Below are positions 1 through 64,000 of a stretch of DNA of 64,000 nucleotides, one piece after another. A program made the position numbers and the translations under genes. How positions within the stretch are numbered: position 1 is the stretch's first letter; every line of letters begins with the position of its first letter. This stretch comes from Chitinophagaceae bacterium. GTDB lineage: Bacteria; Bacteroidota; Bacteroidia; Cytophagales; Cytophagaceae. The notes under the pieces are model-generated. The model was not told where the DNA came from. It did not search any database and saw nothing but the letters and a program-made list of their open reading frames with translations. The stretch covers positions 1 through 64,000 of the forward strand of contig JAQBNU010000094.1 in the NCBI GenBank assembly GCA_028288365.1, given 5' to 3'.

Positions 1-440
1 ATGGCGATTACCAATGTCCACACTGTGGACGTGCTTATCCTATCATTAAAAAGTTGCAAAAATCATTGGGTGCCAATCTTAAATTTGTGTTTCGCAATTT
101 TCCTCTGTCCAACATGCATCCGGATGCTATGAATGCAGCTGCAGCAGCGGAAGCAGCAGGTGCTCAGGGAAAGTTCTGGGAAATGCACGATATCATATTT
201 GAACATCAAAATAGATTATCAGAAGATGATTTGTTTTCTTATGCAGAAAAATTGAGATTGAACATGGAACAATTTCAAAACGATATGCTCAGTGAAAAAA
301 TTCTTTCAAAAGTAGAAGACGACTTTGAAAGCGGCATGAGAAGCGGTGTCAATGGTACCCCTTCTTTTTTTGTTAACGGAGAAAAATACAGCAACGACTG
401 GGAGTATGAACCTTTCCTTGGTTTTTTGAAAAGCCTGTAA
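1..440 (+). CDS. DsbA-like thioredoxin-fold oxidoreductase (5' partial)
   Basis: The reading frame is open from base 3 through the left edge, so the gene starts outside the window and only about its last 145 codons are present. The visible part begins GDYQCPHCGRAYP, a CxxC (CPHC) active site in the DsbA_4/NhaA-associated DsbA subfamily, followed by an Ala-rich helical insertion (AAAAAEAAGAQGKFWEMHD) and a GTPSFFVNG segment, which holds the cis-proline loop expected near the end of the fold. It probably catalyses thiol-disulfide exchange on exported proteins. Because the N-terminus is missing, a signal peptide or a fusion to an NhaA antiporter, which is known for this subfamily, cannot be excluded. 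An internal TTG at 54 is not the start, because the active-site cysteines lie upstream of it. Confidence 0.9.
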   Translation, partial: GDYQCPHCGRAYPIIKKLQKSLGANLKFVFRNFPLSNMHPDAMNAAAAAEAAGAQGKFWEMHDIIFEHQNRLSEDDLFSYAEKLRLNMEQFQNDMLSEKILSKVEDDFESGMRSGVNGTPSFFVNGEKYSNDWEYEPFLGFLKSL

Positions 441-464
441 GAAGAGAGAGCAGAAATCAAATAG

Positions 465-504
465 AAAAAATCGCAAAACCACTTCGGTCGTTTTGCGATT
501 TTTT
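465..504. terminator. Bidirectional intrinsic terminator
   Basis: A 15-bp perfect inverted repeat (465-479 and 490-504) with GC-containing core TCGCAAAAC has A-runs on its left and T-runs on its right. It therefore reads as a rho-independent terminator on both strands, between the convergent DsbA-like gene and the membrane glycosyltransferase gene. Confidence 0.85.
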
Positions 505-513
505 TATTTACTC

Positions 514-536
514 GTTGTTGGCGTCTCGATAACAAG
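514..536. repeat. Degenerate copy of the TTGGCGTCTCGCCAA repeat family
   Basis: The segment holds GTTGGCGTCTCG followed by ATAACAAG. It matches the left half of the dispersed hairpin repeat at 14017-14041 and 49506-49535 but has lost one arm of the hairpin. It lies just after the terminator between two convergent genes. It may be a decayed solitary copy. Confidence 0.45.
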
Positions 537-556
537 AAACTCGAGTCAGCTGTTTT

Positions 557-2119
557 TTATTTATGAAAGTAATTGATTTGGTATAATTCGAATCGCTCGT
601 TTTTTATAATGCCGTCATTGAAACTTGCGAGGTGTTGAATTTGAAGGTCATTGTCCTGGTATACGATTTTATCGGTTGCATTTTTTTTGTCTGGGAAAAC
701 ATGTCGATCGAGCAATAAGAAGACTCTTTGTTGATCGGGGAAGGAGTGAATTTGTTGGAGTAATTCAGTTTTACCAACTTCCCATTTGAGCACGTTCCAT
801 AAGCCATAACTGCCGTAACCATGGTATTCCGGATAGTATAGACGTTTATCCAGATAAGCAGACATTGCTGCTCCGGAAGGAAATCCGCTTAAAATAATTA
901 GGTCTTTGTCGTAATGGTGTTGTTGAAGGTAAAGGGCTACTTCTTTTGAATTGCAAAAGTTTCGTTGGAGATCTAAGGTGTAAAAATAAACAGCAGCTAA
1001 TGTTTGTACAAGGAGTGTACTATAAATCAATCCTTGTGTGATCCATTTATTTTCTTTACTGAAAAAAGAAGGAAAGTGTATTTTTTGCAGGTATTTTTTG
1101 TAAGGAGTTTGATCGATGCCGTCTTGTAACCATACCGCTGCATAGAAACATAAAAAAATGAATCCCCAATGACGAACAGTGAAATTATACATGAGTCCGG
1201 TATAGAAAAATAAACTGATGCCCAGTGAGCTTAATACAACAACCAGTAATGACAAAGGTTTACTGCCAAACGCTTTGAGTAACGCAAATGGAAAGAGCAA
1301 CGTAAATATGCCGCCCATGATTTTATTTACGGTAAATAAATTGGTGTTCATGGGATAAACGTTCCATACATCCGGGAATTGATAGAAGGCTTTGAATGGG
1401 ACACCAAATGATCGGAATCGTTCGGCTGTGAAATAACCGGGTTGTGGTAAGTAAGAAAAAATGGAATCCTTTTGAGGTAGCACTTGTAGGATGCCCAATA
1501 GCAAACCAATGAAGAGTATGCCGATTGATACACTCCATACGGATAGTTTTGTTTTTTGATTTTCATCTTGTAGCAGCAAGAGTAAAGATACCATGGCCAA
1601 AGGCAAAGAGATGATCAATCCCAAAAAATGAGAATTGGCCAATAAGAATAAGGCCAATGCGATCATCGGATAATTTCTATGGTCACGACACATCAATAGG
1701 CAATACCAGGTGATCCACAAAAAGCAGAGCGCATAATTTCTACTGATGATGTTGTATTCGTAGAAAAAGAAATAGCTGAAGGCAAAAAGTACTTGTTTGA
1801 TTCTATTGAAGGGGGCATACCTGGTCAGTAAAAAGACGGATAAGGTCGTAATCACAATGTGTAGCAACTGCATATAAAACACCTCGTGTGTGAAAGGCAT
1901 GAAGCACCAAAGCAATATATACCACAACATGGGATGTCCTTCCTGACGCGTGTGTCGGATGAGGTCAATAAAAGAGGAAGAGTCTCTTGCTATCGTAAAA
2001 CTGTGTGCTTCGTCCAACCAGATCTCATGGTGCAAGATTCCCCAAAGGCTCAGCAGAAAATAAACCAGCGTAAAGAGTAAAGGAAAGAAGAGTCTGTTGG
2101 TGGTTAGCGTACGGAACAT
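557..2119 (-). CDS. GT-C-fold membrane glycosyltransferase-like protein
   Basis: This 520-residue protein is very hydrophobic, with about ten membrane segments. The first loop contains WLDEAHS (Asp36-Glu37), matching the acidic catalytic motif in the first extracytoplasmic loop of GT-C enzymes such as the PMT/ArnT family, and is followed by EGHPMLWY. Such enzymes transfer sugars from polyprenyl-phosphate donors to lipids or proteins on the outer face of the inner membrane. The C-terminal roughly 130 residues form a soluble region with alternating polar and hydrophobic stretches. The gene stands alone between convergent and divergent neighbours, so context gives no substrate. The start at 2119 is the first ATG before the first membrane helix. 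Confidence 0.75.
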   Translation of the reverse strand: MFRTLTTNRLFFPLLFTLVYFLLSLWGILHHEIWLDEAHSFTIARDSSSFIDLIRHTRQEGHPMLWYILLWCFMPFTHEVFYMQLLHIVITTLSVFLLTRYAPFNRIKQVLFAFSYFFFYEYNIISRNYALCFLWITWYCLLMCRDHRNYPMIALALFLLANSHFLGLIISLPLAMVSLLLLLQDENQKTKLSVWSVSIGILFIGLLLGILQVLPQKDSIFSYLPQPGYFTAERFRSFGVPFKAFYQFPDVWNVYPMNTNLFTVNKIMGGIFTLLFPFALLKAFGSKPLSLLVVVLSSLGISLFFYTGLMYNFTVRHWGFIFLCFYAAVWLQDGIDQTPYKKYLQKIHFPSFFSKENKWITQGLIYSTLLVQTLAAVYFYTLDLQRNFCNSKEVALYLQQHHYDKDLIILSGFPSGAAMSAYLDKRLYYPEYHGYGSYGLWNVLKWEVGKTELLQQIHSFPDQQRVFLLLDRHVFPDKKNATDKIVYQDNDLQIQHLASFNDGIIKNERFELYQINYFHK

Positions 2120-2250
2120 GTAAATGCAAGGGATGTGTCAATCTGTTTATTCAAACTATAAGTGATACACAGCAAGGCTAAATTATGCAATTATATTTTT
2201 AATCCCATCAATGGCGTATTATTTGTCTGTATATAATAGATCAACTGTTA

Positions 2251-2625
2251 ATGACTATGAAGACAACGCGTGTATTCTTTTATATCTTATTGAGTCTGGT
2301 GTCTCTTGCCTACCTGTTTGCAGGAGGAACAAAAGCCTTTGCTTTTCCTGAAGCCATAGCGCTCAATAGTACCTTGCACATTCAAAAATGGTTTATACGA
2401 CTCATTGGCTTGTTTGAACTCTTAGGTGCAGTTGGATTGTGGTTGCCTCGTTTTCGTACCACTGCTTGTGTGTGTCTTAGCATCATTATGGTTGGAGCGA
2501 TAGGCTGTCATGTAGGAGCGAATCAATTGCCAAATATAGGCCCTGCGACTTTGTTATTTTTCTTATTGGGAGGAGTGATTTTACTGGATCCTCATCATAA
2601 AATAACATTGCAGCCTTTAAAATAG
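2251..2625 (+). CDS. DoxX-like small membrane protein
   Basis: A 124-residue protein with four predicted membrane helices matches the DoxX_2-like family in length and in the AGGTKAF and GLFELLGAVGLW segments, which are typical of helices 1 and 2. Family members are found beside redox and thiosulfate genes but their biochemical role is poorly defined. A second in-frame ATG at 2257 would remove two residues and is an equally good start. It is divergent from the glycosyltransferase gene, with 131 bases between the starts. Confidence 0.75.
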   Translation: MTMKTTRVFFYILLSLVSLAYLFAGGTKAFAFPEAIALNSTLHIQKWFIRLIGLFELLGAVGLWLPRFRTTACVCLSIIMVGAIGCHVGANQLPNIGPATLLFFLLGGVILLDPHHKITLQPLK

Positions 2626-2684
2626 TAGCAGTCCTTTTCTCCTTTTGAGGAAAATTATCTATATTAACTAACACTTTTAAACGA

Positions 2685-3023
2685 ATGACCATGGCAAAAA
2701 AGAAATCCTCTGAAAAAAATGCAACGGAAGCGATAAAGGAAGCGACCGAAAATATAAAACGGGCAGCCAATAAAACTTTTAAAAAAGGAAAAAATAAAAT
2801 CGTGAAAGCCATGTTGGAATTGGCTGGAGAACTATTGGAAAAGGTGGCGAAGAAAGAAGAGAAGGTAAAGAAGGCTGCTAAAAAAGCAACAAAAAAAACC
2901 ACTAAAAAAGTGGCGAAGAAGGTTGCTGATCAAGCAGAAAAAGTAGTGAAAAAGGTCACTAAAAAAGCATCGAAGAAAGCAGGTAAAAAAACATCAACTG
3001 AGAAAGCTGCATCTAAAAAATAA
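2685..3023 (+). CDS. Histone H1-like Lys/Ala-rich protein
   Basis: This 112-residue protein has no signal peptide. Residues 1-55 look helical (ATEAIKEATENIKRAANKTF) and residues 56-112 are a repetitive Lys-Lys-Ala/Thr/Val tail with KKATKK, KKTTKK and KKVAKK units. This composition is that of bacterial H1-like DNA-binding proteins (Hc1-like), which bind DNA non-specifically and compact the nucleoid. The assignment rests on composition, which is weak evidence for homology. An alternative ATG at 2691 (MAKKKS) fits related proteins better. It could also be an RNA-binding or polyanion-binding protein. Confidence 0.65.
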   Translation: MTMAKKKSSEKNATEAIKEATENIKRAANKTFKKGKNKIVKAMLELAGELLEKVAKKEEKVKKAAKKATKKTTKKVAKKVADQAEKVVKKVTKKASKKAGKKTSTEKAASKK

Positions 3024-3043
3024 ATACAACAACCATTCAGACT

Positions 3044-3072
3044 AGTCTGCAGTGAGCAATACACGGCAGACT
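3044..3072. terminator. Hairpin between convergent genes, probable terminator
   Basis: AGTCTGC (3044-3050) pairs with GCAGACT (3066-3072) and is followed by a short T-rich tract. It lies between the stop of the H1-like gene and the stop of the Nudix gene. A 12-base palindrome CAGACTAGTCTG overlaps its left arm. Confidence 0.55.
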
Positions 3073-3082
3073 TTCTTATGTC

Positions 3083-3634
3083 TTATCTCCATACATACAA
3101 ACCTGCCAATATGGTTTTGGCATCCTGTATTCGTCCATCGTTGATTCTTTTTCTAAAATCTTCCACTTCCAGTTCTACCAATTGTATACTTTCATTTTCA
3201 CTAGCTAGCCCTCCGCCTTGCGATTGCTGATCGGCGTTGGTTACTGTGGCATAATACAAATGATAGCGTTCTGTACTGTAGCCTGGACTTACAAAGCAGG
3301 AGAGGAGAAAGCGTATGTTGGAAAGATGGATGCGATATCCAGTTTCTTCTTCGGCTTCACGAATTGCAGTGTCTAGGGGTACCTCACCGGGATCTACTTT
3401 TCCTGCCAGTATTTCTAATAAATTTTCATCGCTATGTGCTGTTACGGGATACCTGAATTGTTGCGTCAGGATAACTTTGTTGGAATCGGTATTGAACAAT
3501 AACACTGCAGAGGCATCTTGTCTGTTGATCCGTATTCGTGTATAGATATTATTGTGTTCATCTTTTATCTGGCCTTCTTGCAGAATTAATTTATCCTGAA
3601 ACACTATTTTTTCTTGTAGAATAACGGGCATCAT
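3083..3634 (-). CDS. Nudix hydrolase, ADP-ribose/GDP-mannose pyrophosphatase type
   Basis: The 183-residue protein carries a complete Nudix box at residues 78-100: G-x5-E-x7-REAEEETG, with the metal-binding glutamates intact. The upstream segment QQFRYPV and the LLEILAGK lead-in to the box are typical of the NudF/NudK group, which hydrolyses nucleoside-diphosphate sugars or ADP-ribose in the cytoplasm. Two adjacent Met codons (3634 and 3631) make the start ambiguous by one residue. Its neighbours do not suggest a pathway. Confidence 0.88.
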   Translation of the reverse strand: MMPVILQEKIVFQDKLILQEGQIKDEHNNIYTRIRINRQDASAVLLFNTDSNKVILTQQFRYPVTAHSDENLLEILAGKVDPGEVPLDTAIREAEEETGYRIHLSNIRFLLSCFVSPGYSTERYHLYYATVTNADQQSQGGGLASENESIQLVELEVEDFRKRINDGRIQDAKTILAGLYVWR

Positions 3635-3901
3635 GAAAGAGTTGTTTAAGCGAATAGAATGAATAGTATAAATATAATGCAGGTAGAGTGAAAATAAAAT
3701 ATTGATTCTTATTCATCATACTTAATCAAGCATCAGTGAGTGGAAAGGGCTAATCGTATAAAAAGATCTGAAATGCTTTGAAATCTTGCATGAAGGATTT
3801 CATTTTTGTGTTGGCATACCGGTTAAAACAAAATTCTTTCTTATCTTAAGCCCATTATCTGTTGGCAGTGTGAGGTTAAATGGAACAAAGAAATCGTTGC
3901 T

Positions 3902-4291
3902 ATGAAAAAGTTGTTAGGTATATGTCTGCTACTATTTTTGAGTCACTGGGCGTGTGCTCAAAAACTCACCTTAGCTGAACTCAAAGCTCTTAAGGCTGAT
4001 TATAATCCTGACATCGTGCAGGTAAAGGACTCGGTCATTGCTTATCCTGTTACTGGACTGATCCATATTGACATCAGAAGTTCACTTATGGGTGAGACCA
4101 TTGTAGAAGTAGAAGTATGGGTCGTAGATTCCCAAGGCAAACTCGTATACAATAATACGTTTGCAGCAAAAAACTTAAGCGTTACCAATTTTGATGTAGA
4201 CTACATGCGCTACATGAGAATGCAGGGCACACAAATCATCAAGCGCCGTCATCTGGTAGCTCGTCATTCTGATAAGACCGGCGATTCTTAG
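3902..4291 (+). CDS. Small exported protein of unknown function
   Basis: Residues 1-19 form a clear signal peptide (MKKLLGICLLLFLSHWACA) with cleavage before QKLT. The mature part, about 110 residues, is mostly predicted beta strand (HIDIRSS, TIVEVEVWVVDSQGKLVYNN) and ends in a basic stretch (IIKRRHLVARH). The strand-rich pattern resembles a small beta-sandwich, but no family was recognised. The Cys at position 18 is followed by Ala-Gln and lacks a good lipobox, so it is probably soluble and periplasmic. Confidence 0.7.
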   Translation: MKKLLGICLLLFLSHWACAQKLTLAELKALKADYNPDIVQVKDSVIAYPVTGLIHIDIRSSLMGETIVEVEVWVVDSQGKLVYNNTFAAKNLSVTNFDVDYMRYMRMQGTQIIKRRHLVARHSDKTGDS

Positions 4292-4318
4292 CTTGGATCA
4301 TAGAGTGCAATGATACAT

Positions 4319-4344
4319 AAGCCTTCTGCAAAGAAGGTTTTTTT
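4319..4344 (+). terminator. Intrinsic terminator
   Basis: AAGCCTTC (4319-4326) pairs with GAAGGTTT (4333-4340, one G-T pair) and runs into a seven-base T-tract, 28 bases after the stop of the small exported protein. Confidence 0.75.
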
Positions 4345-4656
4345 ATGACCTTTCCATTTTTCGTCGATTCTATGATCAGTGATTTTTTTTCACACAGAGA
4401 GTAAATGTTTTCCTATTCCTTTCTGGATATACTTGAAATAAGCCTTTTTAGATGGAGGCATAGTCTTTGAGGACAATGAGTGGTAAAAACTTTCAACCCA
4501 ATAATCTTGACTATTATGAAAAAAAATTAGCTGTTCGTTGCCTTATGTAATGGGGTTCGATCTCATTATTGAGTTTTACGAGAACCATGTAGTCAGCATT
4601 TATTAAAGCGAGTCATTGAGTGACTCACTTTTGCTTTTTTATTTTCTCTTATACCC
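4345..4656. other. AT-rich intergenic region before the HTTM gene
   Basis: No coding frame is supported here. A short dyad GAGTCA/TGACTC (4610-4626) followed by a T-rich run lies 30 bases before the HTTM start and could act as a weak attenuator. No clear Bacteroidota promoter (TTG, about 19-21 bases, TAnnTTTG) was found. Confidence 0.4.
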
Positions 4657-6120
4657 ATGAAATATCTTTCGTTTGACTTGCGTGCGTTGGCTTGTATGCG
4701 TATAGGAGTAGCTTTTGTGTTGATGTTGGATCTTCTGATCCGACTGGGAGATTTAGAGGTTTTCTATTCCAATACTGGTGTGGTTCCTCTCGATATGTTA
4801 TTTCGTTACGACTGGAACGACTACTATATTTCCGTACATACCATCAGCGGCCTTTGGCAGGTTGAGTTGGTATTGTTTTTCATTTCATTTGTTTGTGCAG
4901 CGATGCTCTGTATGGGATACCGTACGCAATTGTTTACAGTATTGAGTTGGTTCATGCTGTTGTCCTTGCATAATCGTAACAGTCTTATTTTGCAAGGCGG
5001 AGATGACTTACTGCGAATGGTATTGTTCTGGGCCATGTTCATTCCCTGGGGAGCTCGTTATTCTTATGATCGAATAGCGAATCATTCTGCCTTTCCGACA
5101 ATAGTTATACCTACGAGTGTTGCCACTTTTGCGTATATGTTGCAACTGTCATATCTATATACAGGATCTGCTTTGTTAAAGGGACCGGAATGGAACAGTG
5201 ACTTCACCGCTTTGTATTATACCTATAGCCTGGATCAAATCTCATACTCCTTAACGAGTTATTTGTATTATCATCCTTTGCTGTTAAAAGAATTGACAAG
5301 AGTCGCTTATTATTTTGAACTGCTTGTTCCTATTTTATTCTTTCTTCCTTTTGCGCATTCCTTTTTTCGATCTGCGGCTGTTGCAATGATCATAGGTTTT
5401 CACGCCTTCAACGGCCTGACTTTATTCATTGGTTTATTTCCTTTGATTGGTATGGTAACAATATTGGGTGTATTGCCTTCGTCAGTCATGGATAAAGTCG
5501 ATGAATGGATGAGAAAAATAAAACCATTAGGCATACAATGTTTTTCATTCATAGGACTTCACCTGAGAAGACAGCTCCGATGGAAAGCAGCGATTACCCT
5601 TCCTTATGTCTGGCGGCAGGTACAGACAGCACTATTAATTTTCCTGATGTTGTTTGTATTCGATTGGAACTTTAGTAACCTGAGTTTTATTCACAGCAAA
5701 TTATCTGATCGTTTGCGTGGCATTGGTTATGGTTTGCGATTGGATCAGAGCTGGGGGATGTTTGCTCCGGGTGTTTTCAAAGACGATGGCTGGTATGTAT
5801 TGAAAGGTATTCCGGAAGAAGGAATCGAATCGTTTGACTTATTGCATCCGGATAAAGAACTCACATTGGATAAACCTGAACATCTAGTGACTGCATTTAA
5901 AAATGATCGATGGAGAAAGTATACAGAAAATTTTATTTTTTCTGATCATGAATTTATGAGAGGATATTTTTGTAGCTATACGAAGCGTACTTGGAACGAA
6001 CGGCATACGGATAGAAAGATCAAGTCGTTGGATATTATTTATGTCAAAGAATATACATTGCCTGATTATCAATATGCTATTCCTAAAGAACAAGTTTTAT
6101 GGCATTGCGGTAGCGATTAA
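4657..6120 (+). CDS. HTTM-domain membrane protein (vitamin K carboxylase-like)
   Basis: This 487-residue protein fits the HTTM family. It has an N-terminal amphipathic start (FDLRALACMRIGVA), multiple membrane helices, and the conserved segment LHNRNSLILQGGDDLLRM followed by FIPWGARYS, near residues 105-140. The family is related to the membrane part of vitamin K-dependent gamma-carboxylase; most bacterial members have no demonstrated activity. The last 140 residues are soluble and rich in aromatic and acidic residues. It is followed by an orphan membrane-anchored gene and a TonB receptor on the same strand. From memory, HTTM genes are often found near iron-type TonB receptors in Bacteroidota. 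Confidence 0.85.
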   Translation: MKYLSFDLRALACMRIGVAFVLMLDLLIRLGDLEVFYSNTGVVPLDMLFRYDWNDYYISVHTISGLWQVELVLFFISFVCAAMLCMGYRTQLFTVLSWFMLLSLHNRNSLILQGGDDLLRMVLFWAMFIPWGARYSYDRIANHSAFPTIVIPTSVATFAYMLQLSYLYTGSALLKGPEWNSDFTALYYTYSLDQISYSLTSYLYYHPLLLKELTRVAYYFELLVPILFFLPFAHSFFRSAAVAMIIGFHAFNGLTLFIGLFPLIGMVTILGVLPSSVMDKVDEWMRKIKPLGIQCFSFIGLHLRRQLRWKAAITLPYVWRQVQTALLIFLMLFVFDWNFSNLSFIHSKLSDRLRGIGYGLRLDQSWGMFAPGVFKDDGWYVLKGIPEEGIESFDLLHPDKELTLDKPEHLVTAFKNDRWRKYTENFIFSDHEFMRGYFCSYTKRTWNERHTDRKIKSLDIIYVKEYTLPDYQYAIPKEQVLWHCGSD

Positions 6121-6380
6121 CGGAAGTATGAAGTTGTAAAAAGGAGAAAAGGGGTGGGGATTGCAACTACATTAAAAGCTGACTGTTCTTACAAAAAGAA
6201 TACATTTTTTTTAGAAAATGACCTGCCATTAGGTTTACTTAGAAAGCTTTCGTAATTATATGTGTTAGAGTATTTATACTTTTTAAAAAAGTCTTTATCC
6301 CTGATTACAGATCTTTTACAGCAATGGAGATTTTCTCGGAGTGAAGTATAATACTTGTTTAGTTTTTTATCGGTAGACCG

Positions 6381-6932
6381 TTGGCAAAAAAAATATTTAC
6401 CGTTTTGCTTTGTGCTTTGTTTGTATACAGCTATCTGTTATACTATGCTGTTGCGTGCTTTCAACTCTCGGCCATTAGTGATGATGTGAATGAATTGCGA
6501 TCAAAAGGAAGTTATACGAGTTGTGATCTTGTACTTTTTGCTTTTAAAAAACAGGGCAATGGATCACTTCCTTCAGATCTGAAATGGAAATCTAACGAAG
6601 AATTTAGCTATCAAAACAATTTGTTTGATGTCATAGAAAAAAGAGAAACACAAGATTCTGTATTTCTTTTTTGTTTGAATGATGAAATGGAAAATGAATT
6701 ATTTTTTTATTTGGAAAAACACGTGAAAGGTTTTGTCAAACAAGCAACGGATGGCAAGGAAAAATCAACATTCAAGTTTTTGCTGAAAGATTTCATCTGT
6801 CATACTTTAGAAAAAGAAGAAATGCTTTATCGCTTGCAATCGGTTAAACCCAATACGCGTATTTCTTTCCATTTTTTTTCAAAGATTCTTTCGAAAGAAT
6901 CTCCACCACCCGAATGCTTTTTTATTTCATAA
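6381..6932 (+). CDS. Membrane-anchored orphan protein upstream of TonB receptor
   Basis: A 183-residue protein with one N-terminal helix (KKIFTVLLCALFVYSYLLYYAVACF) acts as signal anchor or uncleaved signal, followed by a polar, Lys/Glu-rich domain ending PPPECFFIS. The frame closes at a TAG at 6360-6362 and TTG at 6381 is the only reasonable initiation codon, which lowers certainty about the start. No family was recognised. Its position between the HTTM and TonB receptor genes suggests a role in the same uptake or assembly process, but this rests on position only. Confidence 0.6.
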   Translation: MAKKIFTVLLCALFVYSYLLYYAVACFQLSAISDDVNELRSKGSYTSCDLVLFAFKKQGNGSLPSDLKWKSNEEFSYQNNLFDVIEKRETQDSVFLFCLNDEMENELFFYLEKHVKGFVKQATDGKEKSTFKFLLKDFICHTLEKEEMLYRLQSVKPNTRISFHFFSKILSKESPPPECFFIS

Positions 6933-6958
6933 TGAACGATCACCTCCAGGATTCCTGA

Positions 6959-6986
6959 TAGACATTTGTAAAAAAAATAATGTCTA
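6959..6986. promoter_or_regulatory. Inverted repeat upstream of the TonB receptor gene
   Basis: TAGACATT and AATGTCTA form a perfect 8-base dyad with a 12-base A-rich spacer, 64 bases before the receptor ATG. It has no T-tract typical of a terminator. It could be an operator for a metal-responsive repressor; no regulator gene is nearby. Confidence 0.35.
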
Positions 6987-7049
6987 TTTCTTCTATGGTT
7001 AAGCCGAAGGTGGTTGAATGTTATTATTTATAAAAATGTCATTAAACCC

Positions 7050-9491
7050 ATGAAAAAAATATACTCCTATTTATTTTGCATAGCCTTGTGCTGCTTTGGC
7101 GCACGTGCGTATGCCCAGCATGAAATTTTCGGTAAGGTATCCAATGCCAAGGACAGCACGGGCATTTCAGATGTCTACATTTATCTGGCCGATTTGAAAA
7201 CCGGAACTGTAACAGATGCTGACGGACAATATGTGATTAAAAATATTCCGGCAGGAATCTACCAGATCGAAGTGAAACACATTGGCTATGCTTCTCAAAT
7301 CATGGAAGTCAATGCGTCTGAAACTCCGACACTAAATGTTGTCTTGCATGAATCGACGCAACACATCAATGAAGTGATTGTAACCGGTGTGTCTTCTGCT
7401 GCCACTACTCAAAATACTCCGATATCAGTGAATGTATTGACTGATATGGATTTCAAACAAAGCAGCGCAACCAATATCATTGATGCGATTGCCAATAGTC
7501 CGGGTGTTTCACAAATTACCGATGGACCTGCTATTTCTAAACCTGTGATAAGAGGTCTTTCTTATAACCGTGTGGTGGTAGTGAATGATGGAGTACGTCA
7601 GGAAGGTCAACAATGGGGAGATGAGTTCGGGATTGAAGTAGACGAATATTCTGTCAATCGGGTAGAAGTATACAAAGGCCCGGCCAGTTTACGCTATGGG
7701 TCGGATGCCATGGCCGGTGTCATCAACATGTTGGCTGCACCAACTTTAAAAGAGGGTCAAATAAAAGCCAACGTATTGGCCAATTACCAAAGCAATAATG
7801 GTCTCTTTGGTGAATCATTTAATCTTGCCGGTAACATCAAAGGATTTGTATGGGATGTGCGGTACAGTAATAAAACAGCACACAGTTATAAAAACAAATA
7901 CGATGGTTATGTGTGGAACTCGGCCTATGCGGAAAGCAATGGAAAAGGAATGGTAGGTATCAACCGTAAATGGGGTTACTCTCATTTAACGATGAGTGTG
8001 TTTGACCTGAAGCTTGGCATCACAGAAGGCACAAGAGACAGTACAACCGGTAAGTTTACCAAACATGTTTTAGCATCAGACGGCTCAGACAGTATGGCCA
8101 TCGCCTCTGATAAAGAGTTGAAAGATTACAATAACTTTCCGATCATTCATCAGCATGTGAGACATTACAAAGCGGTACTGGATAATCAGTTTGCGATTGG
8201 CAAAGGGTTGTTAGGTGTAAGAATAGGTTACCAGGAAAATTTCAGGCAAGAGGCAAATGACATTACAAGAGGTGATACCTACAACAATTCATTCTTTTTG
8301 AGAACGATCAACTACGATGTTCGATACGCTATATCCAATAAAAATAATTTTGAGTTCTCAGTAGGGGTGAATGGTATGAAACAATCTTCAGAAAACAGAG
8401 GGATCGTTTATCTTATTCCGGCTTATAACCTGTTTGACTTTGGGGTGTTCTCTATTGCTAAAAAGACGATTGGACGATTATCTATTAGTGGAGGGTTACG
8501 TTACGATAACCGACAGTTGATGGCAAAAGATTTGTACACAGATTCAAGTGGTGTGAAAGTAGATAATCCGGATGGAAACTCTGTACATCGTTTCACGGCA
8601 TACAATTCTAACTTCGCCGGCGTCTCTGCCAGTCTTGGTGCGACCTATGACTTCACTAAAAAAATATATGGTAAAATAAATGTGTCAAGAGGATACAGAG
8701 CACCTAATATTGCAGAAAGTGGATCAAACGGTATTCACGATGGAACTCCTTTTTATGAAATAGGCGATGTTAAATTGAAACCGGAAAGCAGTTTGCAATT
8801 TGACGCGACACTTGGTGTAAATACAGAGAATTATTCTGCTGAAGTCAATGCTTTTGTGAATCAAATTAACAACTATATTTTTGCCGTGAAACTAGGAAGT
8901 ACCTCAGGAGGAGATTCCATACGTACGGATGTAGTAGCGGGTATGTCTGGACCTACATTTAAATATGTATCGGGAGATGCTGTGTTATCAGGTGGAGAAG
9001 CAGTATTGGATATACACCCATCTGTGTTGAAAGGATTGCATTTTAAAAATAGTTTTTCCATGGTAAATGCCATTCAAAAAAACCAGGGTGATTCTACGAA
9101 GTATTTGCCTTACACACCTCCGCTTAAGTTTCAATCGGAATTGAAATACATTTTTCCTAAGGTCAGTAATCTGTTGAAAAATGTTTACCTGAAAGTAGGC
9201 ATCGATCATTATTTTGAACAGAATAAAATCTATTACAAATTCGATAATGAAACGGTGACTCCTGCCTATACCTTGGTGAATGCTGGAGTTGGTGCAGACA
9301 TCACGAATAACGATCATACCTTGTTTTCTTTGTACATTTATTGCAGCAACCTTACTGACGAAGCGTATCAAAGTAACATGAGCAGATTGAAGTATGGAGG
9401 TACAAATAATACAACAGGAAGAACGGGGGTATACAATATGGGAAGAAACATCAGCTTTAAAGTGGTGATCCCAATTGATATCAAAAAGTAA
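7050..9491 (+). CDS. TonB-dependent outer-membrane receptor, metal/heme type
   Basis: The start was placed at the ATG at 7050, which gives a clean signal peptide (MKKIYSYLFCIALCCFGARAYA) and an 813-residue product; a TTG at 7014 would add 12 residues before it. After the signal peptide lies a carboxypeptidase-regulatory-like domain (HEIFGKVSNAKDSTG to LNVVLHEST), then a TonB-box-like VIVTGVSS, a plug with IRGLSYNRVVVVNDGVRQEGQQWG and RVEVYKGPASLRYGSDAMAGVIN, and a long beta-barrel. It imports a ligand across the outer membrane using TonB energy. The QQWGDEFG plug segment resembles receptors for metal ions or heme (ZnuD-like), so a metal ligand is plausible but not shown. Confidence 0.9.
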   Translation: MKKIYSYLFCIALCCFGARAYAQHEIFGKVSNAKDSTGISDVYIYLADLKTGTVTDADGQYVIKNIPAGIYQIEVKHIGYASQIMEVNASETPTLNVVLHESTQHINEVIVTGVSSAATTQNTPISVNVLTDMDFKQSSATNIIDAIANSPGVSQITDGPAISKPVIRGLSYNRVVVVNDGVRQEGQQWGDEFGIEVDEYSVNRVEVYKGPASLRYGSDAMAGVINMLAAPTLKEGQIKANVLANYQSNNGLFGESFNLAGNIKGFVWDVRYSNKTAHSYKNKYDGYVWNSAYAESNGKGMVGINRKWGYSHLTMSVFDLKLGITEGTRDSTTGKFTKHVLASDGSDSMAIASDKELKDYNNFPIIHQHVRHYKAVLDNQFAIGKGLLGVRIGYQENFRQEANDITRGDTYNNSFFLRTINYDVRYAISNKNNFEFSVGVNGMKQSSENRGIVYLIPAYNLFDFGVFSIAKKTIGRLSISGGLRYDNRQLMAKDLYTDSSGVKVDNPDGNSVHRFTAYNSNFAGVSASLGATYDFTKKIYGKINVSRGYRAPNIAESGSNGIHDGTPFYEIGDVKLKPESSLQFDATLGVNTENYSAEVNAFVNQINNYIFAVKLGSTSGGDSIRTDVVAGMSGPTFKYVSGDAVLSGGEAVLDIHPSVLKGLHFKNSFSMVNAIQKNQGDSTKYLPYTPPLKFQSELKYIFPKVSNLLKNVYLKVGIDHYFEQNKIYYKFDNETVTPAYTLVNAGVGADITNNDHTLFSLYIYCSNLTDEAYQSNMSRLKYGGTNNTTGRTGVYNMGRNISFKVVIPIDIKK

Positions 9492-9510
9492 AAATAACTA
9501 ATGAGTACAT

Positions 9511-9545
9511 AAAAAAGAGGCCGTTGATCAACGGCCTCTTTTTTT
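9511..9545. terminator. Strong bidirectional terminator
   Basis: A perfect 17-bp inverted repeat (9511-9527 and 9528-9544) with a GC-rich core GAGGCCGTTG is flanked by A-run and T-run. It lies between the convergent TonB receptor and glucanase genes and can serve both. Confidence 0.9.
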
Positions 9546-9564
9546 ATGTGGTAGAGTGATTGTT

Positions 9565-11439
9565 TTATTCCTTCACTATCTTGGCAGAGGATGTCATTTC
9601 GTTTGAGATGACTTGCACAATGTATACTCCACTCGCCAGTCCCTTAAGATCCATTGTTTTTTCAAAGATACCTGCATTCGCCTGGTAACTGCCTTGCTGT
9701 ACGACTTGTCCTGAAGTAGTTGTGACGCTGTAAAAAATGGTTTGTGCTTCGCTCAGCTCTGTTACAAAAGCATTTGAAGTGATGATAATGGAATGAGGTG
9801 TATGCGTGATGAGCCGAACAGGTGAGTAGGTAAATGCTCCGTCTGTATCAACCTGCTTGAGTCGGTAATACGTAGTGGATCCGAAGACATCGCTGTCGAT
9901 GAAGGAATAGGTTTTAGGAACATTACTTGATGTACCTTCCGATAGTACAGATCCTATGGTATTAAATGATATACCGTCTGTGCTTTTCTCAACGATGAAT
10001 GCTGCGTTGTTTTTTTCAGAAGCTGTTTTCCAATTTAGACTGGCTGTATGTTCAGATACATCAGAGGCATTGAAGTATTCCAGTTCCACAGGTAATGTGC
10101 CGCAATTGCTGCTGCAATTGATGCGTAGCCAGTTTAATTTAAGTGGAGTACCGTTCGCTGCTGTCAGGTAAATCTTTTGTTGGCCTGCCGTTAAATTTAC
10201 TCCGGTCAATGTTTTCGTTTGCCAGGCACCGCCCGTGTTCAGTGATGCCGTAGTACCTAACAAGGCATTGCCTGGATAAGTACGCACAGCAATTGTACTG
10301 GCTGCTGTTGAATTCACACGAAAGTCCATCGTGTAGGTTTGTGTAGTTGGGATATCTACATTGTAGAAAATAGTATCGTTGCTGTTGGCTACAGGAGATG
10401 CAAAATTGTAAGCATCCAATCTACCGTCCAGATCTGTAGTGGGTTCGAGTTGTATAGAATAGGGCCAGTTGCAGGCCGATCCATTCCAGTCGCAGTAGGT
10501 CACACTTTTACTGATGTAGTATTCTGCTTCTATGCGTGCGTTCACATTATGGAAATACGTTTTATCATAAGAAGACATGTGTTCATAGATCGTTCCCAAA
10601 GCCGATAAGCTACCTGTGGTTTGAGAAAAAATATCCGTACTCGTTGCAGAAGGAGAGGATCGCACAAGGAACCAGGCGTAGCGGAAAATATCCGGATCTT
10701 TTTCCATGAAGTCTAAAACATCGACCATTAAAGCCGCTTGCTGTGTAACACTATTGGAACCTCCATAATCAAACTCTGTAACCCACATGGGGCGGTTGTA
10801 TTTTCTATAGGCATTCAACACACCCTGAAATCCATAGTACCAGGTATCGTAAATGTGTATCGCAATGTGATCGACTCTGCAACCTGGACAGGCAGTGAAA
10901 AAATCATCGAGCCATACCGAGCCCGACATGTTGTTGTACCCTGATATGCATGTGCCGTTGCAATAGCTCATCGCCGGACTGACTATTTTTAAGTTGTGTG
11001 CTGTGGCAATGGCTTCTACTTGTGGCCAGAGGGCCGCAGCCTGTGCTGGGGTCATGTTGGATTGTACAGAATAATTTGGTTCGTTAAATGTGAGTAAGTA
11101 CTTTACTTCTGGATGTCCGTTCAAATAATTGTTAAGAGCCGTAGGATTCCAGGTGCCGTTCCATAACATCGGACAGAATTCCAAATAATTTTGATGGGTA
11201 TTGATGACGCTGGCGTTGGGAGTGTTGGCCCAGTTATAAAACCAACTCAATGTATCTGCCGCCAGACAATCGGCATTGTTTAATAAATCTCCAGCTACTC
11301 CGCGTTTTGGACTGATGGTTTGTGCCTGGACTTGGAAGGTAATGGTTGAGAAAAGAAAGAGAAAAAGGAAAGCCGCAACCATTACCCGTTTTAAAGAACG
11401 GAGAGCATGACGTCTGGTAGGATAAGGGTACGGCAACAT
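9565..11439 (-). CDS. Secreted GH128-like glycoside hydrolase with CBM6-like and T9SS sorting domains
   Basis: A start at 11439 (MLPYPYP) gives a 624-residue product whose hydrophobic segment VAAFLFLFLFSTITFQVQAQ is the signal peptide; a shorter start at 11382 is also possible, and the frame stays open to 11529. The catalytic domain (about residues 45-285) has the GH128/Asl1-like signatures FNEPN (Glu120) and WVTEFD (Glu222), the probable acid/base and nucleophile of endo-beta-1,3-glucanases. It is followed by a CBM6-like beta-sandwich (RIEAEYY to KLNWLRI), a fibronectin-like region (VEKSTDGISFNTIG) and a C-terminal type IX sorting domain ending SSAKIVKE. It probably cuts fungal or algal beta-glucan outside the cell. 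Confidence 0.85.
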   Translation of the reverse strand: MLPYPYPTRRHALRSLKRVMVAAFLFLFLFSTITFQVQAQTISPKRGVAGDLLNNADCLAADTLSWFYNWANTPNASVINTHQNYLEFCPMLWNGTWNPTALNNYLNGHPEVKYLLTFNEPNYSVQSNMTPAQAAALWPQVEAIATAHNLKIVSPAMSYCNGTCISGYNNMSGSVWLDDFFTACPGCRVDHIAIHIYDTWYYGFQGVLNAYRKYNRPMWVTEFDYGGSNSVTQQAALMVDVLDFMEKDPDIFRYAWFLVRSSPSATSTDIFSQTTGSLSALGTIYEHMSSYDKTYFHNVNARIEAEYYISKSVTYCDWNGSACNWPYSIQLEPTTDLDGRLDAYNFASPVANSNDTIFYNVDIPTTQTYTMDFRVNSTAASTIAVRTYPGNALLGTTASLNTGGAWQTKTLTGVNLTAGQQKIYLTAANGTPLKLNWLRINCSSNCGTLPVELEYFNASDVSEHTASLNWKTASEKNNAAFIVEKSTDGISFNTIGSVLSEGTSSNVPKTYSFIDSDVFGSTTYYRLKQVDTDGAFTYSPVRLITHTPHSIIITSNAFVTELSEAQTIFYSVTTTSGQVVQQGSYQANAGIFEKTMDLKGLASGVYIVQVISNEMTSSAKIVKE

Positions 11440-11790
11440 GTTATGATCTAGATAATAGCGGTTGTATGAAATATACCAAAAAAAGGGCCATTTATTACAG
11501 AAATAAAGGCTTGGAAAAACAGAAATCAAGAGCTGAAAAAATGCTTCTGCATTTAAAGATCATATTTTTTTTGACCAGATGCTTTTATGACCCTAAATGG
11601 TAACTGTATGTAACGCTTAAACACCCTTAAAAAAAAGCAAAAAAAGGAGCAAGTGGACAGTTTATTTTTAGTTAAGGTTAGCGGAACCAGTATAAGTGAC
11701 CTGAAATTTTTATCTTGTATTTTATTTTACCCAGGAAGCAACCATACCATGCTCCTTCATCGTCTCCGTTTTAATTAGTCTTCTGAACTG
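11440..11790. other. Divergent intergenic region before sigma factor operon
   Basis: This separates the glucanase gene from the ECF sigma gene. It has A/T runs around 11560-11645 and a pseudo-coding extension of the glucanase frame up to 11529 with many aromatic residues that does not look like a signal peptide. No promoter match or hairpin strong enough to call was found. Confidence 0.4.
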
Positions 11791-12354
11791 TTGAACCCTA
11801 TATCGAAAGAAGAATTAGCTGTCCTCATTGAGGGTTGTATCAACAAAGACAGAAATTGTCAGCGGTTGTTGTATACACAATTCTTTAGTGCGGGTATGAA
11901 CATCGCTTTGCGGTATAGCAATTCAAAAGACGAAGCCAATGAAATATTAAATGATGCGTTCTTGAAAATATTCAAGAAAATATCTACCTGTAAAATTGAA
12001 AATTCTTTCAATGGGTGGATCAGACGCATCATCATCAACACAGCGCTGGATTTTTACAGGAGAAACAAAAAGCATTACCATCATTTGTTGCTGGAAGACG
12101 ATATGGTGTCCCACAACAATGTAATCGACGACATCAGTTACGAAGACATTTCCAAACTGATCAACTTACTTTCTCCTGCCTATAAAACCATTTTTAATTT
12201 GTATGTCATTGATGGTTATACACACAAAGAGATTGCAGAGATTATGGATATATCTATAGGTTCATCAAAATCTGGCTTGTCCAGGGCAAGGGTGAATTTG
12301 CAGAAAATGCTAAAAGAAATATACGACATCGACTATGAACGAAATGCAGGATAA
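11791..12354 (+). CDS. RNA polymerase ECF-type sigma-70 factor
   Basis: The 187-residue product has a sigma region 2 (LLYTQFFSAGMNIALRYSNS, then DEANEILNDAFLKIFKKI and SFNGWIRRIIINTALDFYRR) and a region 4 helix-turn-helix (LLSPAYKTIFNLYVIDGYTH, then KEIAEIMDISIGSSKSGLSRAR). It directs RNA polymerase to an alternative promoter set. The start is a TTG; an in-frame TAG lies 12 bases upstream at 11776-11778 and the next Met is inside region 2, so TTG is the best candidate. It overlaps the next gene by 20 bases, implying translational coupling and joint function. Confidence 0.88.
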   Translation: MNPISKEELAVLIEGCINKDRNCQRLLYTQFFSAGMNIALRYSNSKDEANEILNDAFLKIFKKISTCKIENSFNGWIRRIIINTALDFYRRNKKHYHHLLLEDDMVSHNNVIDDISYEDISKLINLLSPAYKTIFNLYVIDGYTHKEIAEIMDISIGSSKSGLSRARVNLQKMLKEIYDIDYERNAG

Positions 12355-13990
12355 AGAACTAGATGATTTATTCAGAAAATCGTTGACGCAGCCGGAGATT
12401 CCTTTTGAATCGGAGGCGTGGAAAGCGATGGAAGCTAAGCTGGACGCTGATGATAAACGTGTGTTTTATTACCGTTGGATCGCAGCATCTATGGTGGGTA
12501 TTCTATTATTGGGAGGGTCACTTTGGTTTGTTCGTTCCTCCTTTTATGATACACAACCAGCAAGCGTTGTGCAGCATACGGTGAAGCAAGAACAAACAGC
12601 AGGTCTACATAATACTGTTCAACAGAAAGAAATAGTGGCTGTTGAATCGAATCCTTTGGAGAATAACACGACAGCTTTCTCCGTACAAGAGGTGAAAGGG
12701 AATACTGCGGTTGTACAGTCACCCAAAGATCATAAAGTAATTGATGTAAAAGAGGGTAAAAACTCATCTACTACTTTTAGTTCTTCTGATAAGATATCCG
12801 AACAAGCTCACCCAAGCAATCATCAGATAAATGCACGACACGAAAAAATAAAGCAAGAAAGAATATTGGCTATTCAACAGCATGCCTATAAAAAGGCAAT
12901 GCCCATCAGTTCTTTTGAATCTCTTACTACTGCTGCAAGAGAAGCGGCCATGTACCTTTCTTGGGACAAGGCTGTTCATGAAAAACAACAGGATAGTTTG
13001 CTGGCTTCTTTCATCAAGCGAAGAACAACTTATAAAAGCATTACCATTTACAATAAATGGTTGGGAAAATTCTTGGCAAAATGTTCACGCCACAATAAAA
13101 AGACAGAAATGCCAATTACTCTTTCTGACGTCACGGCAACTAATGACAATATTATAGAGAGAGAACAAGCTCCTATCGTTCCCGATGGGACAGTGAATAA
13201 GATTGCTGCTCAGGAAATCAATGAAACAAAAGTTAATTTGAACACAACAGATACAAATACTTCAACTACTACTATCAGTTTTCCACAAGCAGATGAAGCA
13301 CTTGTACTTTCAATGGATTCTACAGTCATACCGGATAGCACGGTTCATGTACCTGCAACGGATGTAAAAGAATTACTCACACGTTCTGCTTTTAAAAGAG
13401 GATTTAGTTTGAGTTTTGTAGTGAATCCGGAGTTTAGTTCTACGACTGATTTTAGTTTTTATAAACCGGGATTTAATTTTGGTTTGTATGCAGAGTATTA
13501 TTTATCTCCACGATTCAGTATTCTTGCGGGTGTGTTGTACAGTAAAAAAGTATACACTTGTAGTCCTTACGATTATGCATCTGCTCCTTCGTATAATTAC
13601 TGGGGACAAAACTATACAGCTGATGCAGTGAATGCTTATTGTGCCGTACTGGATATACCGGTCAACGTGCGTTACAAGTTTCTCAGCAGAAAATCATACA
13701 ATCTATATGCTGCTGCAGGTTTGTCGAGCTATATCATGTTGAAGGAAAATTATAATTTTGAATACCAGATGCCGTATGGTACAAAAGATTATGCTTACGA
13801 GATCGATAATAAAAACAGGTATTTCTTCAATGTTGGGAATTTATCTTTGGGGATCGAAAAATACATCAGCAACCATTGGTCAGTACAGGCGGAGCCTTAT
13901 GTTAAAATGCCATTTGGTGGAGTAGGTGCCGGTAAAATAAAACTAGTGAGTACTGGAATGTATTTTTCAGTGAAGTATTATTTTAGATAA
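12335..13990 (+). CDS. Sigma-coupled protein: inner-membrane helix plus outer-membrane beta-barrel domain
   Basis: This 551-residue protein overlaps the sigma gene by 20 bases. Residues 1-46 are cytoplasmic-type and helical (QDKELDDLFRKSLTQPEIPF), 48-66 form a membrane helix (WIAASMVGILLLGGSLWFV), about 70-350 are low-complexity and Thr/Gln/Lys-rich, and about 355-551 look like an outer-membrane beta-barrel (RGFSLSFVVNPEFSS, FGLYAEYYLSPRFSILAGV, ending in SVKYYFR). The place next to an ECF factor and the short N-terminal cytosolic segment suggest an anti-sigma-like role, with the barrel sensing or anchoring at the outer membrane. No canonical anti-sigma (FecR or zinc-binding) motif is present. 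Confidence 0.75.
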   Translation: MNEMQDKELDDLFRKSLTQPEIPFESEAWKAMEAKLDADDKRVFYYRWIAASMVGILLLGGSLWFVRSSFYDTQPASVVQHTVKQEQTAGLHNTVQQKEIVAVESNPLENNTTAFSVQEVKGNTAVVQSPKDHKVIDVKEGKNSSTTFSSSDKISEQAHPSNHQINARHEKIKQERILAIQQHAYKKAMPISSFESLTTAAREAAMYLSWDKAVHEKQQDSLLASFIKRRTTYKSITIYNKWLGKFLAKCSRHNKKTEMPITLSDVTATNDNIIEREQAPIVPDGTVNKIAAQEINETKVNLNTTDTNTSTTTISFPQADEALVLSMDSTVIPDSTVHVPATDVKELLTRSAFKRGFSLSFVVNPEFSSTTDFSFYKPGFNFGLYAEYYLSPRFSILAGVLYSKKVYTCSPYDYASAPSYNYWGQNYTADAVNAYCAVLDIPVNVRYKFLSRKSYNLYAAAGLSSYIMLKENYNFEYQMPYGTKDYAYEIDNKNRYFFNVGNLSLGIEKYISNHWSVQAEPYVKMPFGGVGAGKIKLVSTGMYFSVKYYFR

Positions 13991-14016
13991 TTATTAATTG
14001 TATCAACAACTTCTTT

Positions 14017-14120
14017 TTGGCGTCTCGCCAACAAGTGATGGATTAAGAAAGGATATCGTTTGGTGCAATAGTGTTCATTGATTGTTTCATTCCAACAGAT
14101 GTTGGCGAGACGCCAACATC
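14017..14120. repeat. REPIN-like inverted pair of hairpin repeats
   Basis: The left unit TTGGCGTCTCGCCAACAAG (14017-14035) is itself a hairpin (TTGGCG/CGCCAA). The right unit GTTGGCGAGACGCCAAC (14101-14117) is its reverse complement. The two are separated by about 60 bases with no coding content. A second pair with the same left flank CAAGTGATGG lies at 49506-49570. The layout of two inverted short palindromes is that of REPIN elements. Confidence 0.65.
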
Positions 14121-14141
14121 GAACCGCGACAATCATTATGC

Positions 14142-15605
14142 TTAGCGCTTGGCTTCCAGATGCAATCTGTACTTCTCCACTTTTGACATGATAAAATAAT
14201 AGGGTAGTGCTGCTACTCTTTTATAATTAAAAAGTTTGTCATTTTTTTCTGTAGTGAAAATGTTTTTCAGATAATTCAACGCCTGATGTTCACGGTAGGT
14301 TTTGTGTACGTAGCGGTGCAGGCGTTTATAAAAAGGAGAGGCGTAGGTGTTTTTAAACATCAGGTCCAAATCATCGGAATCTACCCAGTTGGCTTTTGAT
14401 TTTAATTCGCCTTTTACTTTATCGTAAAATACTGTTCCTGGTAAAGGATAAGAAACGGAAATACCAATGTCTTCCGGTAAAAGATCATGAATCATTTTAA
14501 TAGTGAGTTCGATGTCTTTCAATGTTTCACCGAGGTAACCAAATTGAAGAAAAAAACAAGGATCAATGTGGTATTTTCGCAATAATTCTGTTGCCTTGTA
14601 AATTTGTTCGACCGTAATGCCTTTGTCCATGGCATCCAGTATTTTTTGAGAACCGGATTCTGTACCTATCCATACGGTTTGGCAACCTGCGTCCGCAAGG
14701 GCTTTCACGGTTTCTTCCTGCACCAGTAAGTCAGCGCGGGATTGTATTTTAAATTTGAATTGTAATTTTTTATCATTTGCCAGAGAAGCAAATTCTCTGA
14801 TCCAGCCTGGTTTCAAACCAAAGATGTCATCGGAAAACCAAATGTGATCGGGATGAAAATGTTCGATGAGTTGTTCGAGTTCATCGACGATCCTTTGTGG
14901 AGAATGAGAATTGTAGCGGTTGCCATAAATAGGTTTAGCGCACCAATTGCATTTGTAGGGACAACCTCTAGTGGTTACCATGTTCAGCGAAAAGTAACCA
15001 TGCTTCCTGAGCCACCTGTATTTGTATTGGTCGATGTCGATTACATCCCAGGCTGGTAATGGCAATTCATCGAGGTTATTGATCACGTTACGTTTGGCCG
15101 TTGTTTTTAATTGACCATTTTCCTGATAAGTCAAACCATCGATCAGACTGTAATCGTTGGTAACACCTGCCAATAAGGCTTTGGTCAGTTGACGCAATGT
15201 TTTTTCCCCTTCGCCCATTACAATAAAATCAGCACCACGATCAATGTAGGCTTGTGCGTGATCGGTAGCATCTGAACTGCTGACAATGACTTTGCAGCCC
15301 TGCTCGGCGGCGAAGCGTATCATGTCGTAAGCCGCATGACGCATATTACTCAGACACATTTTTGTAAGGTAGTTGAATCCATCGTCGCAAATAACAAAGA
15401 TAGATGGACGTTCTTTTCTTATAGCATTTTTTATGCCTTCGCAATCGATCGAAAACATGTTGTCAAAAAAACACACGTCAAGATCCACGTCTCTCAAAGC
15501 AGAGACAGCGTACAAGGTTCCCAATGGAGGATAAGGTTGCATGGCTTTCCATTGCTTGGGATCAAAGCGCAGAAAATAAGAATGTGTGATTAAAACATCT
15601 GCCAT
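14142..15605 (-). CDS. B12-binding-type radical SAM enzyme
   Basis: The 487-residue protein has an N-terminal cobalamin-binding-like Rossmann region (YPPLGTLYAVSALRD near residue 25, VMGEGEKTL near 130) and a radical SAM barrel with the iron-sulfur cluster motif CPYKCNWC (Cys215, Cys219, Cys222). Enzymes of this class use a 4Fe-4S cluster and SAM, often with cobalamin, for methylation or ring rearrangement of unreactive carbons. Its ATG overlaps the TAA of the upstream nucleotidyltransferase gene by one base (TAATG), so the two are co-translated. It is diverged from the second radical SAM gene at 16920. The substrate is unknown. Confidence 0.88.
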   Translation of the reverse strand: MADVLITHSYFLRFDPKQWKAMQPYPPLGTLYAVSALRDVDLDVCFFDNMFSIDCEGIKNAIRKERPSIFVICDDGFNYLTKMCLSNMRHAAYDMIRFAAEQGCKVIVSSSDATDHAQAYIDRGADFIVMGEGEKTLRQLTKALLAGVTNDYSLIDGLTYQENGQLKTTAKRNVINNLDELPLPAWDVIDIDQYKYRWLRKHGYFSLNMVTTRGCPYKCNWCAKPIYGNRYNSHSPQRIVDELEQLIEHFHPDHIWFSDDIFGLKPGWIREFASLANDKKLQFKFKIQSRADLLVQEETVKALADAGCQTVWIGTESGSQKILDAMDKGITVEQIYKATELLRKYHIDPCFFLQFGYLGETLKDIELTIKMIHDLLPEDIGISVSYPLPGTVFYDKVKGELKSKANWVDSDDLDLMFKNTYASPFYKRLHRYVHKTYREHQALNYLKNIFTTEKNDKLFNYKRVAALPYYFIMSKVEKYRLHLEAKR

Positions 15606-16540
15606 TAATTCAGGTTTATTTGATGCAAAGATTCTAATCGTAATACGTTTTGTTGAAACCGCATCAATACTTTGTTCTGATAACCATTGGGATGAAACTT
15701 AGAAACGTGTTTGCTGCATTGCACATCTACCGCGTTTGGAAATTGGTGTCTGAATTTTCTTTTCCAGAAAGCTTCCGTGATTTTCATGAAATAATTATCA
15801 AGCCTTTCTCCTAAAGGTCCGGATAAAAGCCTTTCCAATTGTCTCTTGATCCATACGGTACCAGAATAGGTAATTTGTCGCTTGTGTGTGAAGTTAGGCA
15901 TGTAGTAAGACCTCCATTCATTGCTTTGCAACATGTCATCGTAAAGGGAACTGTTGTATACAGGAATCAGGTAATTGATTTCTTTTGCTGTAAAAACATT
16001 TTGTTCCTTTATTTTGAGGTGTTCGGTGTCAATGAAGTAATTGGGACAGAAATATTTTTTCGAATTCAATAGAAATATCTTCTTAAATAAAATCAATGAG
16101 GTGCGAGTCAGCCATAAACGATTGGGTGCGGTCACAATAAAAAAATCGATGTCACTCTTTTTGTCCATGTAGCCTTTGGAAAGGGAACCAGAGATCAAAA
16201 CAGCTCTCACAAAAGGAAACCAGGACATAAAACGACCGATCTTTCGGGCAAGCTTTAAATGAGAGAGCGCTCTCTTATTTCCTTTGATGCGATCAGTGAT
16301 AATCGATGCGTTGTTATAAAGAAAATACCATTCGTCGATGTTGTTGATGATACCCAACTCCACGAGCTTATCGATTTCTTCTTTCAGTTGCAGCGAGCCT
16401 ACTCCTTTCAGGGTAGAATTAGCATGAATTTCCTCCAGCTTTAGGGGGTAATTGAAAATGTCAAAATAAATCAAAGAATGCAGAATGTCTTTTGCCAGAA
16501 GAGACAGTTCCAATTCTTTTACCCGTTGAGCATAAATCAT
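15605..16540 (-). CDS. Nucleotidyltransferase-fold protein
   Basis: A 311-residue protein has an N-terminal winged-helix-like segment (residues 15-75) and a nucleotidyltransferase signature GSLSKGYMDKKSDIDFFIV (Gly118-Ser119, Asp130, Asp132), the GS-x(n)-DxD motif of the polymerase-beta/MNT superfamily. It may transfer a nucleotidyl group to a small molecule or protein. The C-terminal half has many aromatic and basic residues and no recognised domain. It is the first gene of a two-gene unit with the radical SAM gene. Confidence 0.78.
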   Translation of the reverse strand: MIYAQRVKELELSLLAKDILHSLIYFDIFNYPLKLEEIHANSTLKGVGSLQLKEEIDKLVELGIINNIDEWYFLYNNASIITDRIKGNKRALSHLKLARKIGRFMSWFPFVRAVLISGSLSKGYMDKKSDIDFFIVTAPNRLWLTRTSLILFKKIFLLNSKKYFCPNYFIDTEHLKIKEQNVFTAKEINYLIPVYNSSLYDDMLQSNEWRSYYMPNFTHKRQITYSGTVWIKRQLERLLSGPLGERLDNYFMKITEAFWKRKFRHQFPNAVDVQCSKHVSKFHPNGYQNKVLMRFQQNVLRLESLHQINLN

Positions 16541-16919
16541 AGCTATAAAAATATAAGGTACGTATTATTGTTTGAAATGCTTTAGCATATCTAATCAGAA
16601 GACGCATTATTTTTTAGAGGGGTTGCGTGTGGATAAAATAAAACGTTGTGGTGTTTGAACGGTTAATGTTAGTTCAATGATTGCTTCTTCCCAGGTCTGT
16701 CGCCTGACAGGCCAGAATGTTCTATATCAAGAGACATCATTTTTGCAATTAACGAACTTACTTGTTATATAAACAAATGGTCTGTCAGGGGACAGATCAG
16801 GGATCAGGATATTTAGTAGAGACAAGATGAAAAGTTTTTCTACCTTGTATACTCAAGCGACGCAACCCTTTTTACTAAAAAAGAGTCTTCAATAGTGGAA
16901 CCTTGTTGCTTTTTGATTC
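16541..16919. promoter_or_regulatory. Divergent promoter region of the radical SAM locus
   Basis: This 379-base gap separates two head-to-head units of the locus and should hold promoters for both. It contains a pair of inverted 20-base repeats (16694-16713 and 16779-16798). No exact TTG...TAnnTTTG promoter was found on either strand. Confidence 0.45.
16694..16798. repeat. Inverted pair of GGTCTGTC...GACAGRYC hairpins
   Basis: The unit at 16694-16713 (GGTCTGTCGCCTGACAGGCC) and the unit at 16779-16798 (GGTCTGTCAGGGGACAGATC) are each near-palindromic. The second matches the reverse complement of the first at 17 of 20 positions. About 65 bases lie between them, a spacing close to that of the pair at 14017-14120. 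They could be a REPIN-like element or paired operators in a divergent promoter. Confidence 0.5.
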
Positions 16920-18428
16920 ATGAAGAAAGTATTACTTTTTAATCCCAGAAGTGCCAGCAGTAAATACAGAATTCCTAATTCTATATTGACTGTTGCAGCC
17001 TCTATTCATGGCAAATATGGATATGCCATTGTCGACGGCAATCTGGAAAAAGATCCATGGATCAAAATCGAAGAATACTTGCGCACGGGTGAATATGGAT
17101 GGTTTGGAAGTACAGTCATGCCGGGTCCTCAATTGAAGCAGGCCATTCCCGTTACTAAAAATATTCGTCAGCATTTTCCTGAAGTGAACATTGTGTGGGG
17201 GGGATATTTTCCTTCCAATCAATACGCCACAGTGATGAATTCTGATTTTGTAGATTACATCATCAACGGTCCTGGTGATATTGCTTTTCCAAGTTTGCTG
17301 GATGCTGTCAATGACAATAGAATAGAAGAACTGGCTAAGATCAAAAATCTTATCTTTAAAAAAGATGGAGAGATTGTAAAAACAGCCAAGGAAGAATTGT
17401 TGAATCAGGATACCTTACCTCCATTACCTTACGATGCACTCGGAGAATTTTATTCCCTGGATAAATATTTAAGTAAAACTTATTTGGGTAAGAAGACCAT
17501 TGCTTACCATTCTAGCTTTGGTTGTCCTTTTACCTGTTCGTTCTGTGCCGTCGTTCCTATCTATGAAGGAAGATGGAAGGGAAAGTCGGCGTTGAATATA
17601 TACAACGACATCAAATACCTGAAACAAAAATATGGAGGAGATGCTATAGAGTTTCACGATAATAATTTTTTTGTTTCGGAAAAGCGTTGTGTGGAGTTTG
17701 CCGACCTGATGAAGGACGAAGGCATGCAGTGGTGGGGAGAAGCACGGATCGATACCATGGATAAATTTTCAGACAGCTCGTTGCAAAAATTAAGAGACAG
17801 TGGGTGCGTGATGATTTTCTTTGGTGCAGAAACCGGTGACGATGCTATCCTTAAACAGATGGACAAAGGTGGAAAACAAACAGGAGAACAGATCAAACGT
17901 TTTGCTGGACGCATGAAACAATTTGGCATCATCCCTGAGTACTCTTTTGTATTGGGGATGCCTGGCAGCAGTCCGGAAAAAGTGATGGAGCAGATTGAGA
18001 GAGAAATTAAATTCATCAAAGAAATAAAAGAAATCAATCCGGATACAGAGATCATCATTTACATCTATAGTCCCGTGCCGACAGAAGGATCGGAGCTGTA
18101 TAAAGAAGTATTAAAATCTGGTTTTAAGTTTCCGGAAAAATTAGAAGACTGGCTCGATCCGAAATGGGAGAGTTTTGATTTGCGCAAGAATCCTTTAACC
18201 CCATGGCTTACGGCACCGATGATTGATAAGATCAAAGGATTCGAAACGGTATTGAACGGTTATTATCCAACAGTATCTGACATCAAGCTGACACCTTTGA
18301 AGAAAAAAGTGATTCGTACGCTGGCGTCATGGAGGTATAAGTGGAGCATACACCACTGGCCTTATGAGATAAAAGTGGTGCAGAAGTTTTGGTTGAAATA
18401 CAGACAGCCTGAAAAAGAAGGTTTTTAA
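16920..18428 (+). CDS. B12-binding-type radical SAM enzyme
   Basis: The 502-residue protein has a cobalamin-binding-like N-terminal domain (VLLFNPRSASSKYRIPN, VNIVWGGYFPSNQ) and a radical SAM core with CPFTCSFC (Cys202, Cys206, Cys209), followed by FFGAETGDDAILKQMDKG and GMPGSSPEKVMEQIE, both standard barrel segments. It is diverged in sequence from the radical SAM at 14142 and is probably not a recent duplicate. The gene leads a tight rightward unit of two methyltransferases and a glycosyltransferase, with three bases to the next start. Confidence 0.88.
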   Translation: MKKVLLFNPRSASSKYRIPNSILTVAASIHGKYGYAIVDGNLEKDPWIKIEEYLRTGEYGWFGSTVMPGPQLKQAIPVTKNIRQHFPEVNIVWGGYFPSNQYATVMNSDFVDYIINGPGDIAFPSLLDAVNDNRIEELAKIKNLIFKKDGEIVKTAKEELLNQDTLPPLPYDALGEFYSLDKYLSKTYLGKKTIAYHSSFGCPFTCSFCAVVPIYEGRWKGKSALNIYNDIKYLKQKYGGDAIEFHDNNFFVSEKRCVEFADLMKDEGMQWWGEARIDTMDKFSDSSLQKLRDSGCVMIFFGAETGDDAILKQMDKGGKQTGEQIKRFAGRMKQFGIIPEYSFVLGMPGSSPEKVMEQIEREIKFIKEIKEINPDTEIIIYIYSPVPTEGSELYKEVLKSGFKFPEKLEDWLDPKWESFDLRKNPLTPWLTAPMIDKIKGFETVLNGYYPTVSDIKLTPLKKKVIRTLASWRYKWSIHHWPYEIKVVQKFWLKYRQPEKEGF

Positions 18429-18431
18429 TTC

Positions 18432-19124
18432 ATGTACAGAAAAAAAGTCATTAAGTACCTGATCGGAAAAACATACCGTCCATTTTTAGAACGGTATCTT
18501 TCTTCTGTGCGTATGTACCGATACTACTCTCTTACTTTGCGTATTCCACCGGGCGTATTTCATCCGGCATTTTTTTATAGCACGCGCATATTGATTCAGT
18601 TTTTGGAAACACAATCAGTGAAGGGAAAGAAATTTTTAGAATTGGGTTCAGGCAGCGGATTGATCGCCATGTTGGTCTCTAAGAGAGGAGCCATTGTTAC
18701 GGCGAGTGATATCAATCCAACGGCTGTTGAAAATGGAATAGAAAATACTCAGCGCAATAAATTGTCTGTTTCTTTTATTCAGTCCAATTTGTTTAAGTCC
18801 TTGTCGGGTGAAACGTATGACATGATCATTATTAATCCTCCATACTATCCGAAGGATCCGATAAGTGAGAGCCAGTATGCCTGGTATTGTGGAAAAGATT
18901 TTGAGTATTTTCATTCGTTGTTTGATCAGCTGTTCGTTCATCTCACAACAGAAGGACAAGCGTTCATGATACTTTCTGATGATTGCGACATTGCTCGCAT
19001 TGAAGCGATCGCGCATGCGGCTTCGTTTCAGTTGAAAAAAGTATACGAAAAAAAATTATGGACGGAAGATAATTATATTTTCGAATTGGTGCATAGCCAT
19101 CAGATTAAAATACAAGACGCATGA
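18432..19124 (+). CDS. SAM-dependent methyltransferase with NPPY motif
   Basis: The 230-residue protein has the SAM-binding motif FLELGSGSGLIAM and the acidic motif ASDINPTAVENG, then NPPYYP, the catalytic-loop motif of HemK/PrmC-like and amino-methylating enzymes. NPPY usually marks methylation of a planar nitrogen, as in glutamine or adenine. It lies three bases after the radical SAM stop and overlaps the next methyltransferase start by four bases (ATGA). Confidence 0.85.
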   Translation: MYRKKVIKYLIGKTYRPFLERYLSSVRMYRYYSLTLRIPPGVFHPAFFYSTRILIQFLETQSVKGKKFLELGSGSGLIAMLVSKRGAIVTASDINPTAVENGIENTQRNKLSVSFIQSNLFKSLSGETYDMIIINPPYYPKDPISESQYAWYCGKDFEYFHSLFDQLFVHLTTEGQAFMILSDDCDIARIEAIAHAASFQLKKVYEKKLWTEDNYIFELVHSHQIKIQDA

Positions 19125-19936
19125 AAGAAGATTTGGCCTCAGTGAACCGTGCGTTCAGTATGCAGTCTGATCAATACGACGAGTATGATGCGTCTAACGG
19201 AATATTGACCTGGATGAGAAAAAGAGTGCGCGGCCATGTGTTGGCTCAATTAAAACCAGGAGATCGCATACTGGAACTCAATGCCGGTACAGGATTGGAT
19301 GCTTTGTTTTTTGTACAACAAGGATATACCGTTTATGCCACCGATCTTTCTGATGGGATGGTGAAACAGATACAACAAAAAATAACAGAAAAAAATCTAT
19401 CACCGAAATTATCCGTGAAGCAGTGTTCCTATACACAATTACAAACACTTCAAAGCGAAAAGTTCGACTATGTATTTTCTAACTTTGGTGGATTGAATTG
19501 TATCCCTGATTTGCGTGCTGTGACACAACAGTTGCCTGCATTGTTAAATCCGGGAGCCCGCATCACCTTTGTCATCATGCCTCCCGTGTGTTTCTGGGAA
19601 ATAGGAAAAGTATTCAAGGGCAAATGGAAAGAAGCTTTCAGACGGTTTAAGAAAAAAGGTTCGATGGCTCACCTGGAAGGAGAATATTTTCCTACGTTTT
19701 ATTTCAGTCCGGCTGATGTGCTTCGTGCTTTTGGCAATGACTATAAAAAAATAAGTCTTGAGGGGCTGGCTACTTTCAGTCCGCCTCCGCATGCCGATCG
19801 TTTTCCGATGAAGCATCCACGCATGTACCGCTTGTTGACGAAGCTTGATGAACAACTGGCAAGCATTCCACCTTTCCGTTCATGGGCCGATCATTTTATT
19901 TTAACTGTACAATATTCACCTGTTCAAAACAAATGA
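19121..19936 (+). CDS. Class I SAM-dependent methyltransferase
   Basis: A 271-residue protein has the motif RILELNAGTGLDALFF (SAM site, near residue 48) and YATDLSDGMVKQI, then FDYVFSNFGGLNC, the pattern of small-molecule methyltransferases such as the ubiquinone/sarcosine group. A C-terminal insertion (WKEAFRRFKKKGSMAHLEG) is consistent with binding a specific substrate. It overlaps its neighbours by four bases on both sides, so the unit is one transcript. Confidence 0.85.
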   Translation: MKEDLASVNRAFSMQSDQYDEYDASNGILTWMRKRVRGHVLAQLKPGDRILELNAGTGLDALFFVQQGYTVYATDLSDGMVKQIQQKITEKNLSPKLSVKQCSYTQLQTLQSEKFDYVFSNFGGLNCIPDLRAVTQQLPALLNPGARITFVIMPPVCFWEIGKVFKGKWKEAFRRFKKKGSMAHLEGEYFPTFYFSPADVLRAFGNDYKKISLEGLATFSPPPHADRFPMKHPRMYRLLTKLDEQLASIPPFRSWADHFILTVQYSPVQNK

Positions 19937-21507
19937 TAAGCGATTACAACAGACTCCTTCGATACAGCGTTCCTTTGGTGCTTCTCCTGTTGGCTTTTGT
20001 CATCAAAGCATTGTCCATGGGTTATTCTGATTTTGCTTCCTATTATTTTGGCAGTCAGGAATTGTTGCAGGGTTTATATCGTAATGCGTATAATACGGCT
20101 TCTTTAAATGCCATCGTTTATGCCAAAGGGTTTCATGAGCTCTTCATTTCTTATACCCCTTTTCCTCCTTTTACATCGCTGTTCCTTGCTCCCTTTTTAT
20201 GGCTGCCAATTGCAACGGCTAAACTGGTTTTTAATATCATTTCCTGTTTTGTTTTTGTCTGGGCACTGGTACGAACGTTTCGTTATTTCTCGATTGCACC
20301 GGTATATATATTGCTTGTTCCGCTGGTGTTTTTTACGCCAATCCGAAGTAATGTGTTTTTTGGGCAAACCTATCTCATGCTGTTTGCCTTGCTCATGGAG
20401 GGATACATGGCTTATGATAAAAAACAAATCCTGTTGTCATCGGTGTTATGGGCTCTTGCCATCGTATTGAAAATATTTCCTGTTCTGATCTTTTTGTTTT
20501 TGCTTATTCGCAAACAATACAAAGCATTTGTCTGTTTGTTAGCGGCATGTTTTGTATTGTTTGCGAGTTCTATTGTCCTTACTGGTTGGTCAGCCTGGCA
20601 ATTGTATTTATTTGAAATTGTACCGCGGATAAACAACGGTGAACTCAATGACAGTTTTACCTGGATCTTCCAATCGGGATTCATGCTCTTGAAAAATATC
20701 TTCATCTACGACGAGTTGTTGAATCCTGTTCCATTATTCGCTAATGCCTATGTGTTTGTTGTTACGATGATTTGTTACAAGGCATTGCTTATAAGCGCAT
20801 GCATCATGGTGACTGTAAAAAGATCATCCAAAGATCTCTTGTCTTTTGCCTTGTGGATCACAGCCAGTTTATTGATCTCACCGAATGGTAGCACCTATTC
20901 TTTGATTTTGTTACTCCTTCCTTTTATTGCTTTAATGGAATGGAATACATCACTGGTACAAAAAGGAATCATTGTGCTTCTGCTCGTGTTAGTTTGCAAT
21001 TTCCCAAACCACTACATGGCTTCAATGCCTTTGTTTTTGAAGTTTCCTCGTTTGTACTTCTTCCTTGCTTTTTTTGTTTTTGTCATGGTAGTGGCAAAGA
21101 TGAAATGGAACAATAAAATAGTACTGGGATGTGGACTTTTGTTTTTGATCGTTGACTCTCCCAAACTATTTTCTTCAGCTAAAGATGGCAGTGCTTATGT
21201 ATTGAAAAAAGAAGAACACCTGCTCATCTATGATTATACGTTTCAAAATCAGCAATTGGTTTATTCTTATTGGTCAGATAAAGGTGGCTTGATGTGTCGC
21301 CTGCCAGACAGCGTCGCTGCGGAAGTGTCATCAGATGTAATGCTTAAGAACAATCAGATTTTTTATAGAGGAAAACAACTCACATACTCATCAGACTGGA
21401 AAAAGAAACCGATGTTGCACGGAGCATACATTGTGTACTTGTCGGATAAAAATAGAGGAGTTGGTTTTTATACCTTGCGTCAGATTAAACGCGATCAGTC
21501 AATTTAA
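19933..21507 (+). CDS. GT87-like membrane glycosyltransferase
   Basis: The start was taken at ATG 19933, which overlaps the previous stop as ATGA and gives 524 residues; the frame continues upstream but that part is inside the methyltransferase gene. It has about ten membrane helices and GT87/DUF2029-type segments: FISYTPFPPFTSLFLAPF, SNVFFGQTYLMLFALL and LAIVLKIFPVLIF. Members (PimE-like) use polyprenyl-phosphate mannose or related donors on the outer face of the membrane. The C-terminal 100 residues are soluble. Its 3' end overlaps the convergent GT9 gene by 23 bases. Confidence 0.82.
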   Translation: MISDYNRLLRYSVPLVLLLLAFVIKALSMGYSDFASYYFGSQELLQGLYRNAYNTASLNAIVYAKGFHELFISYTPFPPFTSLFLAPFLWLPIATAKLVFNIISCFVFVWALVRTFRYFSIAPVYILLVPLVFFTPIRSNVFFGQTYLMLFALLMEGYMAYDKKQILLSSVLWALAIVLKIFPVLIFLFLLIRKQYKAFVCLLAACFVLFASSIVLTGWSAWQLYLFEIVPRINNGELNDSFTWIFQSGFMLLKNIFIYDELLNPVPLFANAYVFVVTMICYKALLISACIMVTVKRSSKDLLSFALWITASLLISPNGSTYSLILLLLPFIALMEWNTSLVQKGIIVLLLVLVCNFPNHYMASMPLFLKFPRLYFFLAFFVFVMVVAKMKWNNKIVLGCGLLFLIVDSPKLFSSAKDGSAYVLKKEEHLLIYDYTFQNQQLVYSYWSDKGGLMCRLPDSVAAEVSSDVMLKNNQIFYRGKQLTYSSDWKKKPMLHGAYIVYLSDKNRGVGFYTLRQIKRDQSI

Positions 21508-22678
21508 GGTAGAGCAACATGGTTTTTATTTTATTCAGAATCGTTTCCGTTTCCATGGCTTGCATGCAAAAATTATTTCCTCCACATGGAAGCACTTCAT
21601 GCCGGTGTATGCATGGTGAACAATGCACATTTGAATAATAGTATAAATGTCTTTCTTCTTCTCCTAAAGGAATTTTCAGGTAATTGTCCGGATCTGTTGG
21701 CCCCCAGATGGATACCGTTGGCAATCCCAATGTTTTTGCCAGATGCAGCGGACCGCTGTCAATGGTTATGAGAAACGCACATTGCCTGGAAAGAAAGTCA
21801 TAATACGATTCGAATCCAGCTGTACCTGCATAATTTATTATTCTGTCTTTGACCGCAGAGAGTTTAGGGTAATGCAAGAGAAACTGTTCAATCGCCAACC
21901 GATCGCTAGGAGCACCTAATAAAGCCAGTTGGTAGGAGGTATGTTGCAGCAACCATTCGCAGATGTTTGCTACCATATCATCCGGAAGTTTTCTCACCAG
22001 TGCCAATTCACTACATGTATTGTTGATAGCAATGAAAGGCATGAGTTGTTCATTTTTACGAGTAGAAGTTAACTCCTCATCAAGCAAGTATTTTGTTCCT
22101 GTCACTGCTTCTGCCATGTGAAGGTAATTGTCTTCGAGGAAAGTAGATTGATCAAACAACACGTTGTGTGTGTTGAGGTACTTGCGGAAAAATACAGGAG
22201 TAAGGTAAAATCCGAAACGATTCTGCGCAAAGGTCATTAGCGAATAAACAGTGGTCAGCTTAGAATAGACTTCCAGGTCTACGACCCAAAGTGATTGAAA
22301 TGTCCATGATTTGACTAAAAAAGAAATGGCATCTACACATGTAGACAAAGGACGATCAGAACGTACGGCCCAGGTTTCATTGAAGAGTTGTAAAGGCGCA
22401 ATGGCGCGATCGATATTGGGATCCGTTAATAAAATAAATTTCGCTTCAGGGTACCGTTGACGCATCCGACGTATGGCCGGTGCGCTGACCAGGAGACTTC
22501 CTATACCTAACAGTTTGATGAAGAGAATCGTTTGAGGAGGAGGATTCAATTGATGATTTCTGCGCAATAAAATTCCCAATAACCTTGTCAAAGGAAGAAA
22601 CAACACAATCAATAAATACCCCACGTATTTGTCGAGCTTTTGTTTGAAAGGAATAGACAAGGTTTTTAGCTTATGCAT
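21485..22678 (-). CDS. GT9 heptosyltransferase-like glycosyltransferase
   Basis: A 397-residue protein matches the GT9 family: ILFIKLLGIGSLLVSAPAIRRMRQRYP near the N-terminus and, in the C-terminal domain, TIDSGPLHLAKTLGLP with SIWGPTDPDNY, the donor-binding part. GT9 enzymes add heptose or other sugars to lipopolysaccharide cores from nucleotide-sugar donors on the cytoplasmic side. A Cys-rich stretch (NVHCSPCIHRHEVLPCGGN) follows, as in several Bacteroidota homologues. It is convergent with the GT87-like gene and probably part of the same glycan locus. Confidence 0.85.
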   Translation of the reverse strand: MHKLKTLSIPFKQKLDKYVGYLLIVLFLPLTRLLGILLRRNHQLNPPPQTILFIKLLGIGSLLVSAPAIRRMRQRYPEAKFILLTDPNIDRAIAPLQLFNETWAVRSDRPLSTCVDAISFLVKSWTFQSLWVVDLEVYSKLTTVYSLMTFAQNRFGFYLTPVFFRKYLNTHNVLFDQSTFLEDNYLHMAEAVTGTKYLLDEELTSTRKNEQLMPFIAINNTCSELALVRKLPDDMVANICEWLLQHTSYQLALLGAPSDRLAIEQFLLHYPKLSAVKDRIINYAGTAGFESYYDFLSRQCAFLITIDSGPLHLAKTLGLPTVSIWGPTDPDNYLKIPLGEEERHLYYYSNVHCSPCIHRHEVLPCGGNNFCMQAMETETILNKIKTMLLYLKLTDRV

Positions 22679-22849
22679 ATCGATGCTTAAGTTGAGAAAA
22701 AAAAGCTAGAAGGGAAAGGATTTTCATTGCTGTAATCCCTACGATGACTTGAAAAAAAAATCTCTTAGTTCTCCTACGAGTTCGTAGAACATCGTAATAA
22801 AAATGGCGAATATACAGGCCAATGAGCATTCCTACTCTCCATTTTTTTT

Positions 22850-25321
22850 TTGGAATTACTTGATTATGAAGTATATTTGAGTACCCAACGGTACGAGATG
22901 AATTTTAGTCAGACATTACAAGCATACGTGAAACGTTATCAGCATGCGTTTTTAGAATTTAAAAATACGTATACCACACGAAGGGGAAAATCCTTAACAG
23001 CTCAAGCTTTACTTCAAGCCAGTGAAGAACGCTTCAGGGCCTTAGCAGATGATGCTCCGGTATTGATTTGGATTTCTGGTACCGATAGGCTGTATCATTT
23101 TTTTAATAAGGGCTGGCTTGATTTTACTGGTCGCACAATGGAGCAGGAAATAGGAAGCGGTTGGACAAAGGGCGTACATTCCAATGATTTAGATCGTTGC
23201 CTAGAGGTGTATCATTCTTCGTTTGAAGCACGCAAAGAATTTTACATGGAATACCGATTGAGGAGACACGACGGAGAGTTCCGTTGGATCTGGGATAAAG
23301 GCGTTCCAAGTTACAGCGATAACGGGGAGTTTACAGGATATACCGGTGCCTGTATGGACATTCACGATCGCATCGTATTTGAAGAAAAATTAAGAGACAG
23401 TGAAGCAAGATTGCGCATCGCAGCGATTTCCAGTGAACTTGGTACCTGGGACTTTAATCCAGTTACACAAGAGATGAGTTGGGACAGTGCCTGCAAAGAT
23501 TTGTTTGGTTCGGCACAAGATACACCAGTGACCTTAGATTTGTTCTGGTCAAAAATGCATCTCGAAGACAAGGCTGCAGCATTGGACAGCATGCTGCGTG
23601 CCATGAATCCGGACATCGCTGAGAATTATGAATCTGAATATCGGATTATTGGATTGCCTGATAATAAGTTGAGATGGATACGTGCCAAGGGCAGAGCATT
23701 CTTTGATCAAAAGGGAGTGCCTGTCAATTTCGCTGGAACAGTACTCGACATTACCGAAGAAAAAATTGCATTGGAAGCATTACAAAAAAACGAACGCAAA
23801 TTTCGTTTGCTCGCAGATGCCTTACCACAATTGATCTGGACGGGCGATGCCGAAGGGCACATAAATTATTGCAGTCAGGCCTTCATCGATTATTCTGGTC
23901 TTCAACTCGAACAGTTGCAGGAAAACGGTTGGTTACAAATTATCCATCCCGAAGAAAAAGAAAGCAATACGAACGATTGGATAAAAGCAATTGCTAATGG
24001 CGAGCCTTTTATTTCTGAACATCGGTTAAGAAGACACGATGGCGAGTACCGCTGGCAATTGAGCAGAGTGATGGCACAGCGCGATGAAAGAGGTACGATC
24101 ATCATGTGGGTGGGAACCAGCACGGATATTCACAAGCAAAAAATGGCATCGACAGAGCTCGAACACAAAGTGGAAGAACGTACGCTCGAACTAGCAGAAA
24201 AGCATGAACAATTCAACAAACAAAAAGAATTTGCGGAGATCATATTGAATTCTTCCGTTGATATCATTTCTTTATTCGATACCGATCTTCGTTACCTGAT
24301 CGTGAATAAAAAATTTGAAGAAATGTATGGCATAAAAGAAAGTGAGATCATTAACCGGGAGATTACCGATGTGTATCCTAAAATGAAGGAGTCAGAGTTT
24401 TATAAGCTTCTACTCGAAGCAAGTAAAGGAAAAGCTTCTCATACGTCGGGTTATCAATCGATCATCACCATGAAGTATTACGAAACGTTTATGGTGCCAT
24501 TGATGTCGCATGGTAAAGTCTCTGCTGTACTCGTTATTGCGCATGATAATACAGAACTCATTCGTGCCTATCACCAGTTGGAAGTAAAGAACAAAGAATT
24601 AGAAAAGTCGAATCATAACCTGGAGCAGTTTGCATACATCGCCAGTCATGACTTACAGGAGCCTTTACGCAAAATCAGAACGTTTACCGAATTACTGTAT
24701 AACAATTTGCCGGATCTGAGTGAACAGTCAAAATCTTACTTTAATAAAATTGATCTGTCGGCGAAACGCATGACAGGACTGATCAGAGATGTACTCAATT
24801 ATTCTCGTCTTTCAATTGCCGAACAATCTATTGATACCGTTGATCTCAACATCGTGGTAGCAGAAATTAAAAATGATTTTGAATTGTTGATCCAGGAGAA
24901 AAAGGCCATTATAAATGCTTTGGCATTGCCCGTGATATCTGGGATTCCTTTGCAGTTGAATCAATTGTTCTCAAACCTTATTGGAAATGCATTGAAGTTT
25001 TGTGATCAATATCCAATCATTGAACTGTATAGTGAAGAGGTGAAAGAACAAGACGTGGTGCAAATAGAACAACTGAATCCTACGCTACGTTATATTCGCA
25101 TTACCTGCAAAGACAATGGGATAGGTTTCGATCCGAAATATGCAGAACAAATTTTCAATATTTTTCAACGGTTAAACAATCGAGATAAATACGAAGGCAC
25201 TGGTATTGGGCTAGCTTTGTGCAAGAAGATCATGGAAAACCACAAAGGCCTGATCATGGCGTCAAGCGGTATATCTGGAGGGGCTGTCTTTCATTTGTAT
25301 TTTCCTGCAGGCATTCGTTAA
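22850..25321 (+). CDS. Multi-PAS sensor histidine kinase, no membrane segment
   Basis: Up to 823 residues from a TTG at 22850; an ATG at 22898 (MNFSQTLQAY) is an alternative start giving 807. Four PAS/PAC repeats span about residues 56-575 (for example RFRALADDAPVLIWISGTD, FRLLADALPQLIWTGDAEG), the last preceded by a coiled coil. The transmitter has H-box FAYIASHDLQEPLRKI (His600), N-box NLIGNALKF, and GFDP and GTGIGLALCKKI ATP-binding motifs. No membrane helix is seen, so it is probably a cytosolic sensor. No response regulator is adjacent. Confidence 0.92.
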   Translation: MELLDYEVYLSTQRYEMNFSQTLQAYVKRYQHAFLEFKNTYTTRRGKSLTAQALLQASEERFRALADDAPVLIWISGTDRLYHFFNKGWLDFTGRTMEQEIGSGWTKGVHSNDLDRCLEVYHSSFEARKEFYMEYRLRRHDGEFRWIWDKGVPSYSDNGEFTGYTGACMDIHDRIVFEEKLRDSEARLRIAAISSELGTWDFNPVTQEMSWDSACKDLFGSAQDTPVTLDLFWSKMHLEDKAAALDSMLRAMNPDIAENYESEYRIIGLPDNKLRWIRAKGRAFFDQKGVPVNFAGTVLDITEEKIALEALQKNERKFRLLADALPQLIWTGDAEGHINYCSQAFIDYSGLQLEQLQENGWLQIIHPEEKESNTNDWIKAIANGEPFISEHRLRRHDGEYRWQLSRVMAQRDERGTIIMWVGTSTDIHKQKMASTELEHKVEERTLELAEKHEQFNKQKEFAEIILNSSVDIISLFDTDLRYLIVNKKFEEMYGIKESEIINREITDVYPKMKESEFYKLLLEASKGKASHTSGYQSIITMKYYETFMVPLMSHGKVSAVLVIAHDNTELIRAYHQLEVKNKELEKSNHNLEQFAYIASHDLQEPLRKIRTFTELLYNNLPDLSEQSKSYFNKIDLSAKRMTGLIRDVLNYSRLSIAEQSIDTVDLNIVVAEIKNDFELLIQEKKAIINALALPVISGIPLQLNQLFSNLIGNALKFCDQYPIIELYSEEVKEQDVVQIEQLNPTLRYIRITCKDNGIGFDPKYAEQIFNIFQRLNNRDKYEGTGIGLALCKKIMENHKGLIMASSGISGGAVFHLYFPAGIR

Positions 25322-25611
25322 AGAAGAACTTCCAATGCAACATAATCGTTGGCTAGAATGGATGCGAGATCAGATGTCCAGTCTGATGTTTTAGCAAAGT
25401 CTTGCAAGGTATTCCACTCCTTTTTCTTTGTGGCATGAAGCACTTGCTGATGAACAGAGGAAAGAGGAATGTCTGCACTGAGCAGGGGATGAAAAGGATA
25501 GGAAGTTTTTATTTTGTGACTGATCTTATCGTATTCTTTCTCGCTCAAAGAAGAAATATAAATATCCAGACAAAACATAGTGTTTAAATTATCCTTATAG
25601 TTGCTCATCAT
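25318..25611 (-). CDS. Small hypothetical protein
   Basis: A 97-residue protein without signal or membrane segment starts MMSNYKDNLNTMFCLDIYIS. It has a beta-rich first third and a helical remainder (VLHATKKKEWNTLQDFAKTS). It is convergent with the histidine kinase and overlaps its stop by four bases. No family is recognised. The frame is short, but the opposite strand is otherwise empty here and the length and composition look like a gene. Confidence 0.5.
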   Translation of the reverse strand: MMSNYKDNLNTMFCLDIYISSLSEKEYDKISHKIKTSYPFHPLLSADIPLSSVHQQVLHATKKKEWNTLQDFAKTSDWTSDLASILANDYVALEVLL

Positions 25612-25713
25612 GGAGGAAGAGTATGAATGAATTGATTTTCATCCGTTTGTTATTTATATAAATAAATAATCTACAGGTAATATTGTTCAAAGCAATAGCA
25701 CTATACCAAATGT

Positions 25714-25750
25714 AAAAAGGAACGTTCCCGAGGTCGGGCACGTTCCTTTT
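25714..25750. terminator. Hairpin, possible terminator
   Basis: AAAAGGAACGT (25715-25725) pairs with ACGTTCCTTTT (25740-25750). The loop region carries a second small stem CCCG/CGGG. The A-run on its left provides a T-tract for leftward transcripts. It lies between two leftward genes. Confidence 0.5.
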
Positions 25751-25955
25751 GCAAAAAAAAACGAAAAAATACGAGACGATTAAATAGTAGTAGCAAGCTG
25801 CTCCAGTAGTTTATAACTATATGACGCAACAATTGTAAAACGTGACAGAGGGAAAGCATTTTTTATGAGAATGTTTTATAGCGAGAAGAGGGCTGAAAGT
25901 CAGTGTCTTGTTGTGTAAGGAAAAATGTAAAAGATTGAATTTAAAAAATGATATA

Positions 25956-26003
25956 AGTAAAGTATAAGCAGAGCGTTCTTGTGCTCCTGCATTATACTTT
26001 ACT
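25956..26003 (-). terminator. Terminator of the Spy-like gene
   Basis: AGTAAAGTATAAGCA (25956-25970) pairs with TGCATTATACTTTACT (25988-26003), with an inner GC-rich stem GCAGAGC/GCTCCTGC. It begins eight bases after the leftward stop at 26012. Confidence 0.7.
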
Positions 26004-26011
26004 TTTATTTA

Positions 26012-26482
26012 TTAATGCACGCCACCATTGTAATCATCCGATTCTGTATCGGGTTGATTGACATTCGTGTTGGGATTATTCGGTTGATTGCCAACTTGTT
26101 GTTTTTTTGCATCTCTTTTTGCTTGTTCCCGAGTTTTCAATTGTGCCCATGTTTGTTGTTGAGCAGGAGTAAGCACTGCATTGATGGCTGCATCGTAATC
26201 GTTTTTAGTTTGTTTGATGGCCGGACCTTGTTTTTGTCCGTTGGCTTTATTGGCTCTCAATCCTTGCATTTTGTTGACGTGTGCAAGTGTGATGTTATAA
26301 ACTTGTGTGGATTGATCCTGGCTCAATCCTAATTTTTTAGTCAGGTGAGCGGTGGCACGTTGTGCTTTTTCTTCTGGTGTTAAAGACGGTTTGTTATTGT
26401 TTTGCGTTTGCTGTGCAATAACAGATGTGATACTCAATAGAGCAAATAGACAAAAAGAGAAAATGATGTTTGTCTTTTTCAT
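26012..26482 (-). CDS. Spy/CpxP-like periplasmic protein
   Basis: A 156-residue protein with signal peptide (MKKTNIIFSFCLFALLSITSVIAQQ). The mature part is helical, with KPSLTPEEKAQRATAHLTKKL and VLTPAQQQTWAQLKTREQ, the LTPxQ pattern repeated in the Spy/CpxP/LTXXQ family and the DUF4890-like group. Such proteins are periplasmic chaperones or stress sensors. The C-terminal 25 residues (NQPNNPNTNVNQPDTESDD) are low-complexity and acidic. Confidence 0.7.
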   Translation of the reverse strand: MKKTNIIFSFCLFALLSITSVIAQQTQNNNKPSLTPEEKAQRATAHLTKKLGLSQDQSTQVYNITLAHVNKMQGLRANKANGQKQGPAIKQTKNDYDAAINAVLTPAQQQTWAQLKTREQAKRDAKKQQVGNQPNNPNTNVNQPDTESDDYNGGVH

Positions 26483-26574
26483 GAGGAGTTGGTTTAGTGT
26501 TGGAGTAATGAAGTTATAGGTGAAAGATGCGTTGTCTTTCTGTGTACAATCTGAAGGTCAATAAAGACTGGATC

Positions 26575-27348
26575 TTATTTATTAGATTGTTTTCCTGGCG
26601 TGAAATAATGTTTTACGTTTTCTTTTTTTCTTTTCGTAGAAAAAGCCGTGTACAATACTGCAGCGGTCAACATGCTAAGCACAGGCACCGTCATATACAA
26701 GGGCCAGGCCGTCCATATACCGGAAGGCAAAGCAGAAGAAAGGGTGCGCGCAGGATTCATGCTAAAGCCTGAATAGGGGGCTTCAAACGTGACGAAGCTT
26801 GTGATGAGCAATCCGGTGATGTAGGGTGTGAAACTTTTTATTTTCTTGTGATTGGAGCTGATCAATGTCACTGACATCAGCAGAAAAGCGATGAGTGCTT
26901 CTCCTATGATAGCTCCTGTTACACCGGCTTTGCCAGGCACAGTCACTACATATCGTATGGAAGCATGTGCCATTTCATGAGGAAGCAACGCTGTAACCAG
27001 CCACACACCAGCTGTACCGCCGATCACCTGGAAGAGGAGGTAGAAAGGAACATCCCTTGCCGGAATTTTATGGAGATACCACATGGTGAGTGTAACGGCA
27101 GGATTGATGTGTGCTCCGGATTTTCTTCCCCAGGGTGATTGTATGATCCCCAGCGCTGTAGCACCCATGGCTATTCCTATCAACAGTCGCCTTGTAAAAT
27201 CAGAAGAAATAGTATGTACTAAGTTGAAATCCGGATGCTCCAATAAGATGGTAAACAAACAAGCCGATACCATAAACAATCCCAATCCCCAGGCCTCGAT
27301 GAGGTAGAGGCGATAGTTGGTTTTGAATGTGGTAGTCAGTTTGTGCAT
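26575..27348 (-). CDS. MIP-family aquaporin
   Basis: A 257-residue protein with six membrane helices and both half-helix motifs: SGAHINPAVTLTMW (NPA at 82-84) and SGFSMNPARTLSSAL (NPA at 198-200). The Arg after the second NPA is the selectivity-filter arginine. It conducts water or small uncharged solutes across the inner membrane. The last 20 residues are a basic cytosolic tail. It is one of a series of leftward genes. Confidence 0.93.
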   Translation of the reverse strand: MHKLTTTFKTNYRLYLIEAWGLGLFMVSACLFTILLEHPDFNLVHTISSDFTRRLLIGIAMGATALGIIQSPWGRKSGAHINPAVTLTMWYLHKIPARDVPFYLLFQVIGGTAGVWLVTALLPHEMAHASIRYVVTVPGKAGVTGAIIGEALIAFLLMSVTLISSNHKKIKSFTPYITGLLITSFVTFEAPYSGFSMNPARTLSSALPSGIWTAWPLYMTVPVLSMLTAAVLYTAFSTKRKKENVKHYFTPGKQSNK

Positions 27349-27446
27349 AGGTATGTATATCTTGTAAGAAATGGTAGTGTATGGAGTAAATGTGGAATGA
27401 AGGATGTTTTTTGAAAGGTTATAAAATCATTTGATGAGTGTTGGAT

Positions 27447-27483
27447 GGGCGTTTCCCCGCAGTGATTGAGGAGGGAAATGCCC
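27447..27483. repeat. Intergenic hairpin
   Basis: GGGCGTTTCCC (27447-27457) pairs with GGGAAATGCCC (27473-27483, one G-T pair). It has no T-tract on either strand, so its role is unclear. It lies 126 bases beyond the stop of the leftward GMC oxidoreductase gene. Confidence 0.4.
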
Positions 27484-27608
27484 TATTCTATAGAGCTTAT
27501 TTAAAGATCTTGCTCTTCATTTGACTCTATATTTATTTTTTTAAATGACAGAATGCTTTCATTATTTTTAAATCAGATAAGAAGAAAATCTTTCAAAGCC
27601 ACTTCTAC

Positions 27609-29156
27609 CTATTCCCATTTCTCCAATAAATGTTCACCCACCCGAATGGCATTGGCAATGATAGTAAGCGAAGGATTCACGGCACTGCTTGATACAAAAA
27701 AGCTGCCGTCTACCACATACAAATTATCGAGTTCATGTGCCTTGCAATGAATGTCGAGCACACTGATCTTAGGATCTGAACCAAATCGTAAGGTACCGTT
27801 TTGATGTGCCAATCCGGATAGTGGGATATCCTGACTGATGTTTAAATTGTGATCCAATACAGAATCGAACATGCCTGATTCATTCAATAAATGTTTCCAT
27901 CGCTTGATCAAGCGATGGAAACAAGCGGTATTATTTTCTGTATAATCCAAGTGTACTTCATTGCCTTTTAAATACACACGGTTATCAGGAGAAGGAAGAT
28001 CCTCGGAAGTCAGCCACCAGGCCAGAGAATGAGAGGCCATGGCATTCAGTACAAATTCCGGTGTGATTGCCGGTGCATCGGCTGCTAACATGTTGCCGTT
28101 TGCTTTGCCCATCATTTGCACATGTCCCATCGGAAATTCGTATCCTTTGTCGCCCCAGTAGAAATCACTGACGGCTAATGTCTTTTGAAAAACATTCGTA
28201 TTTCTGTTTTTGCTCAACGCCAATACTACCGCGTTTTGATGTTTCATTAAATTTCTTCCTACTTGATCAGATCCATTGGCCAGACCGTTGGGATGTTTCT
28301 CGTTGGCCGAGCGCAACAGCAAGAGCGCACTGTTGATGGCTCCGCAGGATACCACGATGGTGTCTCCTTTGAAGTACTGCATCTTTCCTTCGATCTCTGC
28401 TTCGACTTGTTCTACGCGTGTTCCGTCGCTTGAAGTGAGTAATCGGTTCACTCTGACATTTGTGAGCAGCGTAATGTTTGAATGTTGCAAAGAAGGTCTT
28501 ACGCAATTGATATCTGCGTCTGCTTTCGCATGAATCAGGCAGGGAAAACCGTCACAGGTATCACAACGAATGCAGGTGCTGTTTAATCGATCTGCTTCGT
28601 TGAGTTTAATGCCAAGCGGTATATAAGAAGGATTATATCCGCTTCTCTGCAAATGATCACAGACCTCCTGCATCAGAGGTTCGTGGCTTACCGGAGGTTC
28701 TGGATACTCTTCGCTTCGGAATGAATCGGTAGTATCCACGCCGGCTTTACCGTGTACATTGTAGAGCTTTTCTGCTTTGGTATAAAAGGGCTCAAAGTCT
28801 GCATATGTAAGCGGCCATTCAGGAGATATGCCACCTTCGTGTTGCACTTTTTCAAAATCGCGTTCGCGCATGCGGTACAAAGCGGCACCGTATACTTTAG
28901 TGTTTCCACCCACCCAATAACCTATGCCTGGTCTGAAGTCCTTACCATGCTTGTCTTTCCAACGTTCGTTGGTGTGGTAGCGTTCTTTGGAAAAGACTTC
29001 GATGGTATCCCAGTTTTCTTTTTCACGTGGAAGATAATGTCCTCTTTCCAAGACGAGAATATTCTTTCCTGATTCACGCAAAGTATGTAACAACGTTCCA
29101 CCGCCAGCGCCAGTACCTATGATGATGATGTCGTAGTATTGTTGATCGTTGTTCAT
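27609..29156 (-). CDS. GMC-family FAD-dependent oxidoreductase
   Basis: A 515-residue protein has the FAD Rossmann motif YDIIIIGTGAGGGTL (residues 8-22), VLERGHYLP and, near the C-terminus, VVDGSFFVSSSAVNPSLT. The catalytic His-Asn pair appears as the His of GLAHQNG and the Asn of AVNPSLT. It oxidises an alcohol or sugar. A cysteine-rich segment CIRCDTCDGFPCLIH around residue 190 is unusual but is seen in some long-chain alcohol oxidase-like members. It ends the efflux gene series and may act on an efflux substrate or be unrelated. Confidence 0.88.
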   Translation of the reverse strand: MNNDQQYYDIIIIGTGAGGGTLLHTLRESGKNILVLERGHYLPREKENWDTIEVFSKERYHTNERWKDKHGKDFRPGIGYWVGGNTKVYGAALYRMRERDFEKVQHEGGISPEWPLTYADFEPFYTKAEKLYNVHGKAGVDTTDSFRSEEYPEPPVSHEPLMQEVCDHLQRSGYNPSYIPLGIKLNEADRLNSTCIRCDTCDGFPCLIHAKADADINCVRPSLQHSNITLLTNVRVNRLLTSSDGTRVEQVEAEIEGKMQYFKGDTIVVSCGAINSALLLLRSANEKHPNGLANGSDQVGRNLMKHQNAVVLALSKNRNTNVFQKTLAVSDFYWGDKGYEFPMGHVQMMGKANGNMLAADAPAITPEFVLNAMASHSLAWWLTSEDLPSPDNRVYLKGNEVHLDYTENNTACFHRLIKRWKHLLNESGMFDSVLDHNLNISQDIPLSGLAHQNGTLRFGSDPKISVLDIHCKAHELDNLYVVDGSFFVSSSAVNPSLTIIANAIRVGEHLLEKWE

Positions 29157-29212
29157 GCGGTGTCGTTTGGAATTTCTGTTTAATATTATTTGCTAGCTAC
29201 TAAAAACAAACA

Positions 29213-30709
29213 TCACTTCCAACCACCGCCCAGCGCTTTGATCAGAGAAATGGAGTACAACAGACGCTGACCGGTAACAGAGATGTAGCTATTTTCCGCA
29301 TCCAGTACGGCGCGGTCAGCCGTAATCACGTTGATGTAGGTGGTCAGTCCTTTTTGATACAATTCTTTAGACATGTCAGCTGAAGTATGTGCGGAGTTCA
29401 ATACTTTTTTCAATACCGTTGATTGTTGTGACCTGTATTCTATATTCGTCATGGCATCTTGTACTTCTCGAAAAGCATTGAGTACCACTTGCTGATATGC
29501 CGCTTGTGATTCTTTATACCTTGCTTCCGCAATGTTTTTATTGGCGATGTTTCTACCTCCTGTAAAGATAGGAATAGAGAGACCAACACCACCGATCCAT
29601 GTTTGGCTTTGCCGTTGAAATATATTATCAAATCGTGAACTCTGGAATCCTGCTGATGCAGCGGTGACTTTTACAGAAGGAAAAAATGCAGCATCTGCTA
29701 CGCCTATCTGTGCATTGGCTGCAATCAGATTTTGTTCGGCTTCTACAATATCTGGTCTGTGTTGTAATAAGTCAGAAGGAATTTCAAGAGGAATTTTTGG
29801 TACAACGGGTAAACCCTTGCGGGCTGTGATGCGCAAGTTCATGACCGGAATGCCGCATAGAACGGCAATGGCATTTTCACTCACGGCTCTGCTGCGCCTG
29901 GCTTCTATCAGTTGACTCTCTACGGTGGATGCTTCTATCTCGGCTTGTACCACATCCAATTTTGTTGTGATGCCGGCATTGTATTGACTGCTTGTTAATT
30001 TCAGGTTGTTGTTTCTTAATGCCAGAGAGTTTGTATAAAGTTGAATCTGGTTATCGATCAAGCGCAAGTTGAAATAATTGGAAGCAATGTCTGCCGATAA
30101 ATTGAGCTTCACTACTTCATAGTCTGCTTGTGTTGCTCTTAGCGTGGCCTCTGCGGCTTCTGACGAGCGTCTGAATTTTCCCCACACATCCAATTCGTAA
30201 CTCATGTCGAGCGGGACGTTGATGGTGGTGTACCGTACTTCGGGAAGTTGATTGGAACCAATTGGACTGGGTCTATTAGCGGCTAATTGTTGTCGACTGA
30301 TGTTCGGATCGAAGGTAATGGTAGGGTAGTAATAAGATCGTGCACTGGCCAGCATTCCCCTGGATTCCATGATGCGGAAGGCGGCGTTCTTGAGCGTGGG
30401 ATTACTGTCGAATGCTGTTTGTATCAATTGATTTAAACTGTCGTCTCCGAATACCAACCACCATTTATTGTTGAACTTGAGGCTGTCGTTATTCCATGTC
30501 AATGTTTCTTCTACAATATCGCTTGGTGTATAAGCGGTAGCTGTATCTCTGATCACTTGATTTTTCCAGGTCCATGAATCATCCAGTACATGTGGTCTTT
30601 CATAATGCCTACCCACTGAGCAGGCACAGAGCAGGCAAACGATGAGAAGAAAAAATAAATAAGCATCTTTTCTTTTCCTGGCAAGGCTAATCATGAATGG
30701 ATGCTTCAT
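29213..30709 (-). CDS. RND efflux outer-membrane lipoprotein (NodT/TolC family)
   Basis: A 498-residue protein has a signal with lipobox LLCACS, so the mature protein is probably lipid-anchored. Typical NodT-family segments follow: GRHYERPHV, the duplicated helical domains SMSYELDVWGKFRRSSEAA-like (MSYELDVWGKFRRS) and HRPDIVEAEQNLIAANAQIG, and FFPSVKVTAA. It is the outer-membrane channel of a tripartite pump. Its start overlaps the adaptor stop by four bases. Confidence 0.93.
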   Translation of the reverse strand: MKHPFMISLARKRKDAYLFFLLIVCLLCACSVGRHYERPHVLDDSWTWKNQVIRDTATAYTPSDIVEETLTWNNDSLKFNNKWWLVFGDDSLNQLIQTAFDSNPTLKNAAFRIMESRGMLASARSYYYPTITFDPNISRQQLAANRPSPIGSNQLPEVRYTTINVPLDMSYELDVWGKFRRSSEAAEATLRATQADYEVVKLNLSADIASNYFNLRLIDNQIQLYTNSLALRNNNLKLTSSQYNAGITTKLDVVQAEIEASTVESQLIEARRSRAVSENAIAVLCGIPVMNLRITARKGLPVVPKIPLEIPSDLLQHRPDIVEAEQNLIAANAQIGVADAAFFPSVKVTAASAGFQSSRFDNIFQRQSQTWIGGVGLSIPIFTGGRNIANKNIAEARYKESQAAYQQVVLNAFREVQDAMTNIEYRSQQSTVLKKVLNSAHTSADMSKELYQKGLTTYINVITADRAVLDAENSYISVTGQRLLYSISLIKALGGGWK

Positions 30710-32052
30710 TTGTTGTGAGATTGTTTTGTTGGTTTGGAAATCTGCACCTTCAATCCCTGTGTCAGATTGAGACTGGGATTTGTGACCAACAATTCGTTGG
30801 TCGTTAATCCATCCGCGATTTCAAGCGTGGCTCCATTGTCTTTGTTGATGGTGATGTTCTTAATCGCAATGGTATGCTTTGGTGTGACAGTTACGACTTG
30901 CGTTCCTGCTGAGCGTATGATCAATGTATTGGCGGGAATGATTAGGGGAGGAGTATTTCTTTTAACAGAAAACTTTACCTGTGCATACATACCAGGCAGA
31001 TAGGTGTGTGCAGGATTGTTGAATTCAACCTGTACCAACAACGTTCTCGTTACAGGATCCAATGCTCCTGCTGTTCGTGTCACTTTTCCGGTTACCGGTT
31101 TCCCCTGCATTTCCTGCACCATGATTTTTGCTTCTGTACCGATGCTTACGTAGGATACAAAGGATTGCGGTACGTTCACAAATATTCGAAGCTTATCGAT
31201 CTGTGCAATTTTGAATAAAGCATTTGTACTTCCGCTACCGGAATTTACCAGCGTACCAATGTCAATTCCTCTGGAAGTAATGATACCTATAAAAGGAGCA
31301 ACCACACGTTTGAATGATTTTTGTGCCTCGAGTTGATTCACTGCTGCCAGTGCTGCCTGGTAAGCTCCTGCACGATCTGCTTTTTGTTGTTCGGAAACGG
31401 CGCCTTGTATACTGACGCTATTCACACGGTCCATACTCGTCTTAGCGAGGTCAAGGTTGGCTTTGGCTTGAGCCAGTTGTTGATCCAATTCAGGTGTTTC
31501 AATCTCTGCCAATAATTGTCCTTCACGAACAGGATCTCCGATATCCACCAACCAATTTTTGATATAACCATTGACCCTAGCATACAAAGAGGTTTCACGG
31601 TATCCTTGTAAATCTCCAGGTAAGAGCAATTGTGCCGTATCACTTGCCAGTGTAGGTTTGACGACATGCACTTGTGGTACTTTGTATGCAGAAGCTTTCG
31701 CCGCTTCTTCCTTCGTGTGCTTTCTTTTTAAAATGGAATGCACCAAAAAAAATACCAGTGCCGCCATGGCGATGATACCGACGATATAAATTATTTTCGA
31801 TTTGTTTTTGGGTTGATCGGATGTAGATTCTTCTTTTTTAGCTTGAACTTCCTGTGATTTTTTTTCTGTGTCGTTTGTTGATTCCTGCTTCGCCTCATTT
31901 GAGGGTTGCTGCGATGCCACCATTTTCAAATTGGCTTCCGCGGCTTTGAGGTTCGCCTCTGCAGCTTGCTTGTTGAGTTCGGCCGCTTTATTCACATCCA
32001 TCTTTGGTGGATCGTTGGCATCGTCGGTAACTTTATTTTCTTCGTTCATCAT
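30706..32052 (-). CDS. RND efflux periplasmic adaptor with long cytosolic N-terminus
   Basis: A 448-residue membrane-fusion protein. Residues about 125-440 form the usual lipoyl/coiled-coil/barrel adaptor: GYIKNWLVDIGDPVREGQLL, ETPELDQQLAQAKANLDLA and the later PLIIPANTLIIRSAGTQ. The odd part is residues 1-86, which are cytosolic and Ala/Glu/Lys-rich with a repeated AEANLK unit, before a single membrane helix (87-107). Most adaptors have a short signal or lipobox instead. It bridges the pump and the outer-membrane channel. The start could also be the second Met, at 32049. Confidence 0.92.
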   Translation of the reverse strand: MMNEENKVTDDANDPPKMDVNKAAELNKQAAEANLKAAEANLKMVASQQPSNEAKQESTNDTEKKSQEVQAKKEESTSDQPKNKSKIIYIVGIIAMAALVFFLVHSILKRKHTKEEAAKASAYKVPQVHVVKPTLASDTAQLLLPGDLQGYRETSLYARVNGYIKNWLVDIGDPVREGQLLAEIETPELDQQLAQAKANLDLAKTSMDRVNSVSIQGAVSEQQKADRAGAYQAALAAVNQLEAQKSFKRVVAPFIGIITSRGIDIGTLVNSGSGSTNALFKIAQIDKLRIFVNVPQSFVSYVSIGTEAKIMVQEMQGKPVTGKVTRTAGALDPVTRTLLVQVEFNNPAHTYLPGMYAQVKFSVKRNTPPLIIPANTLIIRSAGTQVVTVTPKHTIAIKNITINKDNGATLEIADGLTTNELLVTNPSLNLTQGLKVQISKPTKQSHNK

Positions 32053-32067
32053 GCAATGGATAATAGA

Positions 32068-35000
32068 TTAAGCAACGTCTTCTGTGAGTGGTACCGTATT
32101 TTTTCTCAAGAAGCTATACACTAGTGGAACAAAAAGTAGGGTGGTGAAAGTGGCGAGAATTAAACCACCAATGACTGCTCTTCCCAATGGTGCATTTTGT
32201 TCACCACCTTCACCCAAACCAAGTGACATCGGAAGCATACCGATGATCATGGCTAGTGCGGTCATGAGTACGGGTCTTAAACGGGTATACCCAGCGCTGA
32301 GTGCCGCTTCCTGAGCGGTTTTACCAGCGATGCGTTCGTCGTTGGCAAAAGTAACAAGCAAAATACTATTGGCTGTCGCTACACCGATGCACATAATGGC
32401 TCCCATTAAGGAAGGCACACTGAATGTGGTGTCAGAAAGAAACAACATGTACAATACGCCGGACAGGGCACCAGGCAGTGCTGATATAATGATCAAAGGA
32501 TCAACCCAGGATTGAAAGTTAACGACCATGAGAAAATAAACGAGTCCGATAGAAATGAGCAAACCCAAACCCAATCCTAAAAAAGCTTCGTTCATGCTTT
32601 GAAGTTGTCCGCGTACCTGTAACGTTGTTCCTCTTGGTAATTTATTTTTATAACTGTTTACAATTTTATTGACCTGATCGGCGACACTTCCTAGATCGCT
32701 GCTTTCTACACTCGCAAATACTTCCAATACAGGTGCTACGTTGTAATGCGTTACTACACCAGGAGTCACGGAGCGACCTGTGGTAATGAAATTGCTCAAA
32801 AGCTGCGATTGCTTGGAAGGAGAGACCAGTGGAGTTTCTTCCAGATCACTGATGGATGTTAGTTTGTAAGGTGGTGTTTGTACAGCAATGGCATAACTCA
32901 CTCCGTTTTTTGGATTGAGCCAAAAATTCGGAGCAGTCTGTCCACTCGAAGTAAGAGAGATCAACAAGTTGTTGGCTACATCACGCTGAGTCAATCCTGC
33001 ATGCTGAGCCCTTGTACGGTCTACGTTCACTTTCACTTGTGGCACATCTAGTATTTGTTGCAAGTGTACATCTACGGCACCTGGTATCAGTGCCATTTTA
33101 TTTTCTATTTCTTTGGCGATCTTATAATTCTCCTCTTTGTTTTTTCCTACTACTTGTACGTTGATGGGTGCGGGTAACCCAAAGTTTAGAATTTGAGAAA
33201 CCATATCGGCCGATTGGTAAAAGATCACGACATCTGGCAATTGCTGACTGATCTTATCTCGTATGGCTGTCATATACTGTTGTGTAGCCCTGTGTTTTTC
33301 TTGCAAAGACACGTTGATCTCTCCCTCAAAAGATCCAACGCTGGAATTGTCAGAGTAAGCCATATTGATTCCGGACAAACCGATGTTGTCCAATATCAAT
33401 CCCATTTCTTCTTTCGGAACGGTTTCGCGTATGATATTTTCTATTTGTTCAAAGAGGACTTCTGTTTGTTCGATACGTGTTCCGGATGGCGCACGCACGT
33501 GCATCCTGAATTGCCCGGCATCTACTGTAGGAAAAAAATCTCTTCCGATGAAAGGAATGGTGATAAGAGAAAGACATATTATACCTATAAATACAAAGGT
33601 GACGATCAGTCGATGTTGAAGAAGAATGGCTAGGAAGCTTTTATATTTTTCTCTGAATTTTTCGAAAGAAACATTGAAACGGTTATGTATTCTCCAGAAA
33701 ATATCTGCGTCTACCGGTTCTCCTTTTTCCATGGCCTGATAGACATGAATTTCATTGGACAAGAGGTAACGTACCATGGTTGGTATTAATGTTCTGGATA
33801 AAAAATAGGAGGCCAGCATGGCGAATATCACCGCCATGGCCAAAGGTGCAAATAGAAATTTCGTTACACCACTCAAAAAAAAGATGGGTACAAATACAAT
33901 GCAAATGGCCAGCGTGGATACAAAAGCAGGCGTTGCAATTTGTTGTGCACCATCAAGGATAGCTTGAATCATGGGTTTGCCCATACCCATGTTGCGGTGT
34001 ACATTTTCTATTTCTACTGTTGCATCGTCTACCAATATACCTACTGCCAAAGCCAGGCCACTGAGCGACATGATGTTGATGGTTTGTCCCAATATGCTCA
34101 TTACAATGATTGAAACCAGTATCGACAAAGGAATGGAAATGCCTACAATGATGGTACTCCTCCAGCTGCCAAGAAATACAAGGATCATCATGGCTGTAAG
34201 ACATGCCGCGATGATCCCTTCATCTACCACACCGTCTATGGATGCTTTTACAAAAACGGATTGATCAAACAATGGTTGTATTTTGAGCGAAGCAGGAAGA
34301 GTGGCTTCTATCTGTGGTAAAAGTGCTTTGACGCGTTTGATGACATCGAGAGTGGAAGCTCCGCCATTTTTCAATATGCTGATGAAAGCACCTCTTCTTC
34401 CGTCCTGTCGCACCACGTTGCTTTGTACGGCATATCCGTTGTGTACTACGGCTACATCACTTATAAATACAGTGGCTCCATTGACTTCTTTAATTGGAAG
34501 ATTGTTCAGCGTCTCTAATACTTCTTCACTGCTGTTGAGTTTTACATCATACTCTTTTTCTCCCATCTTGATGCTGCCGGCAGGTTGAATCAGATTTTGT
34601 GCATTGATCGCATTACTGACATCAATGGGTGTAAGGCCTTTGGCGTAGAGTGCTTGTGCATTTAGATCTACCATGACCTGAGTGGACTTACCTCCGTATG
34701 CAGGAGGCACGGTTGCTCCTTGCGTGCTGGCGAGCCCCACGCGCAGGAAGTTATTGGCCTGGTCGTTGATGTCCTGTTCGGAAAGAACATCACTACTCAA
34801 ACTTAATTGCAGTACGGGTACATTGGTAGCACTGTAACGTATGATAATAGGAGCGGTCATGCCAGGAGGCATGATCCGGAGAAGCGTGGCACTGATGGCT
34901 GCCAATTGTGCCACGGCAGCTTCTACCTTTGCTTCCGGATGAAAAAATATTTTGATGTTACTGATGCCTTTCAGCGATTGCGATTCGATGTGTTCGATGT

Positions 35001-35232
35001 CGTTGATGCTGCTGCTGAAGGTGCGTTCTGCAACGGTTACGATTCTGCGTTCCATTTCCTCCGCAGAAATTCCATTGTACTGGTAGATGACACTTACCAC
35101 AGGAATGTCAATGTCAGGAAATATATCCACCGCTGTTCGGTAGATGGTAAAGATCCCCATTAACAAAATCAGCATGGCCATTACTATAAAGGTATATGGC
35201 CTGTTGAGGGCCAACCTTACGATCCACATCAT
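32068..35232 (-). CDS. RND efflux permease (HAE1/AcrB-like)
   Basis: A 1054-residue inner-membrane pump with the expected layout of two sets of helices and two large periplasmic loops. The proton-relay segment GILVDDATVEIENVHR in transmembrane helix 4 keeps both aspartates. The N-terminus (WIVRLALNRPYTFIVMAMLILLMG) and VDIFPDIDIPVVSV are family features. It exports hydrophobic compounds or antibiotics; heavy-metal (CusA) type motifs are not seen. It leads the leftward operon with adaptor and channel. Confidence 0.95.
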   Translation of the reverse strand: MMWIVRLALNRPYTFIVMAMLILLMGIFTIYRTAVDIFPDIDIPVVSVIYQYNGISAEEMERRIVTVAERTFSSSINDIEHIESQSLKGISNIKIFFHPEAKVEAAVAQLAAISATLLRIMPPGMTAPIIIRYSATNVPVLQLSLSSDVLSEQDINDQANNFLRVGLASTQGATVPPAYGGKSTQVMVDLNAQALYAKGLTPIDVSNAINAQNLIQPAGSIKMGEKEYDVKLNSSEEVLETLNNLPIKEVNGATVFISDVAVVHNGYAVQSNVVRQDGRRGAFISILKNGGASTLDVIKRVKALLPQIEATLPASLKIQPLFDQSVFVKASIDGVVDEGIIAACLTAMMILVFLGSWRSTIIVGISIPLSILVSIIVMSILGQTINIMSLSGLALAVGILVDDATVEIENVHRNMGMGKPMIQAILDGAQQIATPAFVSTLAICIVFVPIFFLSGVTKFLFAPLAMAVIFAMLASYFLSRTLIPTMVRYLLSNEIHVYQAMEKGEPVDADIFWRIHNRFNVSFEKFREKYKSFLAILLQHRLIVTFVFIGIICLSLITIPFIGRDFFPTVDAGQFRMHVRAPSGTRIEQTEVLFEQIENIIRETVPKEEMGLILDNIGLSGINMAYSDNSSVGSFEGEINVSLQEKHRATQQYMTAIRDKISQQLPDVVIFYQSADMVSQILNFGLPAPINVQVVGKNKEENYKIAKEIENKMALIPGAVDVHLQQILDVPQVKVNVDRTRAQHAGLTQRDVANNLLISLTSSGQTAPNFWLNPKNGVSYAIAVQTPPYKLTSISDLEETPLVSPSKQSQLLSNFITTGRSVTPGVVTHYNVAPVLEVFASVESSDLGSVADQVNKIVNSYKNKLPRGTTLQVRGQLQSMNEAFLGLGLGLLISIGLVYFLMVVNFQSWVDPLIIISALPGALSGVLYMLFLSDTTFSVPSLMGAIMCIGVATANSILLVTFANDERIAGKTAQEAALSAGYTRLRPVLMTALAMIIGMLPMSLGLGEGGEQNAPLGRAVIGGLILATFTTLLFVPLVYSFLRKNTVPLTEDVA

Positions 35233-35397
35233 AGACTCTATGGTTTATCTGGAAAAATTATCTTTGAATGTTGTAGTTATTTTGAAGTTATAGGAGTTAT
35301 GTTTTAATATGCCGGCCTTGTAAAAATAGATTTCATGACGAATGCCTATGTACAATAGATAAACAGGTTGTATTTATCTGCCATACATAGGTGTGTT

Positions 35398-35772
35398 TTA
35401 TTTTATTTTTAAAGTATCGGCGCCGTTGTTGCTTCCTCCATTTCCAACACCTGATCCGGAACCGTTTTCACCTTCGACACTGTTACTAGGAGTGATGAAT
35501 TCTTTTTTCTGTTGTCCTTTTTTAGTTGTTTTTTTTGAAGAGCCACTGCTTACCGTACGATTACTTTTAGCTGGAGTAGTTTTCGAAGACGTAGTGGATC
35601 CTGAAGGACTACATGCATAATAAGTAGCTGTCACAGCATGCTCTTCTTCGTCTATGTTTGATGCATTCAAACGGTTTGCTGAAGTTTGATCAACAGTTAC
35701 TTTGGTTTTGCTGCAAAAGGTTAATGTACCCAAGAGCAAAATTGAAAAAGCAGAAGTAGTTATTTTTTTCAT
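35398..35772 (-). CDS. Small exported Ser/Gly/Lys-rich protein
   Basis: A 124-residue protein with signal peptide MKKITTSAFSILLLGTLTFCS, possibly a lipoprotein although Phe before the Cys is unusual. The mature part is low-complexity: Ser/Thr/Lys-rich (SGSTTSSKTTPAKSNRTVSSG), then a Gly/Ser/Asn-rich tail (SGSGVGNGGSNNGADTLKIK). It was not assigned to a family. It is probably a surface or periplasmic spacer protein. Confidence 0.55.
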   Translation of the reverse strand: MKKITTSAFSILLLGTLTFCSKTKVTVDQTSANRLNASNIDEEEHAVTATYYACSPSGSTTSSKTTPAKSNRTVSSGSSKKTTKKGQQKKEFITPSNSVEGENGSGSGVGNGGSNNGADTLKIK

Positions 35773-36029
35773 GGCCGTATTTTAGTTGATAGGACAAATA
35801 CTAAAAACATGCCATAGCAAAAAAGGAACACTGTATCCATGAGAGATGGTGATAAATGCCACACTGTGTATTTATTTGCATTTTTCTGTTGAAAAAGATG
35901 CCGGAAATGAGCAATGAAATTGTTCTTCGCGTGCCAGTTTTATTCTGTTGTAATTCTGAAGATGATTTAAAAGTGCATGACCTGGCTCTTTTTTTGTTCT
36001 TAGAAGAAACGTAACAAAAACTTAAACTT

Positions 36030-36332
36030 ATGAAAACGCTAAAAATCTTCGGTATCGTATTCCTGTTTTGTTTAGCTTTAAGTTCAACAAGTCAGGCGCA
36101 AGTATATGTTAACTTCAATGCTGGCGGAGCACCTTATGGTTACTATCCTCCAAACGGTGGTTACGTGCAATTTTATGGTGGAGGCGGAGGTCCTGCTTAT
36201 TATGGTGGATACAATAGAGGATATGTAAATCCAGGTTATTACAGACAGCCCTATTATGGCGGGGGATATAACAGACCTCATTATGGATACGGCGGTGGAT
36301 ATGGAGGTCGTGGGCATCACCATTGCTACTAG
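36030..36332 (+). CDS. Exported Gly/Tyr-rich protein
   Basis: A 100-residue protein with signal peptide (MKTLKIFGIVFLFCLALSSTSQAQ). The mature 76 residues are almost only Gly, Tyr, Pro, Asn and Arg (GGYNRGYVNPGYYRQPYYGG), ending GGRGHHHCY. Repetitive GY-rich sequences are seen in structural and adhesive proteins. Its signal peptide resembles that of the gene at 39438 (MKTLKLMSSVFFIFLL). Confidence 0.65.
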   Translation: MKTLKIFGIVFLFCLALSSTSQAQVYVNFNAGGAPYGYYPPNGGYVQFYGGGGGPAYYGGYNRGYVNPGYYRQPYYGGGYNRPHYGYGGGYGGRGHHHCY

Positions 36333-36359
36333 TCTCTAGACAAAGTGTTGGAAATAAAT

Positions 36360-36403
36360 AAAGCCGTCGGTCAGTACAAATTGTATTGACCGACGGCTTT
36401 TTA
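36360..36403. terminator. Terminator between convergent genes
   Basis: AAAGCCGTCGGTCA (36360-36373) pairs with TGACCGACGGCTTT (36387-36400), followed by TTT and preceded by A-rich sequence. It lies between the Gly/Tyr-rich gene and the LamG-like gene and can serve both. Confidence 0.85.
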
Positions 36404-36421
36404 TCGTTCATGGGTATACTT

Positions 36422-37294
36422 TTAATGTATCACAATTACAGGTCCGTTGAGGGCATCTGCATGGCTATTGCCAGCCTGGTCTCTGATGTCGTTCGTTCCG
36501 GAATTTCCTTTTCCTAAATCTTCGAACGTTTCAAATGTATAATTCAATACTAAACCTGATGACGGAGGATTGGAAGGATTGCTTTGTAAGGCTTGTACTT
36601 CCGAAGCAGAAAGTGCACGGTTCCAGATACAAAAATCATCGAGTGTGAATTTGCCATAAGCTGTATAAGCCGTTTCATAGACTACTCCGATTGTAGCATT
36701 AACAGCTGTATTCGCATCACCAAGAAAAAAATCCAAGGTATTGCCGAAACAACAGGTACCTGCAGTCATCGATTGAAGTACTCCATCGGCATATATTTGT
36801 ATGTTATTACCACTGTTATCAGAGACAATGGTAATGTTGTGCCAGGCTGCATCAGAGAAGGTATTGATGGGGGAGTAAGCATCCATTGTGGCATGTCCTG
36901 AAGTGTTGCTACTGTTTAAACCCAGTGTATGAATGGTGCCTTGAAGTGTTCCTGCACCTCTGGTTCCCAAGTACCAAAGGTCCTCATTAGTACCTCCTTT
37001 TGAAATGGCGAACACCGTATGATCCGTATTGAAGTCGGGTGATTTTATCCATGCGCTGATGGTACCGGTCTTTAACGCATAAATAGAAGGTGCCAGAGAA
37101 ATATCCATGTAATCGTCGGTGCCATCCAATTGTATGGCGTGGTTTGCAGGACTATTGTTATCTGCATTGTTTCCAGTAGTCACGGGCAAAGGACATTTTG
37201 CTTTTTTACATTCTACCTGTAGAAGTAAAATGAAAAGAATAGTAAAAGTGGAAGGAGTTATTATCTTTGACCAGTTAAAAATAATGTTTTTCAT
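36422..37294 (-). CDS. LamG-like jelly-roll lipoprotein or exported protein
   Basis: A 290-residue exported protein with a hydrophobic start (FTILFILLLQVECKKAKC) that is probably a signal peptide, then a ConA-like/LamG domain: IQLDGTDDYMDI, GTISAWIKSPDF, WHNITIVSDNSGN and FTLDDFCIWNRALSASEVQALQ, the standard pattern of this lectin-like fold. It probably binds or scaffolds a polysaccharide or protein. The Cys after QVE fits a lipobox poorly because Glu precedes it. It is divergent from the GH5 gene. Confidence 0.78.
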   Translation of the reverse strand: MKNIIFNWSKIITPSTFTILFILLLQVECKKAKCPLPVTTGNNADNNSPANHAIQLDGTDDYMDISLAPSIYALKTGTISAWIKSPDFNTDHTVFAISKGGTNEDLWYLGTRGAGTLQGTIHTLGLNSSNTSGHATMDAYSPINTFSDAAWHNITIVSDNSGNNIQIYADGVLQSMTAGTCCFGNTLDFFLGDANTAVNATIGVVYETAYTAYGKFTLDDFCIWNRALSASEVQALQSNPSNPPSSGLVLNYTFETFEDLGKGNSGTNDIRDQAGNSHADALNGPVIVIH

Positions 37295-37379
37295 GAAGCA
37301 AAAATAAAAGTAAAAACAAAGACACTCATTGAAGAATTTGTTCGTGGTAAATATAATAAAATCTATCCATCATTTAATT

Positions 37380-38495
37380 ATGAAAAAAACAGTACTGTTT
37401 CTTTTTTTCTGTATAGGTCTACCTGTTTTTTCTTCGGCGCAATCATTGGCTATGAAAAGAGCAAGTCACATCGGAAAAGGAATGAACCTGTCCTGGCTCG
37501 ACCAGCGTTGGAAAGGCACTGAGCAACAACAACACAGAGATTACGTTAACCTGGATGATTTGCCTCATTATAAAGCGCAGATTGAATTGATTCATAAAAT
37601 GGGCTTTCAATTCCTCCGTTTTCCTGTTTGCTTTGATTTATGGTATGCTGATAAAGCACCTTATGAATTACTCAGACCTTCTTATTATCAGGTGCTGGAT
37701 TCTATCATCAAGTGGACCGGTGAGAAGAACATGTTGCTGTCTATCGATTATCATCATGGAACATTGGACAACGAGCACTACCAGGATCAAGCCACACGTA
37801 TTTGTTTTATATGGTCGGAGATAGCCCGTCAATACAAGCATACAGATCCGGAACGAATATTTTTTGAACTCTTTAACGAACCCAATCGCATCAACGAATC
37901 GGAGTGGCAGGAAACAGTGATACGCATCATTCACTCGGTAAGAAAAGAAGCTCCTCATCATACACTCATCGTTGGGGCAACAAAATGGAACAGCCTGGCG
38001 GCATTAATAGAGATGCCTACATTACCAGACAAAAACTTAATTTATACGTTTCATTTTTATGATCCTTTTTTATTCACTCATCAGGGTGCCAGCTGGACAG
38101 GTGATCCTACTTCGACTATAGGTATGCCTTATCCCTACAGACCAAAGGATATGCCGGACATGGATGAAAAAGCTCAGGCCACATGGGCCAAGCGATTGTA
38201 TGAATCGTATCCTGAGCAGGCAAATTACAATGCGTTGTTTACTGCTTTACAAACGGCATCCACCTGGTCGAAAGAACACAGCGTTCCTGTACTTTGTGGA
38301 GAATGGGGAGCTTACAAAAAGTATGCTCATGAAGAAGACCGCTGCCAATACATCAATGACATGTACACTATTCTCACCCAATTGCATATTCCAAATGCTA
38401 TGTGGGAATGGGATGCCGGCTTTAGTTTTTTTCAAGACGAACCAGCAGAAGATGGTGTTGACGATTGCTTGAAAAAAGCCATGCGATTGAAATAG
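37380..38495 (+). CDS. GH5 endoglucanase-like enzyme
   Basis: ATG 37380 gives 371 residues and a clean signal peptide (MKKTVLFLFFCIGLPVFSSAQ); a TTG at 37329 in the same frame adds an unlikely 17 residues. The fold has GH5 landmarks: GFQFLRFPV, IDYHHG, ELFNEPN (Glu167, acid/base) and VLCGEWGAYK (Glu308, nucleophile). It probably hydrolyses cellulose or a related beta-glucan or mannan in the periplasm or outside. No CBM is fused. It is distinct from the GH128-like enzyme at 9565. Confidence 0.92.
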   Translation: MKKTVLFLFFCIGLPVFSSAQSLAMKRASHIGKGMNLSWLDQRWKGTEQQQHRDYVNLDDLPHYKAQIELIHKMGFQFLRFPVCFDLWYADKAPYELLRPSYYQVLDSIIKWTGEKNMLLSIDYHHGTLDNEHYQDQATRICFIWSEIARQYKHTDPERIFFELFNEPNRINESEWQETVIRIIHSVRKEAPHHTLIVGATKWNSLAALIEMPTLPDKNLIYTFHFYDPFLFTHQGASWTGDPTSTIGMPYPYRPKDMPDMDEKAQATWAKRLYESYPEQANYNALFTALQTASTWSKEHSVPVLCGEWGAYKKYAHEEDRCQYINDMYTILTQLHIPNAMWEWDAGFSFFQDEPAEDGVDDCLKKAMRLK

Positions 38496-38518
38496 ATTGT
38501 ATCCACACGATGGAAGCG

Positions 38519-39262
38519 TTATCTTCCAAACTGGTATGCTAATCCTAAACCAACATTGAATACCGCAATGCTTTGATGAATGCTGTTGGTTGTTCTATTT
38601 GCCTGACCGTCTTGAGATACAACAAGAGTTTGCGAAATGTTAGGATTGGCTGCTAGGTAATCCGCATTGACACGAAGAGCCCACTGACGATTGAAATGAT
38701 AACGCATGCCTAAGCCCAGGTTATAGCCGAAGCTTGATCCCACAGCCGGATCGCTTTGTTCATGAATGGCGTTCGAGCTGCCGAGAGGATTAATCGTCAT
38801 GTCTATGGATGGCGCAATGGTAGTCATAAGACCTCCCAGTATTTTCAAATCAAAGGTTAAGTTTTTTAAAGGAAGAGAAACGTAAGGCCCTACCATATAA
38901 TAGGTACTCACCCAACCGCCGACTTTTCCTGAATAGGTACCATAGATACCAGAATTTTTCAATTCGTTAGAAAAGTGTTCTTCGAAGGCTGATGTATTTA
39001 CTTTGTTGGCTATTGCACCGATGTTAGCACCGACTCCTATATATGGTTTGAAAAAGAAAGCTCCTTCTACACTGAAATTTATACCGGTATTGGCAAAGCC
39101 TGCATTGTTGTTGTTGCTGGACACGCCACCATAATTGCCAAGGGGATTAGCGACACTGAGATTTAAAGAAGCAAAATGTCTTTTTTCATCAGCGATTACT
39201 TGTGCATTAGTTTGTTGAATAGATATGAGTAGAAACGATAGAATAAGGAAACTCTTTTTCAT
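38519..39262 (-). CDS. Outer-membrane beta-barrel protein
   Basis: A 247-residue protein with signal peptide (MKKSFLILSFLLISIQQTNAQ). The mature protein is beta-strand-rich with alternating polar and hydrophobic residues (ISVEGAFFFKPYIGVGANIG, FGYNLGLGMRYHFNRQWALRV), ending in AYQFGR, the barrel-insertion signature. It matches the OmpA/porin-like small barrel families of Bacteroidota. The ligand is unknown. Confidence 0.8.
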   Translation of the reverse strand: MKKSFLILSFLLISIQQTNAQVIADEKRHFASLNLSVANPLGNYGGVSSNNNNAGFANTGINFSVEGAFFFKPYIGVGANIGAIANKVNTSAFEEHFSNELKNSGIYGTYSGKVGGWVSTYYMVGPYVSLPLKNLTFDLKILGGLMTTIAPSIDMTINPLGSSNAIHEQSDPAVGSSFGYNLGLGMRYHFNRQWALRVNADYLAANPNISQTLVVSQDGQANRTTNSIHQSIAVFNVGLGLAYQFGR

Positions 39263-39437
39263 CTTTTGTAACTATTGAATGCGATTAGAACTGATAACGT
39301 GACGAAAATATTATTATTATTTCACGAAATACATACCTATTTATAGCCAATTTCTGTTTTAATTCTGTGCTTAAACAATGCATAATGATTATTGGTGTCT
39401 TTTTCGTTCTTCGGGAAAAAGAATTAAAACTACTGTT

Positions 39438-39695
39438 ATGAAAACGTTAAAATTAATGAGTTCAGTTTTTTTTATTTTTCTGTTATGTACGATGGCTGAA
39501 GCCAAGGCTTTGGGACCAGGATGCGGTTATTTCTATATTCCATTACAAGTTTATCATTCTCATCGCGACAGCCAGAGTTACCTCAATGGTCAAAGTTCTT
39601 TTGTTGGATATGGGGGAGGAGGAATGAGGCGTCATCATCATCGATTCAGCTACAAACATGTTCATATAGCACATTCTAAAAAATGGAACAGGTAA
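39438..39695 (+). CDS. Small exported protein, similar leader to Gly/Tyr-rich protein
   Basis: ATG 39438 gives 85 residues with signal peptide (MKTLKLMSSVFFIFLLCTMAEA) and a short His/Tyr/Gly-rich mature part (GGGGMRRHHHRFSYKHVHIAH). The frame extends to a TTG-like start at 39378 without a signal peptide, so the shorter start is preferred. The His-rich tail could bind metal, but this is only composition. Confidence 0.5.
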   Translation: MKTLKLMSSVFFIFLLCTMAEAKALGPGCGYFYIPLQVYHSHRDSQSYLNGQSSFVGYGGGGMRRHHHRFSYKHVHIAHSKKWNR

Positions 39696-39696
39696 C

Positions 39697-39752
39697 AAAA
39701 GTAAGTGGTGAACAATAAATCCATAAGATTACTGTTCACCACTTACTTTTAA
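39697..39752. terminator. Terminator hairpin between convergent genes
   Basis: AAAAGTAAGTGGTGAAC (39697-39713) pairs with GTTCACCACTTACTTTT (39734-39750), giving A- and T-rich flanks. It lies between the stops of the small exported protein and the OYE gene and carries an AAGTGGTGAA core similar to hairpins at 61361 and 54316. Confidence 0.75.
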
Positions 39753-39766
39753 ATCAATTCATATCA

Positions 39767-40852
39767 TTATTGATGTGCAGGATAATCTGTATATCCTTTT
39801 TCATCCGGTGTGTAGAGTAAATCCATATGAAGTGTTGCCGAAAGAGGCCAGTCGTTTTTCATGCGGTCTACCAGATCAGGATTATTGATGAAGGGTTTGC
39901 CGAATGCGATGAGGTCGGCTAATCCATTTTCAATATTTGCCTCAGCTCTTTCTTTGTCATAACCACCGCATTGTATGATGGTGTTTTTAAAGTTATTTCG
40001 TATCGTTTGTTTGATGCTCATCGGCACAGCAGGAGCACCCATGGCAGAGTGATCTACCAGGTGAATGTAGGCGATGTCTAGTTTATTGAGTTCTTTAGAA
40101 AGATAATCATACGTGGCATCGATCTCCGGATAGTGAGGCATGTCGCTGGCTACACCATAGGGAGACAAGCGGATTCCTGTTTTATCTTTGCCAATGGCAT
40201 GTGCGACTTCCGCCGCCACTTCCAATACGAAACGAGATCTGTTTTCAATACTTCCACCGTATTGATCTTTGCGAATGTTACTGATAGGTGATATAAATTG
40301 TTCCAATAAATAACCATTGGCTCCATGTAGCTCAACGCCATCGAATCCGGCTGCTATGGCATTCTTCGCTGCGGTTACATATTCCGCTTTTGTTTGTTGA
40401 ACTTCTTCTGCCGTCATTTCTTTCGGCACCGGAAAATCCTGCATCATTTTAGAATCGGTCCACATTTGTCCTGCAGGTTTCACCGCTGATGGCGCCAATA
40501 TTTGCGCGCCTTCCGGAAGATTGAGCGGATGACTGATTCTTCCGGTGTGCATCAATTGAATGACAATCTTACTTCCTTTTTGATGAACAGTTGATGTTAC
40601 TTTTTTCCAACCGTCTACCTGAGCTTGACTAAAGATACCAGGTATCCTGGAGTAACCCAATCCATTAGGTGATGGTGATGTACCTTCTGTTACGATAAGA
40701 CCGGCACCGGAACGTTGTCCATAATAAGTGGCCATCAAATCATTAGGAATATTTCCAATGGCTCTGCTTCTTGTCATGGGTGCCATTACGATTCTATTGC
40801 TGAGTTCTATTGAACCTGTCTTTGTTGGTGTAAAAAGTGTATAGGGTTTCAT
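39767..40852 (-). CDS. Old Yellow Enzyme family flavin reductase
   Basis: A 361-residue protein with the classical (class I) OYE pattern: SNRIVMAPMTRSRA, GLIVTEGTSPSP, VIQLMHTGRISHP, FDGVELHGANGYLLEQF (His-Gly-Ala-Asn substrate-binding) and DQYGGSIENRSRF. It reduces activated alkenes or nitro-esters with NAD(P)H and FMN. No signal peptide is present, so it is cytosolic. It stands alone and divergent from the sulfatase block. Confidence 0.94.
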   Translation of the reverse strand: MKPYTLFTPTKTGSIELSNRIVMAPMTRSRAIGNIPNDLMATYYGQRSGAGLIVTEGTSPSPNGLGYSRIPGIFSQAQVDGWKKVTSTVHQKGSKIVIQLMHTGRISHPLNLPEGAQILAPSAVKPAGQMWTDSKMMQDFPVPKEMTAEEVQQTKAEYVTAAKNAIAAGFDGVELHGANGYLLEQFISPISNIRKDQYGGSIENRSRFVLEVAAEVAHAIGKDKTGIRLSPYGVASDMPHYPEIDATYDYLSKELNKLDIAYIHLVDHSAMGAPAVPMSIKQTIRNNFKNTIIQCGGYDKERAEANIENGLADLIAFGKPFINNPDLVDRMKNDWPLSATLHMDLLYTPDEKGYTDYPAHQ

Positions 40853-41314
40853 TGTGCGGATTGTTATAAGGATAAATGAATATTTTATCTAAAACACCAA
40901 AGTGAAAGGTATAGTTTGTACCCTTCCATAGAAAGCGTTTTTAAATTCTATGCAATTGTTTAATCGGATCACTGTCAGCTTTTTATTTTTCGTAAGAGTG
41001 AATCATCATGCCAATTGTTCTCCTAAAAGTAGTTCGTTGTCACTTACGGTCATGGAGAGATTCGTAGTTTAAATATAACGACATCATTCATATGAAAATA
41101 AAAGGGTGAATGATGAGCCCTACAATTAAATGGAATTTGTACCACCGGATTACTGGGGATGATACCACCAATTGTTTGAATTTTCCAATCAATGTGTATA
41201 GGTTTACACTCATATTATATCAAGGTTCGTCTCCATCATCAGCCAACGATGTGTTAGATCTTCTCAAAGTCCCACCATTGTAGATCTTAAAGGTTGAATA
41301 CGAAATTATTGCAG

Positions 41315-41330
41315 CGTTTAAATTTAAACG
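41315..41330. promoter_or_regulatory. Perfect palindrome CGTTTAAATTTAAACG
   Basis: A 16-base perfect palindrome about 190 bases before the SusC start. It is suited to binding a dimeric regulator. Being AT-rich, it could also arise by chance. Confidence 0.4.
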
Positions 41331-41405
41331 TTCTCTGATTACTCAAATTTTGTTAACTGTTAAAACTATGACATAGCATCTCTTTTTGTTTAATATCTAC
41401 TTATT

Positions 41406-41421
41406 CTATAGAATATATATA
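41406..41421 (+). repeat. CTATAGAATATATATA element (first copy)
   Basis: A 16-base sequence identical to 49628-49643, which lies two bases before the second sulfatase ATG. Here it is about 100 bases before the SusC start. It could be a shared promoter or leader element; AT-rich composition weakens the case. Confidence 0.35.
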
Positions 41422-41518
41422 TTATATAATAGAGGAGTGTGCGATGATCGACACCATAAAGTAGGGGATATAAGCACAACAGATTTAATATTTTATACAA
41501 CTGAATAAATTTTAAACT

Positions 41519-44500
41519 ATGATTTCAAAATCGACTTATTACAGAATACTGATTTTACTGTTGATGATGGTGGGCATCGGCAATTCATCTTATGCACAGA
41601 TAAGGACCATTGTAAAAGGAAGAGTTTCTGATACGACTTCTTCAGAACCTTTATACGGTGTGATCTTGAACGTTGTCGGTACAACCGATGGTACGGAAAC
41701 GGATTCTGCCGGATATTATGAATTGAAAACAAATCAGGTGCCACCATTTCAAATCGCTGTCAACTATGTGGGTTACGAAACCCGAACCATAGATTATAAT
41801 GGCCAAGGTGAAGTCAACGTGGTTTTGATATCCAGCCAGGCCACTGATGAAGTCATTGTCATTGGTTATGGATCACAAAAGAAAAAGGATGTGACGGGAT
41901 CTGTATCAACGGTATCAAAAGAATTGATGTCGCAGCCGGTCAGTTCTCCTGACCGTTTGTTGCAAGGTTCCGTGGCCGGAGCTTTGGTCTCACAATCCAG
42001 TGGACAACCAGGTGCGGGAGTTTCTGTACAGATACGCGGTGCAGGTTCAGTCAACGCAGGTGGACAGCCTTTATATGTTATAGACGGTTATCCCATCTAT
42101 AATGATCCTTCCTCCATGGATGCTGGTGTAACCTATGGTACATACAATACCAACAGTACAGGTGGAGCTCCTCAAATCAACCCGTTGGCCAGTATCAGCC
42201 CGAACGATATAGAATCTATCGATGTATTGAAAGATGCATCTGCTACGGCGATTTATGGTTCAAGGGGTGCGAATGGTGTCATTATCGTAACGACGAAAAA
42301 AGGTTCATACAATAAAGCATCGATCAACTTTGACGGATACATAGGTGTTCAAAATGTAATCAAGACACTTCCTGTCATCAATGCTTCACAGTGGGCAAAC
42401 TTGGCCAATGATGCGGCTGTCAACTCTGGTAAAGCCGCACCTTATACACAGGCGCAGGTAGATGCCTTTGGTGATGGTACCAACTGGCAGAAAGAAGCAT
42501 TCCGTAGTGCCAAAATCCAAAATTACAATTTATCTATTTTATCAGGTGGTGACAAAACAAGAATTGCTTTGTCCGGTAACTTTTTTGATCAGGACGGTGT
42601 GTTGAAGAATACCTGGTTCAAGCGTTACTCGGCAAGAGTAAACATCGAACACGATTACAGCAAACGTTTGAAGATTGCTTCTTATATCACAGCGAGCAAT
42701 ATTGCTTCTCAGGTGGCACCTCAAAACGTTGTTCCGGCCATTTTGGCTATGCCTCCTTCTGTATCGGTATCGGCTATTAAAAGTCCTTACCAGGCTGCTT
42801 ATGGAAACCCGATCAACTCCTTGTTGAATGATATCAATACGACGACAACCAATCGTCTCTTGGCCAGCGGTTATGGAGAATATAAAATCATACCGGGATT
42901 GACGGCTAAAGTATTGGGAGGTATAGACTTGATAGGTAACAAACAAAATGCCTATCTGCCATCTACCACATATGAAGGTCAAGGCAGTAACGGCGTGGCT
43001 TCTGTAGGTGCTCTGACATCCAGAACATGGTTGAATGAAAATACCCTCAACTATAACAAGCAGATTGGATCGAAACACACAATTGATGTACTGGGAGGTT
43101 TTACACAACAATCTTCTTATACAGAATCATCGATTGCCAATGCTGCCGGTTTTGCAAACGATGCTTATACATTCAATAACCTGGGTTCAGGTACGACACA
43201 GGTTGCACCTTCTTCCAATCAGACAGCATGGGCTTTGCAATCATTTCTGTTAAGAGCAAATTACAATTATGACGATAGATTCTTATTCACGGTTACAGGT
43301 CGAGCAGATGGATCCTCAAGATTTGCAAAAGGTCATCAATGGGGTTATTTCCCTTCAGCAGCCATTGGTTGGAATTTGCACAACGAAAGCTTTTTGAAAG
43401 ATGTCAGACAGATCAGCCAGTTGAAAGTAAGATTCAGCGCAGGTCTTACAGGTAACCAACAGATACCTCCTTACACTTCGCTTTCTCAAATGGGCTATTA
43501 CAGATACAACTTCGGTAATACTACCATCTCCGGATTTTTGCCGAATACACAAGCGAATCCAAATCTCACTTGGGAGAGAACGACACAATATGATTTAGGT
43601 TTTGATTTGGGTTTGTTTAGAAACCGTGTGACAGTGGTGGCGGATGTTTATTATAAAAAAACTAATAACCTCTTATTGAATGTTACGCTTCCTGCAACTA
43701 CAGGTTTGTTCAACTGGAACCCTAACATCCTGCAAGACCAGGCGTATGAAAACGCAGGTTCTTTGTATAACAAAGGGATTGAATTAGCGGTAACAACAAA
43801 AAACATCGTGGGTAATTTCAAGTGGAACACCACAGTGGTATTTGCCCATAACGAAAATAAAGTTTTGAGCTTGAACAACGGAGTAAATCAATACATTCCG
43901 AATAGTAGTGCCCCTTCTGTACTTGCAGTAGGACACTCTGTAGGATCTTTCATCGTGTATAAAACTGATGGGTTGATTCAGCCTGGAACAACTCCTGCAC
44001 AAGCCTTGACTCCAGCGGCAGATAAGGCTCCAGGTGCACAACAATACAAAGATGTAAACGGCGATGGAAAGATTACTTCTGATGATAGGATCATCATCAA
44101 TAACCAACCCAAATTTATCGCTGGTTTAACGAACACGTTTAGCTACAAAGGTTTTGATTTAACGATATTCCTACAAACGGTTTATGGGAATAAGATCTAC
44201 AATGCCAATGCTGCAAACCTTGCCCTGGAAACGGGTTACCAGGGAGCTTCCACAGATGTGTTGAACAGATGGTCTCCAACCAATACGAATACCAATATCC
44301 CAAGAGCTTATCAAGATCCTGCTGCGGTACTTTCAGACCGCTTTGTAGAAGATGGTTCTTACCTGAGATTAAAAAATATTTCATTGGGATATACTATTCC
44401 AAGTTCTATCTTATCTAAAGCCAAAATACAAAATCTACGTGTTTACATCTCTGCTCAGAATTACCTGACCTGGACGAAATACACAGGCTTCGATCCGGAG

Positions 44501-44596
44501 GTGAGTGTCAATACATCACCGATCAGCGGAGGAGTAGACAATGGTGCCTATCCCAATTACAAAACCATATTGGGTGGATTATCCTTTACGTTCTAA
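41519..44596 (+). CDS. SusC/RagA-family TonB-linked outer-membrane transporter
   Basis: A 1025-residue protein with signal peptide (RILILLLMMVGIGNSSYAQ), carboxypeptidase-regulatory-like domain (VKGRVSDTTSSEPLYG), TonB-box region VIVIGYGSQKKKDVTGSVS, plug segments LLQGSVAGALVSQSSGQPGA and VLKDASATAIYGSRGANGVIIV, and a barrel ending LGGLSFTF. It transports a substrate bound by its SusD partner, encoded immediately downstream. It opens the sulfatase block, so the substrate is probably sulfated or released by desulfation. Confidence 0.96.
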   Translation: MISKSTYYRILILLLMMVGIGNSSYAQIRTIVKGRVSDTTSSEPLYGVILNVVGTTDGTETDSAGYYELKTNQVPPFQIAVNYVGYETRTIDYNGQGEVNVVLISSQATDEVIVIGYGSQKKKDVTGSVSTVSKELMSQPVSSPDRLLQGSVAGALVSQSSGQPGAGVSVQIRGAGSVNAGGQPLYVIDGYPIYNDPSSMDAGVTYGTYNTNSTGGAPQINPLASISPNDIESIDVLKDASATAIYGSRGANGVIIVTTKKGSYNKASINFDGYIGVQNVIKTLPVINASQWANLANDAAVNSGKAAPYTQAQVDAFGDGTNWQKEAFRSAKIQNYNLSILSGGDKTRIALSGNFFDQDGVLKNTWFKRYSARVNIEHDYSKRLKIASYITASNIASQVAPQNVVPAILAMPPSVSVSAIKSPYQAAYGNPINSLLNDINTTTTNRLLASGYGEYKIIPGLTAKVLGGIDLIGNKQNAYLPSTTYEGQGSNGVASVGALTSRTWLNENTLNYNKQIGSKHTIDVLGGFTQQSSYTESSIANAAGFANDAYTFNNLGSGTTQVAPSSNQTAWALQSFLLRANYNYDDRFLFTVTGRADGSSRFAKGHQWGYFPSAAIGWNLHNESFLKDVRQISQLKVRFSAGLTGNQQIPPYTSLSQMGYYRYNFGNTTISGFLPNTQANPNLTWERTTQYDLGFDLGLFRNRVTVVADVYYKKTNNLLLNVTLPATTGLFNWNPNILQDQAYENAGSLYNKGIELAVTTKNIVGNFKWNTTVVFAHNENKVLSLNNGVNQYIPNSSAPSVLAVGHSVGSFIVYKTDGLIQPGTTPAQALTPAADKAPGAQQYKDVNGDGKITSDDRIIINNQPKFIAGLTNTFSYKGFDLTIFLQTVYGNKIYNANAANLALETGYQGASTDVLNRWSPTNTNTNIPRAYQDPAAVLSDRFVEDGSYLRLKNISLGYTIPSSILSKAKIQNLRVYISAQNYLTWTKYTGFDPEVSVNTSPISGGVDNGAYPNYKTILGGLSFTF

Positions 44597-44626
44597 AAAT
44601 ATTTATCCATATTAACTATACGCACG

Positions 44627-46192
44627 ATGAAAAATTATAACGCTATAGCAATACTCATTTCTTTTGCCTTTGCTGTGCTTTCCTGTGCCAGATTGGAAGA
44701 GAAACCTGCTTCTTTTATTTCTGAAACGCAGTTTTATAAAACGGAAGCGGATGCTAAACAAGCTGTGACGGCTGCTTACTATATGTTGAATGCAGGTGAT
44801 GCCAGTACTCCTGGCGGACTTACAGTACAAACACCTTACAACGTGTTATTCTCTACCGGTATGGAAATGATGACAGACGATATCAATCCAGGTCCGGGTG
44901 CGACCAACGCTGATGTACGTTCGCAATCTGTATTGCAGCATAACTCTGCAGGGCTTCGTGTGCTGCAAATCTGGCAACAACATTATGCTGCTGTGAGAGC
45001 TGCAAATATTGCTATACAGAAAATTCCTGGAATTACTTTTTCTGCTTCTACTTTGACTACTCAAAAAAGATATATAGCAGAATGTAAATTTTTAAGAGCA
45101 CTCTATTATTTCAACCTGGTTCGTTTGTATGGTGATGTTCCTCTTATTTTGGAAGATCAAAATGTATTTGACAACGATGCGATACAAGTACCAAGAAACC
45201 CTGCTGCGGATGTTTACACACAAATCATAGCAGACCTGAACGCTGCAGCAGTGGATCTTCCTGCTACATATGCTGCTGCCGATGCAGGCAGAGCAACTAA
45301 AGGTGCTGCGATTGCTTTGTTATCGAAAGTGTATTTGACACAAAAGAACTGGGCTGCTGCTGCTACTGCAGCTGAGACGGTGATTGGTTCCGGAACGTAT
45401 GGTTTGTTTTCCAATTACTCTCAAGTGTTTTTACCTGCCAATAAAAATGGTATAGAACATGTATTCTCTGCACAATATAAAGCCAATAGTCAGGGACAAG
45501 GAAATGGAAATGCGCCAAGAGGAATGCGCTCAGCTGTTCCGGGTTACACAGCTAGTTATGCGGATCAGTTGGTGTATTATATCAAGGGTGCCGATCACTA
45601 TTTTAGTATCTATAAATTATACCAACCCAATGATCAAAGAAAGAAGTATTCTTTCATCACGAAGATCTTAGGTTCTGATAATACTTATTACTCTACATTG
45701 AATGCCCCTGGAGATACGGTTCCATTTCTTCACAAATACTTTGATCCGGGTGTAGGTGCACAGTTGTCAGAATCTGCTGCCAATGTACCGATCATTCGTT
45801 ACTCTGAAGTATTATTGATTGCGGCGGAAGCAGAGAACGAAGCAAACGCAGGTCCAACCGGTTTAGCTTATACATACGTCAATCAGGTTAGAGCTAGAGC
45901 AGGTATCCCTGATCTTACGACTGGTTTGGACGTGAATCAATTCCGTGATTCTGTTTACCTGGAACGTAGATTAGAACTGGTCTGGGAATGGCAACGCTGG
46001 TTTGACCTGATTAGAGAATTGCCTAATCCAACGATCAGCACAGGTGCTGGTAGTAGCGATGGACAAGGACGCCTCGTAAATTCTTTAAAAGAAGTTGGAA
46101 AGAATAGTGCCACGACAAAACATTATCTCTATCCAATTCCATTACAGGAAATACAATTGAATCCAAAGCTGACACAAAATCCAGGTTGGTAG
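44627..46192 (+). CDS. SusD/RagB-family substrate-binding lipoprotein
   Basis: A 521-residue lipoprotein with lipobox AVLSC (Cys20) and SusD family segments: ETQFYKTEADAKQAVTAAY, YIAECKFLRALYYFNLVRLY with GDVPL, ERRLELVWEWQRWFDLIRE, and a C-terminal LYPIPLQEIQLNPKLTQNPGW, all standard for SusD. It caps the SusC barrel and binds substrate at the cell surface. It begins 30 bases after SusC. Confidence 0.96.
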   Translation: MKNYNAIAILISFAFAVLSCARLEEKPASFISETQFYKTEADAKQAVTAAYYMLNAGDASTPGGLTVQTPYNVLFSTGMEMMTDDINPGPGATNADVRSQSVLQHNSAGLRVLQIWQQHYAAVRAANIAIQKIPGITFSASTLTTQKRYIAECKFLRALYYFNLVRLYGDVPLILEDQNVFDNDAIQVPRNPAADVYTQIIADLNAAAVDLPATYAAADAGRATKGAAIALLSKVYLTQKNWAAAATAAETVIGSGTYGLFSNYSQVFLPANKNGIEHVFSAQYKANSQGQGNGNAPRGMRSAVPGYTASYADQLVYYIKGADHYFSIYKLYQPNDQRKKYSFITKILGSDNTYYSTLNAPGDTVPFLHKYFDPGVGAQLSESAANVPIIRYSEVLLIAAEAENEANAGPTGLAYTYVNQVRARAGIPDLTTGLDVNQFRDSVYLERRLELVWEWQRWFDLIRELPNPTISTGAGSSDGQGRLVNSLKEVGKNSATTKHYLYPIPLQEIQLNPKLTQNPGW

Positions 46193-46203
46193 TGGATAAT
46201 GAG

Positions 46204-46257
46204 AGTGTGGGTGTGACATGTGTGTCTTAGGACTCACATTCCAACCCACACTTTTTT
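46204..46257 (+). terminator. Terminator after SusD
   Basis: AGTGTGGGT (46204-46212) pairs with ACCCACACT (46244-46252) and leads into a six-base T-tract. It separates the SusC/SusD pair from the rhodanese-thioredoxin gene; readthrough or a new promoter must serve the downstream genes. Confidence 0.75.
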
Positions 46258-46313
46258 ATTACACGTATTTATAAAAGCAAATAGTTTATTCAAATCTATT
46301 CATCATTTGTTCC

Positions 46314-47048
46314 ATGAAAAAAGTAACCAGCATCATCGCCGTCAGTATTTCATTATTGTTGCATACTGCACTCCAAGCTCAAACGGTAGAAAGTAAACAG
46401 GAGTTGATTTCTTTTGAAACGTTTGAAACGAAATTGAAACAAGCTTCTCCGAATGCTCAGGTACTCGATGCGCGTACAGCAGAAGAATATAAACTCAATC
46501 ACCTGATTGGTGCAGTGAATGTGAGTGTTGCCAATGAAGCGGAACTTCAACAACAGATTGATAAACTGGATAAAAGCAAACCCGTGTTTGTGTATTCCAT
46601 CAACAATGGAAGAAGCGCATCGCTGGCAAAGAAACTAAGAGCACAGAAATTTTCAGAAGTATATGATTTACCAGGTGGTATCAGCAGATGGATAGGTGAG
46701 GGTAGACCGGTGGCAAGCACTACAGCAAAAGGATTGACGTTGGAAGAATACAATCAATTGTTGAAATCTGATAAACTGGTATTGGTAGATGTGCATTCTA
46801 AATACTGTGGATCATGCAGAAAATTATCACCGATAGTAGATTCGGTGGCGACTGAAAAATCAAGCGAATTGAAAGTAATCAAAATAGAATTGTTTGAAAA
46901 TAAACAATTGGGGGATGCGCTGAATATACAATCTATTCCTACACTAATTTTATACAACGGTGATAAGATTGTATGGCAAAAAAGTGGACTTACTTCCAAA
47001 GCTTCTATTGAAGAGGCAATCAGATTGGAAGTAGCATCATTGAAATAA
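46314..47048 (+). CDS. Exported rhodanese-like/thioredoxin fusion with Ser for catalytic Cys
   Basis: A 244-residue exported protein with signal peptide (IIAVSISLLLHTALQAQ). Residues 30-130 form a rhodanese-like domain (VLDARTAEEYKLNHLIGAVNV, VYDLPGGISRWIGEG), but the loop that normally holds the catalytic Cys reads VYSINNGRSASL, with Ser in its place, so sulfurtransfer is unlikely. Residues about 140-244 form a thioredoxin domain with CGSC active site (SKYCGSCRKLSP) and the cis-Pro loop IPTLILYNG. It probably acts as a periplasmic disulfide reductant or scaffold. It sits between SusD and the first sulfatase, flanked by terminator hairpins on both sides. Confidence 0.88.
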   Translation: MKKVTSIIAVSISLLLHTALQAQTVESKQELISFETFETKLKQASPNAQVLDARTAEEYKLNHLIGAVNVSVANEAELQQQIDKLDKSKPVFVYSINNGRSASLAKKLRAQKFSEVYDLPGGISRWIGEGRPVASTTAKGLTLEEYNQLLKSDKLVLVDVHSKYCGSCRKLSPIVDSVATEKSSELKVIKIELFENKQLGDALNIQSIPTLILYNGDKIVWQKSGLTSKASIEEAIRLEVASLK

Positions 47049-47057
47049 TTGAAAGCA

Positions 47058-47113
47058 AGATTGGAGAAAGAGAAACAGAGTGAATGCACGTTCTCTTTCT
47101 CCAATCTGTTTTT
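47058..47113 (+). terminator. Strong terminator before the first sulfatase
   Basis: AGATTGGAGAAAGAGAA (47058-47074) pairs perfectly with TTCTCTTTCTCCAATCT (47091-47107), followed by a T-rich tract. It follows the rhodanese-thioredoxin stop directly, so the sulfatase genes probably have their own promoter. Confidence 0.85.
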
Positions 47114-47159
47114 CTTTCTTTAAAATGAACGACGAATAAAAAATATCCACCAGAATAAA

Positions 47160-49493
47160 ATGAAAAAAATATACAGTTCTATTTTCTTACTTGCCTTTAC
47201 CCTTTCTGCACAAGCGCAGTATAGCCCTCAACAACCTTTCACAGGAACAATAGGAACAACTCTTGCAGAGTCAACTCCTGGTCATACGGTATTTAACAAA
47301 AAGGCTCCGGCGGGTTCTCCCAATGTAGTTTGGATCTTGATTGATGACGCGGGATTCGGTGCTACTACTGCTTTTGGTGGATTGGTAGAAACTCCCAACA
47401 TAGAAAAAATTGCCAACAACGGTTTACGGTTTACTAATTTTCATACCACTGCTATTTGTTCACCAACACGATCGGCTTTACTGACGGGTAGAAACCATCA
47501 CTCTGCACACGTTGGTTTATTGACTCCGGCAGTAGTCGACTTTCCAGGATACGATACACACATTCCTTTTGAGAAAGCAACGGTTGCAGAGATCTTAAGA
47601 GAAAATGGATACAATACATTTGCTTTAGGGAAATGGCATTTGACGCCTGTTGCGGAAAATGGTTACGCAGGTCCTTTCAATCGCTGGCCTACAGGCAGAG
47701 GCTTCGATCATTTTTATGGATTTCAGCCTGGCGCTACAGACCAATGGCATCCGGAATTGTGGGAGGATCAAACCAAACTGGACATAGAACCCAATACCAA
47801 ACATTTAAATACTTTATTGGCTGATCAATCTATTCAATACATTGCCAATCAAAAATCATCGGACGCGGAAAAACCATTTTTTCTGTACCTCGCTCCGGGT
47901 GCCACACACTCGCCACATCAGGTGTCCAAAGAATGGATCGATCAATACAAAGGAAAGTTTGATGCTGGTTGGGATCAATACAGAGAAGTGGTATTTGAAA
48001 GACAAAAAAAACAAGGCATCATTCCTGCAGATGCAAAATTGCCGGAACGCAATCCTGGTGTAAGACCATGGAAAGAATTGACGGAGAAAGAAAAGAAAGC
48101 CTATGCACATTACATGGAAGTGTATGCTGCATTTTATTCGTTCACCGATTATGAAATTGGGCGCATCGTTAATTACCTCGAACAAATTGATCAGCTAGAC
48201 AATACACTGCTTGTACTTGTACTCGGTGACAATGGTGCGAGTCCTGGTGGCGGAGAGTCAGGTACGATCAATCCTGAAATCAATCGCATGGAAGAAGGCG
48301 AAGCAAAGATAGATGCCATCTTAAAAGCAGGTCCTATCATCGGTACAGATCAATCCAATACAGATTATCCGATTGCCTGGGCAGCTGCTGCCAATACACC
48401 GTTCCGTTATTGGAAAGGCGATGCGAATACAGAAGGAGGTACAAGAAATCCGATGATCATTTCTTATCCTAAAGTGATCAAAGAAAGAGGCATCAGAAAT
48501 CAATACGGACATGTGATTGATGTCTTGCCGACGACGGTAGAATTAATAAAAGGATTTGTACCTGAAACGATTCAGGGATATAAGCAGGCACCTGTTGAAG
48601 GTACAAGTCTCGCTTATTCAGTAGGCAATGCAAAAGCGCCTTCACAACATACGGTGCAGTATTATGAAATCGCTGGAAGCAGATCTATTTACAAAGACGG
48701 TTGGAAAGCCAGTATACACCACGACATGTGGGAGCAGTCTATTGACAGAGGAAGCAAAGCGGATACTACCGGTAAAAGTATTGACTTCAGTAAAGACGTA
48801 TGGGAATTGTACAACCTGAACGAAGACTTCAATGAACGCATCAATCTTGCCGCCAAATATCCTGAAAAGTTAAAAGAGCTACAGGCCTTATTTGACGAGG
48901 AAGCCAAGAAGTATAATGTATATCCGTTAAAAGATTTCACAGCAGCGAATATGCCTGTCGGAAGAACCGTGTATGGAAAACGTACGACGATCACCTTATT
49001 TCCCGGAGTAGAACATTTAGTGGGTGTTAACAATCCACTCTACGACGGCCGTTCTTTCAGCGTGACAGCCGAAGTGGAACTGTCGACAGGAAAAGAAGAA
49101 GGCGTATTGTTTGCTGTGGGCGGAGAAAAATCAGGAATCAGTTTATTCCTGAAAGAGGGTAAAGTTCAGTTTGCGCACAAAGCCAATGGTCAAATTTCTT
49201 CTTTGGTTTCTACCTCTTCACTTCCAACAGGAAAAGTAAGTTTCAAATTTGATTATACATTAACAGGGCCTGTAGAAGGAAGTACAACTGTAGGAACGGA
49301 AATATTGTATGTGAATGGAACCAAAGTAGCAGAGCGTAATATTCCAAAGGGACAAGCTACCATCAGCTCAGGCAATAGAGTCGACGGTACCGACGTGGGA
49401 CGTGATCAGCGCTCTGCGGTATCAGATCAATATGTAGTACCTTTTAACTTTACCGGTAAACTGAAAAAAGTTACGATTCAATACACGAAATAA
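47160..49493 (+). CDS. Long sulfatase 1, S1_4-type with C-terminal jelly-roll
   Basis: A 777-residue exported sulfatase with signal peptide (IFLLAFTLSAQAQ). Metal and active-site elements are in place: VVWILIDDAGFG (Asp62-Asp63), CSPTRSALLTGR (Cys100, formylglycine precursor), FALGKWHLTP, GATHSPHQV and GDNGAS. The conserved RWPTGRGFDHFYGF follows GKWH. From about residue 600 a ConA-like domain follows (SFSVTAEVELSTGKEEGVLF). It hydrolyses sulfate esters in the periplasm or at the cell surface. It lacks the WPE segment shared by sulfatases 2-5, so it is the most diverged of the five. Confidence 0.92.
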   Translation: MKKIYSSIFLLAFTLSAQAQYSPQQPFTGTIGTTLAESTPGHTVFNKKAPAGSPNVVWILIDDAGFGATTAFGGLVETPNIEKIANNGLRFTNFHTTAICSPTRSALLTGRNHHSAHVGLLTPAVVDFPGYDTHIPFEKATVAEILRENGYNTFALGKWHLTPVAENGYAGPFNRWPTGRGFDHFYGFQPGATDQWHPELWEDQTKLDIEPNTKHLNTLLADQSIQYIANQKSSDAEKPFFLYLAPGATHSPHQVSKEWIDQYKGKFDAGWDQYREVVFERQKKQGIIPADAKLPERNPGVRPWKELTEKEKKAYAHYMEVYAAFYSFTDYEIGRIVNYLEQIDQLDNTLLVLVLGDNGASPGGGESGTINPEINRMEEGEAKIDAILKAGPIIGTDQSNTDYPIAWAAAANTPFRYWKGDANTEGGTRNPMIISYPKVIKERGIRNQYGHVIDVLPTTVELIKGFVPETIQGYKQAPVEGTSLAYSVGNAKAPSQHTVQYYEIAGSRSIYKDGWKASIHHDMWEQSIDRGSKADTTGKSIDFSKDVWELYNLNEDFNERINLAAKYPEKLKELQALFDEEAKKYNVYPLKDFTAANMPVGRTVYGKRTTITLFPGVEHLVGVNNPLYDGRSFSVTAEVELSTGKEEGVLFAVGGEKSGISLFLKEGKVQFAHKANGQISSLVSTSSLPTGKVSFKFDYTLTGPVEGSTTVGTEILYVNGTKVAERNIPKGQATISSGNRVDGTDVGRDQRSAVSDQYVVPFNFTGKLKKVTIQYTK

Positions 49494-49505
49494 AAAACTC
49501 ATCTT

Positions 49506-49570
49506 CTTGTTGGCGTTTCGCCAGCAAGTGATGGTTACTATAGTCTGGTTATTGGCGAGATGCCAACAAC
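49506..49570. repeat. REPIN-like inverted pair of hairpin repeats
   Basis: The left unit CTTGTTGGCGTTTCGCCAGCAAGTGATGG (49506-49534) contains the hairpin TTGGCG/CGCCA, and TTGGCGAGATGCCAAC (49552-49567) is the inverted partner. It matches the pair at 14017-14120 in sequence and layout but with a much shorter spacer. It sits between sulfatase genes 1 and 2. Confidence 0.6.
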
Positions 49571-49627
49571 ACCTCATCCTCTCTTTAAAAAATGAGAGGA
49601 TTTATTTGAATCATGAAAGAACTAATC

Positions 49628-49643
49628 CTATAGAATATATATA
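49628..49643 (+). repeat. CTATAGAATATATATA element (second copy)
   Basis: Identical to 41406-41421. It ends two bases before the ATG of sulfatase 2 and so covers the initiation region. See the first copy for doubts about AT-rich chance matches. Confidence 0.35.
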
Positions 49644-49645
49644 GT

Positions 49646-51937
49646 ATGAAAATAAAAAAAATAAGTAAGCAAAGTTTGTTGTTGATATTCTTGTGCACGA
49701 TTGCACTACCTGTTTGTGCACAGCACGATCCAATCAAACCGTTCAAGGGGAAAATTGGAAAGACACTGGAAGAAACACAGGAGTCCTGGCCGGAAAGAGT
49801 GCAAGCTCCGAAAGGCGCACCGAATGTAGTTTGGATTTTATTGGATGACGTAGGTTACGGCGCCACATCAGCTTTTGGTGGATTGATTGAAACACCTACG
49901 TTTGAAAGTTTATCGAGCAATGGAATTCGTTATACCAATTTCCATACAACAGGTATTTGCAGTCCGACGAGAGCGGCTTTATTGACCGGTAGAAATGCGC
50001 ACTCCGTCGGCATGGGACATCATGCGGAATGGAGCATAGGCACACCAGGTTACAATGGCGATATTCCTTTTGAAGCAGGTACAGTAGCGGAAGTGTTTAA
50101 AGAAAATGGCTACAACACATTTGCGCTGGGTAAATGGCACGGACAGGTTCCTAAGGATCTCACTGCTGCAGGTCCATTCAACAGATGGCCTACGGGACGT
50201 GGCTTTGAACATTATTATGGATTTTTGGGTGGATCGACCGATCAATGGCATCCTACATTAGTAGAGGAAAATGATTTCATCGACATTGAACCGAATACCA
50301 AACCGCTCACTGAACTGTTAGCAGACAAAGCTATTTCTTACATCGCCAATCAAAAATCAACCGCACCGGATAAGCCCTTCTTTCTTTACTTAGCTACTGG
50401 CGCTACACATGCACCTCATCAGGTAGCTAAAGAGTGGAGCGATAAGTACAAAGGTAAATTTGACAAAGGTTGGGACAACTACAGAGAAGAAGTATACAAA
50501 CGTCAACTCGCACAAGGACTCATTCCTAAAAAAGCTGTGCTTCCTTCCCGTCAACCAGGATTGAAAGCATGGAATGCTTTATCGGCCGATGAGAAAAAAG
50601 TATACGCACGTTTCTTTGAAGTGTATGCAGGATTTTTATCGTATACCGATTATGAAATTGGTCGTATAGTCAATTACCTGAAACAAATCGGACAACTCGA
50701 CAACACGGCTATATTCATAGTGATTGGAGACAATGGTGGCAGCAAGGAAGGTAAATACACTGGTAACACAGGAAACAGTTTATCAGAAAAATCACAAGGT
50801 GACGATATACCATTTTTGCTGAGTCAGATTGACAAAATAGGAACAGATCTTACCGCATCTAATTATCCATTGGGTTGGTCTCAATCTATGAATACACCGT
50901 TCCGTTATTGGAAGAGTGATGTAAACTCTGAAGGAGCCACACACAATCCACTCATTGTGCATTATCCAAACGGTATCAAAGACAAGGGAACGTTGCGTTC
51001 TCAATATTTACATGTTACCGATTTGTTTCCAACTACCGTTGAACTCACAGGTGTTAAGATCCCAGAAGAGATCAACGGTTACAAACAATTGCCGCTGCAT
51101 GGTACGGCTTTCAATTTTACTTTTACAGATGCGAAAGCGCCGACCAAACATACCGTTCAGTATTATGAATTGCACGGTGGCCGCTCTATATACAAAGACG
51201 GATGGAAAGCAGAAGTGTATCATCCACGTAATGTCTTCGGAGAAACAGGAAACACAGATCCGAATTTTAATCCACGTCCTTTTACAGAAGACAAATGGGA
51301 ACTGTATAACCTGAACGATGATCCTACAGAAACAAAAGACCTCGCTACTAAAGATCCTAAGAAACTGGAGGAGTTGAAAAAACTTTTCGATTCACTGGCA
51401 TGGAAATACAATGTATATCCACTGCGCAATTTCAGAGCAGGTGTAGCTGAACCAAAGCTGAAAGATAAAGCTATCATCTACGAGGGTACTACCGTGAAGA
51501 CACGTGTTTACCTTGGAAAGAAAGCCGTGACGTTTACGGCCAATATTGAATTATCTTTAGCTAATGCAGAAGGCGTAGTCTTTGCCAGCGGTGGTTTGTA
51601 TGGGGGAAGTACACTTTTTTTCTCTGGAGGTAAAGTAAACTATCTACTCAACGATGGTACAAAAGAAATCAAATTGACTGGTTCAAAAACTTTGAGCACA
51701 GGTGCACATGCGATTAATGTAGTATACGGTGAAGATAATACCGTGACATTATTCATCGACAACGAACAAGTCGCAAAAGAAAACATCACAGCAAGAAATA
51801 AATACCTGGGACCTGTATCATCAGAAGGCATCAGTGTCGGTAAAGACTTGAATTCACCGGTTACAAAATTGTACAACAGTACGTTCCCATTTACTGGTGC
51901 AGTAAAGACGTTGGTGATAGAACAGAAAGTAGAGTAA
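49646..51937 (+). CDS. Long sulfatase 2, S1_4-type with C-terminal jelly-roll
   Basis: A 763-residue exported sulfatase with signal peptide (LLIFLCTIALPVCAQ). It has VVWILLDDVGYG (Asp67-Asp68), CSPTRAALLTGR (Cys105), FALGKWHGQ, RWPTGRGFEHYYGF and GDNGGSKEG. The leader KIGKTLEETQESWPE is shared with sulfatases 3 and 5. The C-terminal part (TFTANIELSLANAEGVVF) is the ConA-like domain. It differs after GKWH (GQVPKD instead of LTP/ITP), so substrate contacts may differ. A 152-base gap with repeat elements separates it from sulfatase 1. Confidence 0.92.
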   Translation: MKIKKISKQSLLLIFLCTIALPVCAQHDPIKPFKGKIGKTLEETQESWPERVQAPKGAPNVVWILLDDVGYGATSAFGGLIETPTFESLSSNGIRYTNFHTTGICSPTRAALLTGRNAHSVGMGHHAEWSIGTPGYNGDIPFEAGTVAEVFKENGYNTFALGKWHGQVPKDLTAAGPFNRWPTGRGFEHYYGFLGGSTDQWHPTLVEENDFIDIEPNTKPLTELLADKAISYIANQKSTAPDKPFFLYLATGATHAPHQVAKEWSDKYKGKFDKGWDNYREEVYKRQLAQGLIPKKAVLPSRQPGLKAWNALSADEKKVYARFFEVYAGFLSYTDYEIGRIVNYLKQIGQLDNTAIFIVIGDNGGSKEGKYTGNTGNSLSEKSQGDDIPFLLSQIDKIGTDLTASNYPLGWSQSMNTPFRYWKSDVNSEGATHNPLIVHYPNGIKDKGTLRSQYLHVTDLFPTTVELTGVKIPEEINGYKQLPLHGTAFNFTFTDAKAPTKHTVQYYELHGGRSIYKDGWKAEVYHPRNVFGETGNTDPNFNPRPFTEDKWELYNLNDDPTETKDLATKDPKKLEELKKLFDSLAWKYNVYPLRNFRAGVAEPKLKDKAIIYEGTTVKTRVYLGKKAVTFTANIELSLANAEGVVFASGGLYGGSTLFFSGGKVNYLLNDGTKEIKLTGSKTLSTGAHAINVVYGEDNTVTLFIDNEQVAKENITARNKYLGPVSSEGISVGKDLNSPVTKLYNSTFPFTGAVKTLVIEQKVE

Positions 51938-51947
51938 ATCCAACGGG

Positions 51948-51985
51948 CTTGCCGCTAAATCCCCTTCAGGAGATTTAGCGGCAAG
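51948..51985. repeat. Perfect 14-bp hairpin between sulfatase genes 2 and 3
   Basis: CTTGCCGCTAAATC (51948-51961) and GATTTAGCGGCAAG (51972-51985) with a ten-base loop CCCTTCAGGA. No T-tract follows, so it is not a standard terminator. It could be an mRNA-stability hairpin or a small repeat. Confidence 0.55.
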
Positions 51986-52028
51986 AAGGCAATAAAAATC
52001 AAATGGAATAATATAACATGTCACTAGT

Positions 52029-54311
52029 ATGAAATTTATAAAAAAAATCACTCAAACAAGTCTTGTTCTTTTAAGTATAGTTGCACTGCCTGCGTTTGCA
52101 CAATACACACCTACGCCTGCCTACAAAGGTAAGATTGGAAAAACATTGGCAGAGACACAACAATCCTGGCCAGAAAAAAAGAAAGCACCGCAAGGCGCCC
52201 CTAACATTGTTTGGATCTTATTGGATGACGTGGGTTTTGGAGCATCGAGTACATTTGGTGGTTTGATTGAAACTCCCAATCTTGATACACTAGCCAATAA
52301 TGGTTTGCGTTATGTCAATTCACATACCACAGCGATCTGCGCACCGACGCGTACAGCTTTGCTTACAGGACGTAACCACCATTCAGCACACATGGGATTA
52401 TTTCCTGAGAATGCCATTGGTACACCTGGCTATGATTCTAACATTCCTTTTGAAAAAGGATTTGTTGCTGAAATCCTGAGAGAGAACGGCTACAATACGT
52501 ATGCACTTGGCAAGTGGCATATCACTCCTGTAGCAGATCTTACACCTGCAGGACCTTTCAACAGATGGCCTACGGGACGTGGCTTTGATCACTTCTATGG
52601 TTATCCATACAGAGGAAGTTCCGATCAATACCATTCTCAAATCTGGGAAGATACCAGAAGATTGTACCAAGACAATGAAGGTAAACATTTTACTACGTTG
52701 CTTGCAGACAAAGCGATTGCTTACATCGGTGAACAAAAATCGGTAGATCCGAATAAACCGTTCTTCTTGTATTTCGCTACCGGCGCAGGACATGCTCCGC
52801 ATCAAGTTGATAAAAAATGGTCTGATCAGTACAAAGGTAAATTTGATAAAGGTTGGGATAAATACAAAGAAGAAGTATTGGCCAAGCAAATCAAAGCCGG
52901 TATTGTTCCTAAGAACACGGTATTACCTGCACGCAATCCTGGCATCAAGCAATGGGATTCATTATCTGTAGCAGAGAAAAAACTGTATACGAAATTCATG
53001 GAAGTGTATGCAGGTTTCTTATCTCATACCGATTATGAAATTGGACGCATCATTCAGCAATTGAAAAATGTCGGCCAGTATGACAATACACTCATCGTGG
53101 TGTCTATCGGAGATAATGGAGCAAGTAAAGAAGGTACCTTCGTAGGTTTCGTGAACAGCTACGATCCTGCATGGACAGACGAACAACGTCTGCAACAAAA
53201 CATCAAAGATCAGGAGTTGATCGGAACGGAATTGGCCAAAGCCAATTATCCATTGGGATGGGCTGCCGCTTGCAACGCACCTTTCCGTCAATGGAAAACA
53301 GATGCCAATACAGAAGGTGGTACACGTAACCCGTTGATCATTTCTTACCCACAAAAAATAAAAGACAAAGGCGGCATACGCACGCAATACAGTCACGTGA
53401 TAGACATTCTACCAACCACCATAGAACTGGCAGGTGTGGAATTACCGAAGACCATCAACGGCATCAAACAAGATTCTTTAGAAGGAGTTAGTTTGGGTTA
53501 CAGCATCAACGATCCCAAAGCCGCTTCACGTCACAGAGTGCAGTACTACGAAGTATTGGGTACACGCTCTATTTACAAAGACGGCTGGAAAGCAGGCGTG
53601 CTGCATAAAAGAGGAGAGGACTTCAGCAAAGACGTTTGGGAGTTATATAACCTGAACGATGACTTCAACGAACGTTTCAATTTGGCAGACAAAAATCCAA
53701 AGAAACTAAAAGAGTTGCAAGACCTGTTCGATAGCGAAGCGGCGAAGTATAACATCTATCCGTTGAAAGACGGTACCGGTTCTATACCAACCGTGGGACC
53801 GAGTCAGTACGATGGCAGAGAACAAGTCATTTTATATCCGGGTTTAACTACCATCGTTGAATTGGCAGCACCTAAACTGGTGAACCGTTCTTTTGCGATC
53901 ACAGCAGATGTAAACATTCCGGCTAAAGGTGCAGAAGGTGTATTGTTCTCTACCGGTGGTTTGTCGAGTGGTATCAGCTTCTTCATTCAAAATGGTAAAC
54001 CTGTTTTTGTATACAATACAGGTGTAGAAAGATATACCATTGCTTCTACTCAGTTTGTCGCTCCCGGAAAAGCACAAATTAAATTCGATTTCAATTTTAC
54101 TAAAGCCGAGCCAAGTGGATCGGGTATTGGCACATTGTATATCAACGACGTGAAAGTAGGAGAAGGTAAAGTAGACCGAACGATTCCAAGCATTTACGCA
54201 CACGAAGGATTGAACCTTGGCTTCGATGATTTGACGCCGGTTGCGGATACTTATAAGGCACCGTTTGCTTTTACGGGTAAGTTGAATAAAATCATTTTGG
54301 ATTTGAAATAA
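52029..54311 (+). CDS. Long sulfatase 3, S1_4-type with C-terminal jelly-roll
   Basis: A 760-residue exported sulfatase with signal peptide (SLVLLSIVALPAFAQ). It has VWILLDDVGFG, CAPTRTALLTGR (Cys104; Ala instead of Ser after the Cys, still within the CxPxR motif), YALGKWHITP, RWPTGRGFDHFYGY and GDNGASKEG. The ConA-like domain is clear (SFAITADVNIPAKGAEGVLF). It follows sulfatase 2 by 91 bases and sits in the same transcriptional direction. Confidence 0.92.
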   Translation: MKFIKKITQTSLVLLSIVALPAFAQYTPTPAYKGKIGKTLAETQQSWPEKKKAPQGAPNIVWILLDDVGFGASSTFGGLIETPNLDTLANNGLRYVNSHTTAICAPTRTALLTGRNHHSAHMGLFPENAIGTPGYDSNIPFEKGFVAEILRENGYNTYALGKWHITPVADLTPAGPFNRWPTGRGFDHFYGYPYRGSSDQYHSQIWEDTRRLYQDNEGKHFTTLLADKAIAYIGEQKSVDPNKPFFLYFATGAGHAPHQVDKKWSDQYKGKFDKGWDKYKEEVLAKQIKAGIVPKNTVLPARNPGIKQWDSLSVAEKKLYTKFMEVYAGFLSHTDYEIGRIIQQLKNVGQYDNTLIVVSIGDNGASKEGTFVGFVNSYDPAWTDEQRLQQNIKDQELIGTELAKANYPLGWAAACNAPFRQWKTDANTEGGTRNPLIISYPQKIKDKGGIRTQYSHVIDILPTTIELAGVELPKTINGIKQDSLEGVSLGYSINDPKAASRHRVQYYEVLGTRSIYKDGWKAGVLHKRGEDFSKDVWELYNLNDDFNERFNLADKNPKKLKELQDLFDSEAAKYNIYPLKDGTGSIPTVGPSQYDGREQVILYPGLTTIVELAAPKLVNRSFAITADVNIPAKGAEGVLFSTGGLSSGISFFIQNGKPVFVYNTGVERYTIASTQFVAPGKAQIKFDFNFTKAEPSGSGIGTLYINDVKVGEGKVDRTIPSIYAHEGLNLGFDDLTPVADTYKAPFAFTGKLNKIILDLK

Positions 54312-54315
54312 AAAA

Positions 54316-54345
54316 GTGGTCAGTGGACAGTTGTCAGTGATCGGT
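54316..54345. repeat. GTGGTCAGTGGACAGTTGTCAGTG repeat
   Basis: A GTCAGTG unit occurs twice in the intergenic segment between sulfatases 3 and 4. It resembles the AAGTGGTnAGTG core of the hairpins at 39697 and 61361. It may be a third short dispersed repeat family. Confidence 0.35.
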
Positions 54346-54371
54346 ACGACATCAAATAAATAAAGGTGCAA

Positions 54372-56720
54372 ATGAAAAATAGCAAATTAAAAACAGTCGC
54401 TTTCGTTTTCTCTTTAACTCTTGTATTATCCAATACAGGTTGCGAGAAGAAAGCTCAGGAAGAAGTTTTCGCAACCGATTCTGAATACAAAGGTGTCATC
54501 GGTAAAACCTTAGCAGACTCGAAAGAGTGGTGGCCAGAGAGAGCGCATGCGCGCGAAGGAGCGCCTAACGTGTTGTTGTTTTTGATCGATGACGCGGGTT
54601 ACGGCACGGCCAGCGCCTTCGGTGGATTGATGGAAACTCCGACGTTGGATAGCTTAGCCAATAACGGTTTGCGTTATACCAATTTTCACTCTACCGCTGT
54701 TTGTTCACCTACGCGTGCCGCGCTGCTTACAGGTCGCAATCACCATTCGGTACACATGGGTTACCTGAATTATAGTTCGCTGGGTTTTCCAGGTTACGAT
54801 GCTGTGATGCCAGGTGATAAAGCTACCATCGCTGAGATTTTGCACGAGAATCATTACAATACCTATGCAGTGGGTAAATACCATTTGGCTCCGCTGCATG
54901 AAATCACAGCTGCCGGTCCATTCGACAGATGGCCTACAGGACGTGGATTTGATCACTTCTACGGATGGCAATTAGGGCATACCGATCAGTACCATCCTAA
55001 TTTGTATGAAGATACTAAAGTGATAAACATCGAACCGAACACTAAACACGTCACAACCTTGCTCGCCGATAAAGCGATTGAATACATTGCCAATCAAAAA
55101 TCCATTGCACCTCAAAATCCTTTCTTCTTGTATTTCGCAACAGGAGCTATACACTCACCGCATCAGGTAGACAAGAAGTGGAGCGATATGTACAAAGGCA
55201 AATTCGATAAAGGATGGGATTGGTATCGTGCAGAAGTTTTTGCACGCCAGAAGAAATTAGGTGTCATTCCTGCAGACGCTGTGCTCCCAGAGCGTGATCC
55301 AACGGTGAAAGCATGGGACAGCTTGACTGTGGAAGAAAGAAAAGTGTACGCGCGCTTTATGGAAGTCTATGCTGGATTCATGACACATGCCGATTATGAA
55401 TTCGGAAGAATTGTCAATTACTTAAAACAAACAGGTCAACTGGAAAATACCATCATCATCACCAGCATCGGTGACAACGGTTCCAGCCATAGTCCACGTA
55501 ACGGTTATTACAACGCTCAGATCAAAAGTTTAGAAGTCGACAAACAAGTCCCTGAATTGGCCAAGCACTTGGATGAGTTTGGTACGGAGCATTCAGACAT
55601 GGATGCGCCATCAGGCTGGACACAAGCGACGAATACACCTTTCCGTTTATGGAAGCAAGACGCCAACTCAGAAGGAGGAACACATCAGCCGTTGATTGTC
55701 TTTTATCCGAAAGGAATCAAAGACAAAGGTGGTATCCGAAATCAATACGGACACGTGATTGACATCACACCGACCATCATTGAGTTAACCGGTTCCACTA
55801 TTCCCGATGTGATCAAAGGCTACAAGCAAAAACCGATAGAAGGTACGAGTTTAGCTTACTCTATTAATGAAGCAGCAGCTCCTTCTAAACATACAGTACA
55901 GTATTATGAACTTCGTGGCAAACGTGCCATCTATCAGGACGGTTGGAAAGCTTCGGTGTTTCACGAAACAGGAACAGACTTCAAAGACGATGTTTGGGAA
56001 TTGTATCATATAGAGGAAGACTTTAATGAACGAATTAATCTTGCAGCAAAAAATCCTGAAAAGTTAAAAGAGCTGCAAGCTGTATTCGATCAGGAAGCGA
56101 AGAAGTATAATGTCTATCCATTGATTGACAACTCTCAGGTTCCAGGTTCCGCGGGCAGAGGCAGAAGTGTGTTTGGGAAATCAGATAAGATTGTTTTATA
56201 TCCTGGCGTAGAGCAATTCATGACTTATAGCGGTCCACAGTTTCAGTCTCAATCTTTTTCTATCACTGCCGAAGTGGATCTGAAAAATAAAAATGAACAA
56301 GGTGTATTGTTTTCAGCGGGTGATGAATTTGATGGATTGAGTTTGTACATCAAAGATGGTAAGTTTCAAGTGGCACACAACACCGGAAGTGTTGTTCGTT
56401 ATTTGCAGTCTGATAAGCCATTGCCTTCAGGTAAAGCCAAGTTGACATTTGAGTTGAATTACATCAAACCTCCAAAAATAAAACCAACAGACAATAGAGA
56501 CGTCTACAGAGTCGATGTTCCTGGAGGTACCGAGTCCATTTACATCAACGGTGTAAAAGTAGGCGAGCGCGCTATCCTGGCTTCAGAAGGTAAGTACATT
56601 GCCAATTACAAAGATGGCGTGGATGTGGGCCAAGACACGAACTCACCGGTGACAGAACATTATAAATCACCGTTCAAGTTTACAGGTTCATTAGAAAAAA
56701 TAATCATTGAGTATAAGTAA
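54372..56720 (+). CDS. Long sulfatase 4, lipoprotein, with C-terminal jelly-roll
   Basis: ATG 54372 gives 782 residues; a GTG at 54366 would add two. Unlike its four paralogues it has a lipobox (VLSNTGCEKK, Cys24), so it is predicted to be membrane-anchored. It has LLFLIDDAGYG, CSPTRAALLTGR (Cys111), then YAVGKYHLAP, where Tyr replaces the Trp of GKWH, and RWPTGRGFDHFYGW. The Ca-binding GDNGSS is kept. The C-terminal jelly-roll (SFSITAEVDLKNKNEQGVLF) has a loop insertion rich in Pro and Lys (YIKPPKIKPTDNR). Confidence 0.92.
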   Translation: MKNSKLKTVAFVFSLTLVLSNTGCEKKAQEEVFATDSEYKGVIGKTLADSKEWWPERAHAREGAPNVLLFLIDDAGYGTASAFGGLMETPTLDSLANNGLRYTNFHSTAVCSPTRAALLTGRNHHSVHMGYLNYSSLGFPGYDAVMPGDKATIAEILHENHYNTYAVGKYHLAPLHEITAAGPFDRWPTGRGFDHFYGWQLGHTDQYHPNLYEDTKVINIEPNTKHVTTLLADKAIEYIANQKSIAPQNPFFLYFATGAIHSPHQVDKKWSDMYKGKFDKGWDWYRAEVFARQKKLGVIPADAVLPERDPTVKAWDSLTVEERKVYARFMEVYAGFMTHADYEFGRIVNYLKQTGQLENTIIITSIGDNGSSHSPRNGYYNAQIKSLEVDKQVPELAKHLDEFGTEHSDMDAPSGWTQATNTPFRLWKQDANSEGGTHQPLIVFYPKGIKDKGGIRNQYGHVIDITPTIIELTGSTIPDVIKGYKQKPIEGTSLAYSINEAAAPSKHTVQYYELRGKRAIYQDGWKASVFHETGTDFKDDVWELYHIEEDFNERINLAAKNPEKLKELQAVFDQEAKKYNVYPLIDNSQVPGSAGRGRSVFGKSDKIVLYPGVEQFMTYSGPQFQSQSFSITAEVDLKNKNEQGVLFSAGDEFDGLSLYIKDGKFQVAHNTGSVVRYLQSDKPLPSGKAKLTFELNYIKPPKIKPTDNRDVYRVDVPGGTESIYINGVKVGERAILASEGKYIANYKDGVDVGQDTNSPVTEHYKSPFKFTGSLEKIIIEYK

Positions 56721-56753
56721 CAGGTATAACGCTGTAAATTATTTTATTCTATT

Positions 56754-59069
56754 ATGAAAAATAAAACCATCCGTATCATTCATCATTGTAATACCCGTTT
56801 GCTCGCAGTGGGCCTATTATTAGTAAGTACAGCGGTTCAGGCACAACACGATCCTGTACAACCTTTCCAGGGCAAGATTGGAAAAACACTGCCTGAAACA
56901 CAACAAGCATGGCCGGAGCATTACAAGAAAGCTCCGGCAGGTGCTCCCAACGTCGTGTGGATTTTATTGGATGACATTGGCTTTGGCGCAACCAGCGCTT
57001 TCGGTGGCTTGATACAAACACCTACGCTGGACAGCTTAGCAAATAATGGATTGCGTTATACAAATTTTCATACGACCGCCATTTGTTCTCCTACCAGATC
57101 GGCTTTGCTTACAGGGCGTAATTCACATTCCGTTCACATGGGGTTATTTCCGACGACTGCCATAGGAACGCCAGGCTACGATGGTTATATCCCATTTGAA
57201 AAAGCAACCATCGCAGAAATATTAAGAGAAAATGGATACAACACTTATGCAGTAGGTAAATGGCATGTTACTCCTGCTGCAGATGTCACACCGGCCGGTC
57301 TTTTCAGCAGGTGGCCAACGGGAAGAGGGTTTGATCACTATTGGGGATTTTTGGATGGCTCTACAGACCAATGGCATCCAGTGCTGTGGGAAGACACCAA
57401 AAGGATAAACGTCGAGCCGAATAAAAAACATTTCACTACGTTGTTGGCAGATAAAGCGATTAATTATATCTCGGAACAAAAAACGGTAGCACCTGATAAA
57501 CCTTTTTTCCTTTACCTGACGCCAGGTGCAGGACATTCTCCACATCAAGTGGCAAAAGAATGGTCGGATAAATATAAAGGTAAATTCGATCAGGGTTGGG
57601 ATAAAACAAGAGACATCGTATTGGAAAGACAAGTTAAGCTGGGACTTTTTCCTAAAGGTACCGTGTTGCCTGAACCAAGCACAGGTGTGAAACGTTGGGA
57701 ATTGTTGAGTGCAGAGGAGAAAAAGCTATACGCAAGATTCATGGAAAATTATGCGGGATTTGTTTCGCATGCAGATTATGAAATTGGAAGAGTCGTTAGC
57801 TACCTGAAAGAAATCAATCAACTGGACAACACGTTGATCTTTGTATCCATTGGTGACAACGGTGCCAGCAGAGGTGGTACGCAGGAAGGTATTATTCATC
57901 CGTTGGATGCAACTCTTACAAGCGAAGAAAGAATTAAGAAGAACCTTGCGAACATTGATTTGATTGGTACAGAACATTCGAATGTCAATTATCCGATCGG
58001 TTGGGCACAGTCAGATAATACACCATTCAGACTCTGGAAGTCAGATGCCAACTCTGAAGGCGGTACACATAATCCGTTGATTGTATTTTATCCGAAAGGC
58101 ATTAAAGAAAAAGGGGGTATCAGAACGCAGTATTCACACGTCATTGATATTCTACCCACGACAATAGAACTAACAGGTGCGAAAGTGCCCAGTGTTATAA
58201 ATGGCTATCCTCAGGAGCCGATCGAAGGAACGAGTTTGGCATATAGCATTAACAATGCTTCTCTTCCATCTCGTCATACCATACAACACTATGAAATCAT
58301 GGGTTCGCGGTCTATTTATAAAGACGGATGGAAAGCAGGCGTCTTGCATAAAAAAGGAGAAGACTTTAACAAAGATGTTTGGGAACTCTTCAATTTGAAT
58401 GAAGACTTTAACGAACGTTTTGATGTGGCTGCAAAATATCCGGAGAAATTGAAAGAGCTTCAGGAACTGTTTGATGCGCAGGCATGGAAGTATAATATCT
58501 ATCCGTTGAAAGATGAGAATGTTGCTTCTATCGTTCCCACACCCATAGAAAAGGCAACGCATCTCGTGCTGTATCCAGGCATTGATCAAGCCTTCGGAGG
58601 TCTTGCTCCGAGATTTGTAAACCGGTCATTTACCATTGCGGCCAATGTAGACAATCCTAAAACAGTAGAAGGTGTATTGTTTTCATCCGGCGGTTGGGTA
58701 TCGGGAATCAGTTTGTATGTTCAGAACAATACCTTGCAGTTTGTATACAACAACAGAGAAATTAAAACATATATCACTTCCAAGAAAATTCTTCCGACAG
58801 GAAAGTTGCAATTGAAAGTCGACTTTAAATACGACGGAGGAGAACCTGGATCCGGTGCAACAGTTACTTTGTATGTCAACAATGAAAAAGTAGGAGAAGG
58901 TCGTATCGAGCACACTTTAAAATCGGTTATTGCTTACTATGAAAATATCGAATTGGGCAGAGACATTGTTACTCCTGTTACAGACAAATACAAAGTGCCA
59001 TTTGTATTTACAGGTACATTGCATCAGGTAGTCATAGATCTTGGTGAAATAACGATTGCACAAAAGTAA
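56754..59069 (+). CDS. Long sulfatase 5, S1_4-type with C-terminal jelly-roll
   Basis: A 771-residue exported sulfatase with signal peptide (LLAVGLLLVSTAVQAQ). It has VVWILLDDIGFG, CSPTRSALLTGR (Cys111), YAVGKWHVTP, RWPTGRGFDHYWGF and GDNGASRGG, and a C-terminal ConA-like domain (SFTIAANVDNPKTVEGVLF). It starts 33 bases after sulfatase 4, the tightest spacing among the five long paralogues. Confidence 0.92.
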   Translation: MKNKTIRIIHHCNTRLLAVGLLLVSTAVQAQHDPVQPFQGKIGKTLPETQQAWPEHYKKAPAGAPNVVWILLDDIGFGATSAFGGLIQTPTLDSLANNGLRYTNFHTTAICSPTRSALLTGRNSHSVHMGLFPTTAIGTPGYDGYIPFEKATIAEILRENGYNTYAVGKWHVTPAADVTPAGLFSRWPTGRGFDHYWGFLDGSTDQWHPVLWEDTKRINVEPNKKHFTTLLADKAINYISEQKTVAPDKPFFLYLTPGAGHSPHQVAKEWSDKYKGKFDQGWDKTRDIVLERQVKLGLFPKGTVLPEPSTGVKRWELLSAEEKKLYARFMENYAGFVSHADYEIGRVVSYLKEINQLDNTLIFVSIGDNGASRGGTQEGIIHPLDATLTSEERIKKNLANIDLIGTEHSNVNYPIGWAQSDNTPFRLWKSDANSEGGTHNPLIVFYPKGIKEKGGIRTQYSHVIDILPTTIELTGAKVPSVINGYPQEPIEGTSLAYSINNASLPSRHTIQHYEIMGSRSIYKDGWKAGVLHKKGEDFNKDVWELFNLNEDFNERFDVAAKYPEKLKELQELFDAQAWKYNIYPLKDENVASIVPTPIEKATHLVLYPGIDQAFGGLAPRFVNRSFTIAANVDNPKTVEGVLFSSGGWVSGISLYVQNNTLQFVYNNREIKTYITSKKILPTGKLQLKVDFKYDGGEPGSGATVTLYVNNEKVGEGRIEHTLKSVIAYYENIELGRDIVTPVTDKYKVPFVFTGTLHQVVIDLGEITIAQK

Positions 59070-59128
59070 CAGTTACTGCGATCTCGATCATAAATAATTT
59101 CTAGTGAAGAGAAATTGTACAGGAGAAT

Positions 59129-60796
59129 ATGAAATTAAGTTTGAAAGTATATCTTTTGTTTTGTTGTTTGTATGCCGCATCCGTAAACGCGCAAAGCAAA
59201 CAACCCAACATCATTGTCATATTAGCTGATGACCTGGGTTATTCAGACATTGGTTGTTATGGTTCTGAAATTCATACTCCCAATTTAGACAAGCTGGCAA
59301 GTCAGGGATTGAAATTGACACAGTTCTACAATGCAGGCAGATGCTGCCCTTCAAGGGCTGCGTTGCTTACCGGATTGTATCCTCATCAAGCCGGAGTGGG
59401 AGACATGTTGCAAAACGATAGTCTGGAAGCTTACGGTACACACTTAAATTACACGAGTGTGACATTGGCTGAAGTACTTCAGCAAGCTGGATACCATACT
59501 ATCATTTCAGGAAAATGGCATGCTGGAAATGAACCGGAATACTGGCCAACAAAAAGAGGATTTCAGGATCAGTATTTTAGTAACGGTACGACTGGTCATT
59601 ACTTCGGCATCGCCAAAGGGCGTCAGTATATAGTCAACGGAAAAGAAGTAGAGGTGCTAGGTCCATGGATCAAATCAGGTAACTCCGAATATAAGTTGTT
59701 CAAAAACGAAGACGGTTCACAATGGTATGCTACCGATGCCATCGCAGATCACGCAATTGATTTTATTGAAGCGTATAGAAAAGAAGAAAAACAAAAACCG
59801 TTTTTTCTTTACCTTCCTTTTACAGCGCCACACTGGCCGCTGCATGCCTTCGAAGAAGATATCGTAAAATACGAAGGGCGATACGACATCGGTTGGGACT
59901 CACTACGCGTGCAACGCTTCAATCGCATGAAGAGTTTGGGTTTGATTGATCCGTCCTGGAAGATCTCTCCACGAAATGAAAATGTAACGGCATGGTCTGA
60001 TTTGTCAGACAGTTTAAAAATCCGCAACGCTCGTTTGATGGCTACTTATGCAGCAATGGTTGATCGACTGGATCAGAACGTTGGGAAACTGTTGGAGTCG
60101 TTGAAAGCAACAGGAGACATAGACAATACTGTCATCATCTTTTTAGCAGACAATGGCGGATGTCACGAACAAGTGACGAAAGGAGCAGCTGGTGCGTTGC
60201 CCGGAACAGCGGAATCTTTTGATGGTTATGAATACGGATGGGCCAATGTGAGCAACACTCCTTTTCAATGGTTCAAACACTGGGCACACGAAGGAGGAAC
60301 TTCCACACCTTTTATTGCCTGGTATACTAAAGTCATCAAAGCAGGAAGTGTAAATTCATCGATAGGGTATATCGCTGATATCATGCCAACATTGGTAGAT
60401 CTGGCCGGTACAAAATATCCGAAGGAATATAAAGGCAATAAAATTACACCGACTATAGGAAATAGTTTATTGCCTTTGTTCAAAGGGCAACCTTCTTACA
60501 AAGGACACGATCAGATCTGTTGGGAACATGAAGGTAATCGTGCCGTGCGACAAGGCAATTGGAAATTGGTATCGCGTTACGATTATAAGAATAATGTTGA
60601 GTTGCCATGGGAATTGTACGACATTAAAAACGATCGTTCTGAAACAAATAACCTGGCAAAAAAAGATCTTGTCAAATACGCTGAACTGCAGAAGGTATAT
60701 GCTACATGGGCAGATCAAATACATGTGGTTCCTTATCAAAAACTACTTACACTGAGAAAAGAAAAAGGAGGTTCAAAACCTCAAGGCAATAATTAA
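59129..60796 (+). CDS. Arylsulfatase, classical PAS-like S1_4 type
   Basis: A 555-residue exported sulfatase with signal peptide (FCCLYAASVNAQ). It resembles the Pseudomonas arylsulfatase PAS in length and motifs: IVILADDLGYSDIGCYGSEI, CCPSRAALLTGLYPHQAGVG (Cys72 in CxPxR), SGKWHAG and APHWPLHAFEEDIVKYEGRYDIG, with ADNGGC. It lacks the C-terminal jelly-roll of the five preceding sulfatases. It probably desulfates aryl or alkyl sulfates. Confidence 0.93.
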   Translation: MKLSLKVYLLFCCLYAASVNAQSKQPNIIVILADDLGYSDIGCYGSEIHTPNLDKLASQGLKLTQFYNAGRCCPSRAALLTGLYPHQAGVGDMLQNDSLEAYGTHLNYTSVTLAEVLQQAGYHTIISGKWHAGNEPEYWPTKRGFQDQYFSNGTTGHYFGIAKGRQYIVNGKEVEVLGPWIKSGNSEYKLFKNEDGSQWYATDAIADHAIDFIEAYRKEEKQKPFFLYLPFTAPHWPLHAFEEDIVKYEGRYDIGWDSLRVQRFNRMKSLGLIDPSWKISPRNENVTAWSDLSDSLKIRNARLMATYAAMVDRLDQNVGKLLESLKATGDIDNTVIIFLADNGGCHEQVTKGAAGALPGTAESFDGYEYGWANVSNTPFQWFKHWAHEGGTSTPFIAWYTKVIKAGSVNSSIGYIADIMPTLVDLAGTKYPKEYKGNKITPTIGNSLLPLFKGQPSYKGHDQICWEHEGNRAVRQGNWKLVSRYDYKNNVELPWELYDIKNDRSETNNLAKKDLVKYAELQKVYATWADQIHVVPYQKLLTLRKEKGGSKPQGNN

Positions 60797-60806
60797 TTTC
60801 CACTAA

Positions 60807-60820
60807 ACACACACACACAC
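60807..60820 (+). repeat. (AC)7 simple repeat in the leader of the DUF2911 gene
   Basis: Seven AC units lie directly before the ATG at 60824. Length changes would alter spacing upstream of the start codon. Confidence 0.6.
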
Positions 60821-60823
60821 CAG

Positions 60824-61351
60824 ATGAAAACGTTCACCACCATCAGTAAAATTTCAGCAATGATTATATTTTCATTGCTATTCGTTACACCATCTTTTTC
60901 TCAGGACAAACCAAAGGAAAAGAAAAGTCCGGCAGCTACTGTAACTGGTAACATTGCAGGAAGCACGATCACCATCAACTACAGTCAACCTTCTGTAAGA
61001 GAAAGAAAAATCTGGGGAGATTTAGTTCCATATAATAAAGTATGGCGCACCGGTGCGAATGAAGCCACTACGTTTGAAACAACAAAAGACATCAAAGTAG
61101 AAGGTGTGTTATTACCTGCCGGTAAATACGCGTTGTTCACTATTCCGGGTGAAAGCGAATGGACGATCATCTTCAACAAGACCGCCAGCCAATGGGGATC
61201 TTTTAAGTACGAAGAGAAAGACGATCAATTGAGAATAAAAGTAAAAGCATCGAAAGCACCTGCCTTTACAGAGCAATTGACATTCTTCGTAGATAAAAGC
61301 AAAGTGTTTTTCCGTTGGGAAAATCTGGAAGTTGGGTTTGGTGTAAAATAG
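60824..61351 (+). CDS. Exported DUF2911 protein
   Basis: A 175-residue protein with signal peptide (ISAMIIFSLLFVTPSFSQ) and the DUF2911 core: ITINYSQPSVRERKIWGDLVPYN, VWRTGANEATTFET, LLPAGKYALFTIPG and WTIIFNK. The family is common in Bacteroidota but its role is unknown. It lies inside the sulfatase block with 27 bases to sulfatase 6, so it is probably part of the same transcript. Confidence 0.88.
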   Translation: MKTFTTISKISAMIIFSLLFVTPSFSQDKPKEKKSPAATVTGNIAGSTITINYSQPSVRERKIWGDLVPYNKVWRTGANEATTFETTKDIKVEGVLLPAGKYALFTIPGESEWTIIFNKTASQWGSFKYEEKDDQLRIKVKASKAPAFTEQLTFFVDKSKVFFRWENLEVGFGVK

Positions 61352-61360
61352 TAGTAAGTC

Positions 61361-61402
61361 ATAAGTGGTAAGTGAAAAATAAACCAATCACTTACCACTT
61401 AT
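61361..61402. repeat. Hairpin with AAGTGGTAAGTG core
   Basis: ATAAGTGGTAAGTG (61361-61374) pairs perfectly with CACTTACCACTTAT (61389-61402), just after the DUF2911 stop. It is similar to the hairpin at 39697-39750. No T-tract follows on the forward strand, so termination here is uncertain. Confidence 0.6.
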
Positions 61403-61423
61403 AATTATTGACAATTGTATAAA

Positions 61424-62749
61424 ATGAAAAGATTAATTTTAGTGCTGTTACTGGTTGTGGGTACTGTCTATGCACAAAGCAAAAAAGAAGTACCTGCCTC
61501 AAAGCCAAACATTGTTTACATTTTCTTAGACGATGCGGGAGTAACAGATTTCGGTGCTTATGGAAACACTGTTATACGAACACCTAATATTGACAAGCTA
61601 GGTAAAGAAGGAATCACATTCAATCAACATTATTCCGCTGCGTCCAGCTGTTCTCCTTCCAGAGCAGCGTTGCTTACCGGAAGGTATCAGGTAAGACATG
61701 GCTTAAATGAAGTACTACACCCGACTAGTCCAAGCGGTATAGATCCCAATGAAATTACATTGGCTGAATCACTGAAAGAACAAGGCTATGCAACAGGTAT
61801 TATAGGTAAATGGCATTTGGGTATAGTGAAACAGCACCTGCCTTTGCAAAATGGTTTTGACTATTATTTTGGTATACCATATAGTAACGATATGACACCG
61901 GTGTTCTATTTCAGAAACAACGACACGGTGAAAGACATCATTGATCAACGCTTCATCACCAGAACATATACAGACGAAGCCATCAATTACATCAAGGCAA
62001 ACAAAGAGAAACCTTTCTTTTTATACCTGGCACATAATCTTCCGCATGTGCCTTTGTTTGCTTCACCTGAGTTTATACAAAACTCGAAGAGTGGTATTTA
62101 CGGTGCTGTCATCGAAGAGATCGACTGGAGTGTAGGCAAAATCACCAAGGCACTGGAAGAATTGGGATTGGATAGAAATACCATCATCATTTTCAGCAGT
62201 GACAACGGTCCATGGAAAGTGAAGGAAGATAACGGCGGCACAAGTGGTGCATTGCGCAGCGAGAAAGCGACCTGGTTTGAAGGTGGATTCAGAGTGCCTT
62301 TGTTAGTGAAATGGCCGGGACATATCAAGGCCGGAAGTTTTTATAACAACATTACATCACAACTCGATTGGTTTCCAACCTTGACTAAACTAGCCGGTGG
62401 TACTTTAGCGAAAGATAGAACCTATGATGGAGAAGACATACTTCCCTTATTGAATGGTACAGCAGAGCGAAAAGGAAATCAGATTTATTATTTCTACAGT
62501 GGACAATTGAAAGCGTATAGAAAAGGAGATTACAAAATCATTTTCCCTTATGAAGGAAATCCGGCAAGCTTTGGACGTGCTGGCATTCCTAAGATAGAAT
62601 CGGTATGGTTATTCAATTTGAAGAATGATCCGAATGAAACAACAGATATCGCATTTAGTAATTTGCAACTGACACAGCAATTGGTAAATGAAGCCAATCA
62701 ATACGTAAAGTCACTCGGCGAACTTCCTCCGACACGTGCACCAAGATAG
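61424..62749 (+). CDS. Sulfatase, arylsulfatase A/N-acetylgalactosamine-sulfatase-like
   Basis: The ATG at 61424 gives 441 residues and signal peptide (LILVLLLVVGTVYAQ); an upstream TTG at 61415 adds three residues. It has VYIFLDDAGVTDFGAYG, CSPSRAALLTGRYQVRHG (Cys76), IGKWHLGIV and SSDNGPW, and SEKATWFEGGFRVPLLVKWPGH, the pattern of arylsulfatase A-like exo-sulfatases that remove sulfate from sugars or lipids. It has no jelly-roll domain and belongs to a different subfamily from its neighbours. Confidence 0.93.
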   Translation: MKRLILVLLLVVGTVYAQSKKEVPASKPNIVYIFLDDAGVTDFGAYGNTVIRTPNIDKLGKEGITFNQHYSAASSCSPSRAALLTGRYQVRHGLNEVLHPTSPSGIDPNEITLAESLKEQGYATGIIGKWHLGIVKQHLPLQNGFDYYFGIPYSNDMTPVFYFRNNDTVKDIIDQRFITRTYTDEAINYIKANKEKPFFLYLAHNLPHVPLFASPEFIQNSKSGIYGAVIEEIDWSVGKITKALEELGLDRNTIIIFSSDNGPWKVKEDNGGTSGALRSEKATWFEGGFRVPLLVKWPGHIKAGSFYNNITSQLDWFPTLTKLAGGTLAKDRTYDGEDILPLLNGTAERKGNQIYYFYSGQLKAYRKGDYKIIFPYEGNPASFGRAGIPKIESVWLFNLKNDPNETTDIAFSNLQLTQQLVNEANQYVKSLGELPPTRAPR

Positions 62750-62755
62750 TTAGTA

Positions 62756-63691
62756 ATGAAAGTAATAATACAATTCTGCTTCTTCCTATTGGCGACGATT
62801 GAATTGTCTGCACAACAAGTCCCCGACTTCAACTATAAGCCGCAGATTGCAGATCCGGCTTATAAAAACGGAACAGGTTCTGTCGTATCGATTGATCAGG
62901 CGCATCATAATTTTCATACGATCAGTACACGCTACGCGGCTTTTGCCAATGTATTGAGAGCTGATGGTTATACTGTTCGTGCGAATGAAAAATCGTTTTC
63001 TACAGAAGATCTTAAAAATATAAAGATATTGGTGATCGCTAATGCCATACATGAAAGCGATACCACCGCCTGGATTGTTCCCAATCCATCAGCTTTTACA
63101 ACAAAAGAAATTACAGTGATCAAACAATGGGTGAACAATGGAGGTTCGTTGTTTCTAATCGCTGATCACATGCCATTTCCAGGAGCAGCCAATGATTTGG
63201 CCAAGGTATTTGGTTTTACGTTTTATAATGGATTTGCCACAGATACCACTACAGGTCTCTATCCTGGAACGAAGAAGGAATTGGATGTATTCCAATCAAA
63301 AAATAAAACATTGGGTCACCATGAAATCACAGAACATATTGATAGTGTAGCAAGTTTTACGGGTCAGGCATTTCAAATTCCTGTTCAGGCTACTTCGTTG
63401 CTTACGTTTGATCAACGTTATAAAATTTTCCTGCCGGATACAGCCTGGAAATTTAATGCATCGACCAAGCGTCTGCCAGTCGAAGGTTTTTCACAAGGAG
63501 CAATATTGGACTATGGAAAAGGAAGACTTGCTGTGTTTGGCGAAGCAGCCATGTTCAGTGCACAATTAAAAGGGAAAGATAAAACTCCTTTCGGTTTGAG
63601 TTCGCCTGATGCGCCACAAAATCTTTCTTTCCTATTGAACCTTGTACATTGGTTGGATAGAAAAAATAATAAAAATGAGTTAAAAAAATAA
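62756..63691 (+). CDS. Exported DUF4350/GATase-like protein
   Basis: A 311-residue protein with signal peptide ([18 protein letters not shown]). The body has alternating strands and helices with [34 protein letters not shown] and [15 protein letters not shown], the layout of DUF4350/class I amidotransferase-like domains. No catalytic Cys is visible, so it is probably non-enzymatic or a different hydrolase. It begins six bases after the sulfatase stop and 22 bases before the next sulfatase, so it is certainly co-transcribed with them. Confidence 0.6.
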
Positions 63692-63713
63692 ATCAATGTT
63701 GAATAAAAAAATC

Positions 63714-64000
63714 ATGAAATACCTAATTGCTTTATGCGTAATCCTGACGGGAAGTTATTATTCTGTTGCGCAAAACAAATTTGCAAAACCCAACATCATC
63801 CTGATCATGGTAGATGACATGGGCTATTCAGACATCGGTGCTTACGGATCAGAAATTAAAACACCCAATCTCGATCAACTCGCATCAGAGGGAATTCGTT
63901 TGAAAGAATTTTATAACAATTCCATCTGTGCACCTACACGTGCCTCTTTGTTGACTGGCCAATATCCGCACAAAGCAGGCATAGGCTATTTTGATGTCAA
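63714..64000 (+). CDS. Sulfatase 8, 3' partial
   Basis: Only the first 95 codons are in the window. ATG 63714 gives a signal peptide ([18 protein letters not shown]); an ATG at 63696 is also in frame. It has [21 protein letters not shown] and [20 protein letters not shown] (Cys72), the Cys-type sulfatase motif. It resembles the PAS-like sulfatase at 59129 more than the long paralogues. The gene continues past the right edge. Confidence 0.9.

Follow-up and report, generated by a model that had tools for sequence, protein, structure and literature searches.

The window, a 64,000-nucleotide stretch of Chitinophagaceae DNA, carries two B12-type radical SAM genes close together with genes for a nucleotidyltransferase, two methyltransferases and two glycosyltransferases. 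The earlier note on this DNA placed seven genes at 14142–22678, and all seven open reading frames are found at those coordinates. They are listed here with two further genes at lower coordinates:

11791..12354, plus strand: ECF-type RNA polymerase sigma factor (Pfam Sigma70_r4_2 and r2; alternative start 11896)
12335..13990, plus strand: outer-membrane protein; apparent membrane segment at the N terminus, outer-membrane beta-barrel domain at the C terminus (Pfam OMP_b-brl_2)
14142..15605, minus strand: rSAM1 (gene A), B12-type Rossmann N-terminal domain plus radical SAM domain, 487 aa
15605..16540, minus strand: NTase (gene B), winged helix plus Pol-beta-fold nucleotidyltransferase, 311 aa, PF01909
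16920..18428, plus strand: rSAM2 (gene C), second B12-type radical SAM protein, 502 aa
18432..19124, plus strand: PrmC-like methyltransferase with NPPY motif (gene D), 230 aa, PF05175
19121..19936, plus strand: MT2 (gene E), class I SAM-dependent methyltransferase, 271 aa, Methyltransf_25
19933..21507, plus strand: GT87 membrane glycosyltransferase (gene F), 524 aa, PF09594
21485..22678, minus strand: GT9, heptosyltransferase-type glycosyltransferase (gene G), 397 aa, PF01075

The leftward pair is joined, as had been read earlier, by TAATG at the B/A junction. The four-base overlaps proposed between the rightward genes hold for D/E and E/F (both ATGA), but C and D are separated by a 3-nt gap. 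Gene F is taken to start at 19933, rather than 19882, which gives the ATGA overlap with E; F and G are convergent and overlap by 23 bp. No cobalamin riboswitch or other Rfam RNA was found in the window, and the divergent gap contains no bipartite Bacteroidota promoter (TTTG-N17-21-TAnnTTTG).

Sister-species comparison extends the functional block to ~11.8–22.7 kb: an 11-kb insert that also includes the ECF sigma factor and outer-membrane protein genes. The block is flanked by GH and histidine kinase genes, which lie immediately next to each other in two congeners; in one of these the block is located elsewhere. In the sister species G006, a sigma factor fragment and an outer-membrane protein homologue lie directly upstream of NTase-rSAM1. 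The ECF sigma factor is probably a dedicated regulator that travels with the cluster, while the protein at 12335..13990 is possibly an anti-sigma or envelope component.

The gene set recurs in distant Bacteroidota. Among 37 rSAM1 loci taken from order-wide and phylum-wide samples, the NTase gene is adjacent to rSAM1 in 32 and no more than 10 kb away in 36; rSAM1 has MT2 close by in 32 loci and a second B12-type radical SAM gene in 25. All eight rSAM2-carrying genomes in the order also have rSAM1 within about 17 kb, and two distant genomes (L091 and L099) carry NTase-rSAM1-MT2-GT87-GT9-rSAM2 as one compact run. By sequence, the loci resolve into (i) a core module of NTase, rSAM1 and MT2, often with an rSAM1 paralogue (rSAM1'), and (ii) a second module of rSAM2 plus the PrmC-like methyltransferase, with MTc4, amidohydrolase plus MTc9, or a SPASM radical SAM protein as alternatives. 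Alongside these modules stand genes for glycan assembly: GT4, GT9, GT87, a Wzx- or ABC-type flippase, and sometimes WcaJ and Wzy. Several of the genes are fused: GT4 with NTase in two cases (L016 and L088), and rSAM1 with MT2 in one (L098); in L104, MT2 is joined to a domain that weakly resembles GT29. Neither the tail of the L104 fusion nor the amidohydrolase has relatives in the PDB.

A differing gene order among genomes, and the unusual arrangement in the window itself (the A-B pair inverted and MT2 moved), could be taken as signs that unrelated enzymes came to lie together by accident in a single genome. That reading, to which we give almost no weight, is refuted by dozens of loci across the phylum, the gene fusions and transfer as one block; since the clustering recurs in many families of the phylum, it is not due to chance. 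The scattering of the genes in relatives, which the earlier note had named as one outcome that would undo its proposal, did not occur. Beyond Bacteroidota, relatives were sought in a single scan of all genomes with exact rSAM2 peptide patterns, which returned Bacteroidota and Ignavibacteria records only. No plasmid record carries an rSAM1 relative at E 1e-40.

What surrounds the core points towards glycans. Glycan assembly genes lie near 18 of 26 held-out rSAM1 loci, compared with 3 of 38 control regions taken from genomes that carry rSAM1 (Fisher p 3e-7); held-out loci were counted because the profiles of a first enrichment test had been partly trained on the test loci. The genes enriched around the set encode glycosyltransferases, flippases, WcaJ and Wzy-type proteins. 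These genes differ from locus to locus and therefore do not imply one polymer common to all. In 10 of the 37 loci, glycan genes are missing out to 10 kb; contig ends cut off two of these ten, and the others belong mostly to deep-branching lineages. The surface sugar or lipid pathway proposed earlier is partly supported by the recurrent cluster, the enriched glycan genes and the GT4-NTase fusions. In some relatives only NTase-rSAM1 or NTase-rSAM1-MT2 remains, with no glycosyltransferase close by, and the core chemistry may therefore be broader than glycans.

Against PF04055, the two radical SAM proteins score 85 and 51 bits (Pfam cut-off 29.5), and neither reaches the cut-off of any NCBIfam family, contrary to the possibility raised earlier that they might fall into families with a fixed pathway. 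Named radical SAM pathways (BchE, HpnJ, ladderane, HpnR, AprD4, BzaD, PhpK and others) were rejected on scores far below the cut-offs. The highest scores of both proteins are to BchE and HpnJ, well short of the cut-offs (137 versus 481 and 578 bits); for HpnJ (TIGR03471), rSAM1 scores 136.3 and rSAM2 109.3 against 577.6. A further B12-type radical SAM family, TIGR04295 (B12_rSAM_oligo; presumably associated with oligosaccharide genes, judging from its name), gives 89.3 bits for rSAM1 and 22.7 for rSAM2 against a cut-off of 400.

These scores bear on whether the core module could make a modified membrane lipid or hydrophobic metabolite by hopanoid-, ladderane- or BchE-type B12 radical SAM chemistry, with the glycosyltransferases decorating a head group only. 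BchE and HpnJ being the top families, the score of rSAM1 against rSAM_ladder_B12, and the several relatives without a nearby glycosyltransferase would all fit. However, the scores are remote from the cut-offs, desaturase, acyl-carrier and terpenoid genes do not recur among the annotated neighbours, and the neighbours that do recur are Wzy, WcaJ, GT2 and GT4, the last also fused to NTase; we consider such a lipid product unlikely. HpnJ shares the B12-type radical SAM architecture but has other partners, and no hopanoid biosynthesis gene is found among the annotated neighbours here. HpnJ remodels a hopanoid-linked sugar, which offers a parallel to radical chemistry acting on sugars attached to lipids.

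The CX3CX2C radical SAM cluster motif is present in 47/47 rSAM1, 33/33 rSAM2 and 13/13 rSAM1' sequences. An AlphaFold2 model of rSAM1 (pLDDT 82.6) matches the folds of MgmA, AprD4, OxsB, TsrM, CysS and TokK (E 1e-19 to 1e-14), and contains the N-terminal Rossmann cobalamin-binding domain fold of OxsB, TsrM, TokK and CysS. By class definition, OxsB, TsrM and TokK are class 1 cobalamin-dependent radical SAM enzymes (PMC13331322). These three and CysS share Rossmann B12 and radical SAM domains with rSAM1 (E 1e-18 to 1e-14), but at 17–19% identity and with other substrates.

The claim of two B12-type radical SAM proteins is borne out by the N-terminal folds; the cobalamin-domain GG motif gives a mixed picture. 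While this motif is found in 33/33 rSAM2 sequences (as GGYF) and 13/13 rSAM1' sequences, any GG-type match occurs in only 2/47 rSAM1 members; SD..D stands in its place in 46/47. The use of B12 by rSAM1 is accordingly putative, and cobalamin binding by rSAM2 is likewise a prediction. AprD4, among the closest structural matches, is not known to need cobalamin, and rSAM1 may be an AprD4-like dehydratase with a degenerate B12-type domain, leaving rSAM2 and rSAM1' as the only true cobalamin enzymes. CysS and TokK have the GG motif that rSAM1 lacks, but OxsB binds cobalamin despite also lacking it in the aligned stretch. The Rossmann fold, moreover, is retained in rSAM1, and although Pfam scores for PF02310 (B12-binding) fall under the 32.1 cut-off in both proteins (22.4 and 30.6 bits), every member of both the rSAM1 and rSAM2 alignments matches it at E<=0.001 (13/13 each, the rSAM1 alignment taking in two rSAM1' paralogues). 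We regard a cobalamin-free rSAM1 as a serious possibility that falls a little short of even; it would alter a single step and can stand alongside the main explanation set out below.

Relatives of rSAM2 with 60–70% identity occur in about 20 genomes. Gene D comes after rSAM2 in several loci, and its family has NPP[YFW] in 17/17 members; it scores 73.1 bits against the PrmC release-factor methyltransferase model (TIGR03534, cut-off 199.1), the NPPY motif being present nonetheless. GT87 (88.8 bits against PF09594, cut-off 25) has homologues in L024, L025, L028, L029, L046, L087, L088, L091 and L099, and GT9 (47.1 bits against PF01075, cut-off 22) lies beside it in L028, L046, L087, L088, L091 and L099. 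The NTase scores 23.4 bits against PF01909 (cut-off 21) and carries the catalytic GS...DxD motif on a Pol-beta fold, with S117, G118, S119, K122, D130 and D132 invariant (alignment A1); a simple motif pattern matches 33 of 47 wider relatives. The NTase model (pLDDT 87.4) gives weak Foldseek matches to MNT, aminoglycoside nucleotidyltransferases and Tam41 (best E about 0.01, mainly limited to the core).

Those matches include ANT(4'') and kanamycin nucleotidyltransferase, and would suit a soluble, aminoglycoside-like natural product made by AprD4- or GenK-type enzymes, with the NTase a self-protection adenylyltransferase. AprD4 (a radical SAM 1,2-diol dehydratase from the apramycin pathway, PDB 6fd2) ranks second among the fold matches of rSAM1 (E 3e-18), which it also resembles in sequence, and is the best PDB sequence match of rSAM2; gentamicin biosynthesis typically has N- and C-methylation. 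The identity to AprD4, however, is about 18%, with scores of 82.9 (rSAM1) and 59 bits (rSAM2) against a cut-off of 500 (NF033070), and no aminoglycoside pathway genes are found here. Among the annotated neighbours, neither a cyclitol synthase nor an aminotransferase family recurs, whereas GT87, Wzy, WcaJ and flippases indicate a lipid-linked or polymeric glycan. Nor does the NTase behave like a resistance gene: no other partner is as constant, down to the minimal modules. We judge such a product improbable, even more so than a lipid.

The explanation that we favour, with some confidence, sees in the locus a biosynthetic cassette, distributed horizontally, that makes an unusual glycan or glycolipid of the cell envelope; its chemistry and product are predicted from sequence. 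Besides the recurrent gene set, the fusions and the enriched glycan genes, three points argue for it: (i) the rSAM1 fold matches class 1 cobalamin-dependent enzymes and AprD4, an enzyme whose substrate is the aminosugar paromamine, (ii) the host genome encodes a B12-dependent methionine synthase, and (iii) the flanking genes adjoin in two congeners, with the block elsewhere in one. In the cytoplasm, the radical SAM enzymes would act on unactivated carbons of a sugar, which may be free, bound to a nucleotide or linked to a lipid, and remodel it by C-methylation, deoxygenation or ring rearrangement. Methylation of O or N by MT2 and the PrmC-like enzyme would follow, and the NTase would place a nucleotidyl or phosphoryl group on the modified unit, as activation or decoration. 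GT9 or GT4 would transfer the unit to a carrier for export by a flippase, and GT87 would add outer-face sugars from polyprenyl-phosphate donors. In the window, the cassette would come with an ECF sigma factor and an outer-membrane protein of its own.

The stronger proposal, that two to three cobalamin-type radical SAM enzymes, a Pol-beta NTase and dedicated methyltransferases form a widespread, undescribed pathway that rebuilds a surface or lipid-linked sugar in its carbon skeleton, by C-methylation or ring rearrangement, giving a sugar type new to bacterial envelopes, is made tentatively. The earlier note knew of no described pathway with this gene set, and searches of open-licence papers found no description of one. 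Among the closest known systems are the surface polysaccharide loci of Bacteroidota, of the Wzx/Wzy and ABC types: GT2, GT4, WcaJ, Wzy-type and flippase genes co-occur with the module, and parts of Wzx/Wzy loci lie near some relatives (L014, L080–L083), but the window's block has neither WcaJ nor Wzy. We know of no surface polysaccharide locus that carries the NTase-rSAM-MT-rSAM core.

Antibiotics, peptides, hopanoids and chlorophyll account for most of what is known about cobalamin-type radical SAM enzymes. If the proposal is true, finding two to three of them as a conserved module in the envelope-glycan loci of many Bacteroidota would indicate that the bacterial surface has sugar chemistry still to be explored, and the compact, repeatedly fused set offers clear assay targets: NTase, rSAM1 and MT2 together. 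It would also tie cell-envelope composition to vitamin B12 supply. A search of the host genome for a B12 outer-membrane receptor returned weaker TonB matches, with no TonB-B12 match above the cut-off.

The seven genes of the cluster all proved to be open reading frames lying where the earlier note had placed them (14142-22678), and the families that it assigned to them agree with Pfam.

14142-15605, minus strand: A, rSAM1, a B12-type radical SAM protein
15605-16540, minus strand: B, NTase, a Pol-beta-type nucleotidyltransferase
16920-18428, plus strand: C, rSAM2, a second B12-type radical SAM protein
18432-19124, plus strand: D, PrmC-like methyltransferase
19121-19936, plus strand: E, MT2, a class I methyltransferase
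19933-21507, plus strand: F, GT87 glycosyltransferase
21485-22678, minus strand: G, GT9 glycosyltransferase

The leftward pair A-B is joined by TAATG, as reported. The four-base overlaps proposed for the rightward genes hold at D/E and E/F (both ATGA) but not at C/D, where there is a 3-nt gap. F and G are convergent and overlap by 23 bp.

Gene order was compared across 37 rSAM1 loci, taken from the order and phylum samples. NTase lies directly beside rSAM1 in 32 of these (within 10 kb in 36), MT2 within 10 kb in 32, and a further B12-type radical SAM gene within the same distance in 25. Two loci (L091 and L099) carry NTase-rSAM1-MT2-GT87-GT9-rSAM2 in a single run, which is the window set minus the PrmC-like gene. 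Natural fusions point the same way: (i) GT4 with NTase (L016 12935-15007; L088 10742-12718), (ii) rSAM1 with MT2 (L098), and (iii) MT2 with a weakly GT29-like domain (L104). At the sequence level, these comparisons demonstrate the association of the genes. Other arrangements also occur. In L051 (11707-13568), rSAM1-MT2 has no adjoining NTase, and its neighbours include a nucleoside-phosphorylase-superfamily protein and a protein with weak similarity to MGAT2. Three deep-branching relatives (L097, L102, L103) have NTase-rSAM1 pairs with neither MT2 nor glycosyltransferases nearby.

rSAM2 is rare and patchy (8/391 genomes of the order). Its 14 named loci, at 60-66% identity, come from Chitinophagaceae and other Chitinophagales, Saprospiraceae, Pseudochryseolinea flava, one Flavobacteriales genome and Ignavibacteria. 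rSAM1 is commoner (13/391 in the order; 27/396 phylum-wide), and is found near rSAM2 in all eight rSAM2-positive genomes of the order, counting one fragment cut by a contig end and found by BLAST (G012). Alternative partners of rSAM2 are a methyltransferase (MTc4), an amidohydrolase paired with methyltransferase MTc9, and a SPASM radical SAM protein. In several genomes (L011 8054-9909 and relatives), rSAM2 stands beside a conserved pair made up of a TRZ/ATZ-like amidohydrolase with a class I methyltransferase; a search for PDB relatives of this amidohydrolase gave no match.

In the window, the cluster is flanked by a glycoside hydrolase (9565-11439) and a PAS histidine kinase (22898-25321). 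These flanking genes adjoin directly in the sister species G006 and G007, which thus offer an empty-site comparison: the window carries an insert of 11 kb at this point. The G006 radical SAM cluster lies on a different contig, again immediately after genes for an ECF sigma factor and a beta-barrel protein; hence, the corresponding genes at 11791-13990 travel with the cluster. Neither rSAM1 nor rSAM2 was found in genomes G005 and G007 at the thresholds used.

The two radical SAM proteins are distant kin (29% over 285 residues). Neither reaches a family cut-off among the NCBIfam profiles, the nearest families being BchE and HpnJ, with scores below one third of their cut-offs. The AlphaFold2 model of rSAM1 (pLDDT 82.6) matches MgmA, AprD4, OxsB, TsrM, CysS and TokK (E 1e-19 to 1e-14), so its B12-type architecture is real. 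The window copies of both proteins fall slightly under the Pfam B12-binding cut-off; every member of both alignments matches at E<=0.001. GGYF is kept in rSAM2 (33/33 relatives) and GGP in rSAM1', the rSAM1 paralogue in relatives (13/13), while rSAM1 has SD..D instead (46/47). In class 1 enzymes, cobalt sits above the loop after strand 3 (PMC13331322). We infer that the rSAM1 counterpart is the conserved DD.FN loop; an Asn of rSAM1' appears to align with OxsB Asn186. Given these motif details, cobalamin use by rSAM1 is putative. Cobalamin is probably available, since the host encodes a B12-dependent methionine synthase.

The NTase model (pLDDT 87.4) combines a winged-helix-like N-terminal part with a Pol-beta core. 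At E values between about 0.01 and 0.1, it weakly matches MNT antitoxins, aminoglycoside nucleotidyltransferases and Tam41. Its GS..K and DxD residues are invariant across the alignment. The enzyme may move a nucleotide or phosphate onto a small molecule or sugar.

Genes around the cluster include GT2, GT4, GT9, GT87, ABC exporter, Wzx-like, WcaJ-type, O-antigen-ligase-like, EpsG-like, SGNH and acyltransferase genes. With profiles trained on other loci only, 26 held-out rSAM1 loci were compared with 38 control regions taken from genomes that carry rSAM1: glycan genes were present in 18 of the former and 3 of the latter. In the rSAM1 tree, they accompany 35 of the 39 members of the main clade. 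Loci without them fall mostly in deep branches, and so the core module (NTase, rSAM1 and MT2) may be older or broader than the glycan role.

Judging by their families, these genes probably form a cassette for a glycan or glycolipid in which (i) the radical SAM enzymes would alter sugar carbons, (ii) MT2 and the PrmC-like enzyme with its NPPY motif would add methyl groups, (iii) NTase would transfer a nucleotidyl or phosphoryl group, (iv) GT9 or GT4 would join the unit to a carrier, and (v) GT87 would extend it outside using polyprenyl-phosphate sugars. Surface-glycan loci and B12-type radical SAM enzymes are already known separately. The earlier note knew of no described pathway, and our search of open-licence papers likewise found no description of such a gene set; the conserved combination of surface-glycan genes, B12-type radical SAM proteins and a Pol-beta NTase appears undescribed. 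There is a real chance that the cluster provides new sugar chemistry.

Two other regions of the window were noted. A 520-aa protein (557-2119, minus strand) has 38% identity to an EpsG-like protein within the G006 radical SAM cluster (L024 8384-9964), and is possibly a displaced pathway member. A polysaccharide-utilisation locus (41519-62749) encodes seven or more sulfatases alongside a SusC-type receptor and a SusD-family protein, which suggests a heavily sulfated glycan as substrate; five of the sulfatases (each about 770 aa) come from consecutive genes.
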